Below are positions 1 through 64,000 of a DNA stretch of 64,000 nt, piece by piece. The position numbers and the translations under genes were made by a program. Below the pieces are notes generated by a model. It had not been told where the DNA came from. It searched no databases and saw only the letters and a program-made list of their open reading frames with translations. Source of the DNA: Oricola sp. (GTDB taxonomy: Bacteria > Pseudomonadota > Alphaproteobacteria > Rhizobiales > Rhizobiaceae); the NCBI RefSeq assembly GCF_022763245.1, contig NZ_JALEGV010000041.1, positions 481,223-545,222 on the forward strand. Reading direction: 5' to 3'. Numbering within the stretch: position 1 is the first letter of the stretch; each line of letters starts with the position of its first letter.

Positions 1-1
1 C

Positions 2-226
2 TTCGTCGACACCTTTGAGGGTGCGACGAAGGAAGGCGGCGACATCGTGCAGCCGCTGAACGACGGCGTGATCGCGCGCGCCGACATTCGCGCCGACTTG
101 GCGGCGCTGACCACCGGCGCGCATGCCGGCCGGTCGTCCGACGACGAAATCACGCTGTTCAAATCGACCGGCGCGGCGCTCGAGGATCTCGCCGCCGCCA
201 TCCTTGCGGCGAAGCTCGCCGGCTAG
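2..226 (+). CDS. Ornithine cyclodeaminase/mu-crystallin family protein, C-terminal end (partial)
   Basis: Only the last 74 residues lie in the window; the 5' end is cut off. The reading frame is open from base 2 to a TAG at 224-226. The tail SDDEITLFKSTGAALEDLAA is the characteristic C-terminal signature of the ornithine cyclodeaminase / mu-crystallin family, NAD(P)-dependent enzymes acting on amino or imino acids. The substrate cannot be told from this fragment because the family also contains alanine dehydrogenases and ketimine reductases. The methyltransferase gene starts 8 bases after the stop. Confidence 0.8.
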   Translation, partial: FVDTFEGATKEGGDIVQPLNDGVIARADIRADLAALTTGAHAGRSSDDEITLFKSTGAALEDLAAAILAAKLAG

Positions 227-234
227 GCGCCCGC

Positions 235-1383
235 TTGGATTTCACGGCCGATTGCGCCATAGACGGCCGAAACACTTCGAAAGCCCGATCATTGGCCCAG
301 ACGGATCCGCGCAAGAAGACCCAGAAAAAGAGCCGGACCGGCAGCCCGTCCGGCGGAAAACCCGTGGACGGCCGCGCGAAGGCGTTCCGGCCGCGGCCGA
401 AACACGCCCAGCCGACGGAAAAGGCGGCCAAGCCGGAACAGCGCGCGCCGCGGGCGCCGCGCAGCGGCGCCGTGCCCGCGGGCGAAGCGCCGGTGATCCT
501 GGAGACCGCCGCCGACGGCGACTATGCGCTGCTCGATTGCGGCGACGGCGAGAAGCTGGAGCGCTACGGCCCCTACCGCATCATCCGCCCCGAGGCGCAG
601 GCGATCTGGGCGAAGAAACTGCCGGCCGCCGAATGGGCCAAGGCCGATGCCGTCTTCACCGGCGACACGGACGAGGAGGGGCTCGGCCGCTGGCGGTTCC
701 CGGGCAAGCAGCTCGGCGAAACCTGGCGCATGGCCTTTGACGGCACCGCCTATTTCGGCCGCTTCACCTCGTTTCGCCATATCGGCGTCTTCCCGGAACA
801 GGCGGTCCACTGGCGCGACATGGCCGCGCGGATCGAAAACGCGGACCGTCAGCTCAAGGTTCTCAACCTGTTCGGCTACACCGGCGTTGCCTCGCTCGTC
901 GCGGCGAAGGCCGGCGCGCATGTGACGCATGTCGACGCGTCGAAAAAGGCGATCACCTGGGCGCGTGAGAACCAGGACCTTGCAGGGCTTGCCGATCGGC
1001 CGATCCGCTGGATCTGCGAGGACGCCCTGAAATTCGTGCAGCGCGAGGCCCGGCGCGGCAATGCCTACGACATCATCCTGCTCGACCCGCCCGCCTATGG
1101 GCGCGGTCCGGCCGGCGAGGTCTGGCAATTGTTCGAGAACTTGCCGGAAATGCTCGACGCCTGCCGCGACATCCTGTCGGAGGACCCGGTCATGATGACG
1201 CTGACGGCCTACGCCATTCGCGCCTCCTTCTTCGCCATGCACGAGATGATGCGCGACGTCTTCACCGGCTACGGCAAGGCGGGGCTGATCCAGTCCGGCG
1301 AACTGATCATCCGCGAGGAAGCGGGCGACCGGGCGCTGTCGACCTCGCTCTACAGCCGCTGGATCGCCGGGGGCGCGCAATGA
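235..1383 (+). CDS. Class I SAM-dependent RNA methyltransferase (RlmI-like family)
   Basis: 382 residues from a TTG start; the true start could be further in, because residues 1-95 are a basic, Lys/Arg/Pro-rich low-complexity tail before the conserved part. The Rossmann-fold SAM motif NLFGYTG sits near residue 210 and the motif IV sequence [10 protein letters not shown] near residue 283. The family methylates 23S rRNA bases using S-adenosylmethionine. The loop following MMTLTAYA has no Cys where 5-methylcytosine enzymes such as RlmI carry their nucleophile, so the product may be another methylated base. The stop overlaps the start of the next RNA methyltransferase gene (ATGA). Confidence 0.8.
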
Positions 1384-2228
1384 GCGAGGCGCGGCGCGGA
1401 CCGGGCCGGGTCAAGGAAGTCACCAGCCTCACCAATCCGATCATCAAGGACATCCGCCTTCTCGAAAAGAAGCGGCATCGCGACGAGACGGGCCTGTTCC
1501 TCGCCGAAGGCATGAAGCTGGTCATCGACGCGATCGAGAACGGCTGGACGCTGCGCACGCTGATCTACGCCAAGGCCGGCCGGGGGCAGGACCATGTCGA
1601 GGCGCTCGCCGCGCGCTCGATCGCCCAGGGCGCCGACGTGCTGATCGTGTCGGAAAAGGTGCTCGGCGCGATCGCGCGGCGCGACAATCCGCAAATGGTC
1701 ATGGGCGTGTTCGAGCAGCGCTGGCTGTCGCCGTCGGGCATCCGTCCGTCCGGCAACGAGGTCTGGGTGGCGCTCGACCGGGTGCGCGATCCCGGCAATC
1801 TCGGCACCATCATCCGCACCGCCGACGCCGTCGGCGCCAAGGGCGTCATCCTGGTCGGGCAGACGACCGACCCCTTCGCGACGGAGACCGTGCGCGCGAC
1901 CATGGGCTCGATCTTCGCGATGCCGCTCGCCCGACTGAGCGAGGCCGATTTCATCGCCTTTGCCGGCAAATGGCCGGGCATCACGGTCGGCACGCATCTC
2001 AAGGGCGCGGTCGATTACCGCAAGCCCGACTACACGAAAACGCCGGTGCTGCTTCTCATGGGCAACGAGCAGGCGGGGCTGACCGACGCGTTGGCCGATG
2101 CCTGTTCGACGCTCATCAAGATCCCGCAGGCGGGCCGCGCCGATTCGCTCAACCTGGCCATCGCCACGGGCGTCTGCCTGTTCGAGATCCGCCGCCACGC
2201 ATTGACCTTCGACGGAGAGACGTCATGA
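1380..2228 (+). CDS. TrmH/SpoU-family RNA 2'-O-methyltransferase
   Basis: 282 residues. It has an N-terminal substrate-binding region ([15 protein letters not shown]), then a SpoU domain with motif 1 [19 protein letters not shown] near residue 139, motif 2 [11 protein letters not shown] near 222 and motif 3 [16 protein letters not shown] near 254. The conserved Arg, Glu and Ser/Asn positions of the knotted SPOUT fold are present. The family transfers a methyl group from SAM to the 2'-O of a tRNA or rRNA ribose; the exact site is not predictable. Its ATG overlaps the preceding stop and its TGA overlaps the lspA start, so the three genes are translationally coupled. Confidence 0.85.
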
Positions 2229-2710
2229 AACGGCTGCTTCCGGCCGCAACGACGATCGGCCTGATCGTCGCCGCCGACCGCGTCTCCAAGCTCCTCGTCG
2301 AGCGGTTCATGGACTATCAGGAGACGATCGATCTTCTGCCTTTCTTCGCGCTCTACCGGACCCACAATCAGGGCATCGCCTTTTCCATGCTCTGGGGCCT
2401 CGGCGCATTGCCGCTGATCGCGATCAGCCTGGCGGTGATCGCTTTCGTCCTGTGGCTGTGGCGGTCGAGCCCGGCCGAGCGCGTCGTGTCGCATGTCGGC
2501 TTCGCGCTGGTCATCGGCGGGGCGATCGGCAATCTGATCGACCGCGCGATGTTCGGCTACGTGATCGACTATTTCCTGTTCCACACCTCGGCCTGGTCGT
2601 TCGCGGTCTTCAATCTCGCGGATTCGGCGATCACCGTCGGCGCGGGCCTGATCATACTCGACGAAGTGCTGACATGGCGGCGCGAACGGGCGATTGAAAA
2701 CGCCGACTGA
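2225..2710 (+). CDS. lspA: Lipoprotein signal peptidase II
   Basis: 161 residues from the ATG that overlaps the previous TGA. LspA is the inner-membrane aspartyl protease that removes signal peptides from diacylglyceryl-modified prolipoproteins. Four hydrophobic segments are visible, and the two catalytic aspartates lie in GNLIDR (D106) and FNLADSA (D133), with the usual 27-residue spacing. The length is typical. It would process lipoproteins such as the L,D-transpeptidase encoded at 18.6 kb. Confidence 0.93.
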
Positions 2711-2746
2711 GCGGGTTTTTCTACGACAGCCAAAAGGGAGGGCGAG

Positions 2747-3742
2747 ATGTCGGACACATTCAAGGCGATCCTGGTTTCCCGCGACGAGGACAAGAAGCAA
2801 TCCGTCGCCGTGGAAACGCTTTCCGTCGACGACCTGATGGAAGGCGACGTCGTCGTCAATGTCGAGGCGACGACCGTCAACTACAAGGACGGCCTGGCGA
2901 TCACCGGCCGGTCTCCGGTGGTGCGGCGCTGGCCGATGATCCCCGGCATCGATTTCGCCGGAACGGTGGAAAGCTCCGAGCATCCAGACTGGAAGCCGGG
3001 CGACAAGGTGATCCTGAACGGCTGGGGAACCGGCGAGACCCATTACGGCGCCTATGCCGGCAAGTCGCGCGTCAATGGCGACTGGCTGATCGCCCGGCCC
3101 GAAAGCGTCTCCGCCCATGACGCCATGGCGGTCGGCACGGCCGGCTACACGGCGATGCTGTCGGTGCTGGCGCTGGAGCGCCACGGCATCACGCCCGAGC
3201 GCGGACCGGTGGCGGTCACCGGGGCCAATGGCGGCGTCGGCTCGGTCGCGATCTCCATTCTGGCCAAGCTCGGCCACCACGTCATCGCCTCGACCGGCCG
3301 CATGAGCGAGGAGCCCTTTCTGCGCGATCTCGGCGCTTCCGAGGTGATCGACCGCGCCGAACTGTCCGAACCGGGCCGTCCGCTCGGCAAGGAGCGCTGG
3401 GCGGGCGCGGTGGATTCCGTCGGCTCGCACACGCTCGCCAATCTGCTGGCGCAGACGACATATGGCGGCGCGGTCGCTGCCTGCGGCCTGGCGCAGGGTT
3501 TCGACCTGCCGGCGACCGTGATGCCCTTCATCCTGCGCGGCGTCTCGTTGCTCGGCATCGATTCCGTCATGGCGCCGAAGGCGCTCCGCGAGGAGGCCTG
3601 GGCCCGCATCGCCACCGACCTCGACGCCGCCAAGCTGGCGCGCCTCTCCACCACGATCGGGTTCGACGACATCATCGACACCGCCCACGCCATCCTCGAC
3701 GGCAAGGTGCGAGGCCGCGTCGTGATCGACATGGCGAAATAG
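2747..3742 (+). CDS. acuI: Acrylyl-CoA reductase-type quinone oxidoreductase (MDR family)
   Basis: 331 residues, ATG preceded by AAGGGAGGG. It is a zinc-independent medium-chain dehydrogenase/reductase with an N-terminal GroES-like domain (NYKDGLAITGRSPVVRRWP, the AcuI/YhdH signature) and a Rossmann domain with the NADPH motif GANGGVGSVA. The C-terminal DGKVRGRVVIDM is also typical. AcuI reduces toxic acryloyl-CoA to propionyl-CoA with NADPH, for example during 3-hydroxypropionate or DMSP breakdown. No acrylate-producing genes lie nearby, so a housekeeping detoxification role is as likely. The subfamily call is good; the physiological substrate is inferred. Confidence 0.8.
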   Translation: MSDTFKAILVSRDEDKKQSVAVETLSVDDLMEGDVVVNVEATTVNYKDGLAITGRSPVVRRWPMIPGIDFAGTVESSEHPDWKPGDKVILNGWGTGETHYGAYAGKSRVNGDWLIARPESVSAHDAMAVGTAGYTAMLSVLALERHGITPERGPVAVTGANGGVGSVAISILAKLGHHVIASTGRMSEEPFLRDLGASEVIDRAELSEPGRPLGKERWAGAVDSVGSHTLANLLAQTTYGGAVAACGLAQGFDLPATVMPFILRGVSLLGIDSVMAPKALREEAWARIATDLDAAKLARLSTTIGFDDIIDTAHAILDGKVRGRVVIDMAK

Positions 3743-3828
3743 CCGGCAAGGCCAAAACGGGACGGTTGGCGACAATCTTAACGGTTGCCGCAAGCCGGCG
3801 CTAACCGCGCGTGGTGTAGACCGCGCGC

Positions 3829-5469
3829 ATGACACGCGTCTCGCCCAAGCTGCCGCCCTGGAAGCGCCTGCTGCGTCAGCTCGGCGCCGGGCGCGCGCGC
3901 GATGTCGATGGGCTTCGGCGCGCCCGCGCGGAGGCCGAGCGCGCGAACCGCGCCAAGTCGCGTTTCCTGGCCATGACCAGCCACGAGATCCGCACCCCGC
4001 TCAACGGCATCGTCGGCATGGGCAAGCTCCTGGCCGACACCGAACTGACGCCGGAACAGCAGAATTACGTCGATGCGATCACGGTCTCCAGCGAGGCGTT
4101 GCTGACGCTCGTCAACGACCTGATGGATTTCGCCCGCTTCGAGGCCGGCGACATGGAGCTTCACCCGCAGCGCAGTGCGATTGCGCCGCTGGTCGGCGGT
4201 GTCGTCGAGATGCTGTGCGAACGCGCCTACGCGAAGGGCATCGATCTCGGCTACGGCCTTGCCGCCGACCTGCCGGCAAGCGCGGTCTTCGATCCGGGAC
4301 GGCTGCGGCAGGTGCTGACCAACATCATCGGCAATGCCGTGAAATTCACCGACAAGGGCGGCGTCGCGGTCACGGTCGGATACGCCGACAATGCGCTTGT
4401 CATCCGCGTGCGGGACACGGGGCCGGGCATCGCCGCCGCCGACCAGGAGCGGATCTTCGGCGAGTTCGAACAGGCCGCGAACGGCATCGACCGATCGCAT
4501 GAGGGGATCGGGCTTGGCCTCGCCATCGCCCGGGGCATCGTGATTGCGGCCGGCGGCACGATCGATCTGGAAAGCGAGGTCGGAGCCGGCACCAGCTTCA
4601 CGATCCGCTTCCCGGTCGAGGGCGCGCAGGCGGCGCGGGCGTCACACGGTGCACTGACGGCCGAACGCTTCGTGATCCTCAGCCCGAACGGCGTCGAAGC
4701 AGAACTCCTGCGCAGCGCGCTGGCGGAAGCGGGCACAGCGGTTGCCGTCCATGCCGACAAGGCCGAGGCGATCGCGGCCTGCCGCGACGCCACGGGCGAG
4801 GCGACGCTGATGATCGACAACCGCATCGCCGATGGCGCCGGCACATTTCTCCACGACGCCGAACGGCCGGCCCGGATGATCGCATTGATCGAGGCCCGAG
4901 ACAGGGGCTCGGTCGGCGCCGCCTTCAAGGATGCGGGCCATGCCTTCCTGACGCGCCCGATCCGCCCGGCAACGCTGATGCGCATCGTCGCCGGCGACGA
5001 TGAGGCAAGGGCCGCATCCCCGGCGGCCGGCGCGGTGGCGCGGGAGGCCGTGGCCGGGCTCAAGGTGCTGGTCGCCGAGGACAATCCCGTCAACGCGCTT
5101 CTTGCGGTGCGCATGCTCGAAAAGCTGGGACATCGGGTGACCCATGTGGAAACCGGCGCGGCGGCGGTCGACGCCGTGCGCGACAGCCGCGCCGTCGCGC
5201 CGTTCGACATCGTCCTGATGGACCTGCACATGCCGGTGATGGACGGCGTGGAGGCGATCTCGGCGGTGCGCCGTCACGAGGACGAGGCGGGCCTCGATCC
5301 GGTGCCGATCCTGGCCCTGACGGCAGACGTCTTGCCGGAGACCCGTCTCGCCGTCGTCAATGCGGGCGCCGACGGGGTCTTGACAAAGCCGCTGTCGCCG
5401 GAAGAATTCAATGCACGGATCGCCAGGCTGAACGGAAAGACCTCGGAAGGTTGCTCTTCCGTCATCTGA
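3829..5469 (+). CDS. Soluble hybrid histidine kinase / response regulator
   Basis: 546 residues with no transmembrane segment and no recognisable sensory domain: the first 35 residues are basic and run straight into a short coiled region and the HisKA box. The phospho-accepting His is in [11 protein letters not shown] (about residue 51). HATPase motifs follow: N box [14 protein letters not shown] near 165, G1 DTGPGIA near 197 and G2 [11 protein letters not shown] near 227. Residues about 275-390 look like a degenerate receiver, and a complete receiver occupies about 410-540 with the acceptor Asp in [12 protein letters not shown] (about 465). No partner regulator gene is adjacent, so its output must act elsewhere. 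Confidence 0.85.
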
Positions 5470-5492
5470 TTGTCGCAAAGAGTAGATAGCCA

Positions 5493-6470
5493 ATGCCGAA
5501 TTCGCCGGCGCCTCCGAATCGGGCGCGACGGCGCGGTTTCAACCCTTCGCAAGATAAAGGGTTCGGGGTGAACATCGCCAGTCAGACCGTTCTTGGGGGC
5601 GGACAGTCACAGACTGCGCCTTCTTCGCTGGTGGACACGCTTCCGTCAGACGATGGTGCCTTGCTCGGCCAGATCGGGCCGCTTCAGACACGCCTTGTCC
5701 GCGAGCCGGCCGAGCTGGAGGCTGCGCAGCGCCTGCGCTTCCGCGTGTTCGGCGAGGAGATGGGCGCCACCTTTTCCCAGGACGCGCCGGTCGCCGATCG
5801 CGACGAAGACCGCTTCGACGCGGTGTGCGACCATCTGATCGTCCTCGACACCACCCTTCCCGGCGAGGCGCCGGACCAGATCGTCGGCACCTACCGGCTG
5901 CTGCGCGACGAGGTCGCCACCCGCACGGGCGGTTTCTATTCGGCCAGCGAATACGCCGTCGACACGCTCGTCGCGCGCCACGAGGACAAGCGCTTCCTCG
6001 AACTGGGCCGCTCCTGCGTCATGCCCGACTACCGCTCCAAGCGGACGATCGAACTCCTGTGGCAGGGCATCTGGGCCTATTGCCTGCGCCACGAGATCGA
6101 CGTGATGACCGGCTGCGCCTCCTTTGCGGGCGCCCAGGCCGAACAGCACGCGCTGCCGCTGTCCTTCCTCTACCACCATGCCCGCGCCACCGGCGAATGG
6201 GCTGTCGAGGCGGCGACCGGCGATGCGGTCTGCATGGACATGATGCCGGTCGAGGCGGTCGACATGAAGGCGGCGCTCTCCGCGCTGCCGCCGCTGATCA
6301 AGGGCTATCTCCGCCTCGGTGCGAAATTTTCCGGCACGGCGGTGCTCGACCGCGCCTTCTGCACCACCGACGTGCTGGTGATCCTGCCGGTCGCGACGAT
6401 CAGCGAGCGCTATGTGCGCTATTACGGCGCCGACGCCAGCCGCTTCGCTGCGGACGCCAAGACCGCTTAG
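5493..6470 (+). CDS. olsB: L-ornithine N-alpha-acyltransferase (ornithine lipid synthesis), GNAT fold
   Basis: 325 residues as drawn. The first 25-50 residues are poorly conserved, and a GTG near 5568 is an alternative start. The core RLRFRVFGEEMGA ... FDAVCDHLIVLD ... VGTYRLLRDEVA ... FLELGRSCV matches the OlsB/hemolysin-like acyltransferase family. These proteins load a 3-hydroxyacyl chain from acyl-ACP onto ornithine, the first step of phosphate-free ornithine lipid synthesis at the inner membrane. The olsA acyltransferase that finishes the lipid is not in this window. Confidence 0.82.
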   Translation: MPNSPAPPNRARRRGFNPSQDKGFGVNIASQTVLGGGQSQTAPSSLVDTLPSDDGALLGQIGPLQTRLVREPAELEAAQRLRFRVFGEEMGATFSQDAPVADRDEDRFDAVCDHLIVLDTTLPGEAPDQIVGTYRLLRDEVATRTGGFYSASEYAVDTLVARHEDKRFLELGRSCVMPDYRSKRTIELLWQGIWAYCLRHEIDVMTGCASFAGAQAEQHALPLSFLYHHARATGEWAVEAATGDAVCMDMMPVEAVDMKAALSALPPLIKGYLRLGAKFSGTAVLDRAFCTTDVLVILPVATISERYVRYYGADASRFAADAKTA

Positions 6471-6521
6471 AGCGGGTCCGCGTCAAACGGCCGAACCGTC
6501 GCCGGTCCGGCCGCCACGTTC

Positions 6522-8822
<2,301 letters not shown>

Positions 8823-8918
8823 CCGCGTTCTCCTCCCAGAATGTCGTTGCCCAAACAAGGTTGGGGAGCTTGTGGTAAGGGCATTTGCCCGGTCTGTAAA
8901 CGAGACTATGACGAGGAA

Positions 8919-11618
8919 ATGCAGCCCTCCGCTCAAGCCAGACCCGCAGAAGCGACGCCGATGATGGCGCAATATCTGGAGATCAAGGCGGCGAACCCCG
9001 GTTCGCTCCTGTTCTACCGGATGGGCGATTTCTACGAGCTGTTCTTCGAGGATGCCGAGGTCGCCTCGCGCGCGCTCGGCATCACGCTGACCAAGCGCGG
9101 CAAGCATCAGGACGCCGACATTCCGATGTGCGGCGTGCCTGTCCATGCCGCCGACGACTATCTGCAGAAGCTGATCGGCCAGGGCCACCGCGTCGCGGTC
9201 TGCGAACAGCTGGAGGATCCGGCGGAAGCCAAGAAGCGCGGCTCCAAATCGGTGGTCAAGCGCGACGTCACCCGGCTGGTGACGCCCGGCACGATCACCG
9301 AGGAAAAACTGCTCGAACCGGGCGAGGCGAGCGCCTTCATGGCGGTCGGGCGCACGAAATCGGGCGCCGGCTCGAACCTCGCGCTCGCCTGGGTCGACAT
9401 CTCCACCGGCCAGTTCAGGATCGCGGCCACCGCGCCGGAACGGCTCCTGTCCGACGTCCTGCGGGTCGGCCCGCGCGAGATCACCGTCTCCGAAACCGTC
9501 TTCGATGATGCGGAGCTGCGCCCGGTCTTCGACCTGCTCGGCCTTGCTGTCACGCCGTTGCCGCCGGCCTTCTTCGACAGTGCGACGGCGGAGGAGCGGC
9601 TGGCGCGTTTCTACGGCGTCGGCACGCTCGACGGCTTCGGCAGTTTCAGCCGCGCAGAGCTGGCCGCCGCCGCCGGCGCGATCGCCTATGTCGAGCGCAC
9701 CCAGATTTCCGAGCGCCCGGCGCTGCAGCGCCCCGAGCGCGAGGACGCCGGCGCGACCCTGTTCATCGATCCGGCGACGCGGGCGAGTCTTGAGATAGAG
9801 CGCACCCAGTCGGGGTCGCGGCGCGGCAGCCTCCTGAAGGCGATCGACCGCACGGTGACGGGCGGCGGCGCCCGACTGCTGGGCGAGCGGCTGCGTTCGC
9901 CGCTGACCGATTGCAACGCGATCAACGACCGGCTGGATTCGGTGAGCTTCTTCCTCGGCGCCGATCGGCTCGGCGAGGATCTCCGCGCGGTGCTGAAGAC
10001 GACCCCCGACATGCCGCGGGCCCTGTCGCGCCTGTCGCTGAACCGGGGCGGCCCGCGCGATCTCGCCGCCATCGCCACTGGGCTGGAGGCGGCGGCGCAG
10101 GCGCATCGTCTGCTGGAAGCAGCGGAGCTGCCGACCGAACTCAGTCATGCAACTGACTCGCTTGCCGGAGCGCCGCGGGACCTGTCGGATCATCTCGCCC
10201 GGGCACTCGATGACGAGGTTCCGCTGCTCAAGCGCGACGGCGGCTTCACGCGCCCCAGCTATCACGGCGAACTCGACGAGATGCGGGCGCTGCGCGACGA
10301 ATCGCGCAAGATCATCGCCGGCCTGCAGGCGAGCTACATCGAGGAGACCGGGGTCAAGTCGCTGAAGATCAAGTACAACAACGTGCTTGGCTATTTCATC
10401 GAGGTCACCCAGCTGAACGCCGAGGCGCTGACCGGCACGGACGAGGCCAAGGGCCGCTTCATCCACCGCCAGACGCTCGCTAGCGCCATGCGCTTCACCA
10501 CGACGGAACTGGCCGACCTCGAAAGCCGCATCGCAAATGCCGCCGAGCGCGCCCTGTCGATCGAACTGGCGGTTTTCGAGCGCCTGCAGGGCGAGGTCAT
10601 CGCCGCAGCCGACGCGATCCGCGCCGCAGCCGACGCGCTCGCCGTCCTCGACGTATCGATCGGTCTCGCGCGCCTGGCGGAGACGGAAGGCTATTGCCGC
10701 CCGCGCGTGGACGACAGCCGCATCTTCGCCGTCGTCGCCGGCCGGCATCCGGTGGTCGAGCAGGCGCTCCGCGCGCAGGCGGCCCATCCGTTCGTCGCCA
10801 ATGACTGCGACCTGTCGCCGACGGACAATGGCGAGCAGGGCGCGATCTGGCTTCTGACCGGCCCGAACATGGGCGGCAAGTCCACCTTCCTGCGCCAGAA
10901 CGCGCTGATTGCGATCCTCGCGCAGACCGGCGCGTTCGTGCCGGCGGGCAGCGCCCATGTCGGCGTCGTCGACCGCCTGTTCAGCCGCGTCGGCGCTTCC
11001 GACGATCTGGCGCGCGGGCGCTCGACCTTCATGGTCGAGATGGTCGAGACGGCGGCGATCCTCAACCAGGCCGGCGACCGGTCGCTGGTGATCCTGGACG
11101 AGATCGGCCGCGGCACCTCCACCTTCGACGGGCTCTCGATCGCCTGGGCGACGGTCGAGCACATGCATGCGAAGAACCGCTGCCGCACGCTGTTTGCGAC
11201 CCATTTCCACGAATTGACGGCGCTCGCCGAAACCCTGCCCAACCTGCACAACGTGACGATGCGGGTGAAGGAGTGGGAGGGCGACGTCGTGTTTCTGCAC
11301 GAGGTGGCGCGCGGGGCGGTCGATCGCTCCTATGGCGTGCAGGTCGCCAAGTTGGCCGGCCTGCCGGAAAGCGTGGTCGCGCGCGCCCGCGACGTGCTCG
11401 ACCAGCTGGAGGCGCAGGGCCGCGACACCAAGGCGACCAAGCTCGTGGACGACCTGCCGCTGTTTTCGGCCGAGGTTCGCCGCGAGGCGCCGCCGGCCGC
11501 GGCAAGATCGAGCGCCGTCGAGGACGAACTCGCCGCGCTGGTGCCCGACGAGATGACGCCACGCGAGGCGCTGGAAGCGCTCTATCGGCTGAAGGGCCTG
11601 ACCACGAAGTCCGGATGA
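8919..11618 (+). CDS. mutS: DNA mismatch repair protein MutS
   Basis: 899 residues from the ATG at 8919; an in-frame ATG at 8961 is an alternative, and upstream the frame stays open without a good start. The mismatch-reading Phe-X-Glu motif is in RMGDFYELF near residue 37. The ATPase domain has Walker [14 protein letters not shown] near 648, Walker [17 protein letters not shown] near 723 and the conserved ATHFHELT. MutS binds mismatches and recruits MutL in post-replicative repair. It is followed by glnD after about 62 bases, the usual alphaproteobacterial arrangement. Confidence 0.97.
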
Positions 11619-11680
11619 ACCCATGTGACATTGCCGTCAGGCTTCTGTATGACGCGATAGGAACATAACCGGACCGGACC

Positions 11681-14512
11681 ATGCAGAAAACCGTTGCGCA
11701 GCAACGCCCGAACGCGGATCTCGACGCCCTGCGCGCCGAACTGATCGCCATCGCCGACCGCCACGGCGGCGAAAGCTCCGACCACAAGGTGCGCGCCGAG
11801 GTGCTGGCCCACCTCAAGACCGTGCTGGCCGCCGACCGCGAGGCGGCGGAAAAGCAGCTTTTCGAGGATGGCGGCGGCATCGCCTGCGCTCAGCGCCTCT
11901 CCGAGGCGATGGACCGGCTGATCCGCGCCGTCTACGACTTCGCGCTTGAACGGGTCTTCAAGGTCAACAACCTGTCGCGCGGCGAGCGGCTGGCGCTCGT
12001 CGCCGTCGGCGGATACGGGCGCGCCACGCTGGCGCCGGGCTCCGACATCGACCTCCTCTTCGTGCTCCCCTACAAGCAGACGCCGCTCGGCGAGCAACTG
12101 GCCGAATACATTCTCTACATGCTGTGGGATCTGGGCCTGACCGTCGGTCACGCCACCCGCTCGATCGACGAATGCGTGCGCCTGTCGCGCTCCGACACGA
12201 CGATCTGCACCGCGATCCTCGACATGCGCTATCTCTACGGCGAACAGGCCCTGTTCGACGAATTGCACAAGCGCTTCGCCGACGAGGTCGTGCGCAACAC
12301 CGCCTCGGCCTTCGTCCAGGCCAAGCTCGCCGAACGCGACTCGCGCCACAAGCGCATGGGCGAGACGCGCTATCTGGTCGAGCCGAACATCAAGGACGGC
12401 AAGGGCGGCCTGCGCGACCTGCAGACGCTGTTCTGGATCGCGAAATATTCCTACCAGCTCTCGGACCGGTCCGACCTCGTCCGCAAGGGCGTTTTGAGCC
12501 GGCAGGAATACAACCTCTTCGTCAAATGCGAGGATTTCCTCTGGGCGGTGCGCTGCCACCTGCATTTCCTGACCGGAAAGGCGGAGGAACGGCTCGGTTT
12601 CGAGGTGCAGCGCGGTCTCGCCGACCGGCTCGGCTACAAGAGCCATCCGGGCCTGAAGGATGTCGAGCGCTTCATGAAGCACTACTTCCTGATCGCAAAG
12701 GACGTCGGTGACCTGACCCGCATCATTTGCGCGGCGCTGGAAGAGGAGCGGCTGAAACAGGCGCCGGCCTTCAACCGTTTCCTGCAGACGTTGCCCTTCA
12801 CGCGCCGGACCGCCAAGATCCGCGGCACCAGCGATTTCATCGCCGAGAACAAGCGCATCAATGTCAGCGGCGAGGACGTCTTCGAGAAGGCCCCGGTCAA
12901 CATCATCCGCATGTTCTGGTTCGCGGACCGCGACGGGCTGGACTACCACCCGGACGCGCTGCAACTGACGCGGCGCTCGCTGAAGCTCATCGGCAAGGCA
13001 CTGCGCAGCGACCCGGAAGCCAACCGGCTGTTCATGGACATCCTGACGTCGCGCCGCGACCCGGCGCTCAATCTCAGGCGCATGAACGAGGCCGGCGTGC
13101 TGGGCCGCTTCATCCCCGATTTCGGCAAGGTCGTGGCGATGATGCAGTTCAACATGTATCACCACTTCACCGTGGACGAGCATCTGATCCGGTCCGTCGA
13201 TGTCCTGTCGAAGATCGAACGCGGCCTCCTGGAGGAGGACCACCCGCTGGCCTCCTCGATCCTGCCCGATCTGGGCGAGGAGCAGCGCCGCGTCCTCTAT
13301 GCGGCGCTCTTCCTGCACGACATCGCCAAGGGCCGCCCGAAGGACCATTCCGTCGCCGGCGCCGAGGTGGCGGAGAAGCTCTGTCCGCGGCTCGGTTTCT
13401 CCGACGCCGAAACCGAGATGGTCGCCTGGCTCATTCGCGACCATCTGACGATGAGCACGGTTGCGCAGTCGCGCGACCTGTCGGACCGAAAGACGATCGA
13501 GGACTTCGTGGCCGTCGTCCAGACCGTCCACCGGCTGAAACTCCTCGTCGTGCTGACCGTCTGCGACATCCGCGCTGTCGGGCCGGGCGTCTGGAACGGC
13601 TGGAAGGGCCAGCTCCTGCGCACGCTCTATTCGGAGACCGAGCTGGCGCTGACCGGCGGCGTCTCGGAGATCAACCGCAAGCAGCGTGTCGCCATGGTGC
13701 GCGGACTGCTGCTGGAGCGGCTGTCGGAATGGCCGGAAGCCGAGCGCAAGGCCTATGTCGACCAGCATTACGACAACTACCTGCTGACGGTGGATCTGGA
13801 GGATCAGGTCCGCCACGCGGATTTCATCCGCCAGGCGCATGCCGAGGACCGCAAGCTCGCCACGACCGTCAAGACCAATCAGTTCCAGGCGATCACCGAG
13901 ATCACCGTGCTGGCGCCGGACCATCCGCGCCTCCTGTCGATCATCGCGGCCGCCTGCTCCAGCACCGGCGCGAAGATCGACGGCGCCCATGTCTTCACCA
14001 CGCGCGACGGCTGGGCGCTCGACACCATCCTGGTGAACCGCGAATTCGGCGACGACGGCGACGAGTTCCGCCGCGCCAGCCGCATCGGCAAGGTGATCGA
14101 GGACGTGCTGTCGGGGCGCGAATACGTGCCGGAAATGCTGGCCCACAAGATGAAGCCGCGCCGCAGCCTCAAGGCCTTCTCGATCCAGCCGGCAGCGGCG
14201 ATCAAGAACACGCTGTCGCACCGGTTCTCTGTGATCGAGGTGGAAGGCCTCGACCGGCCGGGCATCCTGTCGGAAATCACCAGCGCGCTGTCCGATCTCA
14301 GGCTCGACATCGGCTCCGCCCACATCACCACCTTCGGCGAGAAGGTGGTCGACACCTTCTACGTGACCGACCTGACCGGCCACAAGATCACCGACGCGGC
14401 GCGTCAGAAACGCATCACCAAGGTGCTGACGGACGTGCTGATGGGCCGGGGCGACGAAAATCCGGTGGTTCAGGTGTCGGCCGGCCTCGCCAAGTCGAAA
14501 AAGGCGGGATAG
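11681..14512 (+). CDS. glnD: Bifunctional [protein-PII] uridylyltransferase / uridylyl-removing enzyme
   Basis: 943 residues. GlnD senses glutamine and adds UMP to, or removes it from, PII proteins, setting nitrogen status control. The nucleotidyltransferase motif GGYGRATLAPGSDIDLLF is near residue 109. The HD hydrolase motif FLHDIAKGRPKDHS, responsible for UMP removal, is near 545. Two ACT domains that bind glutamine follow, near 741 (EITVLAPDHPRLLSIIAAA) and 851 (VIEVEGLDRPGILSEI). Domain order and length are standard. murJ starts 40 bases downstream on the same strand. Confidence 0.97.
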   Translation: MQKTVAQQRPNADLDALRAELIAIADRHGGESSDHKVRAEVLAHLKTVLAADREAAEKQLFEDGGGIACAQRLSEAMDRLIRAVYDFALERVFKVNNLSRGERLALVAVGGYGRATLAPGSDIDLLFVLPYKQTPLGEQLAEYILYMLWDLGLTVGHATRSIDECVRLSRSDTTICTAILDMRYLYGEQALFDELHKRFADEVVRNTASAFVQAKLAERDSRHKRMGETRYLVEPNIKDGKGGLRDLQTLFWIAKYSYQLSDRSDLVRKGVLSRQEYNLFVKCEDFLWAVRCHLHFLTGKAEERLGFEVQRGLADRLGYKSHPGLKDVERFMKHYFLIAKDVGDLTRIICAALEEERLKQAPAFNRFLQTLPFTRRTAKIRGTSDFIAENKRINVSGEDVFEKAPVNIIRMFWFADRDGLDYHPDALQLTRRSLKLIGKALRSDPEANRLFMDILTSRRDPALNLRRMNEAGVLGRFIPDFGKVVAMMQFNMYHHFTVDEHLIRSVDVLSKIERGLLEEDHPLASSILPDLGEEQRRVLYAALFLHDIAKGRPKDHSVAGAEVAEKLCPRLGFSDAETEMVAWLIRDHLTMSTVAQSRDLSDRKTIEDFVAVVQTVHRLKLLVVLTVCDIRAVGPGVWNGWKGQLLRTLYSETELALTGGVSEINRKQRVAMVRGLLLERLSEWPEAERKAYVDQHYDNYLLTVDLEDQVRHADFIRQAHAEDRKLATTVKTNQFQAITEITVLAPDHPRLLSIIAAACSSTGAKIDGAHVFTTRDGWALDTILVNREFGDDGDEFRRASRIGKVIEDVLSGREYVPEMLAHKMKPRRSLKAFSIQPAAAIKNTLSHRFSVIEVEGLDRPGILSEITSALSDLRLDIGSAHITTFGEKVVDTFYVTDLTGHKITDAARQKRITKVLTDVLMGRGDENPVVQVSAGLAKSKKAG

Positions 14513-14552
14513 AGCGTTCGGCGTTTTCTCGGGCCATGAAGGGGTCTGACCC

Positions 14553-16130
14553 ATGAGCCTTTTCGGCAAGTTCCTCGGTGTCGGCGGCGCGACTTCGGCC
14601 AGCCGGGTGCTCGGTTTCGTGCGTGAGGCGCTGATCGCCGCCGCGCTCGGGGCAGGGCCGGTGGCCGACGCCTTCTACGCCGCCCTGCGGTTTCCCAACC
14701 TGTTTCGCCGGCTCTTCGCCGAAGGGGCGTTCAACTCCGCCTTCGTGCCGATCTTCGCCAAGGAGGTGGAGACGAACGGCAAGGAGAGCGCGTCGCGCTT
14801 CGCCGGCGAGGTGTTCTCGGTCCTGACGCTGGTGCTGGTGGCGCTGTCGGCGCTGGCGCTGGTCTTCATGCCGATCCTGGCCGCGACAGTCATCGCGCCT
14901 GCCTTCCGCGACACGCCCGACAAGTTCGACCTGACTGTGCTGCTGACGCGGATCATGTTCCCCTATCTGGGGGCGATGTCGCTCGTGGCGATGCTCTCGG
15001 GCGTACTCAACTCGTTTCGCAAATATTTCCTCGCCGCGCTGGCGCCGGTGCTGCTCAACGTCGTGCTGATCGGCGTCCTTCTGTTCGCCTTGCGCACGGA
15101 CTGGCCGGACCGGACGATCGGCGTGGCGCTGGCCGTCGGCGTGCTCGTGGCGGGCTTTCTGCAACTGGGCCTGCTCGTCTACGGCCTGATGCGGCTCGAT
15201 TTCGGCTTCGTGCCGCAGCGGCCGCGACTGACGCCGCAGATCCGGCGGCTCTTGGCGCTGGCCGCGCCGGCCGCGCTGACCGGCGGCATCGTCCAGGTCA
15301 ATCTCGTCATCGGCCAGATCATCGCCTCGCGTCAGGACGGCGCGATCGCGCTGCTCAACTATGCCGACCGGCTCTACCAGCTCCCGCTCGGCGTCATCGG
15401 CATCGCCATCGGCGTTGTCCTTCTGCCCGAATTGTCGCGCGCGCTCGGCGCCAGGGAGAACCAGACGGCGCTCACCCTGCAGAACCGTTCGCTCGAATTC
15501 GGCCTGGGCCTCACCGTTCCCGCCGCCGTCGCGCTGGCGCTGACGCCCGCTCCGTTCATTGCCGTGATCTATGAACGCGGCGCGTTTACCGCCGAGACGA
15601 CCGAGGCGGCGGCCGCCGCGCTCGCCGCCTTCGCCGTCGGCCTGCCCTCCTTCGTGCTGATCAAGGTGCTGCAGCCGGCCTATTTCGCGCGCGAGGACAT
15701 GAAGACCCCGATGTGGTTCTCGCTCGTCTCGCTGGTCGTCAATGCCGGCGGCAGCCTCCTGATGTTCCCGTGGCTCGGCCATGTCGGCATCGCCGCGGCG
15801 ACCAGCCTTGCCGGCTGGGTCAACGCCGCCCTTCTGGGCTGGACGTTGTGGCGGCGCGACCATTTCCGCCCCTCCGCGGCGACGCTTCGGCGCATCGGGC
15901 TGGTGTTCGTCTCGGCTGCGGTCATGGGCGCGGTCCTGTTTGCGGCCTGGTCCTACATGCAGGCGACGTTCCTCGCTTCCGGCATTCTCATCCGCGCCGG
16001 CATCGCCGCTTTGCTCATCGCCGTGTCGATGGCGGTCTATTTCGGACTGGCTATCTCGACCGGCGGGATCGACCGGTCGATGCTGGCGCGCAGCGTCAGG
16101 AAGCGGCGCGGCGGCAATGCCGGCGCCTGA
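14553..16130 (+). CDS. murJ: Lipid II flippase MurJ (MviN)
   Basis: 525 residues, hydrophobic throughout with about 14 predicted membrane segments. The N-terminal SLFGKFLGVGGATSASRVLG and FRRLFAEGAFNSAFVPIFAK are the hallmark MviN/MurJ sequences of the MOP exporter superfamily. MurJ moves undecaprenyl-linked lipid II across the inner membrane for peptidoglycan synthesis. The glnD-murJ-trpS order is conserved in rhizobia. Confidence 0.95.
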   Translation: MSLFGKFLGVGGATSASRVLGFVREALIAAALGAGPVADAFYAALRFPNLFRRLFAEGAFNSAFVPIFAKEVETNGKESASRFAGEVFSVLTLVLVALSALALVFMPILAATVIAPAFRDTPDKFDLTVLLTRIMFPYLGAMSLVAMLSGVLNSFRKYFLAALAPVLLNVVLIGVLLFALRTDWPDRTIGVALAVGVLVAGFLQLGLLVYGLMRLDFGFVPQRPRLTPQIRRLLALAAPAALTGGIVQVNLVIGQIIASRQDGAIALLNYADRLYQLPLGVIGIAIGVVLLPELSRALGARENQTALTLQNRSLEFGLGLTVPAAVALALTPAPFIAVIYERGAFTAETTEAAAAALAAFAVGLPSFVLIKVLQPAYFAREDMKTPMWFSLVSLVVNAGGSLLMFPWLGHVGIAAATSLAGWVNAALLGWTLWRRDHFRPSAATLRRIGLVFVSAAVMGAVLFAAWSYMQATFLASGILIRAGIAALLIAVSMAVYFGLAISTGGIDRSMLARSVRKRRGGNAGA

Positions 16131-16237
16131 CGGCTCTTGAAGCTTTGCCTCTCGCCTGCCATAAGCGCGCCGCAACCGACCCATGCAGATCGACCTGCTC
16201 TGCAACGGGGCCCTCCACCAGCTTCGGGTAAAACGAC

Positions 16238-17302
16238 ATGAGCAGTTTCGAACCCCTCGTCTTTTCGGGCGTGCAGCCGACCGGCAATCTCACGCTTGGC
16301 AACTATCTTGGCGCGATCCGCAAATTCGTCGCCCTGCAGGACACCCATGACTGCATCTATTGCGTCGTCGACCTGCACGCGCTGACCGTCAATCCGTCGC
16401 CGAAGGAACTGACCGACGGCACCCGCTCCATCGCCGCCGCCTTCCTCGCGTCCGGCATCGACCCGGTCAAGCACATCGTCTTCAACCAGAGCCGCGTCCA
16501 CCAGCACGCCGAACTGGCCTGGATCTTCAACTGCGTCGCGCGCATGGGCTGGCTGAACCGGATGACCCAGTTCAAGGAGAAGGCCGGCAAGGACCGCGAG
16601 AACGCGTCCGTCGGCCTGTTCGCCTATCCGGCGCTGATGGCGGCCGACATCCTGGCCTATCGCGCGACCCACGTTCCGGTCGGCGACGACCAGAAGCAGC
16701 ATCTCGAACTGACCCGCGACATCGCCCAGAAGTTCAACAACGACTACTCCTCGGACATCGCCGGGCTGGGCCTGGGCGTGCCGATGCAGGTGGGCGACGA
16801 GACGGTGCAGGGCTTCTTCCCGCTCACCGAGCCGCTGATCGAGGGGCCGGCGACGCGCATCATGAGCCTGCGTGACGGGACCAAGAAGATGTCGAAGTCG
16901 GATCCGTCCGACCTGTCGCGCATCAACCTGACCGACACGGCCGACGACATCGCCAAGAAGATCCGCAAGGCCAAGACGGACCCCGAGCCGCTTCCGGGCG
17001 GCACGGACGGTTTCGAGGGGCGCCCGGAGGCGGAAAACCTCGTCAACATCTACGCCGCGCTGGCGGAAACGACGAAGGACGCCGTGCTCGGCGATTTCGG
17101 CGGCCAGCCCTTCTCCGTCTTCAAGCCGGCCCTGGCCGAGCTTGCCGTGGAAAAGCTGAGCCCGATCGCCGACGAGATGCGTCGCCTGATGGCCGATCCG
17201 GGCCATATCGACAGCGTGCTGGCGTCTGGCGCCGAGCGCGCTTCGGTGCGCGCGGAAAAGACCATGGTCGACGTGAAGCGCATTGTGGGCCTGTCCGCCT
17301 GA
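16238..17302 (+). CDS. trpS: Tryptophanyl-tRNA synthetase
   Basis: 354 residues, a class Ic aminoacyl-tRNA synthetase that charges tRNA-Trp. The HIGH-equivalent sequence is [14 protein letters not shown] near residue 12, the conserved DLHALT near 47, and the KMSKS loop [11 protein letters not shown] near 214. The length is normal for bacterial TrpS. It lies between murJ and a universal stress protein gene. Confidence 0.97.
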
Positions 17303-17394
17303 CGGTCCTTTGAGCAGGCATCGGCGGCGCGGCCCGAGCGGCCGCGTCGCATCTGCCGCTTGAAGCACCCGGCGCGGCGTGCCATTTATCGGCC

Positions 17395-17886
17395 ATGGTA
17401 ACCAGACGACTGATCCACGAGGCGGGCCACCGCCGCAAGTTCCTTGCGGTCATCGACGACACGCCGGAATGCGAGCGGGCCGTGCTCTACGCCGCGCGCC
17501 GCGCCGCCAAGACGAATGGCGGGCTGACGCTGCTTTTCGTCATCGAGCCGGGCGATTTCCAGCATTGGCTGGGCGTCGAGCAGGTCATGCGCGCCGAGGC
17601 CATGGAAACCGCCGAGACGACGCTGGCCAAGCATGCCGCCTATGCGCGCGAGAAGGTCGGCATCGAGGCCGAGATCGTGATTCGCGAGGGCATCCCCGTG
17701 GAGCAGATCCACGCCCTGATCGAGGAAGACCAGGACATCGCCATCCTCGTGCTCGCGGCCGGCGCTGCCAAGGAAGGCCCCGGGCCGCTGGTGTCCTCGA
17801 TCGCCGGGCGCAACGCCGCCTTCCCGATCCCGGTGACGGTCGTGCCGTACAACCTCACCGACGAGGATATCGAAAGCCTGTCTTGA
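17395..17886 (+). CDS. Universal stress protein (UspA family)
   Basis: 163 residues forming one Usp domain: KFLAVIDDTPECERAVLYAARRA at the start, then the alpha/beta core with EAEIVIREGIPVEQIHALIEEDQDIAILVLAA. The ATP-binding signature G-2x-G-9x-G(S/T) is only partly present (AAKEGPGPLVSSIAGRNAAFPIPVTVVP), so nucleotide binding is uncertain. Usp proteins are cytoplasmic and induced by starvation or stress. It sits downstream of trpS as in other rhizobia. Confidence 0.88.
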   Translation: MVTRRLIHEAGHRRKFLAVIDDTPECERAVLYAARRAAKTNGGLTLLFVIEPGDFQHWLGVEQVMRAEAMETAETTLAKHAAYAREKVGIEAEIVIREGIPVEQIHALIEEDQDIAILVLAAGAAKEGPGPLVSSIAGRNAAFPIPVTVVPYNLTDEDIESLS

Positions 17887-17978
17887 GCGCTTTCGTTAAA
17901 AGGCGCATTCTGCTTGCTTGATATCGTGGCGTGGCCGGCCTATTTTAGAACCATTCAAAATTGATCGCCGGAGCGCGC

Positions 17979-18548
17979 ATGTTCATCCAGACCGAAACGA
18001 CGCCGAACCCCGCCACGCTGAAATTCCTGCCGGGCAAGGTCGTGCTCGACCAGGGTACGGCTGATTTTCGCGACGCCGATGAGGCTGCGGCGCAGTCGCC
18101 GCTCGCCGGTCTGCTGTTCGACATCGACGGCGTGACCGGGGTCTTCTTCGGCTACGACTTCATCACGGTCACCAAGACCGACGACACGGAATGGCATCAC
18201 CTGAAGCCGGCGATCCTTGCCGGAATCATGGAGCATTTCATGTCGGACGCGCCGGTCATGGTGACGGCCGGCGGCGGGCAGGAGGAACTGTCCGGCGAGG
18301 AATTCTACGACGCCGACGACGAATCGATCGTCGCCACGATCAAGGAACTGCTCGACACCCGCGTGCGCCCGGCCGTGGCACAGGACGGCGGCGACATCAC
18401 CTTCAAGGGATACAAGAAGGGCACCGTGTTCCTGCACATGAAGGGCGCCTGTGCCGGCTGCCCGTCCTCGACGGCGACGCTGAAGCACGGCATTCAGAAC
18501 CTGCTGCGCCACTTCATCCCGGAAGTGCAGGGCGTCGAAGCGGTCTGA
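17979..18548 (+). CDS. NifU/Nfu-family iron-sulfur cluster scaffold or carrier
   Basis: 189 residues from the ATG at 17979; a TTG at 17961 is also in frame but less likely. Residues 1-87 are an Nfu N-terminal domain (MFIQTETTPNPATLKFLPG) and residues about 105-185 a NifU C-terminal domain carrying the cluster-binding pair GACAGCPSS (C158, C161). Nfu proteins receive 4Fe-4S clusters and hand them to client enzymes. A strong terminator follows 40 bases downstream. Confidence 0.92.
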   Translation: MFIQTETTPNPATLKFLPGKVVLDQGTADFRDADEAAAQSPLAGLLFDIDGVTGVFFGYDFITVTKTDDTEWHHLKPAILAGIMEHFMSDAPVMVTAGGGQEELSGEEFYDADDESIVATIKELLDTRVRPAVAQDGGDITFKGYKKGTVFLHMKGACAGCPSSTATLKHGIQNLLRHFIPEVQGVEAV

Positions 18549-18581
18549 CCGCGGTCCATCTGGACACACAACCAGACAAAC

Positions 18582-18610
18582 AAAAAAGCCGGGCGAAAAC
18601 CCGGCTTTTT
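18582..18610. terminator. Bidirectional Rho-independent terminator
   Basis: AAAAAAGCCGGG - CGAAAA - CCCGGCTTTTT: a 6-bp GC stem (18588-18593 with 18600-18605) flanked by an A-run on the left and a T-run on the right. It can end transcription of the Nfu gene (plus) and the L,D-transpeptidase gene (minus), which converge here. Confidence 0.92.
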
Positions 18611-18634
18611 GCGTTGAAGCTGTAAGGCGTCGGC

Positions 18635-19258
18635 TTAGCTGACGATCACCTTGGCGCCGACCTTGACGCGGCTGTACAGGTCGATGACGTCCTGGTTCAT
18701 CAGGCGGATGCAGCCAGAGGACATCGCCTTGCCGATCGACCACCATTCCGGAGAGCCGTGCAGGCGGTAGCCGGTGTCGCCGCTGCCATTGTGCAGATAC
18801 ATGGCACGGGCGCCGAGCGGGTTGTTCAGGCCAGGCTGCATGCCGGTGCGGTACTTGGCGAGTTCCGGCTGACGCTTGATCATTGCCGGGGGCGGCGTCC
18901 AGACAGGCCATTCGCGCTTGGCGGCGATGCGGGCCGTGCCGGACCATTCGAAGCCCTCGCGACCGACGCCGATGCCGTAACGCACGGCCTTGCCGTCTTC
19001 GAGGACGAGATAGAGGAACTTGTTCGACGTATCGACGACGACCGTGCCCGGCTTCTCGTTCGTCTGATAGCTGACGATCTGGCGACGATACTTGCGCGAG
19101 ACCTTGCTGACCGGAACGGCGGGCAGCTTGTAGGCGCCGTCCACCTTCGACGTGTAGGCATTGATCATCAGTGACGACCCGCCATCGACCGAGCTACAGC
19201 CCGCGAGCGCGGCGCTGACCACTAGCGCCATGGCGATGAAAATGCGTGACCCCCGCAT
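18635..19258 (-). CDS. L,D-transpeptidase, predicted lipoprotein (ErfK/YbiS/YkuD family)
   Basis: 207 residues from the ATG at 19258, chosen because it has an AGGAGA ribosome binding site and begins a classic lipoprotein signal (MRGSRIFIAMALVVSAALAGC, lipobox LAGC, modified Cys21). The YkuD domain contains the catalytic His in RLHGSPEWWSIGKAM and the nucleophile Cys in SSGCIRLMNQDV. Such enzymes form 3-3 cross-links in peptidoglycan or attach outer-membrane proteins to it, in the periplasm. An upstream 9-bp inverted repeat lies in the leader region. Confidence 0.92.
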   Translation of the reverse strand: MRGSRIFIAMALVVSAALAGCSSVDGGSSLMINAYTSKVDGAYKLPAVPVSKVSRKYRRQIVSYQTNEKPGTVVVDTSNKFLYLVLEDGKAVRYGIGVGREGFEWSGTARIAAKREWPVWTPPPAMIKRQPELAKYRTGMQPGLNNPLGARAMYLHNGSGDTGYRLHGSPEWWSIGKAMSSGCIRLMNQDVIDLYSRVKVGAKVIVS

Positions 19259-19320
19259 GAATATCTCCTGTTTTGAATCGTCCGCGACGCTCAACTTCCG
19301 CCCCGGAATGTACCTAGTAC

Positions 19321-19349
19321 AGAGTCGCGAGCCTGTCACCCGCGACTCT
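19321..19349. repeat. 9-bp perfect inverted repeat upstream of the L,D-transpeptidase gene
   Basis: AGAGTCGCG (19321-19329) and CGCGACTCT (19341-19349) are perfect complements separated by 11 bases. It lies 63-91 bases upstream of the L,D-transpeptidase ATG and could be a leader hairpin or an operator. No T-run follows on either strand, so it is a poor terminator. Confidence 0.6.
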
Positions 19350-19376
19350 TTAATTGATTAACCGAGACCATTAATA

Positions 19377-19392
19377 TGTGACATGGATCACA
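19377..19392. promoter_or_regulatory. CRP-type operator TGTGA-N6-TCACA
   Basis: TGTGACATGGATCACA is an exact match to both arms of the CRP consensus half-sites with the correct 6-base spacer. It lies 64 bases before the mmcB ATG and about 120 bases upstream of the divergent L,D-transpeptidase gene, so it may serve either. The protein that binds it in this organism is not known. Confidence 0.6.
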
Positions 19393-19455
19393 CACCGAAC
19401 ACCCCTTTTTACGCGGACAGGCCAGAAAAAGGCGAATCATGGCAATCTGGATAGC

Positions 19456-19938
19456 ATGCCCCTGATCGACCTGCATGCAAGGAATCCGCTCGAAGACGGC
19501 CGCCAATCGGCCCGCGCGCTGCGAATCAGGCGCGGCGTTCAGGCCCTCTTGAGCGAATTGGGCGCCTCTCATCTGCCCGAACTGACGCTGGCCAGCGGCC
19601 GGCGCGCGGACATTATCGCCCTCAACAGGGACGGATCGATCTGGATCGTTGAGATCAAGTCCTCGATCGAGGACATGAGGGCCGACGGCAAATGGCCGGA
19701 TTACCGCGAGTATTGCGACCGGCTCTTCTTCGCCACGCTTGAAGACGTGCCGGCTGAAATCTTTCCCGCCGATTGCGGCTTCATCCGCGCCGACGCCCAC
19801 GGCGCGGCGCTGCTGCGCGAGGCGCCGGAGCACCGCCTGGCGCCGGCGCGCCGAAAGGCGGTGACGCTTCGCATCGCCCAGTCGGCGGCGCACCGGCTCT
19901 ATGCGGCCGAACTGGCAGGCGTCGACCTGCCGGAGTGA
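19456..19938 (+). CDS. mmcB: MmcB-family DNA repair protein
   Basis: 160 residues from the ATG at 19456 (MPLIDLH); an upstream ATG at 19378 is in frame, but its extension is not conserved in character. The core ELTLASGRRADIIALNRDGSIWIVEIKSS ... YCDRLFFATLEDVP has the D-(E/D)X-K type nuclease-fold layout (RADII ... EIK) of the MmcB family. MmcB is known from Caulobacter as an LexA-regulated protein needed for mitomycin C resistance. No LexA box is obvious here. It lies between the L,D-transpeptidase and actR genes. Confidence 0.8.
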   Translation: MPLIDLHARNPLEDGRQSARALRIRRGVQALLSELGASHLPELTLASGRRADIIALNRDGSIWIVEIKSSIEDMRADGKWPDYREYCDRLFFATLEDVPAEIFPADCGFIRADAHGAALLREAPEHRLAPARRKAVTLRIAQSAAHRLYAAELAGVDLPE

Positions 19939-19950
19939 TCGGTCGGCAGG

Positions 19951-20502
19951 TCAGCGCGGGGCGCGCTTGGCGAGGATGCGCTGCAGGGTGCGGCGGTGCA
20001 TGTTGAGGCGGCGCGCCGTTTCCGACACGTTGCGGTCGCACATCTCGAAGACGCGCTGGATATGCTCCCACCGCACGCGGTCGGCCGACATCGGGTTTTC
20101 CGGCGGAGCGACCTTCTCGCCCGGCTGGGCGGTCAGCGCCGCGAAGATCTCGTCGGCGTCGGCCGGCTTGGCGAGATAATCGACCGCGCCGAGCTTCACC
20201 GCATGCACGGCGGTGGCGATGTTGCCGTAGCCGGTCAGCACGATGGCGCGCGAATCGTCGGGCCGCCTGGCCCTGATCGCCTCGATCACGTCCAGGCCGT
20301 TGCCGTCGCCGAGGCGCATGTCCACCACCGCGTATGCGGGCGCGGCCTTGCGCACTTCGGCGAGACCGTCGGCGACGGTCTCCGAGGCGACGACTTCGAA
20401 TCCGCGGCTTTCCATGGCGCGGGCAAGCCTTTGCAGGAACGCCTTGTCGTCGTCGACGATCAGCAGGCTCCTGTCGGGTCCGATTTCACTGTCTTCTTCC
20501 AT
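19951..20502 (-). CDS. actR: Redox response regulator of the ActR/RegA/PrrA family
   Basis: 183 residues from the ATG at 20502. The receiver domain carries the acidic pair VDDD, the acceptor Asp61 in AVVDMRLGDGNG and Lys in LAKPADADE. A short Fis-type helix-turn-helix (NVSETARRLNMHRRTLQRIL) ends the protein, exactly the RegA architecture. RegA-type regulators control photosynthesis, CO2 and N2 fixation, respiration and, in rhizobia, acid tolerance. The sensor kinase actS is directly upstream on the same strand. Confidence 0.93.
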   Translation of the reverse strand: MEEDSEIGPDRSLLIVDDDKAFLQRLARAMESRGFEVVASETVADGLAEVRKAAPAYAVVDMRLGDGNGLDVIEAIRARRPDDSRAIVLTGYGNIATAVHAVKLGAVDYLAKPADADEIFAALTAQPGEKVAPPENPMSADRVRWEHIQRVFEMCDRNVSETARRLNMHRRTLQRILAKRAPR

Positions 20503-20545
20503 GCGATTCACCCGTCTTTTCTCGAATTCACTTGTACTTAGCGTA

Positions 20546-21853
20546 TCATGCAGCCGCTTGCATTGACGAACGTGGCCACTCGACAACGACATCCGCGCCT
20601 TTTCCTGCCGAGAACGCGTTGGAGAAGCGGACGCTCGCGCCCGACCGTTCCAGAAGCGTCTTGGCGATGAAGATGCCGAGCCCCAGCCCACCGCCGCCGT
20701 TTCGCGGCCGGTTGGCGGCGCGCGACAGCTTCAGGTCCGGCTCGCCGAGATGCTCCAGCACCTCCGGCGGGAAACCCGGCCCGTCGTCGATGATGCGCAC
20801 CCTGACCGTGTCGGCGTCCCAGGCAAGCCGGATCTCGACGCGCTCGCGCGCGAAATCGACGGCGTTCTCGACGAGGTTGCCGAGACCGTAGAGGATGCCC
20901 GGATTGCGCTGGCAGACGGGCTCCGTGCCGGCATTGCGCTCCACCGTCGGCGCGATAGTGATGCCGAATTCGCGATGCGGCGCGATCACCTCCTCGAGCA
21001 TCGTGCGCAGCGCCAGCCGCGTCATGTGGTTTTCCTCGCCCGCGCCGAGCGTGCTCAGCCGCCTCAGGATCTCGCGGCAGCGGTCGGCCTGCGTGCGCAG
21101 GAGCGCGATGTCGTCGCGCAGGTTGTCCGGGTCCAGCGGTTCGCGCGCCATCTCCTTGGCGACCAGCGAGATGGTGGCAAGCGGCGTGCCGAGCTCGTGG
21201 GCGGCGGCCGCCGCCATCCCGTCCAGCGCCGAGATGTGCTGCTCGCGCTGCAGCACCAGTTCGGTGGCCGCCAGTGCGTCCGACAGTCGCCGGGCCTCTT
21301 CCGCCACGCGGTAGGCGTAGAGCGCGGTGAACACCATCATCGAGACGACCGCCACCCACATGCCGGCGACGAAGATCAGCGGAATGTCGATCAGGCGGTG
21401 CGGATACCACGGCAGCGGCAGGTGCACGAAGGCGAGCGCGCTGGCGAAGGCCGCCGTGATCAGGGCGAGGATCACGGTGAAGCGCGGCGGCAGCGTCGTC
21501 GCCGAGATGATCACGGGCACCACCAGCAGGATGCAGAAGGGATTGGTCAGCCCGCCGGTGAGCGCCAGCAGCCCGGCCAGTTGCGCGACGTCGAAGATCA
21601 GCACGGCGAACACGCCGACCGGGCGCAGGCGCTTGTTGGCGGGAAACAGCTTCGACAGCGCCATGTTGAGGATCGCGGCGAGGGCGATCAGGAACAGGCA
21701 GGCGACGATCGGCAGTTCGAACCGCAGCACGAGCGCGACGAATGTCACCGCCGCGAGCTGCCCCGTGATGGCGAGCCAGCGCGTGTTCGTGATTGTCGAG
21801 AGGCGCAGACGGCGATTGCCGAACCCCGTCCCGGTGCCGAGATCATATTCCAT
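20546..21853 (-). CDS. actS: Redox-sensing membrane histidine kinase of the ActS/RegB/PrrB family
   Basis: 435 residues with six hydrophobic segments in the first 190 residues. The quinone-sensing loop ALTGGLTNPFCILL is present. The phospho-accepting His219 is in HELGTPLATI, and Cys259 (ADRCREIL) lies 40 residues after it, the same distance as between the His and the redox-active Cys of RegB. ATPase boxes N (LVENAVDFA) and G (DDGPGFP, GLGLGIFIAK) complete the kinase. The protein passes redox state to ActR, encoded 43 bases downstream. Confidence 0.94.
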   Translation of the reverse strand: MEYDLGTGTGFGNRRLRLSTITNTRWLAITGQLAAVTFVALVLRFELPIVACLFLIALAAILNMALSKLFPANKRLRPVGVFAVLIFDVAQLAGLLALTGGLTNPFCILLVVPVIISATTLPPRFTVILALITAAFASALAFVHLPLPWYPHRLIDIPLIFVAGMWVAVVSMMVFTALYAYRVAEEARRLSDALAATELVLQREQHISALDGMAAAAAHELGTPLATISLVAKEMAREPLDPDNLRDDIALLRTQADRCREILRRLSTLGAGEENHMTRLALRTMLEEVIAPHREFGITIAPTVERNAGTEPVCQRNPGILYGLGNLVENAVDFARERVEIRLAWDADTVRVRIIDDGPGFPPEVLEHLGEPDLKLSRAANRPRNGGGGLGLGIFIAKTLLERSGASVRFSNAFSAGKGADVVVEWPRSSMQAAA

Positions 21854-21908
21854 ATTGCGTATATACGATGCGCATTTGGGTTTTTAAACGCGTTACGGAC
21901 ACGCTTGC

Positions 21909-24380
21909 TCAGGACCTCGGCTTGGCGCGGGTCGTGGGGTCCGTGTTGGCCGGATCCTCGGGCCAGACATGTTTCGGATAGCGCCCGCGCAGATCGGCGC
22001 GAACCGCCGCCCAGGATCCCGCCCAGAAGCCTGGCAGGTCCTGCGTGCGCTGGATCGGCCGATGCGCCGGAGACAGCAATTCGAAGGTCAGCGGCACCGA
22101 GCCGCCGGCGATCGAAGGGTGAACCTTCAGGCCGAACAGTTCCTGCACGCGGATCGAGACGACCGGCGCCGCGCCGTCGGCCGGATAGTCGAGCAGGATG
22201 CGGCTGCCGGTCGGCGCGGTGAAGCGCGACGGGGCGAGGTCGTCGATGCGACGCTGCTCGCCCGGCGGCACCAGCAGCATCAGCGCGTCGCGCAGGGCCG
22301 CCGAATCGAGCCCCGAAAGGGTCACGGCACCCTGCAGGAAGGGCGCGATCCAGTCCTCCAGCCGCTCCAGCAGCGCGGTGTCGTCCATGGCCGGCCACGG
22401 CGCGCCGAGCCTGGCATGCAGCCATGCGAGACGGGCGCGCAGCTGCGCGACCTCCTTCGACCATGGCAGAAGCCCCAGCCCATGGGTGCGGATGCCGGCG
22501 AGGAGCGCCGCGGTCGCCGCTTCGCCCGGCTCCACCCGTGCGGGCGCGCGCGACAGGATCACCGCGCCGAGCCGTTCGACCCGCCGGGCGGTCAGGGCGC
22601 CTTTCTCCTTGTCGAAATCCACCTGTTCGCCGCGTTCGATGCGGTCCGCCAGCCGGTCGCGCACCTCGTCTTCCGCCACGGCGGTTGCGGCGGTCACCCG
22701 GCCCTCGCGGGTGGCGCCGGTGACGTCGGCGACGACGACGAAGTCCGCGCCGGCCAGCGCCTCGGTCTCCTCCATGAAGACGCCGCGGCCATTGGCCATG
22801 ACGAAGGTGCCGTGCCGCGCGCCGCCGCGGGCCTTGGCCACCCGGTCCGGATAGGCGTCGAGCAGCATCGCGCCGGCGCCCGACAGGGCGTCGCCTTTCG
22901 GCAGTCGCAGGCCGGAGACGCTGCGCTTCGCCAAGTCGCGCAGCCGCGCAAGCTGCCCGCCCTTGCCGCGCAGCGCCGCATCCAGGCGGTGGCCGATGTC
23001 GATCCCGGGTCCGCCCGCGCCCCGCTCGGTGACGAGCAGCGCCAGCAGCATGCGCCGAAACGCGTCCTCGCGCCCTTGCGCCGACACCACCATGGCGGCC
23101 AGCCGCGCCGGCAGGGCCAGGTCGCGCATCGCCTCGCCCTTGGCGGTCAGGGCGCCCTTCGCGTCCAGCGCGCCCAGCATGGTCAAAAGCGCGCGCGCCT
23201 CGTTGAGCGCCGGCTTGGGCGGCGGGTCGAGGAAGCGGAGCTGCGCGGGATCCGCGACGCCCCAGGCGAGGCAGTCCAGCGTCAGCGAGGTCAGGTCGGC
23301 ATTGAGGATCTCGGGCGGATCGAAGGCGGCGAGCGCGCGCGTCTGTTCCTCGCGCCACAGCCGGATCGCGATGCCGGGTTCCGTGCGACCCGCGCGTCCG
23401 GCCCGCTGCGTCGCCGCGGCCTGGCTGACGCGCCCGGTCTCCAGCCGCGTGAGGCCCGAGCCGGGGTCGAAGACGGGTCGTCGCGCGAGGCCGGAATCGA
23501 TCACGACGCGCACTCCGTCGATGGTGATCGAGGTCTCGGCGATCGCCGTCGCCAGCACGATCTTGCGGGTGCCGGGCTCGGGCGGCCGGATGGCGCGGTC
23601 CTGCTCGGCAATGTCCATCATGCCGTAGAGCGGCGCGGCAAAGGCGCCTGCGGGCAGGCGCCCCTTCAGCGTCTCGGCCACCCGGCGGATCTCGCCCTGG
23701 CCCGGCAGGAAGACGAGCAGGCTGCCGGTCTCCTCCGCCAGCGTCTTGCGGATGACACGGGCGACCGCCTGTTCGACGCGCTCGGTGCCCGGCCGGTCCT
23801 CGTGGCGGATGTCGACGGGAAAGGCGCGGCCCGCGCTTTCGATGACGGGCGCGTCGCCGAGCAGCGCGGCCACGCGGGCCCCGTCCAGCGTCGCCGACAT
23901 GACGAGGATGCGCAGATCCTCGCGCAGCCCCTCCTGCACGTCGAGCGCGAGCGCCAGGCCGAAATCGGCGTCGAGGCTGCGCTCGTGATATTCGTCGAAC
24001 AGGATCGCGCCGATGCCTGAAAGCTCCGGGTCGCCGGTGATCATCCGCTGGAACACGCCCTCGGTCACCACCTCGATGCGCGTCTTCGGCCCGACCCGGG
24101 TGTCGAGGCGCATGCGGTAGCCGACCGTTTCGCCGACCTTCTCGCCGAGCAGTTCGGCCATGCGCCGCGCCGCGGCCCGGGCGGCGAGCCGGCGGGGCTC
24201 CAGGAGGATGATCTTCGCGCCGTCCAGCCAGTCCGCGTCGAGCAGCGCCAGCGGCACGAGCGTGGTCTTGCCTGCGCCGGGCGGCGCGACGAGCACCGCG
24301 GCCGGGCCGGCGGAGAGCGCGCCCGCCAGATCGCCGAGGATCTCGGTGACCGGCAGGCCGGGCAGGGGCTTCACGCTCAT
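21909..24380 (-). CDS. hrpB: ATP-dependent RNA helicase HrpB (DExH box)
   Basis: 823 residues. Walker A is APPGAGKTTLVPLALL near residue 35, the DExH motif DEYHERSLDADFG near 129, motif III SATLDG near 160 and motif VI QRAGRAGRTEPG near 327. The HrpB-specific C-terminal domain ends the protein. HrpB is a DEAH-type helicase of unclear cellular role. Its start overlaps the stop of the upstream ABC ATPase gene by 4 bases, tying it to the ynjBCD-like operon. Confidence 0.93.
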   Translation of the reverse strand: MSVKPLPGLPVTEILGDLAGALSAGPAAVLVAPPGAGKTTLVPLALLDADWLDGAKIILLEPRRLAARAAARRMAELLGEKVGETVGYRMRLDTRVGPKTRIEVVTEGVFQRMITGDPELSGIGAILFDEYHERSLDADFGLALALDVQEGLREDLRILVMSATLDGARVAALLGDAPVIESAGRAFPVDIRHEDRPGTERVEQAVARVIRKTLAEETGSLLVFLPGQGEIRRVAETLKGRLPAGAFAAPLYGMMDIAEQDRAIRPPEPGTRKIVLATAIAETSITIDGVRVVIDSGLARRPVFDPGSGLTRLETGRVSQAAATQRAGRAGRTEPGIAIRLWREEQTRALAAFDPPEILNADLTSLTLDCLAWGVADPAQLRFLDPPPKPALNEARALLTMLGALDAKGALTAKGEAMRDLALPARLAAMVVSAQGREDAFRRMLLALLVTERGAGGPGIDIGHRLDAALRGKGGQLARLRDLAKRSVSGLRLPKGDALSGAGAMLLDAYPDRVAKARGGARHGTFVMANGRGVFMEETEALAGADFVVVADVTGATREGRVTAATAVAEDEVRDRLADRIERGEQVDFDKEKGALTARRVERLGAVILSRAPARVEPGEAATAALLAGIRTHGLGLLPWSKEVAQLRARLAWLHARLGAPWPAMDDTALLERLEDWIAPFLQGAVTLSGLDSAALRDALMLLVPPGEQRRIDDLAPSRFTAPTGSRILLDYPADGAAPVVSIRVQELFGLKVHPSIAGGSVPLTFELLSPAHRPIQRTQDLPGFWAGSWAAVRADLRGRYPKHVWPEDPANTDPTTRAKPRS

Positions 24381-25036
24381 GGCGCCCCGGTTCCGATCTC
24401 GATCACCGTTCCGCCGGCCGCCTTCGCGTCCGCCTCGTCATGGGTGACGAGGATCACCGGCAGGCGCGAGCGTAGCGCGCGCTCGAAGACGAGATCGCGA
24501 ATCTGGTCGCGCAGCCGCATGTCGAGCTTGGAGAAGGGTTCGTCCAAGAGCAGGAAATTGGGTTCGGCGAGCAGCACCCGGGCAAGCGCCACCCGCGCCT
24601 TCTGCCCGCCCGACAGCGTGTCGGGGTCGCGGTCGAAGAAATCCTCCAGCCCGACATCGGCGAGCGCCGCCTCGGCGCGGGCGCGCCGTGCCGCCTTGCC
24701 CTTCACGCTGTCGGGCAGCGCGAAGACCAGATTGCCGCCGACCGACATGTGCGGAAACAGGAGCGCGTCCTGGAACAGGATGCCGGCATGGCGCTCCTGC
24801 GCCGGCAGCGCGATGATGTCGCGTCCGCCGCAGAGCACCCGTCCCGACGATTGGAAGACCGGATCGAGAAACCCGCCGATATAGGCGAGCAGCGTCGATT
24901 TGCCAGAGCCGGACGGCCCCATCACCGTCAGCGTCTCGCCAGGCCGCACATGGCTGTCGACGGCCAGCAATTCGCGTCCGTCAAGCAGGATGCGCACAGC
25001 ATCGAGGCGAAGGCCGGCATGGGTCTCGTCAGGCAA
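24377..25036 (-). CDS. ynjD: ABC transporter ATPase, YnjD-like
   Basis: 219 residues from a TTG start at 25036; an in-frame stop lies 18 bases upstream and GGAG sits 6 bases before the TTG, so TTG is the best start. Walker A GPSGSGKSTLL, signature LSGGQKARVALAR, Walker B FLLLDEPFSKLD and the H-loop VTHDEADAKA are all present. It powers the adjacent fused permease and binding protein. The three-gene set resembles E. coli YnjBCD, an importer with unproven substrate related to thiamine/iron-type systems. Confidence 0.85.
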   Translation of the reverse strand: MPDETHAGLRLDAVRILLDGRELLAVDSHVRPGETLTVMGPSGSGKSTLLAYIGGFLDPVFQSSGRVLCGGRDIIALPAQERHAGILFQDALLFPHMSVGGNLVFALPDSVKGKAARRARAEAALADVGLEDFFDRDPDTLSGGQKARVALARVLLAEPNFLLLDEPFSKLDMRLRDQIRDLVFERALRSRLPVILVTHDEADAKAAGGTVIEIGTGAP

Positions 25037-25054
25037 GCTTGGCTCCGGGTCGGG

Positions 25055-26734
25055 TCAGGCGACTTTCATGGCGCGGCGGTTGCGGAAAAGCAACGCCGGC
25101 ACGATTGCGGCAAGGGCGAAGCCGAGAAACGGCAACAGCATCTGCAGGAAGGCGTAGATGCCGATCACGCGGCGGTTGCCGCCCGCGCCCAGCGCGACGG
25201 CCTCGGTCGTGATCGTCACCAGGCGCCCCGCGCCGATGAGCAGCGTCGGCAGATACTGGCCCACGGAGACGGCGAAGCCGACGGCCATGGCGGTGAGCAC
25301 GGCACGCGCCAGTATCGGCAGGCGGATAGCCAGGAAGGTCGTGCGCCTGCCCTTGCCGAGGCCGGCCGCGATCGCCTCGAAGCGCCGGTCGAAGGCGCGC
25401 CAGGGCGCCGACAGCGACAGGAAGACATAGGGCAGCACGAAGACCATGTGGACGAGGACCAGCGCCGTCCATGTCGCACCGACGCCGCCATGGGTGAGGA
25501 ACAGCTTCAGGCCGAAGACGAAGCCGGCCTGCGGGACGAGCAACGGCAGATAGAGGAAGAACAGCGCCCGGTTGCCGCCGCTGCGGCCGGTCTCGCGCTC
25601 GCGCTCCAGGCTGGCGATGACGATCGCAGCGGAGAGGAGCGTGGCCGCCAGCCCCACCGTGATCGTCGTGACCAGCGGATCGCCGATCCGCGGCAGCGTC
25701 TGCGACCAGCCGCGCAGCGACAGCGAGGCCGGCAGGACATTGGGAAACTGCCAGAGACCCGAGATCGACCAGAGCGCCAGCACGGCAAGGCCGCCGAACA
25801 CGATCAGCGTCGTCAGCCCCATCGCCACGATCGCGACAAGGCGCGGCGCCATGTCGGCCTTGTAGCGCCGTCCGCGGCCGGCGAGCCGCCGCATCGCCAT
25901 GCCGCAGAGCTTCTCCAGTCCCAGCCAGATGACGAGCGCGGCCAGCGTGACGCCGAGCTGCAGCACGGCGCCTGACGAGGCCATGAAGCGCGAGGAGAGA
26001 TCGGGGTCGTTCATCCATTCCACCAGCCGCACCGGCAGGGCGGCCGGCGTGGTCGGACCGAGAATGACGGCCACATCGACGGCCGACGACGCGAAGGCGA
26101 TCACGGCGAAGACGGCAAGCCGGATCTGCCGATAGATCGCCGGCCATGTCGTGAACAGGAAGCCGGCGACGCGCCCGTAGCCGAGCGAGGCGGAAAGCCG
26201 CGAAGCGGAGGCGAGCGGCACCTGCGGCAGGGCGGCCAGCGCGATCAGCAGCAGGAACGGCACTTCCTTCACGATCAGCCCCGCCATCAGCGACAGGCCG
26301 AGCGAATCATGCACGATCAGCCAGTCGGGCGGCCGCGTCCAGCCGGTCGCCCAGGGCGAGAACAGCCGCGCCAGGAAGCCGGACGGCGCGATCATGAAGG
26401 CGAGGCCGAAGGCAGCGGCGGCGTGCGGCACGGCAAGCAAGGGCGAGACCAGGGACTGGATGACGCGGAACGGCCGCGTCTGCGACCAGCCGCCGATGAA
26501 GAGGGCGACCAGCCCGACCGAGACCGCGGCCGTCACCACCCCGGCGGCCAGCGCGATGGCGCAGGATCGCGCCAGCCCCGGCTGGGCCAGCACCTCGCCG
26601 AACGGTTCCAGCGACAGGCTGTCGCCGCCCAGAGCCGGCAGATAGCCGAAGGCCGGCAGCACCGTGCCCGCCAGCCCGCCGATCACCGGCAGGGCCAGTA
26701 TGGCGATGGCGAGCGCGGGCGCGAAGCGCAGCAC
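25055..26734 (-). CDS. ynjC: ABC transporter fused permease, YnjC-like
   Basis: 559 residues with about 12 hydrophobic segments in two repeated binding-protein-dependent permease halves. The EAA-type loops are visible as SASLGYGRVAGFLFTTWP in the first half and AAGLGKGRRTTFLAIRLP in the second. The fused form is characteristic of YnjC and of ThiP/FbpB-type inner-membrane permeases. It follows the binding protein gene by 15 bases. Confidence 0.88.
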   Translation of the reverse strand: MLRFAPALAIAILALPVIGGLAGTVLPAFGYLPALGGDSLSLEPFGEVLAQPGLARSCAIALAAGVVTAAVSVGLVALFIGGWSQTRPFRVIQSLVSPLLAVPHAAAAFGLAFMIAPSGFLARLFSPWATGWTRPPDWLIVHDSLGLSLMAGLIVKEVPFLLLIALAALPQVPLASASRLSASLGYGRVAGFLFTTWPAIYRQIRLAVFAVIAFASSAVDVAVILGPTTPAALPVRLVEWMNDPDLSSRFMASSGAVLQLGVTLAALVIWLGLEKLCGMAMRRLAGRGRRYKADMAPRLVAIVAMGLTTLIVFGGLAVLALWSISGLWQFPNVLPASLSLRGWSQTLPRIGDPLVTTITVGLAATLLSAAIVIASLERERETGRSGGNRALFFLYLPLLVPQAGFVFGLKLFLTHGGVGATWTALVLVHMVFVLPYVFLSLSAPWRAFDRRFEAIAAGLGKGRRTTFLAIRLPILARAVLTAMAVGFAVSVGQYLPTLLIGAGRLVTITTEAVALGAGGNRRVIGIYAFLQMLLPFLGFALAAIVPALLFRNRRAMKVA

Positions 26735-26749
26735 GGGGGCGTCTGAAGG

Positions 26750-27970
26750 TCAGTTGGCGACGCCGTAGCGGCGCGCCCATTCCTCCTCGATCATCGCCAT
26801 CCAGGACGGGTGCGGTTCCGGCAGGGCGGGGCCGAGTTCCTCGGGCTTGAGCGTGGCGACGCCGAGGTCGAGCGCCTCGAAGCGGGCGCGGTCCTGGTCG
26901 TCGAGCTTGCCGATCGCGAGAACCGTCGGATCGCCCCAGACGGTCGGATCCTGCTTGCGCGCCTGGGCTTCCGGGGACAGCAGGAAATTGGCCGTCACCA
27001 GCGCGCCGGCCTTGGCCGCGGCATTGTAGGGGATGGCGACGAAATGCGTGTTCGCCAGCGTGCCGCCGGAGAAGGTGAAGGAGCGCACGGTGTCGGGCAG
27101 CAGGTCGTTGGCGATCGCCGAAGAGGCCTCGGCAGGGTTGAAGGCGAAAGTGATGTCGAGTTCGCCGTCGGCGAGAAGCTGGCTCATCGACGGGTAGTCC
27201 TTCGGAAAGGCGCGTGCCGACCGCCAGAGATGGGGATGCAGCGCATCGAGATAGGCAAAGAGCGGCGCGGTCAGGTCGGCGAACTCGTCGGCCTTCACCG
27301 GTTCCAGCAGCTTCGCCGGATCCTCGATCTTCTCCGACAGGATCTGCTTGAGGAAGGACGAGCCGATGAAGTCCGGCGGCTGCGGATAGGAGAAGCGGCC
27401 GGGGTTTTCCGTCGCCCATTCCAGCAGCGCGTCGGCGGAATCCGGCAGGTCGGAGGCATCCGTGCGCGCGCTGTCGTGGAAGAACACCAGCTTGGCCATG
27501 CCCCAGGGCGATTCCATGCCGTCCGTCGGGATCGTGAAATCCGTCGTGATGGTCGGCTTGGTCTCGACGTCGACATAGCTCCAGTTGGGCAGTTGCTGCG
27601 CCCAGCCGGGACCGTAGAGCAGGCCCTGCCGCTTCATCGAGGCGAAGTTCTCGCCATTGATCCAGATGAGGTCGATCGTGCCGTCCTCGTCCTTGCCGGC
27701 CGCCTTCTCCGTCACCACGGTGGCGACCGCGTTGGCGGTGTCGTCGAGCTTCACATGCACCAGCTTGACGCCGAAGCGGTCGGCCAGGACGTCGCCGACC
27801 CAGTCGACATAGGCGTTGATGTTTTCCGAGCCGCCCCAGGCGTTCCAGTAGACAGTCTGCCCCTTCGCGTCGGCGAGAACGGCGTCCCAGTTTGCGGCGT
27901 TCGGCTCGGCGGCCGTCGCGAGCGACGTGGACAGGAACAATGCGGCGAGCGCGGCGGAAACGAATCGCAT
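26750..27970 (-). CDS. ynjB: ABC transporter periplasmic binding protein, YnjB-like
   Basis: 406 residues from the ATG at 27970 (MRFVSAALAALFLSTSLATAAE), chosen because it begins a Sec signal peptide with an AXA cleavage site at about residue 21. The longer upstream open frame is spurious. The YQTVYWNAWGGSENINAYVDW-type opening is seen as QTVYWNAWGGSENINAY, and LIWINGENFASMKRQGLLYG follows, both typical of the YnjB family (COG4134). The ligand is unknown. It is the first gene of the binding protein-permease-ATPase-hrpB unit. No thiamine riboswitch is visible upstream. Confidence 0.87.
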   Translation of the reverse strand: MRFVSAALAALFLSTSLATAAEPNAANWDAVLADAKGQTVYWNAWGGSENINAYVDWVGDVLADRFGVKLVHVKLDDTANAVATVVTEKAAGKDEDGTIDLIWINGENFASMKRQGLLYGPGWAQQLPNWSYVDVETKPTITTDFTIPTDGMESPWGMAKLVFFHDSARTDASDLPDSADALLEWATENPGRFSYPQPPDFIGSSFLKQILSEKIEDPAKLLEPVKADEFADLTAPLFAYLDALHPHLWRSARAFPKDYPSMSQLLADGELDITFAFNPAEASSAIANDLLPDTVRSFTFSGGTLANTHFVAIPYNAAAKAGALVTANFLLSPEAQARKQDPTVWGDPTVLAIGKLDDQDRARFEALDLGVATLKPEELGPALPEPHPSWMAMIEEEWARRYGVAN

Positions 27971-28113
27971 CGGGAAACCCCTTCGGACAGGCGGACAATC
28001 GTGAGGGCGAACCATAGATGGGGCCGCGCCGAGGTCAATCGGCGGCCCGCTACACGGTTTCTCACATTCCGGTGAGAGGGGCGTGTCACCGCGCCCGCTC
28101 GAGAGGAGGGAAC

Positions 28114-28536
28114 TCAGTCGCGCTGGGCGATCTCGATCCTGCGGACGAGCTTTTCGGGCTGCGGCCGGTCGAGGTCGATGGCGAGCAGGCCGTTCTTCAG
28201 TTCCGCGCCGAGCACGCGCATGCCGTCGGCGAGCACGAAGGCTTTCTGGAACTGCCGCGCCGCGATGCCGCGGTGCAGGAACTCGCGCTGCGTCTCGTCC
28301 TCGGCCTGCCGGCCGCGGATGACGAGTTGCGAATCCTCGGTGGCGATTTCCAGGTCGTCGATGGAGAAGCCGGCGACGGCCAGCGTGATGCGCAGCACGT
28401 CGGCGCCGTCGCAAACGACGCGCTCGATATTGTAGGGGGGATAGCCGTCGGAGCTCTTGGCGATGCGCTCGAGCGACTTTTCGATCGTTTCGAAGCCGAC
28501 GAGCAGCGGGCTCGAAAAGGGCGGTACGCGCGCCAT
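28114..28536 (-). CDS. Hsp20-family small heat shock protein
   Basis: 140 residues from the ATG at 28536. The alpha-crystallin domain runs through LRITLAVAGFSIDDLEIATEDSQLVI to VLGAELKNGLLAIDLDRP, with the conserved G-X-L motif as GLL. The N-terminal FETIEKSLERIAKSSDGYPPYNIE matches class A rhizobial IbpA-like proteins. It is an ATP-independent holdase chaperone that prevents aggregation. I could not convincingly fit a ROSE thermosensor in its leader. Confidence 0.92.
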   Translation of the reverse strand: MARVPPFSSPLLVGFETIEKSLERIAKSSDGYPPYNIERVVCDGADVLRITLAVAGFSIDDLEIATEDSQLVIRGRQAEDETQREFLHRGIAARQFQKAFVLADGMRVLGAELKNGLLAIDLDRPQPEKLVRRIEIAQRD

Positions 28537-28649
28537 GCCATGTCCTTTCAAGCGAAGCGACATTTTCTGGCGAACCCGACGATGGCATTCGCCCCTCCGA
28601 CTGATATGGTTTGGCCCTTACGCGATTGCAAGCATCTGACAGGGGCAAC

Positions 28650-29591
28650 ATGACCGAGCGCCGCGCCATCATCATCGACACCGATCCGGGCCAGGACGAC
28701 GCGTTGGCGATCCTGCTGGCGCTGGCCAGCCCGGAATTCGACGTCCTCGGGATCACCGCCGTCGCCGGCAACGTCCCGCTGCCGCTGACCCAGACCAACG
28801 TCCGCAAGGTCTGCGAACTGGCCGGCCGGACCGACGTCAGGGTCTTCGCCGGCGCGTCGCGGCCGCTCGTGCGCGATCTCGTCACGGCCGAATACGTTCA
28901 CGGCAAGACCGGCCTCGACGGCCCGGAACTGTCTGAACCCGTTATGGAATTGCAGGCCCAGCACGGCGTCGACTTCATCGTCGAAACGGTGCGCGAACGC
29001 GCTTCCGGCGAGGTGACGCTGTGCACGCTCGGCCCGCTGACCAACATCGCGCTGGCGCTCAACCGCGCACCCGACATCGCGCCGAAGATCCGCGAGATCG
29101 TCATGATGGGCGGCGGCTTCTTCGAAGGCGGCAACACCACCCCGGCCGCCGAGTTCAACATCTACGTCGACCCACACGCCGCCGCCGCCCTCTTCCACTC
29201 CGGGGTGCCGATCGTGATGATCCCGCTCGACTGCACACACAAGGCGCTGACGACGCGCGCCCGCATCGACGCGATGCGGGCGAAAGGCACCAAGGTGACG
29301 GATGCCGCCGCCGCGCTGATCGATTTCTTCGAGCGTTTCGACGAGGACAAATACGGCACCGACGGCGGCCCGCTGCACGATCCCTGCGTCATCGCCTGGC
29401 TGCTGCGGCCCGATCTGTTTTCAGGCCGCGACTGCAATGTCGAGATCGAGATCGGCTCGGAATTGACCATGGGCATGACGGTGGTCGACTGGTGGGGCGT
29501 GACCGACCGCCCGAAGAACGCCCACGTCATTCGCGACATCGATTCGGATGGGTTCTTCGCCCTCCTGACCGACCGCATCGCCCGGCTGTGA
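28650..29591 (+). CDS. Inosine/uridine-type nucleoside N-ribohydrolase
   Basis: 313 residues from the ATG at 28650, preceded by AGGGG. The calcium-binding signature DTDPGQDDALAIL is at residues 9-21, and the other metal and ribose contacts are seen in MMGGGFFEGGNTTPAAEFN and LHDPCVIAWLL. The enzyme splits ribonucleosides into base plus ribose for salvage. It is divergent from the Hsp20 gene and ends about 120 bases before tRNA-Leu. Base preference cannot be read from the sequence. Confidence 0.92.
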   Translation: MTERRAIIIDTDPGQDDALAILLALASPEFDVLGITAVAGNVPLPLTQTNVRKVCELAGRTDVRVFAGASRPLVRDLVTAEYVHGKTGLDGPELSEPVMELQAQHGVDFIVETVRERASGEVTLCTLGPLTNIALALNRAPDIAPKIREIVMMGGGFFEGGNTTPAAEFNIYVDPHAAAALFHSGVPIVMIPLDCTHKALTTRARIDAMRAKGTKVTDAAAALIDFFERFDEDKYGTDGGPLHDPCVIAWLLRPDLFSGRDCNVEIEIGSELTMGMTVVDWWGVTDRPKNAHVIRDIDSDGFFALLTDRIARL

Positions 29592-29714
29592 GCCGATCCA
29601 GGCGCCCACGGGCGGGGTCGGAAAAAATACGTCGAAAAATACCATTTCGGGCCCCGCAACGCCGTTGACTTGGCGCCCGCCGCACCTTAAACGGTGCGGC
29701 CTAGCCAAACCCGT

Positions 29715-29799
29715 GCCCAGATGGCGGAATTGGTAGACGCGCACGGTTCAGGTCCGTGTGCCGCAAGGCGTGGAGGTTCGAGTCCTCTTCTGGGCACCA
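29715..29799 (+). tRNA. tRNA-Leu (anticodon CAG)
   Basis: 85 bases with encoded CCA. The acceptor stem GCCCAGA pairs with TCTGGGC, followed by discriminator A. The anticodon stem CACGG/CCGTG encloses the loop TTCAGGT with anticodon CAG. A variable arm typical of class II tRNAs and the T arm GAGGTTCGAGTCCTC follow. A tyrosine integrase remnant starts 88 bases downstream pointing away, so this tRNA is the probable insertion site of the accessory DNA. Confidence 0.96.
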
Positions 29800-29802
29800 C
29801 TA

Positions 29803-29823
29803 GGCTTCTTGAAAGCCCTTTTT
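29803..29823 (+). terminator. Probable tRNA-Leu terminator
   Basis: GGCTT-CTTGA-AAGCC followed by CTTTTT: a short 5-bp hairpin and a T-run 4 bases after the tRNA CCA. The stem is weak, hence moderate confidence. Confidence 0.5.
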
Positions 29824-29854
29824 CTTCAATGATATCATAGACCTGAAGGTCCGA

Positions 29855-29875
29855 GCGGTACACATCGCGGTACAC
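29855..29875. repeat. 9-bp direct repeats GCGGTACAC between tRNA-Leu and the integrase
   Basis: GCGGTACAC occurs at 29855-29863 and again at 29867-29875, 12 bases apart start to start, just upstream of the integrase start. Tandem short repeats in this position are common as arm-type integrase binding sites; the role is inferred. Confidence 0.5.
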
Positions 29876-29887
29876 GAGGACTACACA

Positions 29888-30962
29888 ATGGGTCTTGTCT
29901 TGAAGCACGTTGTCCAGACAAAGAGCGGGGCATATCACTACCGGCGAAGGGTGCCGAAGCACCTGAAAGAGATCGTCGGGAAGACGGAACTGAAGCGGTT
30001 CCTAGGGAAAACCCAGACAGAAGCACTGGCCGCATACCCTCAGGTTCACACTGAGTTTGAGCGGGAATTGCGACAGGCGGAGCGGAAAGCCAAGGGGCAG
30101 CCAGCATTGCCTGAAGCGCCTCTTAGCGATCTGGACCGGTACTATCATCTCATCAAGCGGCTACAGGAATTCGGCGTTGATCCTTTCGAGGTCGAATATG
30201 ATGAGAATGGTTTGCCTGCCGATGAAGCCTACAGAGGCGCGGTCGCGGATTCGATCATAGACAGCTACGGGAAGACGCTACCTGAATGACCTCAAGGCGA
30301 TGATCAATCATGCGATCATGGAGGAAGAGCTAAGCATCTCCAGTCCCTTCAAAGGTCTGACTATTAAGGTCGAAGGCTCAGGGAAGGAAGAGCGGACATC
30401 GTTCACACAGGCCGAACTGAAAGCTATCCGGGGCCAACTGGAACGGCACGGCAATTCAGAACTGCGGATGATATGGGCGCTCTTGGAGTATTCCGGGTGC
30501 CGCCTGTCGGAAGTCTCCAAACTGATGAAATCGGACCTGTTCATCGAAGGGGAGGACATCCCCTACATCCGCATACAGGCGAATGACCGGCGGGGCATAA
30601 AGACAGCGTCATCGATACGGGAAATCCCGCTTATGGGCGAGGCGCTGGAGACGACGAAGGAAGCTGTTGCGTTGTCAGGGGACAGTCCATTCCTGTTTCC
30701 CCACTACGGCTCGAAGGTGAATGATGAAGCGGCTTCTCAGGCGCTCATGAAGCACGTCAGGACGGTTACAAGCGATCCGAAGAAGGTAGTGCATTCCCTT
30801 CGCCATACGCTGTCTGATCGGCTGAGAGTGGCCGGCGTGGCAGAGGAAGTGATTTCAGTGGTGCTTGGACATAAAGGCCACGGGATGACCAGCCGGTATG
30901 GCGGCAGAGAAGCGCGATTGAAGCTTGCGGCTGAAGCCCTCAAACAAGTTCAGCAGGACTAA
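29888..30962 (+). pseudogene. Tyrosine-recombinase integrase, disrupted by internal deletion and frameshift
   Basis: Two open frames belong to one former gene. The first (29888-30289, 133 residues, MGLVLKHVVQTKSGAYHYRR) is the N-terminal DNA-binding part of a phage/island integrase and stops at TGA. The second frame, readable from about 30261 as RRYLNDLKAMINHAIMEEEL and then to 30962, holds the complete catalytic domain: Arg in SGCRLSEVSKL, HSLRHT, LGHKGHG and the Tyr of TSRYGG. The frames differ by one base, and the core-binding domain of roughly 100 residues that normally joins them is absent. A start at ATG 30300 could still give a lone catalytic domain. The gene reads away from tRNA-Leu. 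Confidence 0.85.
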
Positions 30963-30965
30963 TCG

Positions 30966-31334
30966 CTACTTACCGCCCTTACCGAACACATAAGCCAACG
31001 CTGCTAAAGCCACAGACAGTGATCGTTCTGCATTTGTGAACCACATGTCCCCATTTACAGGCTGGTTGTAGGCCGCAATATAGAGGCCGATCGCCACTCC
31101 GAACGCTAAGAGAACCGTAACCAGAGCGGCAGTGGTCGGAATGCTTTTTCCGTCACCAAAAAGGTTGCCGACAAACCCTAAATTCTGGGCATTCATGGCT
31201 TCCCGGTGACGATTGTCTTCCCGCTTTAGATCAAGCTGAAGCTTTGCCGCATTCTCTAATGCGTTTTCAAGTTCAGGGTCGTTGTCGTCAGATTGAACGA
31301 CTGCGCCTTTTGCAGTCTCTCTGTCAGACGCCAT
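30966..31334 (-). CDS. Small membrane protein of unknown function, overlapping an ImmA-type protease gene
   Basis: 122 residues. Residues 1-60 are polar and contain a charged helical stretch (ELENALENAAKLQLDLKRED) likely to form a coiled coil. Residues 67-89 (TTAALVTVLLAFGVAIGLYI) are a clear membrane helix, and residues 105-117 are a second, short hydrophobic segment before a basic tail KGGK. I do not recognise the family. Its start overlaps the end of the upstream protease gene by 11 bases, so the two are very likely co-translated and may work together. The base composition is less GC-rich than the chromosomal genes. Confidence 0.65.
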   Translation of the reverse strand: MASDRETAKGAVVQSDDNDPELENALENAAKLQLDLKREDNRHREAMNAQNLGFVGNLFGDGKSIPTTAALVTVLLAFGVAIGLYIAAYNQPVNGDMWFTNAERSLSVALAALAYVFGKGGK

Positions 31335-31827
31335 ACTCGAAGGAAAGTCGATTCTTGATCATAGGAACGGATACCGCAAAAAGGCGCGACAGTGATTCGA
31401 CAGAATTGCTCTGCCAATACTGGTCTAGCAGGAAGCGTGGCACAAGCAAATGCGCGGCAAACGCGTTCGCTTCCTTTTCATACGGATCATTCCCGCCGTA
31501 TTCAGAATCCCTGAGAAGGATGCGGTACTGATCGGAAGAGGCCCATTCCACATGCAGTAGCGCATGACCGAGTTCATGAGCTACCGTGAACGTCTGACGC
31601 AACGGGTATTCATCGCGATTGACGTAGATGGTCTGCTCATCGAAATCATAGAAGCCTGAGATGTTATTTGCTTCGCCCGAAAACTCGACAAACAACACCT
31701 TAAAGCCCTTGGAACGAGCGATCTCGACTGGATTCACAGGGGGCGCGGTTACATCGAATTCGGAATGCAGTCCGCGCACAACGCGCTGGACTCGCGCGTA
31801 GTCCGGCTTTTTCACCACATCCAACAT
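31324..31827 (-). CDS. ImmA/IrrE-family zinc metallopeptidase
   Basis: 167 residues from the ATG at 31827, which has a GGAGGT ribosome binding site; a start 63 bases upstream would run through the promoter. The zinc site HELGH is at residues 84-88, with the downstream acid in YEKEANAFAAHLLVPRF. The family includes ICEBs1 ImmA, which cleaves the element's repressor, and IrrE of Deinococcus. Here no repressor gene is adjacent; instead a small membrane protein gene overlaps the 3' end. The substrate is therefore unknown. Confidence 0.88.
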   Translation of the reverse strand: MLDVVKKPDYARVQRVVRGLHSEFDVTAPPVNPVEIARSKGFKVLFVEFSGEANNISGFYDFDEQTIYVNRDEYPLRQTFTVAHELGHALLHVEWASSDQYRILLRDSEYGGNDPYEKEANAFAAHLLVPRFLLDQYWQSNSVESLSRLFAVSVPMIKNRLSFEYGV

Positions 31828-31852
31828 CTGAACTGACCTCCAGTTAACACTG

Positions 31853-31881
31853 AATATAAGGGATAAATCGAAATTTGTCAA
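31853..31881 (-). promoter_or_regulatory. Sigma-70-type promoter for the ImmA/membrane-protein pair
   Basis: Reading on the minus strand, TTGACA (31881-31876) is followed by exactly 17 bases and TATATT (31858-31853), then about 25 bases to the start codon at 31827. This is a near-consensus housekeeping promoter in unusually AT-rich sequence. Confidence 0.75.
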
Positions 31882-32195
31882 TAGATTCAAACTGTTACAC
31901 TATCTCAAGCAATTACAATGTGTTAAGTGCTGGACAATTGTGGAAAACGCCCTGAAGTCGAATCAGTTCCCCACTGTCGATTTCACCGAAAAATCTGAAA
32001 TGGGAATGTGAGGGTGGGCGGTGGCGTCTTCCCCCCATAGGGGTTCCGTCCGGCCTGAAAATCGAAGGCATGCCCGGTAGGCCGTGAAGACCGCTTAATA
32101 CAGATGGTGGTGGTAAGGCCTGAGCGTTCCCGGCTGACAGTAACTACGCCTCACAACGTATACTTTTTGAGAGAGGCTCTTGACGCGTCTCTTTT
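31882..32195. other. Intergenic region without a recognisable gene
   Basis: This 314-base stretch between the divergent ImmA-type gene and the serine recombinase gene is AT-rich at its left end and has no open frame I can support. A possible weak promoter element (TTGACG near 32180) lies toward the recombinase. The rest shows nothing recognisable. Confidence 0.5.
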
Positions 32196-32244
32196 CATGT
32201 CTCAAATATGCATTCTCTAAACCTCTAAGGAGATATGAGACATG
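32196..32244. promoter_or_regulatory. Inverted repeat CATGTCTCA ... TGAGACATG over the recombinase start
   Basis: CATGTCTCA at 32196-32204 and its exact complement TGAGACATG at 32236-32244 flank the AAGGAG ribosome binding site; the right arm contains the recombinase ATG (32242). Such a placement suits autoregulation, or a recombination (res-like) site used by the encoded serine recombinase. The function is inferred from position. Confidence 0.55.
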
Positions 32245-32790
32245 GCAACAGTCGGATATGCGAGGGTGTCGTCACTCGGTCAATCTCTGGAAGTCCAGAA
32301 GGAGAAGCTGACAGCCTTCGGAGTAGACAAGCTCTTCGAAGAGAAGAGATCGGGAATGGACAGCGCAAGGCCTGCCCTCAAGCAGTGCCTAGAGTACCTC
32401 AGAGAGGGGGACACGCTGGCCATCTCGCGAATAGATCGATTGGCAAGGAGCGCCGAAGACCTGCTCAGGATCGTTCGGGAACTGGAAGCCAAGGGCGTGA
32501 CGCTCAAGGTGCTAGATCAATCAATCGATACGCGGGATGCAGCCGGTAAAGCCTTCCTTGGAATGCTGGCAGTGTTTGCCGAGTTTGAGAACAGCATTCG
32601 CAAAGAGAGGCAGATGGACGGGATCGCCAAGGCGAAGGCGAAAGGCGTTCAGTTTGGCCGGAAGAGCCTTCTGACAGATGAGGCGGTTGAAGAGATCAAG
32701 TCCCTGAGAGAGGACGGAAAGACCGTCCCTGAGATCATCAAGGCAACAGGTCTTTCCAAGGCCTCTGTCTATCGCGCGCTAGGCAGGTAG
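32242..32790 (+). CDS. Serine site-specific recombinase (resolvase/invertase family)
   Basis: 182 residues, ATG preceded by AAGGAG. The catalytic Ser10 is in GYARVSSLGQS, and the conserved Arg/Asp motif AISRIDRLARSAEDL follows. A C-terminal helix-turn-helix (GKTVPEIIKATGLSKASVYRAL) binds DNA. The length is that of small resolvases and invertases, not of large integrases. It looks intact, unlike the tyrosine integrases on both sides. There is no transposase gene beside it, so it may serve plasmid/island resolution or an inversion switch. Confidence 0.92.
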   Translation: MATVGYARVSSLGQSLEVQKEKLTAFGVDKLFEEKRSGMDSARPALKQCLEYLREGDTLAISRIDRLARSAEDLLRIVRELEAKGVTLKVLDQSIDTRDAAGKAFLGMLAVFAEFENSIRKERQMDGIAKAKAKGVQFGRKSLLTDEAVEEIKSLREDGKTVPEIIKATGLSKASVYRALGR

Positions 32791-33052
32791 CTCTATTCGA
32801 CTCACAGAAGGCTCAGGAGAGGCGTCTGGTTGAACGTAGAGGAAGACGCTGGCGAAGGCCGGAACGCGAATCCTGAGTCAACTGTGAGCGAAACTGAGGG
32901 GATGCAGACAGGGAAGGCGTAGGTTTTGGCCTTCTGTGTCTCTTTGTCCCTGCATCAACTGAATTGCGGCTACGCCTTGCGGGATGGGCTTAAGCAGCGC
33001 CCATCTTCCGGCGGACATGCCATCACACTCGTGAGTCGGATGCCATCATATG

Positions 33053-33415
33053 CGACTCATGGCAATCGACATACTGCGCGAACAGCAGTCGCATACCGGC
33101 AATCTGCGTCTCGTGTTTCCGTCGAGTGCATCACTCGAACGGCCGATCAGTGAAAACACGATCAACCAGGCCTTGCGACGGATGGGCTTTGAAAAACACA
33201 AAGCGACCTCACACGGATTTCGCGCGACCGTGCCCACGCTTTCGAACGAAACTGGGCTATGGAACGCCGATGCAATCGAAGCCGAGCTTGCCCATGTCCG
33301 CGGCAATGCGGTCCGGCGCGCTTGCCACCGCGCCTCCTACTGGGAGGAAAGTGTCAGAATGGCCGAGTGGTGGGCTGAGAAAATTGGGGAGGTTTTGGGC
33401 GAAGAAGACCTTTAG
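33053..33415 (+). pseudogene. P4-type tyrosine integrase, C-terminal remnant
   Basis: Only the last 120 or so residues remain, starting abruptly at MAIDILREQQSHTGNLRLVF with a stop codon just upstream in frame. KATSHGFRATVPTLSNETGLW contains the catalytic HxxR-type box of P4 integrases, and DAIEAELAHVRGNAVRRA ... YWEESVRMAEWWA is the family's C-terminus. At the position where the family has the nucleophilic Tyr (AYHRA) this copy reads ACHRA, codon TGC. It lacks the N-terminal domains and the nucleophile and should be dead. Confidence 0.85.
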
Positions 33416-33826
33416 ATACATCATCTGTCGGTGAGAGCGCGCTGGACGAACGGCAAGTGATGTTCCCCTTTGCTTCCGATGCAAAGCTGCCCGCTCAGCG
33501 TTCTGTTGACAAACAACCGCTCTGCGCCTGCATGTCGGACATACATCTGTACTGAAGTCCGCCTCGAAAGCCGCCGTTCGCTGTGAGCGGATTGTTCGTC
33601 CTTTAACGCCGGGGAACAGGCTTTCGCGAAGCGCGTCCAAACTCAAAATCGGGCGAGCAATTGCAGCTCACTGCTCTCTGAGCGCGAGATACGTGGATGT
33701 GTTGGTGGAGTTTGAGCGTCTGCAAATTGAGTGATTTTTGGAACTGTCGTTCTGGTTGCGCCGAGTCCATATGCAGAGATCTGTTCCGCGCCGAGTCTGT
33801 CTTGGTGCCCATGAGTGCGGCGCAGG
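33416..33826. other. Intergenic region without a recognisable gene
   Basis: About 410 bases between the integrase remnant and the 3' end of the ROK regulator gene. Short open frames here have no recognisable similarity. I see no terminator hairpin, repeat copy or second copy of the tRNA-Leu 3' end. Confidence 0.5.
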
Positions 33827-35002
33827 TCAGCTCGTTTGATGTTCGGATCGACGGCGACCGTCGACATAGGCGTTGCCGGATGTTTGTCTCGAACCCGGGA
33901 AGAAAAATGAAAAGACCGGCAGACTGGCTGCCCCAAGAACGCCGGAATCTGGTCCGAGGCGCGAAGCGGCGAATGGCGCGTTCGTCAAGCCGCGCGACGG
34001 GCCTGGCAATGATTTGCCCGACAAGGTGTCGACCAGGCGCTGGTTCATTCGGTGCGGGAGGCGCCCGCCGATGATGATGATTTCCGGATCGAGGAAGGCG
34101 GTGATCACACGGCCAAGCGTCGCCAGTTGCTCCGATGCACGGTCGATCCAGGCTTCGACAGCTTCGCCCGCCCGCGCCACGACCTCTGGGATTTCCGCAA
34201 TATCCTCAATTTCAATGCCGGCCTTCACCAGCGTTTCGACCAAGTCTTGTCCCGAGGGGCGGGGCGTACCGTAGGGAAAGAGGACGCCTGGCTTGGAAGC
34301 ATTGCCATGTGCCCCGCGAAAGAGCTTGCCCTGGATGATGGCGCCCCCGCCCACCCCGTGGCCTATATGAACCAGGAAGAACGTATCGTAACCGGCGCCA
34401 TGGCCATATAGGTATTCTCCGAGCGCGGCGCAGGCGCCGTCCGTGTCGACACTGCAGCGCAAGTCAAGCGCATCCGCGAAAAGAGGGGCGAGCTTCTGTT
34501 CATGGAAGTCGGGAAAGTGACTGTGGGCCAAAAGGGTTTCGCCGTCCTGCGAGAATCCGCCCGGTAGGGAAAAGCCCGCGCCGACTATTCTCCCCCGATC
34601 GATCCCGGACATTTCCACTCCAGCGTCCAGCCGGTCAGCGGCAAGGTGGGCGATACCCTCGGGCGTGACATCGTCGATATCGACCTGATCGGTGAAAACG
34701 ATGTTGCCGGCGATGTCGACGATCGCCAGATCGAAACGCCCGCGCATGAAGTTGACGCCGACGGAAAAGGCTTGCCCCGCCCTGACGGCGAGGTTCTTGC
34801 GCGGCTGCCCCAATTGTCCCGCGCGATCCGCCTTCTCACTCAGAAGGCCGATTTCGACGAGGCCTGAAACGAGCCGGGAAACCGTCGTCGGCGTCAGGCC
34901 TGTAATCTCTGAGATCTCGGAGCGGGAGATGTTTGCGCGCCTGTGCACCAGTTCGAACAATTGGCGTTCGTTGAAGGTGAGTGGGGCGACGCGGTTCGAC
35001 AT
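33827..35002 (-). CDS. ROK-family transcriptional regulator
   Basis: 391 residues. An N-terminal winged helix-turn-helix (ELVHRRANISRSEISEITGLTPTTVSRLVSGL) precedes a ROK sugar-kinase-like domain with VDTDGACAALGEYLYG and the glycine-rich loop HIGHGVGGGAIIQGKLFRG. The usual zinc motif CxCGxxGCxE is replaced by VLFPYGTPRPSGQDL, so it should not bind zinc there. ROK repressors respond to sugars or sugar phosphates. It is divergent from the ABC transporter operon across 147 bases and is its likely regulator. Confidence 0.87.
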   Translation of the reverse strand: MSNRVAPLTFNERQLFELVHRRANISRSEISEITGLTPTTVSRLVSGLVEIGLLSEKADRAGQLGQPRKNLAVRAGQAFSVGVNFMRGRFDLAIVDIAGNIVFTDQVDIDDVTPEGIAHLAADRLDAGVEMSGIDRGRIVGAGFSLPGGFSQDGETLLAHSHFPDFHEQKLAPLFADALDLRCSVDTDGACAALGEYLYGHGAGYDTFFLVHIGHGVGGGAIIQGKLFRGAHGNASKPGVLFPYGTPRPSGQDLVETLVKAGIEIEDIAEIPEVVARAGEAVEAWIDRASEQLATLGRVITAFLDPEIIIIGGRLPHRMNQRLVDTLSGKSLPGPSRGLTNAPFAASRLGPDSGVLGAASLPVFSFFFPGSRQTSGNAYVDGRRRSEHQTS

Positions 35003-35149
35003 GCGCCGATAATGACGATTCGCAATCCGGTCGGCTAGATCGTCAAGCCAAGATAATTAATTTGCGCAATGTTATTTAAGTGACACATAGGTGGCGTAGC
35101 GTTGGAGGCGCCGGCAAGGCCGGCCCATTCCAACCGAGAGGACACAGCC

Positions 35150-36160
35150 ATGACCATCTCCCGCAATCTTCGCGTCGCAGGTCTTGCGGCCTTTTCCCTT
35201 TCCTCGTCCGTCGCCTTTGCCGGCGACCTGACGATCTACACACCGCAATCGGCCGACCGTACCGCCGTGATCGAGGAACTGGCGGAAGCGAAGCTCGGCT
35301 TCGACATCGATTTCGTGAACATGGGCGGCGGCGAGGTCTATGACCGCGTGCTCGCCGAACGCAACAATCCGCAGGCCGACGTCATCTTCGGCCTGATCGA
35401 CTTCCTGACCGCGGGCCTGAAGCAGGAAGGCCTGCTGGAAAAATACACACTCGACGCGCTGGACGGCCTGCCGGACATCTACAAGGATCCCGACGGCTAT
35501 TTTTACGGCTACCGTCAGACGCCGATCACCCTGTCATACAACACCGATATCCTGTCTGGGGAAGAGGCGCCTCAGACCTGGGAAGAGCTCTCCGATCCGA
35601 AATGGGAAGGCAAGTTCATGATCGGCGCGCTGACCTGGCAGACGACGCGCGCGATCCTCGCCGGCCTGTTCACGCGCCAGATCGACGAAACCGGAGAAAT
35701 GACGGAGGAAGGCTGGGACTGGTTCGCCAAGTTCTACGCGAACGCCGTTGTCTTCGAGGAGGGCATGAACCGCCCCGAAATGATCGCGAACGGCGAAACG
35801 CCGCTGTCGCTGAACCATTTCCTGGGCGTTCAGCGCGATGCCGAGACGGGCGGCTACAACTACGCCTATATCGACACGGAAGGCGGCACGCCGATCGTCG
35901 TGGAGCGCAATGCGATCCTGAAAGGCACGGACAATATGGAGCAGGCGCTCGCCTTCCTCGAATATGTCCAGTCGGTGGAGTTTCAGGTCGAGAACGCCGA
36001 ACGGTTCGGCGTCATCCCGGTTCATCCGGACGCCATCGCGCAATCGCCGGAAGACGTGCGCAAGAGCGCCACGCTTCTCACCCCGCAGCCTATCGACTGG
36101 GACCTCATGGCCCGCAATCTCGACGGCTGGCTGGAGCGCATCCAGCTCGATCTTCTCTGA
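35150..36160 (+). CDS. ABC transporter periplasmic binding protein (AfuA/FbpA-like)
   Basis: 336 residues, ATG with GAGAGGA upstream. The signal peptide is MTISRNLRVAGLAAFSLSSS followed by VAFAGD, cleaved near residue 25. The mature start LTIYTPQSADRTAVIEELAE and VYDRVLAERNNPQADVIFG match the iron/phosphonate/sugar-phosphate binding cluster (AfuA, FbpA, PhnS). Iron-binding Tyr-Tyr pairs are not evident, which favours an organic phosphate ligand; this and the phosphatase downstream are the basis of the substrate guess. It is the first gene of the operon divergent from the ROK regulator. Confidence 0.85.
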   Translation: MTISRNLRVAGLAAFSLSSSVAFAGDLTIYTPQSADRTAVIEELAEAKLGFDIDFVNMGGGEVYDRVLAERNNPQADVIFGLIDFLTAGLKQEGLLEKYTLDALDGLPDIYKDPDGYFYGYRQTPITLSYNTDILSGEEAPQTWEELSDPKWEGKFMIGALTWQTTRAILAGLFTRQIDETGEMTEEGWDWFAKFYANAVVFEEGMNRPEMIANGETPLSLNHFLGVQRDAETGGYNYAYIDTEGGTPIVVERNAILKGTDNMEQALAFLEYVQSVEFQVENAERFGVIPVHPDAIAQSPEDVRKSATLLTPQPIDWDLMARNLDGWLERIQLDLL

Positions 36161-36217
36161 GGAAACCGCTTCACCCGGGGGAGCGCGCGGCGCTCCCCTC
36201 ACTGTGCGAGACAAGCG

Positions 36218-37216
36218 ATGATCACGCTCGAAAACATCGACATTGCCTATGGTTCGACCCCGGTTCTGTCGGATCTTAGCCTGCATGTCCCCGAAGGCGA
36301 GTTCTTTACGCTTCTGGGGCCGTCCGGCTGCGGCAAGAGCACGCTTTTGCGCGCGATTTCCGGTTTCGTGCGTCCCTCGCGCGGCCGGGTCATCATCGAC
36401 GGCCGAGACATGACCGCATTGGCGCCGGAGGATCGCGGCATCGGTGTCGTCTTTCAGAATTATGCGCTGTTTCCCCATCTGAGCGTCTACGACAATGTTG
36501 CGTTCGGGCTGCGCGTGGCGCGGACCCGGAAGAAAGAGATCGAAGAGCGCGTGTCGGAGGCGCTCGAGCGGATCGGCGTCGCCGACCATGCGCGCAAGAA
36601 GCCCGCCGAACTCTCGGGCGGCCAGCAGCAGCGCGTGGCGATCGCCCGGGCGCTCATACTCGGTGCGAAGATCCTGCTTCTCGATGAACCGCTCTCCAAT
36701 CTGGACGCCAAACTGCGCGAGGCGATGCGCGACGAGATCCGCGACATCCAGCAACGCCTGCGGCTGACCACCGTCTACGTGACCCACGACCAGGCCGAGG
36801 CGCTGGCGCTGTCCGACCGTGTCGCCGTGATGGAGGCGGGGCATCTGTGCCAGGTCGGCCCGCCACGCGCGCTTTACACGCAGCCCGCCACACCCTTCGT
36901 GTGCGCGTTTGTCGGCGAATCGAGCCGCCTGGCCGACACCGACGGCATCGCGCCCGCGAGCTTTCAGGGCGTGGCCTTCGTGCGGCCCGAGGATGTGCAT
37001 CTGGGCGAAAAGCCGGGAGAGGGCTGGGTGACATTCGACGCCGTGCTGGACCGCGCGGTCTTTCAGGGCGCACGGGTTCGGCTCTTGCTGAGGCGCGGCG
37101 ACAGCCTCCTGCTGGCCGACGCGCCCGGCTATTTTGACGATCGCGCGCCCGGCGAGACGGTGACGGTCTCCATCCATGCCGACAAGGTTCACCGTTACCC
37201 GGGAGACCCGGCATGA
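36218..37216 (+). CDS. ABC transporter ATPase (AfuC/PotA-type)
   Basis: 332 residues. Walker A is GPSGCGKSTLLRAISGF, the Q-loop VVFQNYALFPHLSVYDNVAF, the signature LSGGQQQRVAIARAL, Walker B ILLLDEPLSNLD and the H-loop VYVTHDQAEALAL. A C-terminal TOBE-like regulatory domain follows (residues about 240-330). It energises the fused permease encoded next, whose start overlaps its stop by 4 bases. Confidence 0.93.
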   Translation: MITLENIDIAYGSTPVLSDLSLHVPEGEFFTLLGPSGCGKSTLLRAISGFVRPSRGRVIIDGRDMTALAPEDRGIGVVFQNYALFPHLSVYDNVAFGLRVARTRKKEIEERVSEALERIGVADHARKKPAELSGGQQQRVAIARALILGAKILLLDEPLSNLDAKLREAMRDEIRDIQQRLRLTTVYVTHDQAEALALSDRVAVMEAGHLCQVGPPRALYTQPATPFVCAFVGESSRLADTDGIAPASFQGVAFVRPEDVHLGEKPGEGWVTFDAVLDRAVFQGARVRLLLRRGDSLLLADAPGYFDDRAPGETVTVSIHADKVHRYPGDPA

Positions 37217-38955
37217 CCGATGCTGTCCTTGCGGTCGGTCGCGTGGGTTCGATTCGGGGCACGCGGATGATCCGCACCACTTTGTTCTGGGCCGCTGTTC
37301 TGGTTCTCGCCTGGGCGATTGTCGCCTTCCTCTACGCGCCGCTCGCCTCGGTGCTGGGCAAGGCCTTCCTGGCCGAGGGGCGGGTAACGACGGAAACGAT
37401 CGCCCGCCTCGCCGACTCTCGCAATGTGCGCCAAGCCCTGTGGAACACGGTGTGGATGACGGCGGCGACGTTGATCACGGTCAATCTTGTCGGCCTGTTC
37501 CAGGTGGTCGTTCTGGAATTCGTCAATGTGCGCGGGTCGGGATTTCTGAAGATCGCCTTTGCGACTCCGCTCGTGTTCAGCTCGGTCACGGCGATCACCG
37601 GCTACAACTTCGTCTATGGCGATCACGGAGCGGTCACGGAGCTTCTGACCTGGATCTTTCCAGAGATGGAGCGGCGTTGGTTCCGTGGCTGGCCTGCGGT
37701 TCTGATCGCCCACAGCTTCCTGATGACACACTATCATTTCCTGTTCCTGCGCGCGGCGGTCAGGCGGGTCGACTATTCCACCGTGGAGGCCGCGCGCAGC
37801 CTGGGGGCGAGCCCGTTCACCGCGCTCGTGCGCGTCGTCTTCCCCGTCGTTCTTCCAACGGTCTTCGCCATCTCGCTCCTCGTCCTGCTTTCGGCGCTCA
37901 CGTCCTTCGCCGCGCCGGCGATTGTCGGCGGGCGCGAATTCAGAATGCTCAACCAAATGATCCTCGGCCTCAACAGTATCCGCCGTGCGGACATGGCCGC
38001 GATGCTGGCGCTGATGCTGGGCGCAGTGTCGCTGATCGTCTTCCTGGCACTGCGCTGGATCGAAAGCCGCGGGCGCTACACCGGCGGCGTGAAAACGCCT
38101 GTTCCCATGCAACGTCTCGACATCCGCAACCGCTTCGCCAACACGGCCGTGCACGCTGTGGCCTGGGCGTTGTTCGTGATCTACGCGACGCCGGTCGTGC
38201 TGACGATCCTGTTCTCCTTCGCGCCGTCGGCGTCGATCGCCATGGACGTACTGCCGTCGAGACTGACGCTGTCGAACTATGTGACCGTGCTCACCGAAAG
38301 CCAGACGGTCGAACCACTGATCAATTCCGCAGTCATGTCGCTGCTCGCTGTCGGTGTTGTCCTGGCGCTCAGCCTGTTCGCCAGCCACCTGATCGCACGC
38401 TACCGGCATGTTTCGCTCGCGGTGCTGGAGTTCTCGCTGTTCATTCCATGGGTTCTGCCGTCGTCGCTCGTGGCGATCGGGCTGATTATCGCCTATGACG
38501 CGTCCGCCCCGATCCTCTTCGGCAACGTGTTGCTCGGCTCCTACGCCATCCTGCCGATCGCCTATGGCATCCTGATCGTGCCGATGATGGTGCGTCTGAT
38601 AGGCGCGTCGATGACGGGGCTCGATCCGACGCTTGACGAGGCCGCGCGGGCTCTGGGCGCGGGGCCGCTGGAGCGGTTTGTGAGGGTCACTCTGCCATTG
38701 CTCGCGCCCGTACTGATCCTGGTTTCGGCGCTCGCGTTCAACGACCTGATCAACGAGTACACTGTCTCGGCTTTTCTCTACAATCCGAACAACCGGCCGC
38801 TCGGCGTCGCCATCGCCAGCATGGCGGCGAGCAGCAATCCCGAACAACTCGCCCAGGGACTGGTCTACGCCACGCTCGTGATGGGCTTCTCCTTCATCAT
38901 CATCCTCGTCGCCGACCGGCTTGGTCTCGGCCGCGCGCCACTTTCCGCTGTCTGA
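37213..38955 (+). CDS. ABC transporter fused permease (AfuB/FbpB-type)
   Basis: 580 residues with about 12 membrane segments in two permease halves. EAA-type loops are visible as VEAARSLGASPFTALVRVVFP and DEAARALGAGPLERFVRVTLP. The ATG at 37213 overlaps the ATPase stop; a second ATG at 37267 just before the first membrane helix is possible. The fused form is typical of FbpB/AfuB importers for iron, phosphonates or sugar phosphates. Confidence 0.9.
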   Translation: MTDAVLAVGRVGSIRGTRMIRTTLFWAAVLVLAWAIVAFLYAPLASVLGKAFLAEGRVTTETIARLADSRNVRQALWNTVWMTAATLITVNLVGLFQVVVLEFVNVRGSGFLKIAFATPLVFSSVTAITGYNFVYGDHGAVTELLTWIFPEMERRWFRGWPAVLIAHSFLMTHYHFLFLRAAVRRVDYSTVEAARSLGASPFTALVRVVFPVVLPTVFAISLLVLLSALTSFAAPAIVGGREFRMLNQMILGLNSIRRADMAAMLALMLGAVSLIVFLALRWIESRGRYTGGVKTPVPMQRLDIRNRFANTAVHAVAWALFVIYATPVVLTILFSFAPSASIAMDVLPSRLTLSNYVTVLTESQTVEPLINSAVMSLLAVGVVLALSLFASHLIARYRHVSLAVLEFSLFIPWVLPSSLVAIGLIIAYDASAPILFGNVLLGSYAILPIAYGILIVPMMVRLIGASMTGLDPTLDEAARALGAGPLERFVRVTLPLLAPVLILVSALAFNDLINEYTVSAFLYNPNNRPLGVAIASMAASSNPEQLAQGLVYATLVMGFSFIIILVADRLGLGRAPLSAV

Positions 38956-38975
38956 TTCATCCTCAGGAGACACTT

Positions 38976-39896
38976 ATGGACACTTGCATCACCGTCTGGC
39001 ACCTGCCGAACCACGAACGCTGGTTCGACGAAGGCATCCGCCACTCCCTGCGCGGTATTCGCGAAGCGGGCTTCACCCATGTGAACTGGAACCCGGATGC
39101 CGGCTATTCCTACGTCTACGCGTCGTCGGAAATGGACCACATCGCGGCCATGCTGGACGAGGCGGGGCTCAAAGCCTGGTCGATCCACGGTTCGCACGGA
39201 AAGAACAAGGTGAGCGAAGTGGGTGCGCCTTTCGTCGAGACGCGCAAGGATTTCCTGTCGCCGGTCGAATGGCAGCGCCTTGCCGGTCTTGACCTCATCC
39301 GCAATCGGCTGGAGCTGGCGCAGCGGATCGGTTCGCCCAATGTCGTCATGCATGTCGATCTTGACGAAGCGGCGCTGCGCGATCCGGAAGAGAATGCGGC
39401 CTTCTATGCGCTTCTGCACCGGTCCTTTGACGAAATCGCGGACGACTGCGGGCGGTCCGGCGTGCGTATCGCGGTGGAAAACCTCAATGCCGCCCCAATG
39501 GAACGCACTTTGGAAATGTACGAGCGCCTGTTCGAGCGCCACCCGGCGGAAGTCGTCGGCCTATGCTACGATTGCGGCCATGCTGAACTCTCCGAGCCCG
39601 GCGGCTTTCGCATTCTGGAGCAATTCGGCGAACGCCTCATCTCGACCCATCTGCATGACAACCGCTCGGTGCGTGACGATCATCTTTTGCCTGGCGACGG
39701 CAATATTGACTGGGATCGGCTGATCGACCTGATCGCCGCAACGCCCTACGAAACACCGCTTAACTTCGAGACGCCGTATCGCACCTATGGCATGGGTTAT
39801 TCCTTGGGCGACATGTCTTTCTACGGGCGAGCTTACCGGGTCATTTCGAACATCGAGAAGCGCCTCGCCGAAAGACGCTCGGGCGGCGCGCGGTGA
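38976..39896 (+). CDS. Sugar phosphate isomerase/epimerase-like TIM-barrel protein
   Basis: 306 residues of the xylose isomerase-like / AP endonuclease 2 fold. The metal-binding positions are suggested by IAVENLNA (Glu), LCYDCGHAEL (Asp/His), ISTHLHDNRSVRDDHLLPGDGNIDW (His, Asp) and LNFETPY (Glu). Members isomerise or epimerise sugars, inosose or hydroxypyruvate. It is cotranscribed with the transporter (20-base gap) and overlaps the phosphatase gene by 4 bases, which suggests it acts on the imported sugar. The precise reaction is unknown. Confidence 0.82.
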   Translation: MDTCITVWHLPNHERWFDEGIRHSLRGIREAGFTHVNWNPDAGYSYVYASSEMDHIAAMLDEAGLKAWSIHGSHGKNKVSEVGAPFVETRKDFLSPVEWQRLAGLDLIRNRLELAQRIGSPNVVMHVDLDEAALRDPEENAAFYALLHRSFDEIADDCGRSGVRIAVENLNAAPMERTLEMYERLFERHPAEVVGLCYDCGHAELSEPGGFRILEQFGERLISTHLHDNRSVRDDHLLPGDGNIDWDRLIDLIAATPYETPLNFETPYRTYGMGYSLGDMSFYGRAYRVISNIEKRLAERRSGGAR

Positions 39897-40648
39897 GCGA
39901 CACGTATCTTGCGGAAGCGGCTTGCGCAATCGCGACGGATGTCGGTGCGTGGTGCCTGGAGCGCTTCCTCGACGCGGATGCGGGACTGGTGGAAATGAAA
40001 GGGCCGGCGGATTTCGTTTCGTCGATCGACCGCGGCGCGGAGGATCTGGCGCGCCAGAGGCTCGTCACGCTGACACCAGGCATTTCGATTGTCGGCGAAG
40101 AGAACGGCGGCGAGCCGGCTGACGAGTTCTGGGTTCTCGATCCACTCGACGGAACCACGAACTTCCTGAGCGGCCTGCCGATATGGGGCGTGTCGATCGC
40201 GCTGATGCGCAACGGGCGGCCGGTCCTGGGTGCTGTCGCCGCACCGGCGCTGGGCTTTGCGATTTGCGGCGGTGAGGACGCGCCCATCGCCATTCGGGGC
40301 CAGCTTGGGCGCATGTCGGCGGGGTTCGGCGGACTGGTGGCCGTCGGCCGAAATCCGCAATGGCCAGCTGCCGAGCGGGCGGAACTCGAACGGCAATTGG
40401 AGGCAGACGGGCTCACGATCGTCAGCCTGGGCAGTTGCGCCGTGTCGCTCGCTCTGGTCGCGCTCGGACGGCTGCGCGGCTATGTCGAGGCGCATTCGCG
40501 CTTGTGGGACTGTGCGGCCGGAACCGCCCTCTGTCGCGCGGCCGGATTACCGGCGAGACTGGAGATGCTGGAGGGAGATTTTGCCGTTTCGATCGATGCA
40601 GGAGTATCGCGAGACAATCCTGTCTCCCGACCGAGGTTTGAATTCTGA
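39893..40648 (+). CDS. Inositol monophosphatase-family phosphatase
   Basis: 251 residues from a GTG that overlaps the preceding stop (GTGA). The Mg-dependent, lithium-sensitive phosphatase motifs are all present: FVSSIDRGAED, GEENGG, WVLDPLDGTTNFLSGLP and the C-terminal WDCAAGTALCRAAG. The family hydrolyses inositol phosphate, fructose 1,6-bisphosphate, histidinol phosphate or PAP. In this operon the likely role is removing phosphate from an imported or isomerised sugar phosphate. The annotation of the fold is firm; the substrate is inferred from context. Confidence 0.88.
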   Translation: MSDTYLAEAACAIATDVGAWCLERFLDADAGLVEMKGPADFVSSIDRGAEDLARQRLVTLTPGISIVGEENGGEPADEFWVLDPLDGTTNFLSGLPIWGVSIALMRNGRPVLGAVAAPALGFAICGGEDAPIAIRGQLGRMSAGFGGLVAVGRNPQWPAAERAELERQLEADGLTIVSLGSCAVSLALVALGRLRGYVEAHSRLWDCAAGTALCRAAGLPARLEMLEGDFAVSIDAGVSRDNPVSRPRFEF

Positions 40649-41021
40649 TAGCGAATTTGAAGCGGCGGCTGGGGGGATAAATCCAGACCTTCATCTTTGG
40701 AACCTGAATTGAAGAAAGCAATTCACTGATCTTTGGCGCGAATCAAAACGCGTAACCTGGCTCTCAAACAACAAAAGAATGCGATGCCTTTTCCTTCTGT
40801 CGAGAAAGCCCCTTGCTTCGTCGAGCTGCATGCCGATCTCAGAAACTTGCGGAAGTGGCAAACCTCGCTCCGCCGGGATCTGGAATGCGACGGATAACCG
40901 AATCGCAGCTATACGATGAGAGTTTCCCGACGGCAGACAGGCTGCTCCCGGCCCGGTTGATTCGCCACGCTCGTCTATTCTTCCGACGGGCAATAGTGGC
41001 CGAAGGAGTAGGGATATGGGT
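40649..41021. other. Intergenic region without a recognisable gene
   Basis: 373 bases between the phosphatase gene and the integrase remnant. There are no supportable open frames, no clear hairpin with a T-run and no repeat shared with the left integrase region. Confidence 0.5.
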
Positions 41022-41492
41022 ATGGCACGGTGCAATCCTGCCGCACACGGCAGACCTGCATGGAACGCCGGACGAATGGTCGGCGTCAAGAAGCCCTTGA
41101 AGCAGCGCCAGATCTGAGTGATCCGCGTCTTTCTCGATCGCGAGGGGCGAATGCGTGATCGCGCTGTGTTTGATCTCGGCATCGACAGCAAGCTCCGGGG
41201 TTGCGACCTCGTCAAAATCAAGATCGGCACGCTGGTTTCAGGGCAGTCGATCCGGACTCGCACCATGGTTGTCCAGCGGAAAACCGGTCGCGCGGTTCAG
41301 TTCGAGATCACAGCGGACGTGCGAGCGAGTTTGCTCGCCTTGCTTGAGCGAAGGGGTGGAACGATAGACGACTACGCTTTCCCAAGTCGCGTTGATCGCG
41401 CCGGACACCTGAGCACCCGGCACTCCGGCCGACACATGCGATCCAACGCTGCCGATCAGAACCGCGCAGTGAGTTTCGCCTTGGCCGAATGA
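41022..41492 (+). pseudogene. Tyrosine recombinase, broken by an in-frame stop and 3' truncation
   Basis: Translation from ATG 41022 reads MARCNPAAHGRPAWNAGRM ... KQRQI, then TGA at 41115-41117, and continues in the same frame as VIRVFLDREGRMRDRAVFDL GIDSKLRGCDLVKIKIG ... VVQRKTGRAVQFEI ... DDYAFPSRVDRAGHLSTR. The stop falls where this integrase family has Trp (TGG to TGA). After GHLSTR, near 41418, the similarity ends and the frame runs into the autotransporter 3' end, so the HxxR and Tyr boxes are lost. The first catalytic Arg (KLRGCD) is retained. No functional product is expected. Confidence 0.82.
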
Positions 41493-44400
41493 TCCTGACC
41501 GCTCGAACCGAATTGGCCGCTATAGGTGAGGCCTAGCGAGGCACCCTCGGTGAGGTTCACATCAAATCCCGCACCGAGGACCAGGCTATCGCGCTCAAGC
41601 GGCACCCCGGCGATGCCAAAGTCGCTCCCGCCGGCGGCAAAGCTCTGCGTGGCGGTTGGCGTGTTACCAAAAGTGTGCCGCCAGCCAATCTCTCCCGAGA
41701 GCGTGCCGTGCACAGCACCAAGATCGACTTGCTTGTCACCGCGGAACCCAAGGGTTGTGAAAGTGGCGCTTGTGCTTTGGCCACTTGCCGTCAGTGCCGC
41801 GGCATCGCCGCTCTCGGTGAATCCGTCGGTGGACAGGTTTGCAAAAGCCAGGTTGGCAAAGGGCTCGAAGCGGGCTGTACTCACCTCGATGCTGTAGGCC
41901 GCCTCGCCCCAGACCTGCAGCGTCCCGGCACTGTAAGATGCCGTGAGACTGTCGGAGAAGCCGGTGAATCCCACCAGGCGGGACGTATCGAGGCTGTGCC
42001 AGCTGTAGGCCACTCCGCCCTCGAGCGAGAAAGCGCCCCCCGTACGACCCGCATAAGCGCCGAGCGAGTAAGTGTCGGCCGTGCCGGAGGACGCACGGCT
42101 ATCGACGTGGAAGTTCGAGCGAGAATAGCCGCCAAGCACGCCGAAGTGCAGATCGTCCAGGACCAGCGTGTCGGCGCCCAGAATGAAGCCGCCGATCGAA
42201 CGGTCGATGGCGGCGACGTTTCCGTTGCCGTGCTGCTGGCTCCAGGCCCCGAAGCCCTGCGCCCAGAAACCGCCGCCGCCATAGCCGAATGCCTGCCCAC
42301 GGTTGTCGGCTCCCACACCACCGAGTGCGAAGCGCAGACGATCCTGCGCTGCCTCGCGCGGGAAGCGGCTGTCTTCGAGCAGCGCCGTCTTTGCCGAGGC
42401 GTAGATCTCGCCGGAGAGTTGGTCCAGGGCGCCGGGCGCCTCGTCATTGGCGAGCGTCAGCAGGGCGTTGAACGTCGCATCGCCGAAGCCAAGCGAATAG
42501 GCGCCTTCGCCGGTCGCGCATTGGTTCGCGGTCATGCCGGCCTGGCAGAAGCTGCTGACCGCCAGGGATGAATTCAGAATGACGCTGTTGGCGCCGCTGT
42601 AATCCAGCGCGAAGTCAAGGAAGGCATAATCGTCGGTCAATGCGTCGAACGTTCCGACCACGCCGCCCGCCGCGGTCAGGATCGTGTAGCTGCCAAGCGT
42701 GTAGCTAATACCTGAATCGCTGCCATTGACCGGCGTGACATTCACCGTCCCGCCATTGATCGTCACCGTGCCGGAAGCGTTCAGAAGATCGTTGTTGATG
42801 CCGGCAACAAAGCCGCCATCGTTGAGTTCGACCTCATAAACCGATCCGGCATTGAAGGTCGTATCGCCGACATTCAGCGTGCCGATGGAATTGCCCGGCG
42901 CGACCGCTGCACCGGCGTCCGCCGTCAGGGCACCCAGTGTGCCCGAACCGCCGAGCACGCCGCCAGAGACGTCAATCGTGCCGCCAAGCAACCCATTGAC
43001 ATGCAGCGTGCCGCCGGAAACGCTGGTCGATCCGGAAAAGCCGGAAGAATCGCCGCTCAGAATGGTATCGCCTGCTTCCTGCAAGATCTGGCCGTCACCG
43101 CTCAAATTCGCACCAAACTTATGACCGCTCGCGGTGTGGTTGAAAACCAGCGTACCATCGCCATCGCCGAACAACACGATCGGGCTATTGAGTGTCCCTG
43201 CCGCAACAGCAGCCTCCCCCGAGGCGGCGCCAATGTTGATTGTGCCGGTGGAGCCAGCATTGCGGGCAACGGTGACGAGATTGGTATTCACCGCGCCGCT
43301 ACCGGAAATATTGAGCGTCCCGGTGCCAGCATTGCCGACAAAGAGATTGACCGAATTCGTCCAGCTCGAATCCGGCCCCTCAACCGTCACCGTACCGTTC
43401 GAACCGGAAGTGGTGCCGATGCCACCAACGGAGTTGCTTACTGTGCCGCCATCGGAAATATCGAGCGTTCCGGTGCCCTCATTGCCAACAAAAAGATCGC
43501 CCGAATTCGTCCAGCTCGACGCCGAACCCTCCACCGTCACCGTGCCGTTCGAACCGGGATGGGTACCGATGACCCCGGTCGAGCCGCCAAGCGAACCCCT
43601 GACATGAAGCGTGCCGCCGTAAACGCGGGTTTCGCCCAAGAAACCGGTAGAATCGCCACTCAGGTTGGTATCGCCCGCCTTGTGAAAGATCGTGCCGTCG
43701 CCGCTGATATCGGTGCCAAAATCATAGCCGGTATCGGTGTGGTTGAAGACCAGCGTGCCGTCGCCATCGCCGAACACCATGGTCTGACTACTGAGCGTCC
43801 CTGCCGCAGCAGCAGGCCCCCCTGAAGCGGCGCCAATGTTGATCGTGCCGGTGGAGCCAGCTCCGACAGCGACGGAAACGCCATTGGCATTTACTGTGCC
43901 GCCAGAGGAAATATCCAGCGACCCCGTGCCGCCATCGCCGACATGAAGCCTGTCCGAAGTCGTCCAGCTCGACCCTGCGCCATCCACCGTCACCGTGCCG
44001 TGCGAACCGGTACTGTAGCCGATATAGGCACTGGCGTTGCTGACCGCGCCGCCTGCGGCAATCTCCAGCGCCCCGCGACCCTTCTCGCCGACATAAAGAC
44101 TGTCCGAGTTCGTCCAGCTCGATTCCGAACCCTCCACCGTCACAGTGCCGTTCGAACCGGAATTGATGCCGATGGTTCCAATCGAACCGCCAAGTGCGCC
44201 GCGGACATTAAGCGTGCCACCAGAAACGTGGGTTTCGCCCAAGAAACCGGAAGAATCGCCGGTTAGGTTGGTTTCGCCCGCTTCGTGCAAGATCGTGCCG
44301 TTGCCGCTGATATCGCTGCCGAAATCATAGCCGGTATCAGTATGGTTGAAGACCAGCGTGCCGGTGCCGTCGCCGAATGCCAAGGTGGGACTGTCGAGAG

Positions 44401-45370
44401 TGCCTGCCGCGACAGCCGCCTCCCCGGAGGCGGCGCCAATGTTGATTGTGCTGATGGAGCCAGGATAGGCGGCGACGGAAACGCCATTGGCACTCACTGC
44501 GCCGCTATCGGAAATATCCAGCGTCCCGGAGCCGAAACGGCCGACAACAAGACTGCCCGAATTCGTCCAGCTCGACCCTGCGCCATCCACTGTCACCGTG
44601 CCAAGCGAATTAAAAGAGTAGCCTATGGTAGCAATGGTACCGCTCACTGTGCCGCCAGCGGAAATATCCAGATACGCCCTGCCGAAATCGCCGACACGAA
44701 GCGCGTCCGAAATCGTCCAGCTTGACCCTGCGCCATCCACAGTCACTCTGCCTATCGAACTGCCGAACTCGCCGATGACAGCCACCAGATCATTGGTGAC
44801 TGCGCCGCCAGCGGAAATGTGGAGCCTTCCAGTGCCGCCATAACCGACAAAAAGCTTGCCCCGATTCGTCCAGACCGAATCCGGTCCATCCACGGTCACC
44901 GTGCCATCCGAACCGCCTTCGTCGGCGATGATCCCATAGTCGTTGTAGACTTCACCGCCATCGGAAATATTGAGCGTGCCGGTGCCGGAATTGCCGACAC
45001 GGAGATCAAGTGCACTCGTCCATTTCGACCCCGCGCCATCCACCGTCACCGTGCCTTCCGAACCGGAATTGTCACCGATCGTGGCCGCGACATCGACGAC
45101 TACGCCGCCGGCGGAAATAGCGAGCGTGCCGGTGCCGGTGGAGCCGATCGTCAAATCCGTCGGGTTTTCCAGCCCGCCAACATACCACGGGCTTGCCTGC
45201 GTGCCGCCACCGGTGCCGACCACGGTTTCTGACGTGCCGTCAATAATCTCTTGCGCCACCGCGGCAACGGGCAAGACAACGGTCAACGCACTGGTGGCGA
45301 GAAGCAGATGCAGGCGTCTTCTCACACTGACGGATTGCCAGCCTGTTACCGAATTGCCTGATGTCCCCAT
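41456..45370 (-). CDS. Large autotransporter adhesin (type Va secretion) with repetitive passenger
   Basis: 1304 residues from the ATG at 45370 (MGTSGNSVTGWQSVSVRRRL), with an extended signal peptide ending VAAVAQE. The passenger (about 40-1030) is built of beta-helix repeats such as GTLDISDGGTVSNS and GTVTVDGAGSSWT; the latter motif appears eight times. Three longer units contain INIGAASG ... GTLVFNHT. The last 260 residues are an outer-membrane barrel (FWAQGFGAWSQQ ... LGGYSRSNFHV) ending in the required C-terminal Phe (KLTARF). It is probably a surface adhesin. Its 3' end abuts a broken integrase gene. Confidence 0.93.
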   Translation of the reverse strand: MGTSGNSVTGWQSVSVRRRLHLLLATSALTVVLPVAAVAQEIIDGTSETVVGTGGGTQASPWYVGGLENPTDLTIGSTGTGTLAISAGGVVVDVAATIGDNSGSEGTVTVDGAGSKWTSALDLRVGNSGTGTLNISDGGEVYNDYGIIADEGGSDGTVTVDGPDSVWTNRGKLFVGYGGTGRLHISAGGAVTNDLVAVIGEFGSSIGRVTVDGAGSSWTISDALRVGDFGRAYLDISAGGTVSGTIATIGYSFNSLGTVTVDGAGSSWTNSGSLVVGRFGSGTLDISDSGAVSANGVSVAAYPGSISTINIGAASGEAAVAAGTLDSPTLAFGDGTGTLVFNHTDTGYDFGSDISGNGTILHEAGETNLTGDSSGFLGETHVSGGTLNVRGALGGSIGTIGINSGSNGTVTVEGSESSWTNSDSLYVGEKGRGALEIAAGGAVSNASAYIGYSTGSHGTVTVDGAGSSWTTSDRLHVGDGGTGSLDISSGGTVNANGVSVAVGAGSTGTINIGAASGGPAAAAGTLSSQTMVFGDGDGTLVFNHTDTGYDFGTDISGDGTIFHKAGDTNLSGDSTGFLGETRVYGGTLHVRGSLGGSTGVIGTHPGSNGTVTVEGSASSWTNSGDLFVGNEGTGTLDISDGGTVSNSVGGIGTTSGSNGTVTVEGPDSSWTNSVNLFVGNAGTGTLNISGSGAVNTNLVTVARNAGSTGTINIGAASGEAAVAAGTLNSPIVLFGDGDGTLVFNHTASGHKFGANLSGDGQILQEAGDTILSGDSSGFSGSTSVSGGTLHVNGLLGGTIDVSGGVLGGSGTLGALTADAGAAVAPGNSIGTLNVGDTTFNAGSVYEVELNDGGFVAGINNDLLNASGTVTINGGTVNVTPVNGSDSGISYTLGSYTILTAAGGVVGTFDALTDDYAFLDFALDYSGANSVILNSSLAVSSFCQAGMTANQCATGEGAYSLGFGDATFNALLTLANDEAPGALDQLSGEIYASAKTALLEDSRFPREAAQDRLRFALGGVGADNRGQAFGYGGGGFWAQGFGAWSQQHGNGNVAAIDRSIGGFILGADTLVLDDLHFGVLGGYSRSNFHVDSRASSGTADTYSLGAYAGRTGGAFSLEGGVAYSWHSLDTSRLVGFTGFSDSLTASYSAGTLQVWGEAAYSIEVSTARFEPFANLAFANLSTDGFTESGDAAALTASGQSTSATFTTLGFRGDKQVDLGAVHGTLSGEIGWRHTFGNTPTATQSFAAGGSDFGIAGVPLERDSLVLGAGFDVNLTEGASLGLTYSGQFGSSGQDHSAKAKLTARF
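42960..44560 (-). repeat. Tandem 603-bp repeats inside the autotransporter gene
   Basis: The sequence encoding INIGAASG occurs at 43235, 43838 and 44441 on the plus-strand numbering, exactly 603 bases (201 codons) apart each time, with the flanking GTLVFNHT and SGDSSGF modules repeated in step. The outer limits given are approximate. Copies differ at many bases, so the duplication is not fresh. Confidence 0.85.
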
Positions 45371-45427
45371 GAAACGTCCCCCAATCCCTCGACTTGAAGA
45401 AGCTGGATGTTTTGGGGAGAGACATCG

Positions 45428-45441
45428 GCAACAATTGTTGC
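45428..45441. promoter_or_regulatory. 14-bp perfect palindrome upstream of the autotransporter gene
   Basis: GCAACAATTGTTGC reads the same on both strands and lies 58 bases before the autotransporter ATG in the 181-base gap to the upstream regulator gene. Its position suits an operator; the binding protein is not known. Confidence 0.5.
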
Positions 45442-45551
45442 ACAATTATTTGCAGCGTTGTTTTTTCAACGGGTTGGCGCGTTCTTGCTGCAACCAGGCA
45501 TGGGCGATCAGAGCGGTCATCGGGTCGCCAAATCATGCGTGGCGGATGGCT

Positions 45552-47099
45552 CTAGCCGAGCAACGAGGGGACCGATACCGCCACTTCCTCAGGCACAACC
45601 GAACGGCCGAACCGGCGCACACACAGGTTGACCGGGGCACGCATGCTGTTGGCGCGGTGCTCGGCCTGCTCGAACAGGCCACCCGAGATACGGTGCCCGT
45701 AGCTCAAGGTTGCACTGGCACGCGCTTTCGACATCGACAATATGGCGGCCCGAGCGCGCAATGAGGGCCGGTCCGGATCGGTCATGAAGGGCTCGTAAAA
45801 CAATCGCGCCAGAGGATGGAAGGCGTAGAGTTCGGCGCGCACGGGCTCCAGTTCAGCGCGCCGCCCGCCGGCAATCAGCGCTTGGCACAGGAAGAAATGC
45901 ACATAGTGGCGAAACCGCGATTTCGGCGCGGCGAGTGTTTCCGCCTGACGCAACAGGTCGACCGCAGCATCGATATCGCCCGTGAAGGCAAGCAATTGGC
46001 CAAGGATCGCCATTGACGTTGCGACAGCGGTGCCGCTGCCATTCGCCTTGTGCGCGAGTTCGAGCGCCAGCGTCTTGTAGCGCCTGTCGACGTAGTACAA
46101 AAGTTTTGCCGCGATGATCGCGAGGTCCGGATTGTCTTGGCAAGTGATCAGGGCTGACTGCACCAGCCGCTCTATTTCATCGTCGATCTCGAGGCTTTCC
46201 TCCAGTCCCGAGCGGAAAGTCTTATGTCCCGAGATAACGATTTTGGTGTGCAGATGATGGGCATACATGAGTGCCAGGGCAGGGTCGTCGGGACGGTCTG
46301 CGCGCAATCTGGCGAGTTGCACATCATTTTCCTGCCATGACACAGGTGCGTCCGAGTTGTTGAAGGTCGCATTCTGCATCGCCACCGGAAGCGGCTCGCT
46401 TGATGCCATGTGATCCACGTCGACGCGCCAACGCGCGGCGAGGATTTCGGGAACAAGCTGTTCGGCCGTTCGCTTGATCGACGGAAAGGGAGCGCTTTCG
46501 CGCATCAGTGACAGCCGGTGCAGGAAAAATACCTGCCCCGACAGGCTCGACCGGCAGGTCATCACGCATCCGGGGGCCTCGCCATCACGGAAGAAGGCCA
46601 GCTCGACCGTGAACAGCGCCGGCTCCACTCTCGCGCTAGACGCCAGGTTCATATCGGCTTCGACCGTGGCCGTTCCGCCGCCATCCGCTCCCAGCGCCTC
46701 GGCAAGGTACTGCGCGAATGCCAGACCCGCTGTCTTTTGCGATCCCAGGAGATCGAGACCGCGAAGCGGCCCAACCATGATATCCGCTGCGGCCGCCTGC
46801 ACAGCGGATGGCGCGGGTGCGGCCGGGCCAAGCCAGACATAGCCGCCGCCATAACGGGTTCCGATAAAACGTGGATTGCGGGCGTCGTCGCCGAGCTTCC
46901 GTCTGACGCGGTTGATGAGGAAATCGATGCTCCGGTCAGTCTTCCCCGAACCATCGTCCGAGATGGCATCGATGATCTGGCTGCGGGTCAGAGTCCGGCC
47001 GGCATTGCGCGACAAGACTTCGAGCAGTCGAGATTCAGCCACGGAAAAATAGACTGTATCATCGCCAAGTTTTGCACTTGTGAAATCGGTCCAGAACAC
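45552..47099 (-). CDS. Winged-helix (OmpR/ToxR-type) regulator with C-terminal TPR-like domain
   Basis: 515 residues from a GTG at 47099, the only start after an in-frame stop. Residues about 10-92 are a trans_reg_C DNA-binding domain (VAESRLLEVLSRNAGRTLTR ... RSIDFLINRVRRKLGDD ... IGTRYGGGYVWLG). There is no receiver domain and no obvious membrane helix, so it resembles soluble HilA-type regulators rather than CadC. The C-terminal half is helical with TPR-like character (ALMYAHHLHTK, AVDLLRQAETLA). It lies directly upstream of the autotransporter on the same strand and is the likely regulator of it. Confidence 0.8.
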   Translation of the reverse strand: MFWTDFTSAKLGDDTVYFSVAESRLLEVLSRNAGRTLTRSQIIDAISDDGSGKTDRSIDFLINRVRRKLGDDARNPRFIGTRYGGGYVWLGPAAPAPSAVQAAAADIMVGPLRGLDLLGSQKTAGLAFAQYLAEALGADGGGTATVEADMNLASSARVEPALFTVELAFFRDGEAPGCVMTCRSSLSGQVFFLHRLSLMRESAPFPSIKRTAEQLVPEILAARWRVDVDHMASSEPLPVAMQNATFNNSDAPVSWQENDVQLARLRADRPDDPALALMYAHHLHTKIVISGHKTFRSGLEESLEIDDEIERLVQSALITCQDNPDLAIIAAKLLYYVDRRYKTLALELAHKANGSGTAVATSMAILGQLLAFTGDIDAAVDLLRQAETLAAPKSRFRHYVHFFLCQALIAGGRRAELEPVRAELYAFHPLARLFYEPFMTDPDRPSLRARAAILSMSKARASATLSYGHRISGGLFEQAEHRANSMRAPVNLCVRRFGRSVVPEEVAVSVPSLLG

Positions 47100-47641
47100 C
47101 CCGCGGCCCGCCCCCTAACCAGATACTCCAACCGCGACACAGCCTGTTCAGAAGCGGCTCTCTCGGACAACGTACCGGTCAAAACTAACGATCCCGATCC
47201 GTAATTCAATGAGAATAACAGAAGGCCCAGATATATTATTTGTCCTGTCCCGCTCCGATAGGCCGCGCATCGTCGGCAGTTCGCGTCGCCCTGCCATCAG
47301 GAGCAGTATCAAGCAATCCGATGTCCTTTTCGGCACATGCTGTCACCGGTCACATCTATGCGAAGGGCTTGGTGGACAAGCCGATCGGGAAAGGCAACGG
47401 CACAGACCGCATATTGATGACGCCATGCCCCGGCCGGAACGGGCAGCCGGCTGGCGATGACGGCGGCGTGCCAACCCAGGCGATCCTCCCGGATTTCGCG
47501 GAGGACATGTCGGGGCGATCGTCGAGGCTGATCGACCGCCGCAGATACCTGAATAAGTCGGCTCCGCGTTCAGAAATGAAAGCCCGGGTCAAATGGGCGT
47601 TGTTCAAGACCGCCGCGTCATCGACCGCGACGATCGAAGGA
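47100..47641. other. Intergenic region without a recognisable gene
   Basis: 542 bases between the regulator start and the end of the ThDP enzyme gene. An 83-codon minus-strand frame at 47356-47607 has no recognisable family. The segment 47210-47245 is AT-rich and may hold the regulator's promoter, but I cannot assign elements. Confidence 0.45.
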
Positions 47642-49456
47642 TCAGTTCTTTGCGTAGGTTGCCTCGACGTGGCAGTCGATCAGCACGCGGCCTCCCGCCT
47701 TCACGACCGCGGCGGCCCTTTCCAGCGCCGCCTGCAGGTCCGCGCGCGCCCTCACCGGACCTTCGGTCTGGAAGCCCTGCGCTTCGGCCATCATGCAGAT
47801 ATTGGCTTCCGGGTTATCGATTCGCTGCCCGATCCAGCGGTTTTCAGCAGGGCGGCCGCGAGCATTTGCCACGCGCTCCTGATGCAATTCATCATTGAAA
47901 TACGACTTGTTGTTCGCAACCACGATCAACATCGGCAAATCCAGATGGCTCGCGGTCCAAAGCGCGTTGACCCCCATCAGCGTGTCGCCGTCGCCGAGCA
48001 CGGCCGTCACCAGCCGGCTGCTGTCGCGCAGCGCCAAGGCCGCGCCCACCGCCTGTCCGGGCCCGATGCCAATGGAGGCTCCGCCGTCGGTGCCCAGATA
48101 AGACAGCGGATGGTCGAACCGGCATGCGGTGGCCGGCCAGCCGATCGGAAAGCGCACGAATGTCGCATCGTTGTCGATCCCGTACTGGCGCACAGCCATG
48201 GAGAAATCCAGCAAGGCAACTGCGCCCTGCTTGTCGCCCACAGGCTCCTGCCGCAAACGCGCGCTCCAGTGCGTACCGGAAAAGTCCCGGTCGCTCGAGA
48301 ACCGGACATCCGCTCGGTCGATCTCCTCAAGCAACGCGTCGACCAGGATGTCGGGGTGAACGGCCAGATGGATGTCGGCTGCCGGCAATGCCTGGTGGTC
48401 CATCGACCAGCCATTGGCAGTCACTGCGTCCGGAGAACAATGGACGAGCGTCGTCGCGACCGGCTCCTGCGACTGCGCCTGCCCGGAAAGCGTGCGCAGG
48501 AAGCCGGCAAAGTCCATCCAGTCGAAATTGACGATGAGGTCACTGTCGGCAACGAGTTCGCGTTCCGCATCGCTACGAGCGTCACCGCAGACCGGAAGAA
48601 CGTGTTGCGGATGGTCGCTCGGAAAACAGGAAGGATTATGGATGCTGGTCATCACCGCAGCGCCGACGATTTCCGCCAGCCTGACCCTGGCATCCCATGC
48701 TTCCTGCGAACGGCCGTTGCGGCCGAACAGGAACAGCGGTTTGCGGGCCTTGCTCAGCTCCAGGAGGAGGTCGTCCATCCCGCGCTTTGTTACTCCGGTG
48801 GGCGCAGGCGGCGCGAAACGGGCGATGTCCGGCACCTTCACACTGTCGGCCAGCGGCTCCTCCTGCCATGAAACATCCATGCAGACATAGGTTGGCCCGC
48901 AAGGCGCGGTCGTCGCGATCTGGCGGGCGCGCAGCACCGCCTCGATCGCCGCTTCGGGTGACGCAGGTTGGTCGTCCCACTTGACGTAGTTCCGGATCAG
49001 CGCTCCCTGGTCTTTCGCAGTGTGCACCCAATCGATCCATGGGCGCCTCTTGTGCGCATCGACCGGACCGGTCGCGCCGAAGATGAGCATGGGAAGGCGG
49101 TCGCACCACGTGCTGTAGACAGTCATCACCGCGTGCATCAGCCCGACATTGGCATGCAGGCCCACTGCCATCGGCTTGTCGGTCACCCGCGCATAGCCAT
49201 TGGCGATCGCAACGGCATGTTCCTCGTGCAGACAGACGACCATCTGCGGATCGCGGTTGCCCAGATAGTTGACCAGCGAGTCTTGCAGACCGCGAAAGCT
49301 TGAACCGGGCACCAGAGCGAAATAGGGAATCTCGAATTCGCGCAGGAGGCTTGCGACCACGTCGCTGCCATATTGCGGCGTATTGGCCAGGCTTCCCACG
49401 GGTTTTTCGAGGTCCCTCGGATTGCTGTCTGTCGCGTGATCGGTGGTTTCGTGCAT
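47642..49456 (-). CDS. Thiamine diphosphate-dependent decarboxylase-like enzyme
   Basis: 604 residues, ATG with AAGGAGA 9 bases upstream. The N-terminal Pyr domain has the activating Glu in CLHEEHAVAIANGYARV (about residue 78). The C-terminal PP domain has the ThDP/Mg motif GDGDTLMGVNALWTASHLDL ending in ANNKSYFND. The overall layout is that of acetolactate synthase, benzoylformate decarboxylase and indolepyruvate decarboxylase. It is the last gene of the minus-strand cluster containing aldehyde dehydrogenase and O-demethylase genes, which favours a 2-oxo acid decarboxylase producing an aldehyde. The substrate is inferred. Confidence 0.82.
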   Translation of the reverse strand: MHETTDHATDSNPRDLEKPVGSLANTPQYGSDVVASLLREFEIPYFALVPGSSFRGLQDSLVNYLGNRDPQMVVCLHEEHAVAIANGYARVTDKPMAVGLHANVGLMHAVMTVYSTWCDRLPMLIFGATGPVDAHKRRPWIDWVHTAKDQGALIRNYVKWDDQPASPEAAIEAVLRARQIATTAPCGPTYVCMDVSWQEEPLADSVKVPDIARFAPPAPTGVTKRGMDDLLLELSKARKPLFLFGRNGRSQEAWDARVRLAEIVGAAVMTSIHNPSCFPSDHPQHVLPVCGDARSDAERELVADSDLIVNFDWMDFAGFLRTLSGQAQSQEPVATTLVHCSPDAVTANGWSMDHQALPAADIHLAVHPDILVDALLEEIDRADVRFSSDRDFSGTHWSARLRQEPVGDKQGAVALLDFSMAVRQYGIDNDATFVRFPIGWPATACRFDHPLSYLGTDGGASIGIGPGQAVGAALALRDSSRLVTAVLGDGDTLMGVNALWTASHLDLPMLIVVANNKSYFNDELHQERVANARGRPAENRWIGQRIDNPEANICMMAEAQGFQTEGPVRARADLQAALERAAAVVKAGGRVLIDCHVEATYAKN

Positions 49457-49563
49457 CGGCTGGGTCTCCTTGCCGGACCATGGCAGTCCGACAGCATCGC
49501 GAACGCGCCTGGCCGATTACCGGAACCGGCCAGGCGCTGGGGTTTCGACGGTTTGCCCGCCTC

Positions 49564-50520
49564 TTACTTCTGGATCCGCTCGGGATACTGGAAGAGTTTC
49601 GCCTGATCCTCCGCAGACAGCGGCCCTTCGAGCACGCCCTGGGCGATGGCGTCTTCGGTGATGATGTCGAGACCCGACACCTTGTCGACCGTCAGGATTT
49701 CAGGCGACCAGAAGTCGTCGCGCAGGGTCTTGGCACGGTCGAGGTCGACGTCGATCTCTTTGGCGTAGATCTCAAGCGCTTCGTCGCTGCCGCTGAAGAT
49801 CCAGTCGATCGTGTCCTGGTAGGCGCTCATGTAGCGCTGCACGAGGTCGTCGCTGGCCTCGGAATTGGCGATGATCCAACGCAAGCTCTGGTTCTTGATC
49901 CGGTCGATCTCGTTGTCGCGGAAGACGACGCGGATTTCGCCGCGGTCGATGGCGTCGGTTCCGAACTCCGGATAAGAGAAGCCGACATCGACCTGACCGC
50001 TCATCACCTGCGTGAACGTGGCCGGCGTTCCGCCGGTGGCGACATGCTCGAATGTCAGGCCATTCTGCTCCATCAGCATCTTGCCGATATTGTAAGTGCC
50101 CGAACCCGTGGTCGAGTAGGCGACGCTGTGGCCCTCGAAATCCTCGATTTTCTGGATCTCGGAATCCTGGCGCACATACCAGTAGTTGGCCGAGCCTGTG
50201 GTCGAGGCACCGACGACCTTGATCGGGGCGCCCTGCGTGAAGGCGCTGATCACACCGACACCGCCCGGCGCAACGCCGAATTGCACGCCGCCGGAAACGA
50301 CCGCCTGGATCGTCTCACCGCCGCCGCGGGTGTAGCGGATATCCGGATCGAGGCCGTATTCCTCGAAGATGCCGCCCTGCTTTCCGATCTCGGTGATGAG
50401 GGCTTCGAGATTGCCGCCGGAACCGATGGCGACCTGAACGGTCTCCAGATCCTGAGCAAGTGCGCCGTTCGCGGCCAGCGCGAGTACCGCCGCGGCCATG
50501 GCTGTTGTCAGCTTTTTCAT
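49564..50520 (-). CDS. ABC transporter binding protein, NitT/TauT family
   Basis: 318 residues with signal peptide MKKLTTAMAAAVLALAANG cleaved after ALA. The mature protein (VQVAIGSGGNLEALITEIGK, GGIFEEYGLDPDIRY, GGGETIQAVVSGGVQFGV) is of the SsuA/TauA/ThiY NMT1-like fold. Members bind sulfonates, nitrate, pyrimidine precursors or aromatic acids such as phthalate. It is encoded downstream of its permeases and ATPase, before the ThDP enzyme gene, within the predicted aromatic catabolic cluster. Confidence 0.87.
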   Translation of the reverse strand: MKKLTTAMAAAVLALAANGALAQDLETVQVAIGSGGNLEALITEIGKQGGIFEEYGLDPDIRYTRGGGETIQAVVSGGVQFGVAPGGVGVISAFTQGAPIKVVGASTTGSANYWYVRQDSEIQKIEDFEGHSVAYSTTGSGTYNIGKMLMEQNGLTFEHVATGGTPATFTQVMSGQVDVGFSYPEFGTDAIDRGEIRVVFRDNEIDRIKNQSLRWIIANSEASDDLVQRYMSAYQDTIDWIFSGSDEALEIYAKEIDVDLDRAKTLRDDFWSPEILTVDKVSGLDIITEDAIAQGVLEGPLSAEDQAKLFQYPERIQK

Positions 50521-50575
50521 GTTCTTCTCCTCCTAGTTTGTTCGCCCGCCGCCATCGGCAAGGCGTTGCTTTCTT

Positions 50576-51361
50576 TTAGAAACTGCTTCCGGACTCCCTC
50601 TCCCCTGCCATTCTGATCATTGCGGTGTTGATCGCGACGGAAACGATGAAGATGAAGAAGATCAGGGCGTACATCGTCGGCATGTCGTATTTGTTGAAAG
50701 CCTGCGTCACGAGGTAACCGAGACCGTTCTTGGCGAGCTTGGTCTCCGCCAGAAGGACGCTGATGATGGCGACCGCCAGACCCAACCGCGCGGCGTTTAT
50801 GGCGGCGCCTCTGATCGCCGGAAGGTAGATCTTCGTGATCACCTGGCTCCGCGTCGCCTTGAAGGCGGCGCCGACCCGCAGGAATACAGGGTTCACCGAG
50901 CGGACGCCCGACGCGATGTTCAGGCAGACTGGAAAGAACGCCGCGACCGCGCCAAGGCCGATCTTGGAGCCACTGTCGACGCCGAACCAGATGATGACGA
51001 TGGGCAGAAAGATGATCTTAGGCGTGGCGGAGACGTAATAGACATACTTCTCCAAGGCCCGTGACAGGTAGTTCGAGACCCCGAGCACATAGCCCGCCAC
51101 CGCCCCGACCGTACCGCCGAAAAAAATAGCGAGCACCAGTTCTCCTGCTGTCACCGACAGGTGCCAGTAGAAATCCGGCGACGTGAGCAACTCCCACAGG
51201 GCCGCGACGATCTTCAAGACGCTTGGGAAGACCCCTTGGTAGAAGAGGCCGGACCGGGCGGCGACTTCCCAAACGGCAATGGCCGCCAGGATGATGAGGA
51301 CGCGGATCGCCACCGGCGAAAGCGCGAGCGCCGCCGAACGCGGTGCGGCGTTGCTGGTCAT
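50576..51361 (-). CDS. ABC transporter permease, NitT/TauT family (second subunit)
   Basis: 261 residues from the ATG at 51361 (MTSNAAPRSAALALSPVAIRV), which overlaps the stop of the preceding permease gene by 4 bases. There are about six membrane segments and an EAA-type loop GAAFKATRSQVITKIYLPA. It pairs with the permease encoded upstream to form a heterodimeric channel. The much longer open frame upstream is a shadow of that gene. Confidence 0.88.
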   Translation of the reverse strand: MTSNAAPRSAALALSPVAIRVLIILAAIAVWEVAARSGLFYQGVFPSVLKIVAALWELLTSPDFYWHLSVTAGELVLAIFFGGTVGAVAGYVLGVSNYLSRALEKYVYYVSATPKIIFLPIVIIWFGVDSGSKIGLGAVAAFFPVCLNIASGVRSVNPVFLRVGAAFKATRSQVITKIYLPAIRGAAINAARLGLAVAIISVLLAETKLAKNGLGYLVTQAFNKYDMPTMYALIFFIFIVSVAINTAMIRMAGERESGSSF

Positions 51362-52110
51362 CGTATCCACCTCTCGAGCCTTTCCGTTACGAAGATGACG
51401 AGCGCACAGAGCATCATCACGAACAGGATCGCGGCGAAGGTCGCGGGCGGGTTGTAAAGCTCGGAAAACTCGGCGACCAGACCGCCGAGACCGCCGTAGT
51501 TCAGCAGAAACTCGAAGGCGATAAGGTGGATCAGGCCGAACACGAAGCCGAGTCGGATACCGGTCACGATGGTCGGCAGCGCGGCCGGCAGTTCGATCTT
51601 GAAGAAGGCCTGGCGGGGCGTCAGCTTCAGCGTTTGCCCGACCTTGCGAAACACCGGTCGGACAGTCTTCAGACCCTCCGTGGTCTTGAGCACCACGGGC
51701 GCCAACCCGCCGACGGTGGCAAATGCGATCAGCGCCGAGGGATTGCGGCCGAAAAAGACGAGGAAGATCGGATAGGCGAGGATGAGCGGAGCGGCCGCGA
51801 AACCCGCGACCAGTGGTTCCGCTGCCGCGCCCAGTCGCGGCAGCCGGTAGAGCAGCACGCCGATCAGGACGCCGAGAACGCAAATGAGAACGCCGGATAC
51901 GACTGCCAGCGACGCCGTCGACAGGAAGCGTCCAGCAAGGTCGTTGCGCGTGGCGAGCTGCGGGATTGCAGCTAGGATCGAGGACGGAAGCGGAATCGCG
52001 AATTTCGAGATGAGTCCGGCCCGGACCGCGCCTTCGAGCACGAGACCGAGGGCGAACGGAAACAGGACCGCCGCCAGGGTCGGAGAGGCAAGGATCCGAA
52101 GCGCCCTCAT
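51358..52110 (-). CDS. ABC transporter permease, NitT/TauT family (first subunit)
   Basis: 250 residues from the ATG at 52110, which overlaps the ATPase stop (ATGA). About six membrane helices and the loop GQTLKLTPRQAFFKIELPA identify it as a SsuC/TauC-like permease. Most NitT/TauT systems use one permease as a homodimer; here two different permease genes lie in tandem. Confidence 0.88.
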   Translation of the reverse strand: MRALRILASPTLAAVLFPFALGLVLEGAVRAGLISKFAIPLPSSILAAIPQLATRNDLAGRFLSTASLAVVSGVLICVLGVLIGVLLYRLPRLGAAAEPLVAGFAAAPLILAYPIFLVFFGRNPSALIAFATVGGLAPVVLKTTEGLKTVRPVFRKVGQTLKLTPRQAFFKIELPAALPTIVTGIRLGFVFGLIHLIAFEFLLNYGGLGGLVAEFSELYNPPATFAAILFVMMLCALVIFVTERLERWIR

Positions 52111-52937
52111 GCGCCCTGCGCCTCCAGCCCACGGCTCGCTTCCACGCGCAGGTCGTCCCATATCGCGGCGACGTACTGGCCGAATTTCTCACTGCCAAGG
52201 ATTTCGGACGTCCGCGGCCAGGGCAGGTCTATTTCGACCACCTTTTTGATGCGCCCCGGGCGGTAGGTCATCACCAGCACGCGGTCCGACAACTGCACCG
52301 CCTCGGTGATGTTGTGGGTGATGAGCATCGTGGTCTGCTTCATCTCGTTGTGGATCGTCGTGATCTTGTCGCCGATCAGCAGGCGGGTTTGCTCGTCGAG
52401 CGCCGCGAAGGGCTCGTCCATGAGCAGGACCTTGGGCTGCGTCACCAGCGTCCTCGCCAGCGAAACGCGCTGACGCATCCCGCCTGAGAGTTCGGCTGGA
52501 TACTTGTCCTCGAAACCGGAAAGTCCGACCATCTGCAGGAACTCGCGCGCCCTTGCGTGACGCTCTTCCTTGCCGACGCCCTTCAATTCGAGCGGAAACG
52601 CCACATTGTCGAGTGCGGACCGCCAGGGAAAAGCAGCGTCTTCCTGGAACACCAGTCCGACATCGGTGGCGGATTGCTGGAGCGGCTTGCCTTCCAGGCG
52701 AATCTCGCCTGAATTGCCCTGCAGGAAGCCGCCCAGGATGTTGAAGATGGTCGTCTTGCCGCATCCCGACGGGCCGATGACCGAGGCGAATTCGCCCTCG
52801 GGGATCGAGAAGGACACATCGTCGAGCGCCACGACCTGCCCCTTCGGCGTGTCGAAAACGACGCTGACGCCGTCAAAGCCGATCATCTCCGAAGCCGGCC
52901 GCGCGGCGGAAGGCGAAACGGGGGCAGCCATGGTCAT
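52107..52937 (-). CDS. ABC transporter ATPase, NitT/TauT family
   Basis: 276 residues. Walker A GPSGCGKTTIFNILGGF, Q-loop VFQEDAAFPWRSALDNVAF, signature LSGGMRQRVSLARTL, Walker B VLLMDEPFAALD and H-loop LITHNITEAVQL are intact. The Q-loop form WRSALDNVAF is typical of the SsuB/TauB family. It heads the four-gene transporter block and lies 100 bases downstream of the aldehyde dehydrogenase gene. Confidence 0.92.
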   Translation of the reverse strand: MTMAAPVSPSAARPASEMIGFDGVSVVFDTPKGQVVALDDVSFSIPEGEFASVIGPSGCGKTTIFNILGGFLQGNSGEIRLEGKPLQQSATDVGLVFQEDAAFPWRSALDNVAFPLELKGVGKEERHARAREFLQMVGLSGFEDKYPAELSGGMRQRVSLARTLVTQPKVLLMDEPFAALDEQTRLLIGDKITTIHNEMKQTTMLITHNITEAVQLSDRVLVMTYRPGRIKKVVEIDLPWPRTSEILGSEKFGQYVAAIWDDLRVEASRGLEAQGA

Positions 52938-53037
52938 GATGCTCCCGCCAGGCGACGGCTTCGTTCGTGCCGGTGAGTGGTCGCGTGAAGATGCAAGTTT
53001 CTTTCCTCCCCGTGGAACACGGTCCCGCCGTCTCGCG

Positions 53038-54528
53038 TCAGGCGATCATTTCCTCGTCGAATTCGATGTGAACGTTCTTTTCGCGGGTGAAGCTCAGCAG
53101 TTCCTGCAGGCAGTTTTCCTTGCCGATGCCGGACTGCTTGTAGCCGCCGAACGGTGCGCCCAGGAAATGCGTCCCGACCCTGTTCACCCAGACATATCCC
53201 GCCTCCACGCTGCTCGCGGCGCGGTGGGCGCGGTGCAGATCGTTGGTCCAGATCGAGCAGGTGAGACCGTAATCGACGGCATTGACGTTGCGGTACATCT
53301 CGGCCTCGTCGCGCCAGCGCAGCACCGACAGAACCGGACCGAAGATCTCCTCCGATGCGATCGCCATATCCTGCGTGACGCCGGTAAAGACCGCCGGGTA
53401 GACGAAAAATCCGTTTTCGAGGGCCGGGTCCTCCGGCTTCACGCCGCCATAGGCGAGCGTCGCCCCCTGCGCCTTGCCCTTCTCGATGTAGCCGAGCACG
53501 CGCTCATACTGGCGGGCATTGATGATCGACCCCATCGTGGTCGAGAACTCGGTCGGAATGCCGGGTTCGAAGCGGGCGATTCTGTCCAGAATCTCCGCCA
53601 TCACAGCATCGTGGATGTCGTCATGCAGGAACAGCCGGCTCGTCGAACCGCAGGATTGGCCGCACCATCCGAAGTTCATGCCGGCGATCGCCGCTTCCGC
53701 GACCTTTGCGGGAGAGGCGTCCGGAAACGCGACGAGCGCATTCTTGCCGCCCAGTTCGAGGATGATCGGCTTCAGCGTGGACGATGCGGACTGCATGATG
53801 GCCTTGCCGGTCGGTACGCTGCCGACGAGCGTCACCATGGCGATATCGGGGTGTTCCGACAGCGTTTGGCCAACATCTCGGCCACCGTTGAGTATGTTCA
53901 TCGCCCCGGCCGGCAGCAGGTGACCGACCAGTTCAGCCATGCGCAGGCTCGACAACGGCGCCTGCTCGGGCGGCTTGACGATGACCGAATTGCCGGCGGC
54001 CAGCGGCGCCGCCATCTTTCCGGCGCTGAACATGAAGGGGTGGTTGAAGGCGACGATGCGGGCCACGATGCCACGCGGCTCGCGCATGGAATAGGTGACG
54101 GAGCCCGGCCCGAACGGGATCGAATGGCCCTTCATCTCGGTCACCAGCCCGGCGTAGAAGTCGAACCAGGACGCCGCCATGTGCACGTCGTTGACCATGT
54201 CGCGGGCCGGATTGCCGCTGTTGGCGGAATCGAGGTAGGCAAGCTCCGGCGCATTGGCGCGGAAGATCGTCGCCATCTCGCGCATGATATCGGCGCGCTC
54301 GGCGGGCTTTGTCCGCGACCATTCGCGAAAGCCATCGCCCGCTTCGGCGATGCATTCATCGACGTCTTCGGGGGAGGCTACCGCGACCTCGGCGAGCGGT
54401 TTGCCGGTCGCGGGATTGAAGGTCGGCGCTGAGCCGGTGGAAGCCGACTTCCGCCACCTTCCGCCGTAAAAGAGACCGTCATGGCCGGGCAGCACCTCGC
54501 CAAGGGTCAATTCGCGGACTTGATCCAT
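53038..54528 (-). CDS. Aldehyde dehydrogenase, NAD(P)-dependent
   Basis: 496 residues. The catalytic Glu is in LELGGKNALVAF and the nucleophile Cys in GWCGQSCGSTSRLF; the NAD contact FNHPFMFSAGKMAAPLAAGN and the late motif EEIFGPVLSVLRW are standard. It oxidises an aldehyde to the acid. Betaine aldehyde, vanillin and salicylaldehyde dehydrogenases all belong to this superfamily, so specificity comes only from context. Between the GntR gene and the transporter genes, it fits oxidation of an aromatic aldehyde before O-demethylation. Confidence 0.9.
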   Translation of the reverse strand: MDQVRELTLGEVLPGHDGLFYGGRWRKSASTGSAPTFNPATGKPLAEVAVASPEDVDECIAEAGDGFREWSRTKPAERADIMREMATIFRANAPELAYLDSANSGNPARDMVNDVHMAASWFDFYAGLVTEMKGHSIPFGPGSVTYSMREPRGIVARIVAFNHPFMFSAGKMAAPLAAGNSVIVKPPEQAPLSSLRMAELVGHLLPAGAMNILNGGRDVGQTLSEHPDIAMVTLVGSVPTGKAIMQSASSTLKPIILELGGKNALVAFPDASPAKVAEAAIAGMNFGWCGQSCGSTSRLFLHDDIHDAVMAEILDRIARFEPGIPTEFSTTMGSIINARQYERVLGYIEKGKAQGATLAYGGVKPEDPALENGFFVYPAVFTGVTQDMAIASEEIFGPVLSVLRWRDEAEMYRNVNAVDYGLTCSIWTNDLHRAHRAASSVEAGYVWVNRVGTHFLGAPFGGYKQSGIGKENCLQELLSFTREKNVHIEFDEEMIA

Positions 54529-54611
54529 CCCTTCCTCCCAATTCTTGCGCAGTTCGGCACGTCCGGTGCGGGCTCCCCCTTGCCCCTCCAGTCCGCCCGA
54601 TCAGCAGCGCG

Positions 54612-55295
54612 TCACTTGAAATAATGGTCCGGCGCCTCGAGAATCTCTCGGCAGGACGCCTCGACATGCCGGGTCATCCGGCGTTGCGCCTCTTCCGCGT
54701 CGCGCTTCAGAATCGCGTTGAGAATTCCGGTATGCTCCTCGTACGAGCGCTTGGTCGCCTCCCGGCGCGACAGCAGCTTGTCGAACTGCACGCGGAAGCT
54801 CTCCAGCAGCGTCGCTGCGATGACGGGCGGCAGGCTCTTGTTCCCGCTCAGTTCGATGATCGTGTTGTGGAAGCTTTCGTTGTAGGACGAGTAATCGTCG
54901 CTCGCCGGATCGAATTCGTCATGGAGCGCGATCAGCCGCTGGCGCCCTTCCTCTTCCAGCCTCTCAGCGACCAGACCGGCTGCCAGCCCTTCGACCACGC
55001 CGCGAATCTGGTTCAGCTCGACCACCTTCTGGCGCGACAGGATGCGAATGCGCGCCCCGCGGTAACGCTCGAACTCCACCAGCCCTTCGGCGCGCAGATG
55101 GACCAGCGCCTCGCGCACCGTGCCGCGGCTGACGGAGAGGCTTTGCATCAAGTCGGGTTCGACGAGGCGCTGGCCGGGGACAAACCGCCCCTGGCGCATG
55201 CCTTCGCGAATGTGATCGAGAACATCCTGAAGCGTGGAGCCGCCCTTGCGCGCATCCTGATTCTGGGTCTCGGCAACCAAGGCGTCGTCGGTCAT
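54612..55295 (-). CDS. GntR-family (FCD subfamily) transcriptional regulator
   Basis: 227 residues from the ATG at 55295 (MTDDALV), because AGGAG lies 6 bases before it; ATGs at 55301 and 55319 are in frame but poorly spaced. The winged helix (LQDVLDHIREGMRQGRFVPG QRLVEPDLMQSLSVSRGTVR split here at 20) is followed by an FCD ligand domain with FHNTIIELSGN and a C-terminal HVEASCREIL containing the metal His. FCD regulators usually sense carboxylic acids. An operator copy lies in its promoter region, so it is probably autoregulated, and two more control the neighbouring divergent genes. Confidence 0.9.
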   Translation of the reverse strand: MTDDALVAETQNQDARKGGSTLQDVLDHIREGMRQGRFVPGQRLVEPDLMQSLSVSRGTVREALVHLRAEGLVEFERYRGARIRILSRQKVVELNQIRGVVEGLAAGLVAERLEEEGRQRLIALHDEFDPASDDYSSYNESFHNTIIELSGNKSLPPVIAATLLESFRVQFDKLLSRREATKRSYEEHTGILNAILKRDAEEAQRRMTRHVEASCREILEAPDHYFK

Positions 55296-55337
55296 TGGCA
55301 TCTCCTGGAGTGCAAACATGGGGACCAGATTACCTCG

Positions 55338-55366
55338 ATTATAGTTAGACGATATCGTCAAACGAT
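55338..55366 (-). promoter_or_regulatory. gntR promoter with GntR operator copy 1
   Basis: The operator ATCGTCAAACGAT is at 55354-55366 and overlaps a 10-bp palindrome ACGATATCGT. On the minus strand a perfect TATAAT (55343-55338) follows 10 bases further on. The operator would thus cover the promoter spacer, as expected for autorepression. The pattern CGT-N3-ACG fits the FadR-subgroup rule of GT and AC half-sites. Confidence 0.7.
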
Positions 55367-55396
55367 TCAACACGGTTCCAGCGCGGCGGCGGGGTG

Positions 55397-56812
55397 CTAT
55401 GCCGCCGCCACCCTCTGGGTCTTTCTGTCGCGGACGACCTGCGCATAGGGCGCAGGCGCCACGGTAACGCGCACGTCGGTCTGGCGATGACGCTCCACAT
55501 GGGGCTTGCGCGATCCGCCATCGGGTTCGCCCCATGTGAGCATCAGTTCGGTTCCGGTTTCCGCGAATTTGCGGTCGATCATGACGAGCGAGAGCACCTT
55601 CGCCTCATTGGCGCTGTATCCGACAAAGGTGGAGTGGCCGGCGATCTCGCCGTCCGGCGTACGCACCGTGTCATATTGCTGATAGGCATAGGAGGCGTAT
55701 GGCAGCCTCAGCATCTTGAAAGCCGGCCCCGGCTCCAGGATCGAGGAGAAGATGCGCGACACGTCCTCGTCGTTCCAGACCAGCGTTCGCCGCGCCCGGG
55801 TCGGGTTCCGGGCCTGCTCCTCGAGCGCCGCACGGCCGATGAAGTCGTGGTCGAACTTGATCCGGCCGTCGACGCCGAGGTCCCAGGGCGTGACGTAGTA
55901 GTCCTCCAGCCTGTCCGAAACGAAGCTGCCGCCGAGCTGCGCTCCGGACTCCCAGCAATCCGCAGGCAACCACTGGCGGTAGTCGCGCAGCTTGTCGCTG
56001 GTGAAGATCGCCGGGAAAGGCGACGCCATCCAGCCGCTCTCGGTCACGGCGCTGAAATACGTCACCGTGCCGCCCTGCTGCAGGCCGTATTTCCCGCCGA
56101 CCTCGAGCAGCGCCGCGCGCACCTTCTCACCGTCTTCGAAACGGCCGGAGAGCTCGACACCCTGGTGGCCCGCCATGCCGTGGCGCAGCGCCGTCACATC
56201 GCAGCCGGCGATACGGACGGTCGCGGCCCAGAAGAACTTGATGTCCGGCATGTCGCCTTCGATGACTTCGGAGAAGATCTTGCCGGCGTTCGGGCCGTCC
56301 ATCCCGAAGCGAAACTTCAGGCGTGTCCCCTTCGGATTTCGCGCCGTGTTGTTGTCGCGCTCCAGCGTCACGTCATAGCCGCCCGTGATCGCGTTGTACT
56401 CGACCCAGTTGAGGAGCGGCATGCCGCTGACGAGTTCGAATTCCTGCTCGCCGTGGCAGTACATCAGCGTCTCGCCGATCACCTGCCCCTCGTGGTTGCA
56501 GGCGATGAACTGCTTGGCCCGGTTGGGTACGAAATTGGTGAAGCTGTTGACGCCGACATCGCTCAACAGCCGCATCGCGTCCGGGCCGCGCACGAACAGC
56601 TCCGGCATGTGGTGCGACTGATCGAACAGGACTGCCGTGTTGCGCCAGGCACGCTGCTCGTCGACCCAGTTCGTTCGCTCGGTCGGCACCGGCGTCAGGC
56701 CCGGCGTGGCCTTCACGTGAGGAGCGCGCGTGTCGTTGTAGAAATGGTCTACGAGATCCGGAATCGGCGACAGCAGATCTTCGAGGGTTTCACTCTGATT
56801 TTGCGCGCTCAT
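55397..56812 (-). CDS. Tetrahydrofolate-dependent aryl O-demethylase, LigM/DesA family
   Basis: 471 residues from the ATG at 56812 (MSAQNQSE), the same length as Sphingobium LigM as I recall it. It belongs to the aminomethyltransferase (GcvT) fold but has LigM-type features along its whole length: NWVDEQRAWRNTAVLFDQSH, RHGMAGHQGVELSG, ESGWMASPFPAIFTSDKLRD YRQWLP (split at 20), GGSFVSDRLEDYYVTPWDLG, KFDHDFIGRAALEE and TWGEPDGGSRKPHVERH. LigM and DesA move the methyl of vanillate, 3-O-methylgallate or syringate to tetrahydrofolate in the cytoplasm. The exact aromatic substrate is not predictable. An operator copy lies 65-77 bases upstream of the start. Confidence 0.85.
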   Translation of the reverse strand: MSAQNQSETLEDLLSPIPDLVDHFYNDTRAPHVKATPGLTPVPTERTNWVDEQRAWRNTAVLFDQSHHMPELFVRGPDAMRLLSDVGVNSFTNFVPNRAKQFIACNHEGQVIGETLMYCHGEQEFELVSGMPLLNWVEYNAITGGYDVTLERDNNTARNPKGTRLKFRFGMDGPNAGKIFSEVIEGDMPDIKFFWAATVRIAGCDVTALRHGMAGHQGVELSGRFEDGEKVRAALLEVGGKYGLQQGGTVTYFSAVTESGWMASPFPAIFTSDKLRDYRQWLPADCWESGAQLGGSFVSDRLEDYYVTPWDLGVDGRIKFDHDFIGRAALEEQARNPTRARRTLVWNDEDVSRIFSSILEPGPAFKMLRLPYASYAYQQYDTVRTPDGEIAGHSTFVGYSANEAKVLSLVMIDRKFAETGTELMLTWGEPDGGSRKPHVERHRQTDVRVTVAPAPYAQVVRDRKTQRVAAA

Positions 56813-56876
56813 TGGCGTCCTCTCTCCCGTTGAGTCCGGCCGCTTCTTGCGATGGCCTACCTCTCCGTTAGACAAG

Positions 56877-56889
56877 ATCGTCTGACGAT
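56877..56889. promoter_or_regulatory. GntR operator copy 2 (O-demethylase promoter)
   Basis: ATCGTCTGACGAT is a perfect palindrome around its central T. The surrounding 27 bases (56867-56893) match the copy in the gntR promoter at 23 positions. It lies just upstream of the O-demethylase gene on the minus strand, overlapping a possible -35 TTGAAT. Confidence 0.75.
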
Positions 56890-56994
56890 TCAAGAGGTGA
56901 ATTTGCATTCGTGAAACGCGCCAAGCGCCAAATTCAACGGTTCCGGGGAATTTCCCGACGAAATCAAACCCGTACGCATTCGCTTGTCAACGAT

Positions 56995-57007
56995 ATCGTT
57001 CGACGAT
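56995..57007. promoter_or_regulatory. GntR operator copy 3 (class II aldolase promoter)
   Basis: ATCGTTCGACGAT shares the ATCGT-N3-ACGAT pattern and, like copy 1, overlaps the 10-bp palindrome ACGATATCGT. It lies 70 bases before the class II aldolase-family gene on the plus strand, so the same regulator should control both divergent transcripts. Confidence 0.7.
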
Positions 57008-57076
57008 ACCAAGGCGACGCAGGAACCGACAGGCCGACCCGCCGACCGTGGGCCGGAGACGCGAGGAGGAGCGAAA

Positions 57077-57808
57077 ATGAGCAGCGCCAGCGATATTGCC
57101 GCCACCAAGGACCTTCTGGTGAAGGCCAACCGAATTCTCGCCAATGAAGGTGTCGTCGACGATTTCGGGCATGTGAGCGCCCGCAGCCCTGAAGACCCGG
57201 GCCGCTATTTCATCTCATGCGCGATCAGCCCGGCCCGCGTTACTGCAGCGGATATCTACGAGTACGAACTCGACGGCATGCCGATCGCAGACCTCGAAGG
57301 ACGCCGCAGCTATTCCGAACGCGCCATTCACGGCGCGATCTACGAGGCGCGGCCCGACGTCATGGCCGTCTGTCACCACCATTCCGGCGCCATGGTCGCC
57401 TTCGCCTCGTCGACGGTTCCATTGCGCCCCGTCTTCCATCTCGGCGCAGTGCTCGGCCACGAGGTGCCGGTCTGGGACTCGCATACGGAATTCGGCGACA
57501 CGTCGCTGCTCGTCGACGACATGGACAAGGCCCGCTCGCTCGCCAGGGCGCTCGGCCCCCATTCGGTCGCGCTACTGCGTCGCCATGGCGCGGTGGTCGC
57601 CGGGGCAAGCGTCAAGCAGGTCGTCTTCTCGGCGATCTACAGTGCAGACAACGCAACCGCGCAGGCAAGGATGATCGCGATGGGCGGCGATATCTCCTAT
57701 CTGACCACCGGCGAAATAGATCAGGCTGCAGCCTTGAACCTGTCACCGGCCGGCATCGACCGCAGTTGGCCGAACCGCTGCGCGCGCGCTGGCCTGAAGG
57801 CCGATTAA
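57077..57808 (+). CDS. Class II aldolase/adducin-fold enzyme, possibly an aromatic acid decarboxylase
   Basis: 243 residues from the ATG at 57077, which has GAGGAGGAG upstream; an earlier start at 56984 would lie inside the operator. Zinc-binding His residues are seen in VCHHHSGAMVAF and in LLRRHGAVVAG, and the early motif LANEGVVDDFGHVSAR is typical. The fold is shared by fuculose-1-phosphate aldolase, ribulose-5-phosphate epimerase and the 3,4-dihydroxyphthalate decarboxylases of phthalate pathways. Residues RSYSERAIHGAIYEARPDV are as in the decarboxylase-type, non-phosphosugar members as far as I can judge. It is divergent from the O-demethylase gene and shares its regulator sites. Confidence 0.8.
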   Translation: MSSASDIAATKDLLVKANRILANEGVVDDFGHVSARSPEDPGRYFISCAISPARVTAADIYEYELDGMPIADLEGRRSYSERAIHGAIYEARPDVMAVCHHHSGAMVAFASSTVPLRPVFHLGAVLGHEVPVWDSHTEFGDTSLLVDDMDKARSLARALGPHSVALLRRHGAVVAGASVKQVVFSAIYSADNATAQARMIAMGGDISYLTTGEIDQAAALNLSPAGIDRSWPNRCARAGLKAD

Positions 57809-58337
57809 GCGATGGCGTGCCGGCCCCTCCCGGCTGAACCCTGGGTTGCGGCGTGAGAAGGTAGTCCGCTCCATGGACCTTTCCGCCAATCTGTGCCGGT
57901 TGTTCTCGCCTGACGACCGGACCGCAGGCCAGGGCGCCGCATCTAAACCCAGAGAATGGCCAGTGGAACACCCCGAAACTCAGGACCACCCTGTAGAAGG
58001 TGCTGCCGCGGGATCGGCGATCTCGTTCGGGTGCCGCGACGATGTCCGCAATCAACAGCTTGGTTCCCAAAGCGGCCAGTCCGCTTGCGGCCCCATTTCG
58101 GTCGTTCGATGAAATCCGTTGTTAGGGAGGTTCCGTTGTTATCTGGTTGGAATTCCAGCGCACATCAGCCCACCGAATACCAGTCATAGATAAACTTTGC
58201 CCGCGTGTAGCCGGGAAGATCGGGATCCATCCCAATGCCCGGCCGGCGCTGCAGCCATCCGAAGAGCGCGCCGCAGCGATCCTGAGTGCGCAAAACCGTC
58301 ACGTCGCAGTACAGCGCGCCTTTCGCCCCGCCGGGCG
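57809..58337. other. Intergenic region without a recognisable gene
   Basis: 529 bases between the convergent aldolase-fold and GNAT genes. A GC hairpin GCCGG/CCGGC lies near 57820 but lacks a T-run. A minus-strand frame up to 58070 has no recognisable family. It may contain decayed sequence, but I cannot identify it. Confidence 0.45.
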
Positions 58338-59198
58338 TCAGCCCAGTTCGAACGTCGTAACGCCGAAGATCCGGCTGATCGGCAGCCCGGGATTGTCGCC
58401 GCGATACATTCGGGCGGTTTCGAAGACCGGGTCGAGGCTGGCCTTCTTGGCGATCTCCACGGCTGCGGTGTTGTCTTCGGGTGTGTCGAGCGAGACTTCC
58501 GCGTCATCCGGCACCGATCCGGTCAGTGCCACAAACAGCGCTTCGGCGAACATCGGCTCGTCGGCGAAGAGCGGGCCGATCTTGTATCCGCTCCGGCAGG
58601 CCCGGATGGTGCCGTATCCGGTGATGGCGCCGTTGCGGGTGGCGACGAGGCTGTTGCGTCGCGTGCCGGTAGGCGGCTGTGTCCAGTTGGCGACGAAATC
58701 GCTGCGGTCAGCCGCGAAATGCGCGCGGTCGTAGCGTGCGATCGCGTCCCGGTCGGCGGGCGTGACGGCGCGGATGTCGCAACCGGTCTCCGGCGCCGGC
58801 AGACGCGCCGGCACGCCGGTGTGGCGTATGTTGCGCCCGGCCAGGGCGAAGCCGCTTCTGCGATAGTTGTCCTGTTGCGCCACGACGCCGTCGAGGCCGA
58901 TCGTGCGGCCCTCCAGGTGCCGCATGCCGGCGTTCCAGGTGGAAATGCCCGTGCCCGTTCCGCGGTGTTCAGGGCGGACGATGTAGAACCCGAGGAAGCC
59001 GAAGCCGTCGCCGTAGCGCACGACCGAGATCGACGAGACCGGCTCGTCGCCGAGGAAGCCCATCAGGAAACCGTCAGGATCCGCTGCGTGAAACGCGGCG
59101 AGGTCGTCGAGGCCGGGGTTCCAGCCTTCGCTGGCGGCCCATTCGACGGCGATCGAGAACTCTTGCGCGCTGGCCGGCCGGATGATCGGCACCGTCAT
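58338..59198 (-). CDS. GNAT-family acetyltransferase with second GNAT-like domain
   Basis: 286 residues from the ATG at 59198, overlapping the racemase stop (ATGA). The acetyl-CoA motif is FYIVRPEHRGTGTGISTWNA near residue 73, in the N-terminal GNAT domain. The C-terminal half (DIRAVTPADRDAIARYDRAHF ... YGTIRACRSGYKIGPLFAD) resembles the tandem domain of DUF1248/YitH-like acetyltransferases. The substrate is probably a small amine. It is the last gene of the transporter-racemase unit, suggesting modification of the imported compound. Confidence 0.85.
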   Translation of the reverse strand: MTVPIIRPASAQEFSIAVEWAASEGWNPGLDDLAAFHAADPDGFLMGFLGDEPVSSISVVRYGDGFGFLGFYIVRPEHRGTGTGISTWNAGMRHLEGRTIGLDGVVAQQDNYRRSGFALAGRNIRHTGVPARLPAPETGCDIRAVTPADRDAIARYDRAHFAADRSDFVANWTQPPTGTRRNSLVATRNGAITGYGTIRACRSGYKIGPLFADEPMFAEALFVALTGSVPDDAEVSLDTPEDNTAAVEIAKKASLDPVFETARMYRGDNPGLPISRIFGVTTFELG

Positions 59199-59896
59199 GC
59201 GATGCGGGCTCCGCCGGCGGTGCCGGTCCATCGGTCGGCATTGGCCGCCCGCAGCGCCTCGGCGAGCGCGACCGCCGTCGCCACCCCGTCGATGACGGGC
59301 AGTCGGAACCGGTCGGAAAGTGTCAGCGCGAGGTCGGCCATGCCCGCGCATCCAAGCACGATCGCATCCGGTTTGTCATCGGCGATCGACGTGGCGATTT
59401 CCGCCGCGATCGTGTCGCAGGATCCGTCCTTGTCGGTTTCCAGGGCCAGCACGGGCACTTCGGAGGCACGCACCTTGCGGCAGCGTTTGGCGAAACCGTA
59501 TGCTGCGAGATTGGCCTCGATCACGGGCACGGACACGCCGAGCGTGGTGACGACCGAGAACCATTCTCCGACCAGCGTCGCCGCATGGAAGGCCGCTTCG
59601 CCGATGCCGATCACCGGGATCGGCGAGCGTCGCTTCAGCGTCATCAGCCCGGTGTCGTCGAAACAGGCGATGATGCAGGCGTCATAGCCGCCCTTGTCGA
59701 TCACCTCGGCGTCGAACAGCCGGAACAGGCCGGGCAGGGCCGCGGCGCCGTCTTCCGGCCCCTGGATCGCGGGGGGCGTGTCCGTCGGGTTGACGGCGGT
59801 GATCCTCGTGTCCACCCGGGCGGCAGCCCGCGCCGCCGCCTCGATCGACCGGGTCATGGCCGCGGTCGAGTTCGGATTGATGAGGAGGATGTGCAT
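59195..59896 (-). CDS. Asp/Glu/hydantoin racemase-family protein
   Basis: 233 residues. The opening MHILLINPNSTAAMTRSIEA and the two catalytic Cys contexts IIACFDDTGL and VLGCAGMADL are those of the HyuE/allantoin racemase branch of the cofactor-independent racemases. The reaction would be racemisation of a hydantoin, allantoin or acidic amino acid. It starts 3 bases after the stop of a permease gene, so it is part of the transporter operon and likely works on the imported substrate. Confidence 0.87.
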   Translation of the reverse strand: MHILLINPNSTAAMTRSIEAAARAAARVDTRITAVNPTDTPPAIQGPEDGAAALPGLFRLFDAEVIDKGGYDACIIACFDDTGLMTLKRRSPIPVIGIGEAAFHAATLVGEWFSVVTTLGVSVPVIEANLAAYGFAKRCRKVRASEVPVLALETDKDGSCDTIAAEIATSIADDKPDAIVLGCAGMADLALTLSDRFRLPVIDGVATAVALAEALRAANADRWTGTAGGARIA

Positions 59897-59899
59897 GGC

Positions 59900-60739
59900 T
59901 CACACCATGCCCTTGCCCGCGTCGGATCCCAGACGCGCCCGGCGCTTGTTGACGATGAGCACCGTCACGAGAAAGACCGCGATGATGACGAAGGAGAAGG
60001 CCGTGGTCAGCGTGCCAAGCGCGAAGATGACCGGCGTCGTGACGTTGGTGGTCATGCCGTAGATCTCCAGCGGCAGCGTGTTGTAGCTGCCGGCCGTCAG
60101 AAGCGTGCGCGCGAACTCGTCATAGGACAGCGTGAAGCCGAACAGCGCCACGCCGATCAGCATCGGCGCGATGATCGGCAGCACGACGTTCCACACGGTC
60201 TGCCACGCTGAGGCCCCCTGGTCGCGCGCCGCCTCCTCGTAGGATTTGTCGAAGCGGTTGAACACCGCGAACATGATCAGGAGACCGAAGGGCAGGGTCC
60301 ATGTCAGCTGCGAACCGTAGCCCGAGGTCGACCAGTGCACGTTCAGGCCCGATTGCGAGAAGATCAGCCCGACGCCGAGCGAGACCAGGATCGACGGGAT
60401 CACAAGCGAGGTGATGATCAGGTAGAAGACGAGGCCGGAACCCGGAAACCGCTTGCGGAAGGCGAGCCCGCCCATCACCGAGACCACGACGGTGGTGACC
60501 ATCACCATCAGGCCGAGCACGAGCGACCGCGCGAAGCTGCCCCAGATGTCTCCGACCGCCTGTTCCTGGAACAGGTCGCGGAACCAGTGCAGCGAGACGC
60601 CGCGCATCGGGAAGGTGAGGCCGCCTTGCGGACCCTGGAAGGACAGGATCGCGATCGTCACCGTCGGCCCGTAGAGGAAGACGAGGAACAGGGCGAAGAC
60701 GGCGGCCAGGACGTAAAAGGAGCGGGGACGCTTTTCCAT
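59900..60739 (-). CDS. ABC transporter permease, PotC-like
   Basis: 279 residues with about six membrane helices, the first beginning FYVLAAVFALFLVFLYGP. The EAA loop EAARDQGASAWQTVWNVVLP is characteristic of polyamine/opine-type permeases. It forms the inner-membrane channel with the PotB-like subunit encoded 3 bases upstream. Confidence 0.9.
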   Translation of the reverse strand: MEKRPRSFYVLAAVFALFLVFLYGPTVTIAILSFQGPQGGLTFPMRGVSLHWFRDLFQEQAVGDIWGSFARSLVLGLMVMVTTVVVSVMGGLAFRKRFPGSGLVFYLIITSLVIPSILVSLGVGLIFSQSGLNVHWSTSGYGSQLTWTLPFGLLIMFAVFNRFDKSYEEAARDQGASAWQTVWNVVLPIIAPMLIGVALFGFTLSYDEFARTLLTAGSYNTLPLEIYGMTTNVTTPVIFALGTLTTAFSFVIIAVFLVTVLIVNKRRARLGSDAGKGMV

Positions 60740-60742
60740 GCT

Positions 60743-61663
60743 TCAGAGCTCCTTCCTGATGTCGACGAAGCGCAGCAGGATCGCGATCACGATCAGCACC
60801 GTGATCAGCAGGATCACCGCGGTCGCGGCGGCGGAGGGATATTGCAGCAGCGCGATGTCGTTGGAGATCAGCCGCCCGACATTGGCCTTCTGGCTGCCGG
60901 ACATGAACCGCACCGTGATGAAATCGCCCATCACGAGCGTGACGACGAAGATCGAGCCGATCATCATGCCGGGCTTGGCCAGCGGAACGATCACGTTGGT
61001 CAGCGTCTGGAAGCCGGTCGCGCCATTGTCATAGGCGGCCTCGATCAGCGATTTGTCGATGCGCATCATGGTGTTGAAGATCGGCACGACCATGAACAGC
61101 GTGTAGAGATGCACGAAGGCGAGGATCACCGAGAAGTCGGAGAACAAAAGCCACTCCAGCGGTTCGTCGATGACGCCCCACGAGATCAGCGTGGAATTGG
61201 CCAGCCCGTTGCGCCCGAGAAACGGGATCCACGAGATCATGCGGATGATGTTGGAGGTCCAGAACGGGATCGTGCACAGCAGGAACAGCACGATCTGCCA
61301 CGTCAGCGAGCGGATGTGGAAGGCCAGGAAATAGGCGATGGTGAAGCCGAGCACGAGGGTGATCGCCCAGGTGATGACGGCGTATTTGATCGTGTTCAGG
61401 AACACGGAATAGGTGACGGGCGAGGTCAGCAGGAATTCGTAGTTGTCGAACTGGAAGGCCGGATAGATCGAGAACTCGGTGGCGCCCCAGAAACTGACGA
61501 TCACGATCATCACGATCGGCAGCACGAGGAAGAACAGCAGCACGAGCGACAAGGGCAGCGACAGGAGCCAGCCGCTCACCGCGTCCGGGAGGCCCTGCAT
61601 GGTCCGGCGCTGAAGGGGCGCGCTGGTCGTCTTTGCGGCAGTGGTCTGGCTGTGGTCCGACAT
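60743..61663 (-). CDS. ABC transporter permease, PotB-like
   Basis: 306 residues with about six membrane helices. The motif CTIPFWTSNIIRMISWIPFL and the EAA loop EAAYDNGATGFQTLTNVIVP identify a PotB/PotH-type permease. It follows the binding protein gene by 74 bases in a classical polyamine-transporter gene order. Confidence 0.9.
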   Translation of the reverse strand: MSDHSQTTAAKTTSAPLQRRTMQGLPDAVSGWLLSLPLSLVLLFFLVLPIVMIVIVSFWGATEFSIYPAFQFDNYEFLLTSPVTYSVFLNTIKYAVITWAITLVLGFTIAYFLAFHIRSLTWQIVLFLLCTIPFWTSNIIRMISWIPFLGRNGLANSTLISWGVIDEPLEWLLFSDFSVILAFVHLYTLFMVVPIFNTMMRIDKSLIEAAYDNGATGFQTLTNVIVPLAKPGMMIGSIFVVTLVMGDFITVRFMSGSQKANVGRLISNDIALLQYPSAAATAVILLITVLIVIAILLRFVDIRKEL

Positions 61664-61737
61664 GGTCTATCCGTTGGAAAGCTGGTGACGGTGTCCCGGC
61701 CCATAGGGGAAGGCCGGGACACCGCGATCTCATCGCG

Positions 61738-63030
61738 TCAAGCCGCGATGAACTCGTTCCATTTGCGCACCATGTACTGGTTCTCGTCCATGACGGCGTT
61801 CCAGCAGGCGACGGCGCCCATGCGGTCGTAGAAAGAGCCGCCGTCGCGGGTGTCGCCGGCCGTCGCCAGCTTGTCGCCGGTCGGGCTGGTGATGTCGTCG
61901 GTGGCTTCCTTGCCCTCGAACCAGTAGCCCCACTCGTTTTCCGACATGAACTCCTTGGAGGTCTCCGGAACGGCGGAGTAGTAGCCCTGGCGCATCAGGT
62001 AGCCGCCGACCCAGCCGGACAGGTACCAGTTGATGTATTCGTAGGCCGCTTCAAGTTCGAGGCCGGACAGGTTGCTCGAAAGGCCGATGCCGCCGCCCCA
62101 GGAGCGGTAGCCTTCCTTCAGCGGCTGGTAGACGCAGGGGATGCCGCGCGACTTGACCGCCGTGATCGCCGGCGACCACATCGACTGGATGACGACTTCG
62201 CCCGACGCCATCAGGTTGACCGACTCGTCGAAGGTCTTCCAGAAAGCGCGGAACTGGCCGGACTTCTTGGCCTCGGTGAAGATCGCCATGGTCTTGTCGA
62301 TCTCTTCGCGGGTCATGTTGCCCTTGTCGCCATACTGGATCTCTCCCATGGCTTCGCAGACCATCGCCGCATCCATGATGCCGATCGACGAGATGTCGAG
62401 GATCGAGGCCTTGCCCTTGAACTCGGGGTTCAGGAGTTCGGTCCAGCTTTCGATCGGACGGCCGATGAGGTCGGGGCGGATGCCCAGCGTGTCGGCGTTA
62501 TAGATGGTCGGGATCAGCGTCATCCAGCCGGTTTCCTCCGAGGCGAAGGAGGTGCCGCCCGGGCCGTCGACGAAGCCGACCGTGTGCGGCGCCGTGCCCT
62601 GGGCGATCTCGCTTTCGGGCGTCAGCTTGCCGCTTTTGAAGATGCCGACGATCTTGTCGTAGTTCTTGATCTTCGACGTATCCATCGCCTGCAGGTTGCC
62701 GGTCGGCCAGACCTTCTTGCAGATCCAGTATTCGATGTCGGCGATGTCGAAGCTGCCGGGCTGGGTCGCCGCGCGCTGGGTGACGGCGTCGGAATCGAGC
62801 GCGGTCATTTCCAGCGTGAAGCCGAGGTCTTCCTTCACCTTCTGAGCGACGTCGTTGAGGTTCGAGACGCCGGTGCCGAACTGGCGGAGCGTCACGTCCT
62901 TGATGTTCTGGGCCCAGATCGTCGGAAAGCCGGTGATCGCGCCGGATCCGATCGCAGCGCCGGCCGTGGCCGCGGCGCCCTTGAGAACCGAACGCCGGCT
63001 GACGCCCTTCTTGTCCTGTTTCGTGGTCAT
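61738..63030 (-). CDS. ABC transporter binding protein, PotD-like, Tat-exported
   Basis: 430 residues from the ATG at 63030. The N-terminus VSRRSVLKGAAATAGAAIG is a twin-arginine signal, so the protein is folded before export to the periplasm. The mature part (LRQFGTGVSNLNDVAQKVKE, PGSFDIADIEYWICKKVW, NLMASGEVVIQSMWSPA, WGGGIGLSS) belongs to the spermidine/putrescine-type bacterial solute-binding family 1/8 cluster. Polyamine-binding acidic residues cannot be checked here. The neighbouring racemase gene hints at an amino acid or hydantoin-like ligand instead. Confidence 0.88.
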   Translation of the reverse strand: MTTKQDKKGVSRRSVLKGAAATAGAAIGSGAITGFPTIWAQNIKDVTLRQFGTGVSNLNDVAQKVKEDLGFTLEMTALDSDAVTQRAATQPGSFDIADIEYWICKKVWPTGNLQAMDTSKIKNYDKIVGIFKSGKLTPESEIAQGTAPHTVGFVDGPGGTSFASEETGWMTLIPTIYNADTLGIRPDLIGRPIESWTELLNPEFKGKASILDISSIGIMDAAMVCEAMGEIQYGDKGNMTREEIDKTMAIFTEAKKSGQFRAFWKTFDESVNLMASGEVVIQSMWSPAITAVKSRGIPCVYQPLKEGYRSWGGGIGLSSNLSGLELEAAYEYINWYLSGWVGGYLMRQGYYSAVPETSKEFMSENEWGYWFEGKEATDDITSPTGDKLATAGDTRDGGSFYDRMGAVACWNAVMDENQYMVRKWNEFIAA

Positions 63031-63094
63031 GGTAGGTGCTCCTATTGCCTCCGGTGGGTGGCCGGCGGCGGCATGCCGCAAGCCGGTTTGCGGC

Positions 63095-64000
63095 TCACGC
63101 CGCAAGCGCGTGGGCGTGCTCAGGCTTCCAGGTGAGGAAGACGGACTGCCCGATTTCGACGGGGTTGGCGAAATAGACGGTGTCGCCAAGCGAGACGTTG
63201 AGTTCGCCGGCCTCCACGGTGTCGACCGCGACGGTGACCGTGGTGCCCAGATATTCGATGGCCTTGACGGTCGCGGGCATCGCGGTCGGGTCGGCCTGGC
63301 CGGCGGTAAGCGCGATGCGGTCGGCCCTGACGGCGAGCTTGGCCTCGTCGCGCCCGACGATGTTGTGGCCGCCGATGAAGCGGGCGACGAATTCCGTGCG
63401 GGGCGCGTCGAAGACGTCCTGCGGCGGGCCGTCCTGCTCGATGCGCCCGCCGTTCATGACGATGATGTGGTCGGCCAGCGCCAGCGCCTCGTCCTGGCTG
63501 TGCGTCACGTGGATGAACGAGATGCCGAGTTCGCGCTGCAGGCGCTTCAATTCGGTGCGCATGCGAATGCGCAGGAAGGGATCGAGCGCCGACAGCGGCT
63601 CGTCGAGCAGCAGGATCGACGGTTCGGTGATCAGCGCGCGGGCGAGCGCGACGCGCTGCTGCTGGCCGCCCGAAAGCTGCGCCGGCAGGCGCTCGCCATA
63701 GGGCGCCATGTCGACCAGCTCCAGCAGTTCCCGCGCATTCTTGCGGCGCGCCTGCTTGTCGACGCCCTTCATCTTCAGGCTGAAGGCGACGTTGTCGACC
63801 ACGCTGAGATGCGGAAACAGCGCGTAGTTCTGGAACATCATCGCCGTGCCGCGCCGCGCCGGCGGTAGGTTGGTGATGTTGTTGCCGGCGTGGATGATGT
63901 CCCCGGACGAGGCGGTCTCGTGACCCGCGAGCATGCGCAGCGTCGACGACTTCCCGCATCCGGACGGCCCGAGCAGGCACGTATAGGTGCCGTCGGGTAT
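63095..64000 (-). CDS. ABC transporter ATPase, PotA-like (5' end outside window)
   Basis: 302 residues are visible; the frame is open through the window edge and reads IPDGTYTCLLGPSGCGKSST at the edge, so only the first few tens of residues are missing. Signature LSGGQQQRVALARAL, Walker B ILLLDEPLSALDPFL and H-loop IHVTHSQDEALAL are intact, and a TOBE domain (VRADRIALTAGQ ... VSLGDTVYFA) ends the protein. It drives the PotB/PotC-like permeases encoded downstream, after the binding protein gene. Confidence 0.92.
   Translation of the reverse strand: MPDGTYTCLLGPSGCGKSSTLRMLAGHETASSGDIIHAGNNITNLPPARRGTAMMFQNYALFPHLSVVDNVAFSLKMKGVDKQARRKNARELLELVDMAPYGERLPAQLSGGQQQRVALARALITEPSILLLDEPLSALDPFLRIRMRTELKRLQRELGISFIHVTHSQDEALALADHIIVMNGGRIEQDGPPQDVFDAPRTEFVARFIGGHNIVGRDEAKLAVRADRIALTAGQADPTAMPATVKAIEYLGTTVTVAVDTVEAGELNVSLGDTVYFANPVEIGQSVFLTWKPEHAHALAA

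Follow-up and report, generated by a model that had tools for sequence, protein, structure and literature searches.

A predicted methoxyaromatic catabolic cluster in Oricola sp. combining a LigM/DesA-type O-demethylase with a ThDP, aldehyde dehydrogenase and aldolase-fold module

Gene content and shared palindromes

The window analysed here is a 64-kb stretch of Oricola sp. DNA, and the cluster lies at 47642-57808 (Table 1). A co-directional run on the minus strand encodes a LigM-type protein, a GntR regulator, an aldehyde dehydrogenase (ALDH), an ABC ATPase, two permeases, a substrate-binding protein and a ThDP enzyme, with spacings of -4 to 107 bp; the aldolase-fold gene is divergent from this run. 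Domain and profile searches and a check of the open reading frames recovered, at the same coordinates, every gene type named in an earlier, sequence-only reading of this DNA. The most likely starts are the ATG codons at 56812 for the LigM-type gene (versus 56908), 57077 for the aldolase-fold gene and 55295 for the GntR gene, giving the protein lengths in Table 1. The 540-aa 'permease' open reading frame conceals two permease genes, with neighbours overlapping by 4 bp. Two of 200 shuffles fold as well as the stem-loop before the ThDP gene. All of the window's enzymes fall short of the NCBIfam equivalog cut-offs (LigM, DesA, benzoylformate decarboxylase and PhtC models).

Table 1. Features of the cluster, in window coordinates
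Feature	Position	Strand	Evidence
ThDP-dependent 2-oxo-acid decarboxylase-like enzyme, 604 aa	47642..49456	-	TPP_enzyme N/M/C domains
Gap between substrate-binding protein and ThDP genes, 14-bp stem-loop	49457..49563	-	MFE -54.1 kcal/mol, z -2.95
NitT/TauT-type substrate-binding protein, 318 aa	49564..50520	-	NMT1 PF09084; SsuA_fam 69.6 bits vs cut-off 163.5
ABC permease 2	50576..51361	-	BPD_transp_1; gene model
ABC permease 1	51358..52110	-	Gene model; 32% identity to permease 2
ABC ATPase	52107..52937	-	ABC_tran; SaoA 226 bits vs cut-off 360
Aldehyde dehydrogenase, 496 aa	53038..54528	-	Aldedh E 2.3e-145
FCD-type GntR regulator, 227 aa	54612..55295	-	GntR + FCD domains
Operator-like palindrome, 59 bp before GntR	55354..55366		ATCGTCAAACGAT
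LigM/DesA-type tetrahydrofolate-dependent O-demethylase (predicted), 471 aa	55397..56812	-	NF047633, NF047885, structures, tree
Operator-like palindrome, 65 bp before LigM-type gene	56877..56889		ATCGTCTGACGAT
Operator-like palindrome, 70 bp before aldolase-fold gene	56995..57007		ATCGTTCGACGAT
Class II aldolase-fold protein, predicted ortho-hydroxy-dicarboxylate decarboxylase, 243 aa	57077..57808	+	Aldolase_II; 2z7b; PhtC model

Exact copies of ATCGTNNNACGAT lie at 55354, 56877 and 56995, 59-70 bp before the GntR, LigM-type and aldolase-fold genes, and nowhere else in the window, against a chance expectation of 0.10 copies on average and 2 at most (100 shuffles of the window); the shared operators claimed earlier are thus real as a sequence feature. 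Genome-wide, ATCGTNNNACGATNC has five sites, three of them in the cluster, and the same pattern read backwards has none. Because ATCGTNNNACGAT precedes all three genes, we assign them to one putative regulon, and the best reading is that the cluster as a whole is under single FCD-GntR control, the remaining genes being co-directional behind GntR. The regulator has the marks of an FCD/VanR-type GntR protein, namely both domains, a GT(N)xAC palindrome before its putative target genes, and residues (Asn139, His143, His188 and His210) that correspond in the alignment to the zinc-binding residues of Atu1419 (PDB 6z74).

Enzymes of the cluster

The demethylase scores 541 bits with the DesA model NF047633 (cut-off 800) and 479 bits with the LigM model NF047885 (cut-off 580), compared with 75, 41 and 21 bits for the GcvT, sarcosine-oxidase and DMSP (DmdA) models, and LigM structures match it at E 4e-119. 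In the tree it falls with LigM and DesA, though in a separate clade of 23 rows with 100% support (SH-aLRT). Scores and tree together make it most likely a predicted tetrahydrofolate-dependent aryl O-demethylase of the LigM/DesA family, in agreement with the sequence-only reading; the glycine-cleavage, sarcosine and DMSP enzymes, among which a placement would have overturned that identity, are far behind in score. Since it lies below both curated cut-offs, we do not file it as LigM or DesA proper. Its Tyr252 aligns with a tyrosine of the LigM structures that we take to be the catalytic Tyr247, and the matches listed include no solved structure from its own clade.

Orthologues of the demethylase are mostly located in other aromatic clusters. 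Its relatives (51-74% identity) accompany protocatechuate genes in one context (Methylocella, pca genes) and an intradiol dioxygenase with maleylacetate reductase in others, the latter an apparent hydroxyquinol route. The folate genes metF, purU and folD are often beside these relatives, and none of the three is in the cluster. The check for ring-cleavage and folate-recycling genes that had been proposed for the genome yielded three intradiol and seven LigB-type dioxygenases as ring-cleavage candidates and two MTHFR matches, neither inside the cluster. The genome also encodes a 3-hydroxybenzoate-hydroxylase-like protein (66% identity) and, on another contig, a LigM that is above the cut-off (625/580).

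The pairing of a ThDP 2-oxo-acid decarboxylase-like enzyme with an ALDH also stood up, the best PDB sequence matches of the former being named benzoylformate decarboxylase (E 5.9e-26). Glu78, His101, GDG 488-490 and NN 515-516, presumably the catalytic and cofactor residues, are invariant in 20 aligned sequences, and the Glu and His align with 4q9d. Ser52, which follows PG and which by eye we take to occupy the position of the benzoylformate decarboxylase active-site serine, is Ser in 11 of the 20 homologues and Ala in nine. The curated benzoylformate decarboxylase model gives 148 bits (cut-off 493), and the top matches of the structure model are mixed (benzoylformate decarboxylases, acetohydroxyacid synthases, hydroxyacyl-CoA lyase), with the 4-hydroxybenzoylformate decarboxylases 6qsi and 7orx among them. 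Some ThDP relatives adjoin alpha-hydroxy-acid oxidases (L036, L037, L043, L231, L232), as in a mandelate-type route, and the ALDHs counted beside ThDP relatives are 41-61% identical to that of the window. We slightly favour the view that the ThDP and ALDH steps would act on an arylglyoxylate, an estimate lowered a little because the subfamily does not conserve Ser52.

Enzymes of the 2z7b and PhtC types remove a carboxylate next to a phenol, from 3-hydroxy-2-methylpyridine-4,5-dicarboxylate and 3,4-dihydroxyphthalate, respectively. The solved structure closest to the aldolase-fold protein is 2z7b (E 4.2e-50 by sequence; Foldseek E 3.8e-24, TM 0.87, 41% identity), and the Glu/His site of these decarboxylases, which we assume to bind metal, is kept; the PhtC model gives 76 bits against a cut-off of 200. 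That the cluster's substrate is an ortho-dicarboxylate and that the aldolase-fold enzyme would decarboxylate it is a tentative prediction, to which we give clearly less than an even chance.

Gene neighbourhoods of relatives

Aldolase-fold, ThDP and ALDH genes are co-located without LigM in 12 loci (L039, L040, L044, L045, L046, L173-L176, L178, L227, L228), one of which, L178, is from the same genus as the window. A NitT/TauT ATPase is also present in L040, L044, L176 and L227, and ThDP relatives adjoin phthalate-dioxygenase-type genes in L039, L174, L175, L176, L229 and L231. The sequence-only reading had the cluster built around LigM; a LigM/DesA-type gene is indeed present, but judged by these neighbourhoods it is the varying part, and the aldolase-fold, ThDP and ALDH genes are the recurrent one. 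That reading left the aldolase-fold enzyme without a role, and from the sequence alone it could not be seen that relatives lie in a phthalate-type context. The sister of the aldolase-fold protein (68% identity, support 100/99) adjoins a LigM above the cut-off (612/580) that belongs to another clade.

In A. tumefaciens, L227 combines aldolase-fold, ALDH, ThDP and NitT/TauT genes with a 3-hydroxybenzoate hydroxylase-like FAD monooxygenase. In line with an informal prior expectation, the FAD monooxygenases of L227 and L039 match the 3-hydroxybenzoate hydroxylase 2dkh (E 4.3e-284 and 1.1e-265); a third candidate, chosen by size, turned out to be a transporter. No Pht5-type gene was found in 19.6 kb of L227, and the aldolase-fold enzyme is therefore the candidate decarboxylase there. 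The name Pht5-type rests on the product name of one record, and the member in L176 received no family from Pfam or NCBIfam. According to the available excerpts of two papers, Pht5 converts 4-hydroxyphthalate to 3-hydroxybenzoate (PMC10773090) and acts on 4-hydroxyphthalate (PMC13040137), so that where both genes occur the Pht5-type gene would explain the 3-hydroxybenzoate-hydroxylase link equally well. The phthalate-type clusters L169, L170, L172 and L177 have aldolase-fold and Pht5-type genes without ThDP, an arrangement for which the preferred reading does not account. Outside the family, one of 17 aldolase-fold loci has a ThDP/phthalate context (16 do not), five have a Pht5-type gene, and none has LigM or 3-hydroxybenzoate hydroxylase. 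The Oricola genome itself gave no Pht5-type match at E 1e-10, and the phthalate theme thus rests on relatives.

A possible route and its relation to known systems

We are fairly confident that the cluster serves methoxyaromatic catabolism as such. That the compound taken up and broken down by its regulon is a methoxylated aromatic acid whose side chain is a 2-oxo acid, perhaps with a carboxylate ortho to it, has in our judgement not quite an even chance; the substrate is possibly of the methoxyphthalonate/methoxyphthalate type. The NitT/TauT transporter would import it (step 1), the ThDP enzyme would convert the aryl-2-oxo acid by decarboxylation into the aldehyde (step 2) and the ALDH would oxidise this to the acid (step 3). 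Tetrahydrofolate would then accept the methyl group in the reaction of the LigM-type enzyme, which leaves a phenol (step 4), and the aldolase-fold enzyme would take off the carboxylate beside it (step 5). The product, an acid of the protocatechuate or 3-hydroxybenzoate type, would pass to ring-cleavage enzymes encoded at other places in the genome, while a genome-encoded MTHFR would recycle 5-methyl-tetrahydrofolate (step 6). We infer every reaction, the substrate and which of steps 4 and 5 comes first. Rather unlikely, though worth stating, is an undescribed pathway from methoxyphthalonate via methoxyphthalate and hydroxyphthalate to hydroxybenzoate or protocatechuate. In it the phenol would arise by tetrahydrofolate-dependent O-demethylation and not by ring dioxygenation, and the class II aldolase-fold protein would decarboxylate an ortho-hydroxyphthalate; ThDP, ALDH and aldolase-fold genes would then form a wider module of proteobacterial phthalate-type catabolism, so far unrecognised, that takes different phenol-forming enzymes.

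The same enzymes could instead import simple methoxylated arylglyoxylates, decarboxylate and oxidise them to vanillate or syringate and O-demethylate these, the aldolase-fold protein being either an aldolase of the lower pathway or a regulon member with an unrelated function. Vanilloylformate, suggested earlier, is a possible substrate, and both the structural matches to 6qsi and 7orx and the pca genes beside the Methylocella relative, as expected for vanillate, fit. This route is nevertheless unlikely: it would leave unexplained the aldolase-fold enzyme with its 41% match to an aromatic dicarboxylate decarboxylase and its linkage to ThDP and ALDH genes, in several loci alongside phthalate-dioxygenase- and Pht5-type genes, and a LigM above the cut-off is already encoded on another contig. 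We think it less probable still that recombination joined two units under one regulator, LigM and the aldolase-fold enzyme for one methoxyaromatic and the ThDP, ALDH and NitT genes for a mandelate-like acid. LigM and ThDP occur together in the window alone among the neighbourhoods examined, and LigM is paired with the aldolase-fold gene without ThDP in L163, L166 and L167, but the single co-directional run with small gaps, the shared upstream palindrome and the 12 LigM-free loci argue against such a junction. In place of ring decarboxylation, the aldolase-fold protein could serve in oxidative side-chain shortening as a metal-dependent oxygenase or true aldolase, but this is very improbable. 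It has its fold in common with NovR, TqaM and pyruvic oxime dioxygenase (19-24% identity, Foldseek E 3.7e-14 to 8.9e-12), but 2z7b is closer by structure and by sequence.

The cluster seems to join known parts in a new way, a folate-dependent O-demethylase with a little-studied decarboxylating module, and does not look like a system of a new kind. The searches made gave no assigned role for this recurrent module, which would gain a testable function, and folate-dependent O-demethylation would be linked to phthalate-type chemistry. The analysis also flags a clade of LigM-type proteins whose gene contexts are of the protocatechuate type or, apparently, the hydroxyquinol type. Enzymes of these kinds are relevant to the conversion of lignin and plant aromatics and to the degradation of aromatic dicarboxylates.

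In the available part of PMC7797058, the FCD-GntR repressor Atu1419 of Agrobacterium fabrum (Atu1418-Atu1420) represses an O-demethylase gene via a GT(N)xAC-type palindrome, an arrangement the cluster resembles down to the aligned Asn/His/His/His zinc residues. The palindrome described there differs, however (ATGTATACAT, absent from the window), its second target makes methylene-tetrahydrofolate where the window regulon has ThDP, ALDH, ABC and aldolase-fold genes, and the regulators are only distantly similar (49 bits to 6z74). With LigM (vanillate/3-O-methylgallate) and DesA (syringate) of Sphingobium SYK-6 the demethylase shares fold, full length, the aligned tyrosine and relatives in methoxyaromatic-type contexts, although its clade and scores set it apart. 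The ThDP enzyme has the fold and the aligned Glu and His of benzoylformate and 4-hydroxybenzoylformate decarboxylases (1bfd, 6qsi, 7orx), adjoins an ALDH and has some relatives near alpha-hydroxy-acid oxidases, but it is longer, about 21-22% identical, lacks a subfamily-wide Ser and, unlike them, belongs to a branch of its own linked with phthalate-type genes. The aldolase-fold protein shares fold and Glu/His residues with 2z7b and PhtC and is predicted, like them, to take off the carboxylate in the position ortho to the hydroxyl of the ring, yet it forms a branch distinct from 2z7b and scores far under the PhtC cut-off. Finally, relatives of the ThDP, ALDH and aldolase-fold genes occur in several genomes in clusters of the o-phthalate 4,5-dioxygenase pathway (pht genes), whereas in the cluster described here the place of phthalate dioxygenase, dihydrodiol dehydrogenase and a Pht5-type gene is taken by LigM.

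Layout of the cluster and a candidate pathway

Every gene type named by the sequence-only reading was placed likewise by Pfam and NCBIfam in the window, which spans bases 481223-545222 of contig 18 of a 5.6-Mb genome. Intergenic gaps in the minus-strand run from the LigM-type to the ThDP gene are -4 to 107 bp. The gap between the binding-protein and ThDP genes holds a 14-bp stem-loop, a structure that often follows binding-protein genes.

Genes of the cluster, in window coordinates
Feature	Position	Strand	Assigned by
ThDP enzyme	47642-49456	minus	Pfam/NCBIfam
Binding protein	49564-50520	minus	Pfam/NCBIfam
Permease	50576-51361	minus	
Permease	51358-52110	minus	
ATPase	52107-52937	minus	Pfam/NCBIfam
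Aldehyde dehydrogenase (ALDH)	53038-54528	minus	Pfam/NCBIfam
FCD-GntR regulator	54612-55295	minus	Pfam/NCBIfam
LigM/DesA-type gene	55397-56812	minus	Pfam/NCBIfam
Class II aldolase-fold gene	57077-57808	plus	Pfam/NCBIfam

We infer all reactions of the pathway from sequence. The substrate would be imported, an aryl-2-oxo acid decarboxylated, the resulting aldehyde oxidised, a methyl group transferred to tetrahydrofolate by O-demethylation, the carboxylate beside the new phenol removed, and the ring cleaved by products of genes elsewhere in the genome, probably in this order. The sequence-only reading had suggested seeking ring-cleavage and folate-recycling genes in this genome, and both kinds were found: the dioxygenase matches number three of the intradiol type and seven of the LigB type, and there are two MTHFR matches; a 3-hydroxybenzoate-hydroxylase homologue is also encoded (C18:340291, 66%).

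On one side the cluster adjoins genes for a GNAT acetyltransferase, an Asp/Glu/hydantoin racemase and an ABC transporter (58338-63934). On the other lie a 1267-aa autotransporter (41456-45259) and, adjoining it, a winged-helix regulator (45552-47099) whose TPR match is below cut-off.

The O-demethylase and its relatives

The demethylase scores 541 bits with the DesA model and 479 with LigM, below both curated cut-offs (800 and 580), and matches solved LigM structures at E 4e-119. Scores of 75 for GcvT, 41 for sarcosine oxidase and 21 for DMSP demethylase rule out a glycine-cleavage, sarcosine or DMSP enzyme, the outcome that the sequence-only reading had itself named as speaking against its proposal. 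A 121-row tree, built by a quick method with SH-aLRT as its sole support measure from ORFs that align over 380 residues or more, puts the protein in a 23-row clade (support 100) apart from SYK-6 LigM; the protein's closest neighbour is from a Novosphingobium MAG (support 99). The copy on a Methylocella tundrae plasmid (L047), left out of the tree, is annotated as separate pieces next to pca genes and may be broken or mis-sequenced.

The neighbourhoods of the relatives are varied. The Methylocella plasmid relative outside the tree adjoins protocatechuate genes and a GntR gene, and some relatives occur with an intradiol-type dioxygenase and a maleylacetate reductase, which we read as a putative hydroxyquinol route. 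Others lie beside metF, purU or folD genes, and one (L054) has a Rieske gene (31% to the phthalate-type one) together with Gfo/Idh-type and LigB-type genes as neighbours. The Oricola genome holds four further LigM/DesA-type genes (C5:115984, C9:73103, C9:79085 and C11:64104; loci L027, L028 and L029), of which C9:73103 scores above the LigM cut-off (625 against 580). TRAP DctP genes adjoin the C9:73103 and C11:64104 copies. Some 5 kb separate the C5:115984 copy from a LigB-type dioxygenase gene, and the C11 paralogue is likewise about 5 kb away from homologues of the permease (54%) and binding protein (49%) of the 58338-63934 transporter.

LigM-type and ThDP genes were found together in none of the regions around the 12 other LigM-type orthologues of the family (all fetched, one in genome G015), in none of 79 named loci (identity of at least 38%; many loci are short), and in none of six plasmid LigM neighbourhoods. 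In these and the following neighbourhood counts a gene is present when above identity thresholds that we set, so that weaker homologues such as the 28-34% ALDHs of L036, L037, L042 and L043 are uncounted.

The ThDP and aldolase-fold enzymes across genomes

A cut-off of E 1e-60 finds relatives of the ThDP protein in 13 of the 151 family genomes, the window's own included, and in 41 plasmid records. Of the 26 regions, some overlapping, that have a ThDP relative and measure 9 kb or more, 15 contain the aldolase-fold gene and 12 of these 15 also the ALDH above threshold. The same-genus locus L178 runs aldolase-fold, LysR, ThDP, tripartite transporter and ALDH, with a gene resembling one that carries the annotation 4,5-dihydroxyphthalate decarboxylase (Pht5-type) farther off, and lacks LigM. 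The earlier claim of a cluster built around LigM thus does not hold as a general unit.

A phthalate-dioxygenase-type set (Rieske, reductase, Gfo/Idh) lies near ThDP relatives in L039, L174, L175, L176, L229 and L231. For the L176 Rieske protein, the match to 7fjl, a phthalate dioxygenase, has E 2.5e-178, and that to 7fhr, an entry named putative phthalate 4,5-dioxygenase, has E 6.5e-60. In L036, L037, L043, L231 and L232 the ThDP gene has alpha-hydroxy-acid oxidase genes as neighbours. A nadC-annotated gene (carboxylating nicotinate-nucleotide diphosphorylase) sits inside the clusters of L229 and L231, on Thalassospira and Thioclava plasmids.

These gene contexts led us to expect that the FAD monooxygenase of such clusters is 3-hydroxybenzoate hydroxylase, as was found in L227 and L039 (matches to 2dkh). 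A 643-aa L046 protein, picked by size, proved to be a TRAP permease of a family also present in L174 and L175. Since Pht5 is reported to convert 4-hydroxyphthalate to 3-hydroxybenzoate (PMC10773090, PMC13040137), the hydroxylase link does not point to the aldolase-fold enzyme in particular in clusters that also have a Pht5-type gene; the stretch read of L227 contains no such gene. The phenol-forming part of the predicted pathways appears to vary by lineage: phthalate-type dioxygenation, 3-hydroxybenzoate hydroxylation or, in the window, O-demethylation.

The best PDB sequence matches of the ThDP protein are named benzoylformate decarboxylase (E 5.9e-26); its best fold matches are mixed, and its 3-D model (mean pLDDT 80) does not separate decarboxylase from synthase/lyase kin. 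All 20 aligned sequences share Glu78, His101 and the ThDP motif, and nine of them have Ala in place of the serine after PG.

For the aldolase-fold protein, the closest solved structure is Mesorhizobium loti 3-hydroxy-2-methylpyridine-4,5-dicarboxylate decarboxylase (sequence E 4.2e-50; fold TM 0.87, 41% identity), and the score with the 3,4-dihydroxyphthalate decarboxylase model is 76 against 200, far below cut-off. Both of these known enzymes take off a carboxylate ortho to a ring hydroxyl. Identity with the vitamin B6 enzyme itself is rejected by the tree, in which the solved protein (2z7b) has a close branch-mate in L182 and the window's protein stands apart.

Aldolase-fold, ThDP and plasmid-ThDP searches gave 27 distinct aldolase-fold sequences (the window's uncounted; L179 and L180 with two each). 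A LigM-type gene is near three, adjacent in L163 and L167 and about 1 kb off in L166. The window and L163 proteins are sisters (100/99) and their LigM neighbours belong to different clades, which suggests more than one origin of the pairing. Because some of the regions were fetched via ThDP searches, 14 of 27 overstates how often a ThDP gene is present. A fairer control used the aldolase-fold protein as the only query and took all 17 of its matches at E 1e-55 beyond the family, several of them in regions truncated by contig ends. It is mostly negative: LigM is near none, and a ThDP/phthalate context occurs in one (L263). A genome search had matches in 43 of 297 genomes, and 20 regions around the stronger ones were fetched.

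Two further kinds of locus were seen. L169, L170, L172 and L177 are phthalate-dioxygenase-type clusters with a TAXI-TRAP transporter; in them an aldolase-fold gene and a Pht5-type gene lie within a few kb of each other, and ThDP and ALDH genes are lacking. The Oricola genome may have another aromatic-acid locus at C32:184954 (L211), where a LigXa_C-type Rieske oxygenase is accompanied by genes for a reductase, a carbon-nitrogen hydrolase and a GntR protein, and by an ABC ATPase that shares 49% identity with the window's ATPase.

A shared palindrome and comparison with known systems

The 64-kb window has three exact copies of the palindrome ATCGTNNNACGAT (0.10 expected; none of 100 shuffles reached three), one each before the likely start of the GntR gene (59 bp away), the LigM-type gene (65 bp) and the aldolase-fold gene (70 bp). 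Genome-wide, ATCGTNNNACGATNC has five sites, three of them at this cluster, and the same pattern read backwards has none. We predict that these three genes and the co-directional run are one regulon.

In the literature accessible to us, partial and without most subscription journals, we recognised no paper describing this gene set and no similar pathway of hemipinic/opianic, methoxyphthalate or phthalonate/hydroxyphthalate type; nor did this partial literature yield a paper on 3-hydroxyphthalate together with a decarboxylase and an aldolase, or on benzoylformate decarboxylase together with phthalate and roseobacters. A comparison is offered by Atu1419 of Agrobacterium fabrum, an FCD-GntR protein that, according to PMC7797058, acts as repressor of atu1420 (an O-demethylase gene), of atu1418 and of its own gene, with N5,N10-methylenetetrahydrofolate as proposed effector. 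The window's regulator is only distant kin of Atu1419 (6z74, 49 bits). The cluster palindrome fits the GntR signature GT(N)xAC given in that paper, and the Atu1419 zinc ligands described there, Asn137, His141, His192 and His214, align with Asn139, His143, His188 and His210 of the window's protein.
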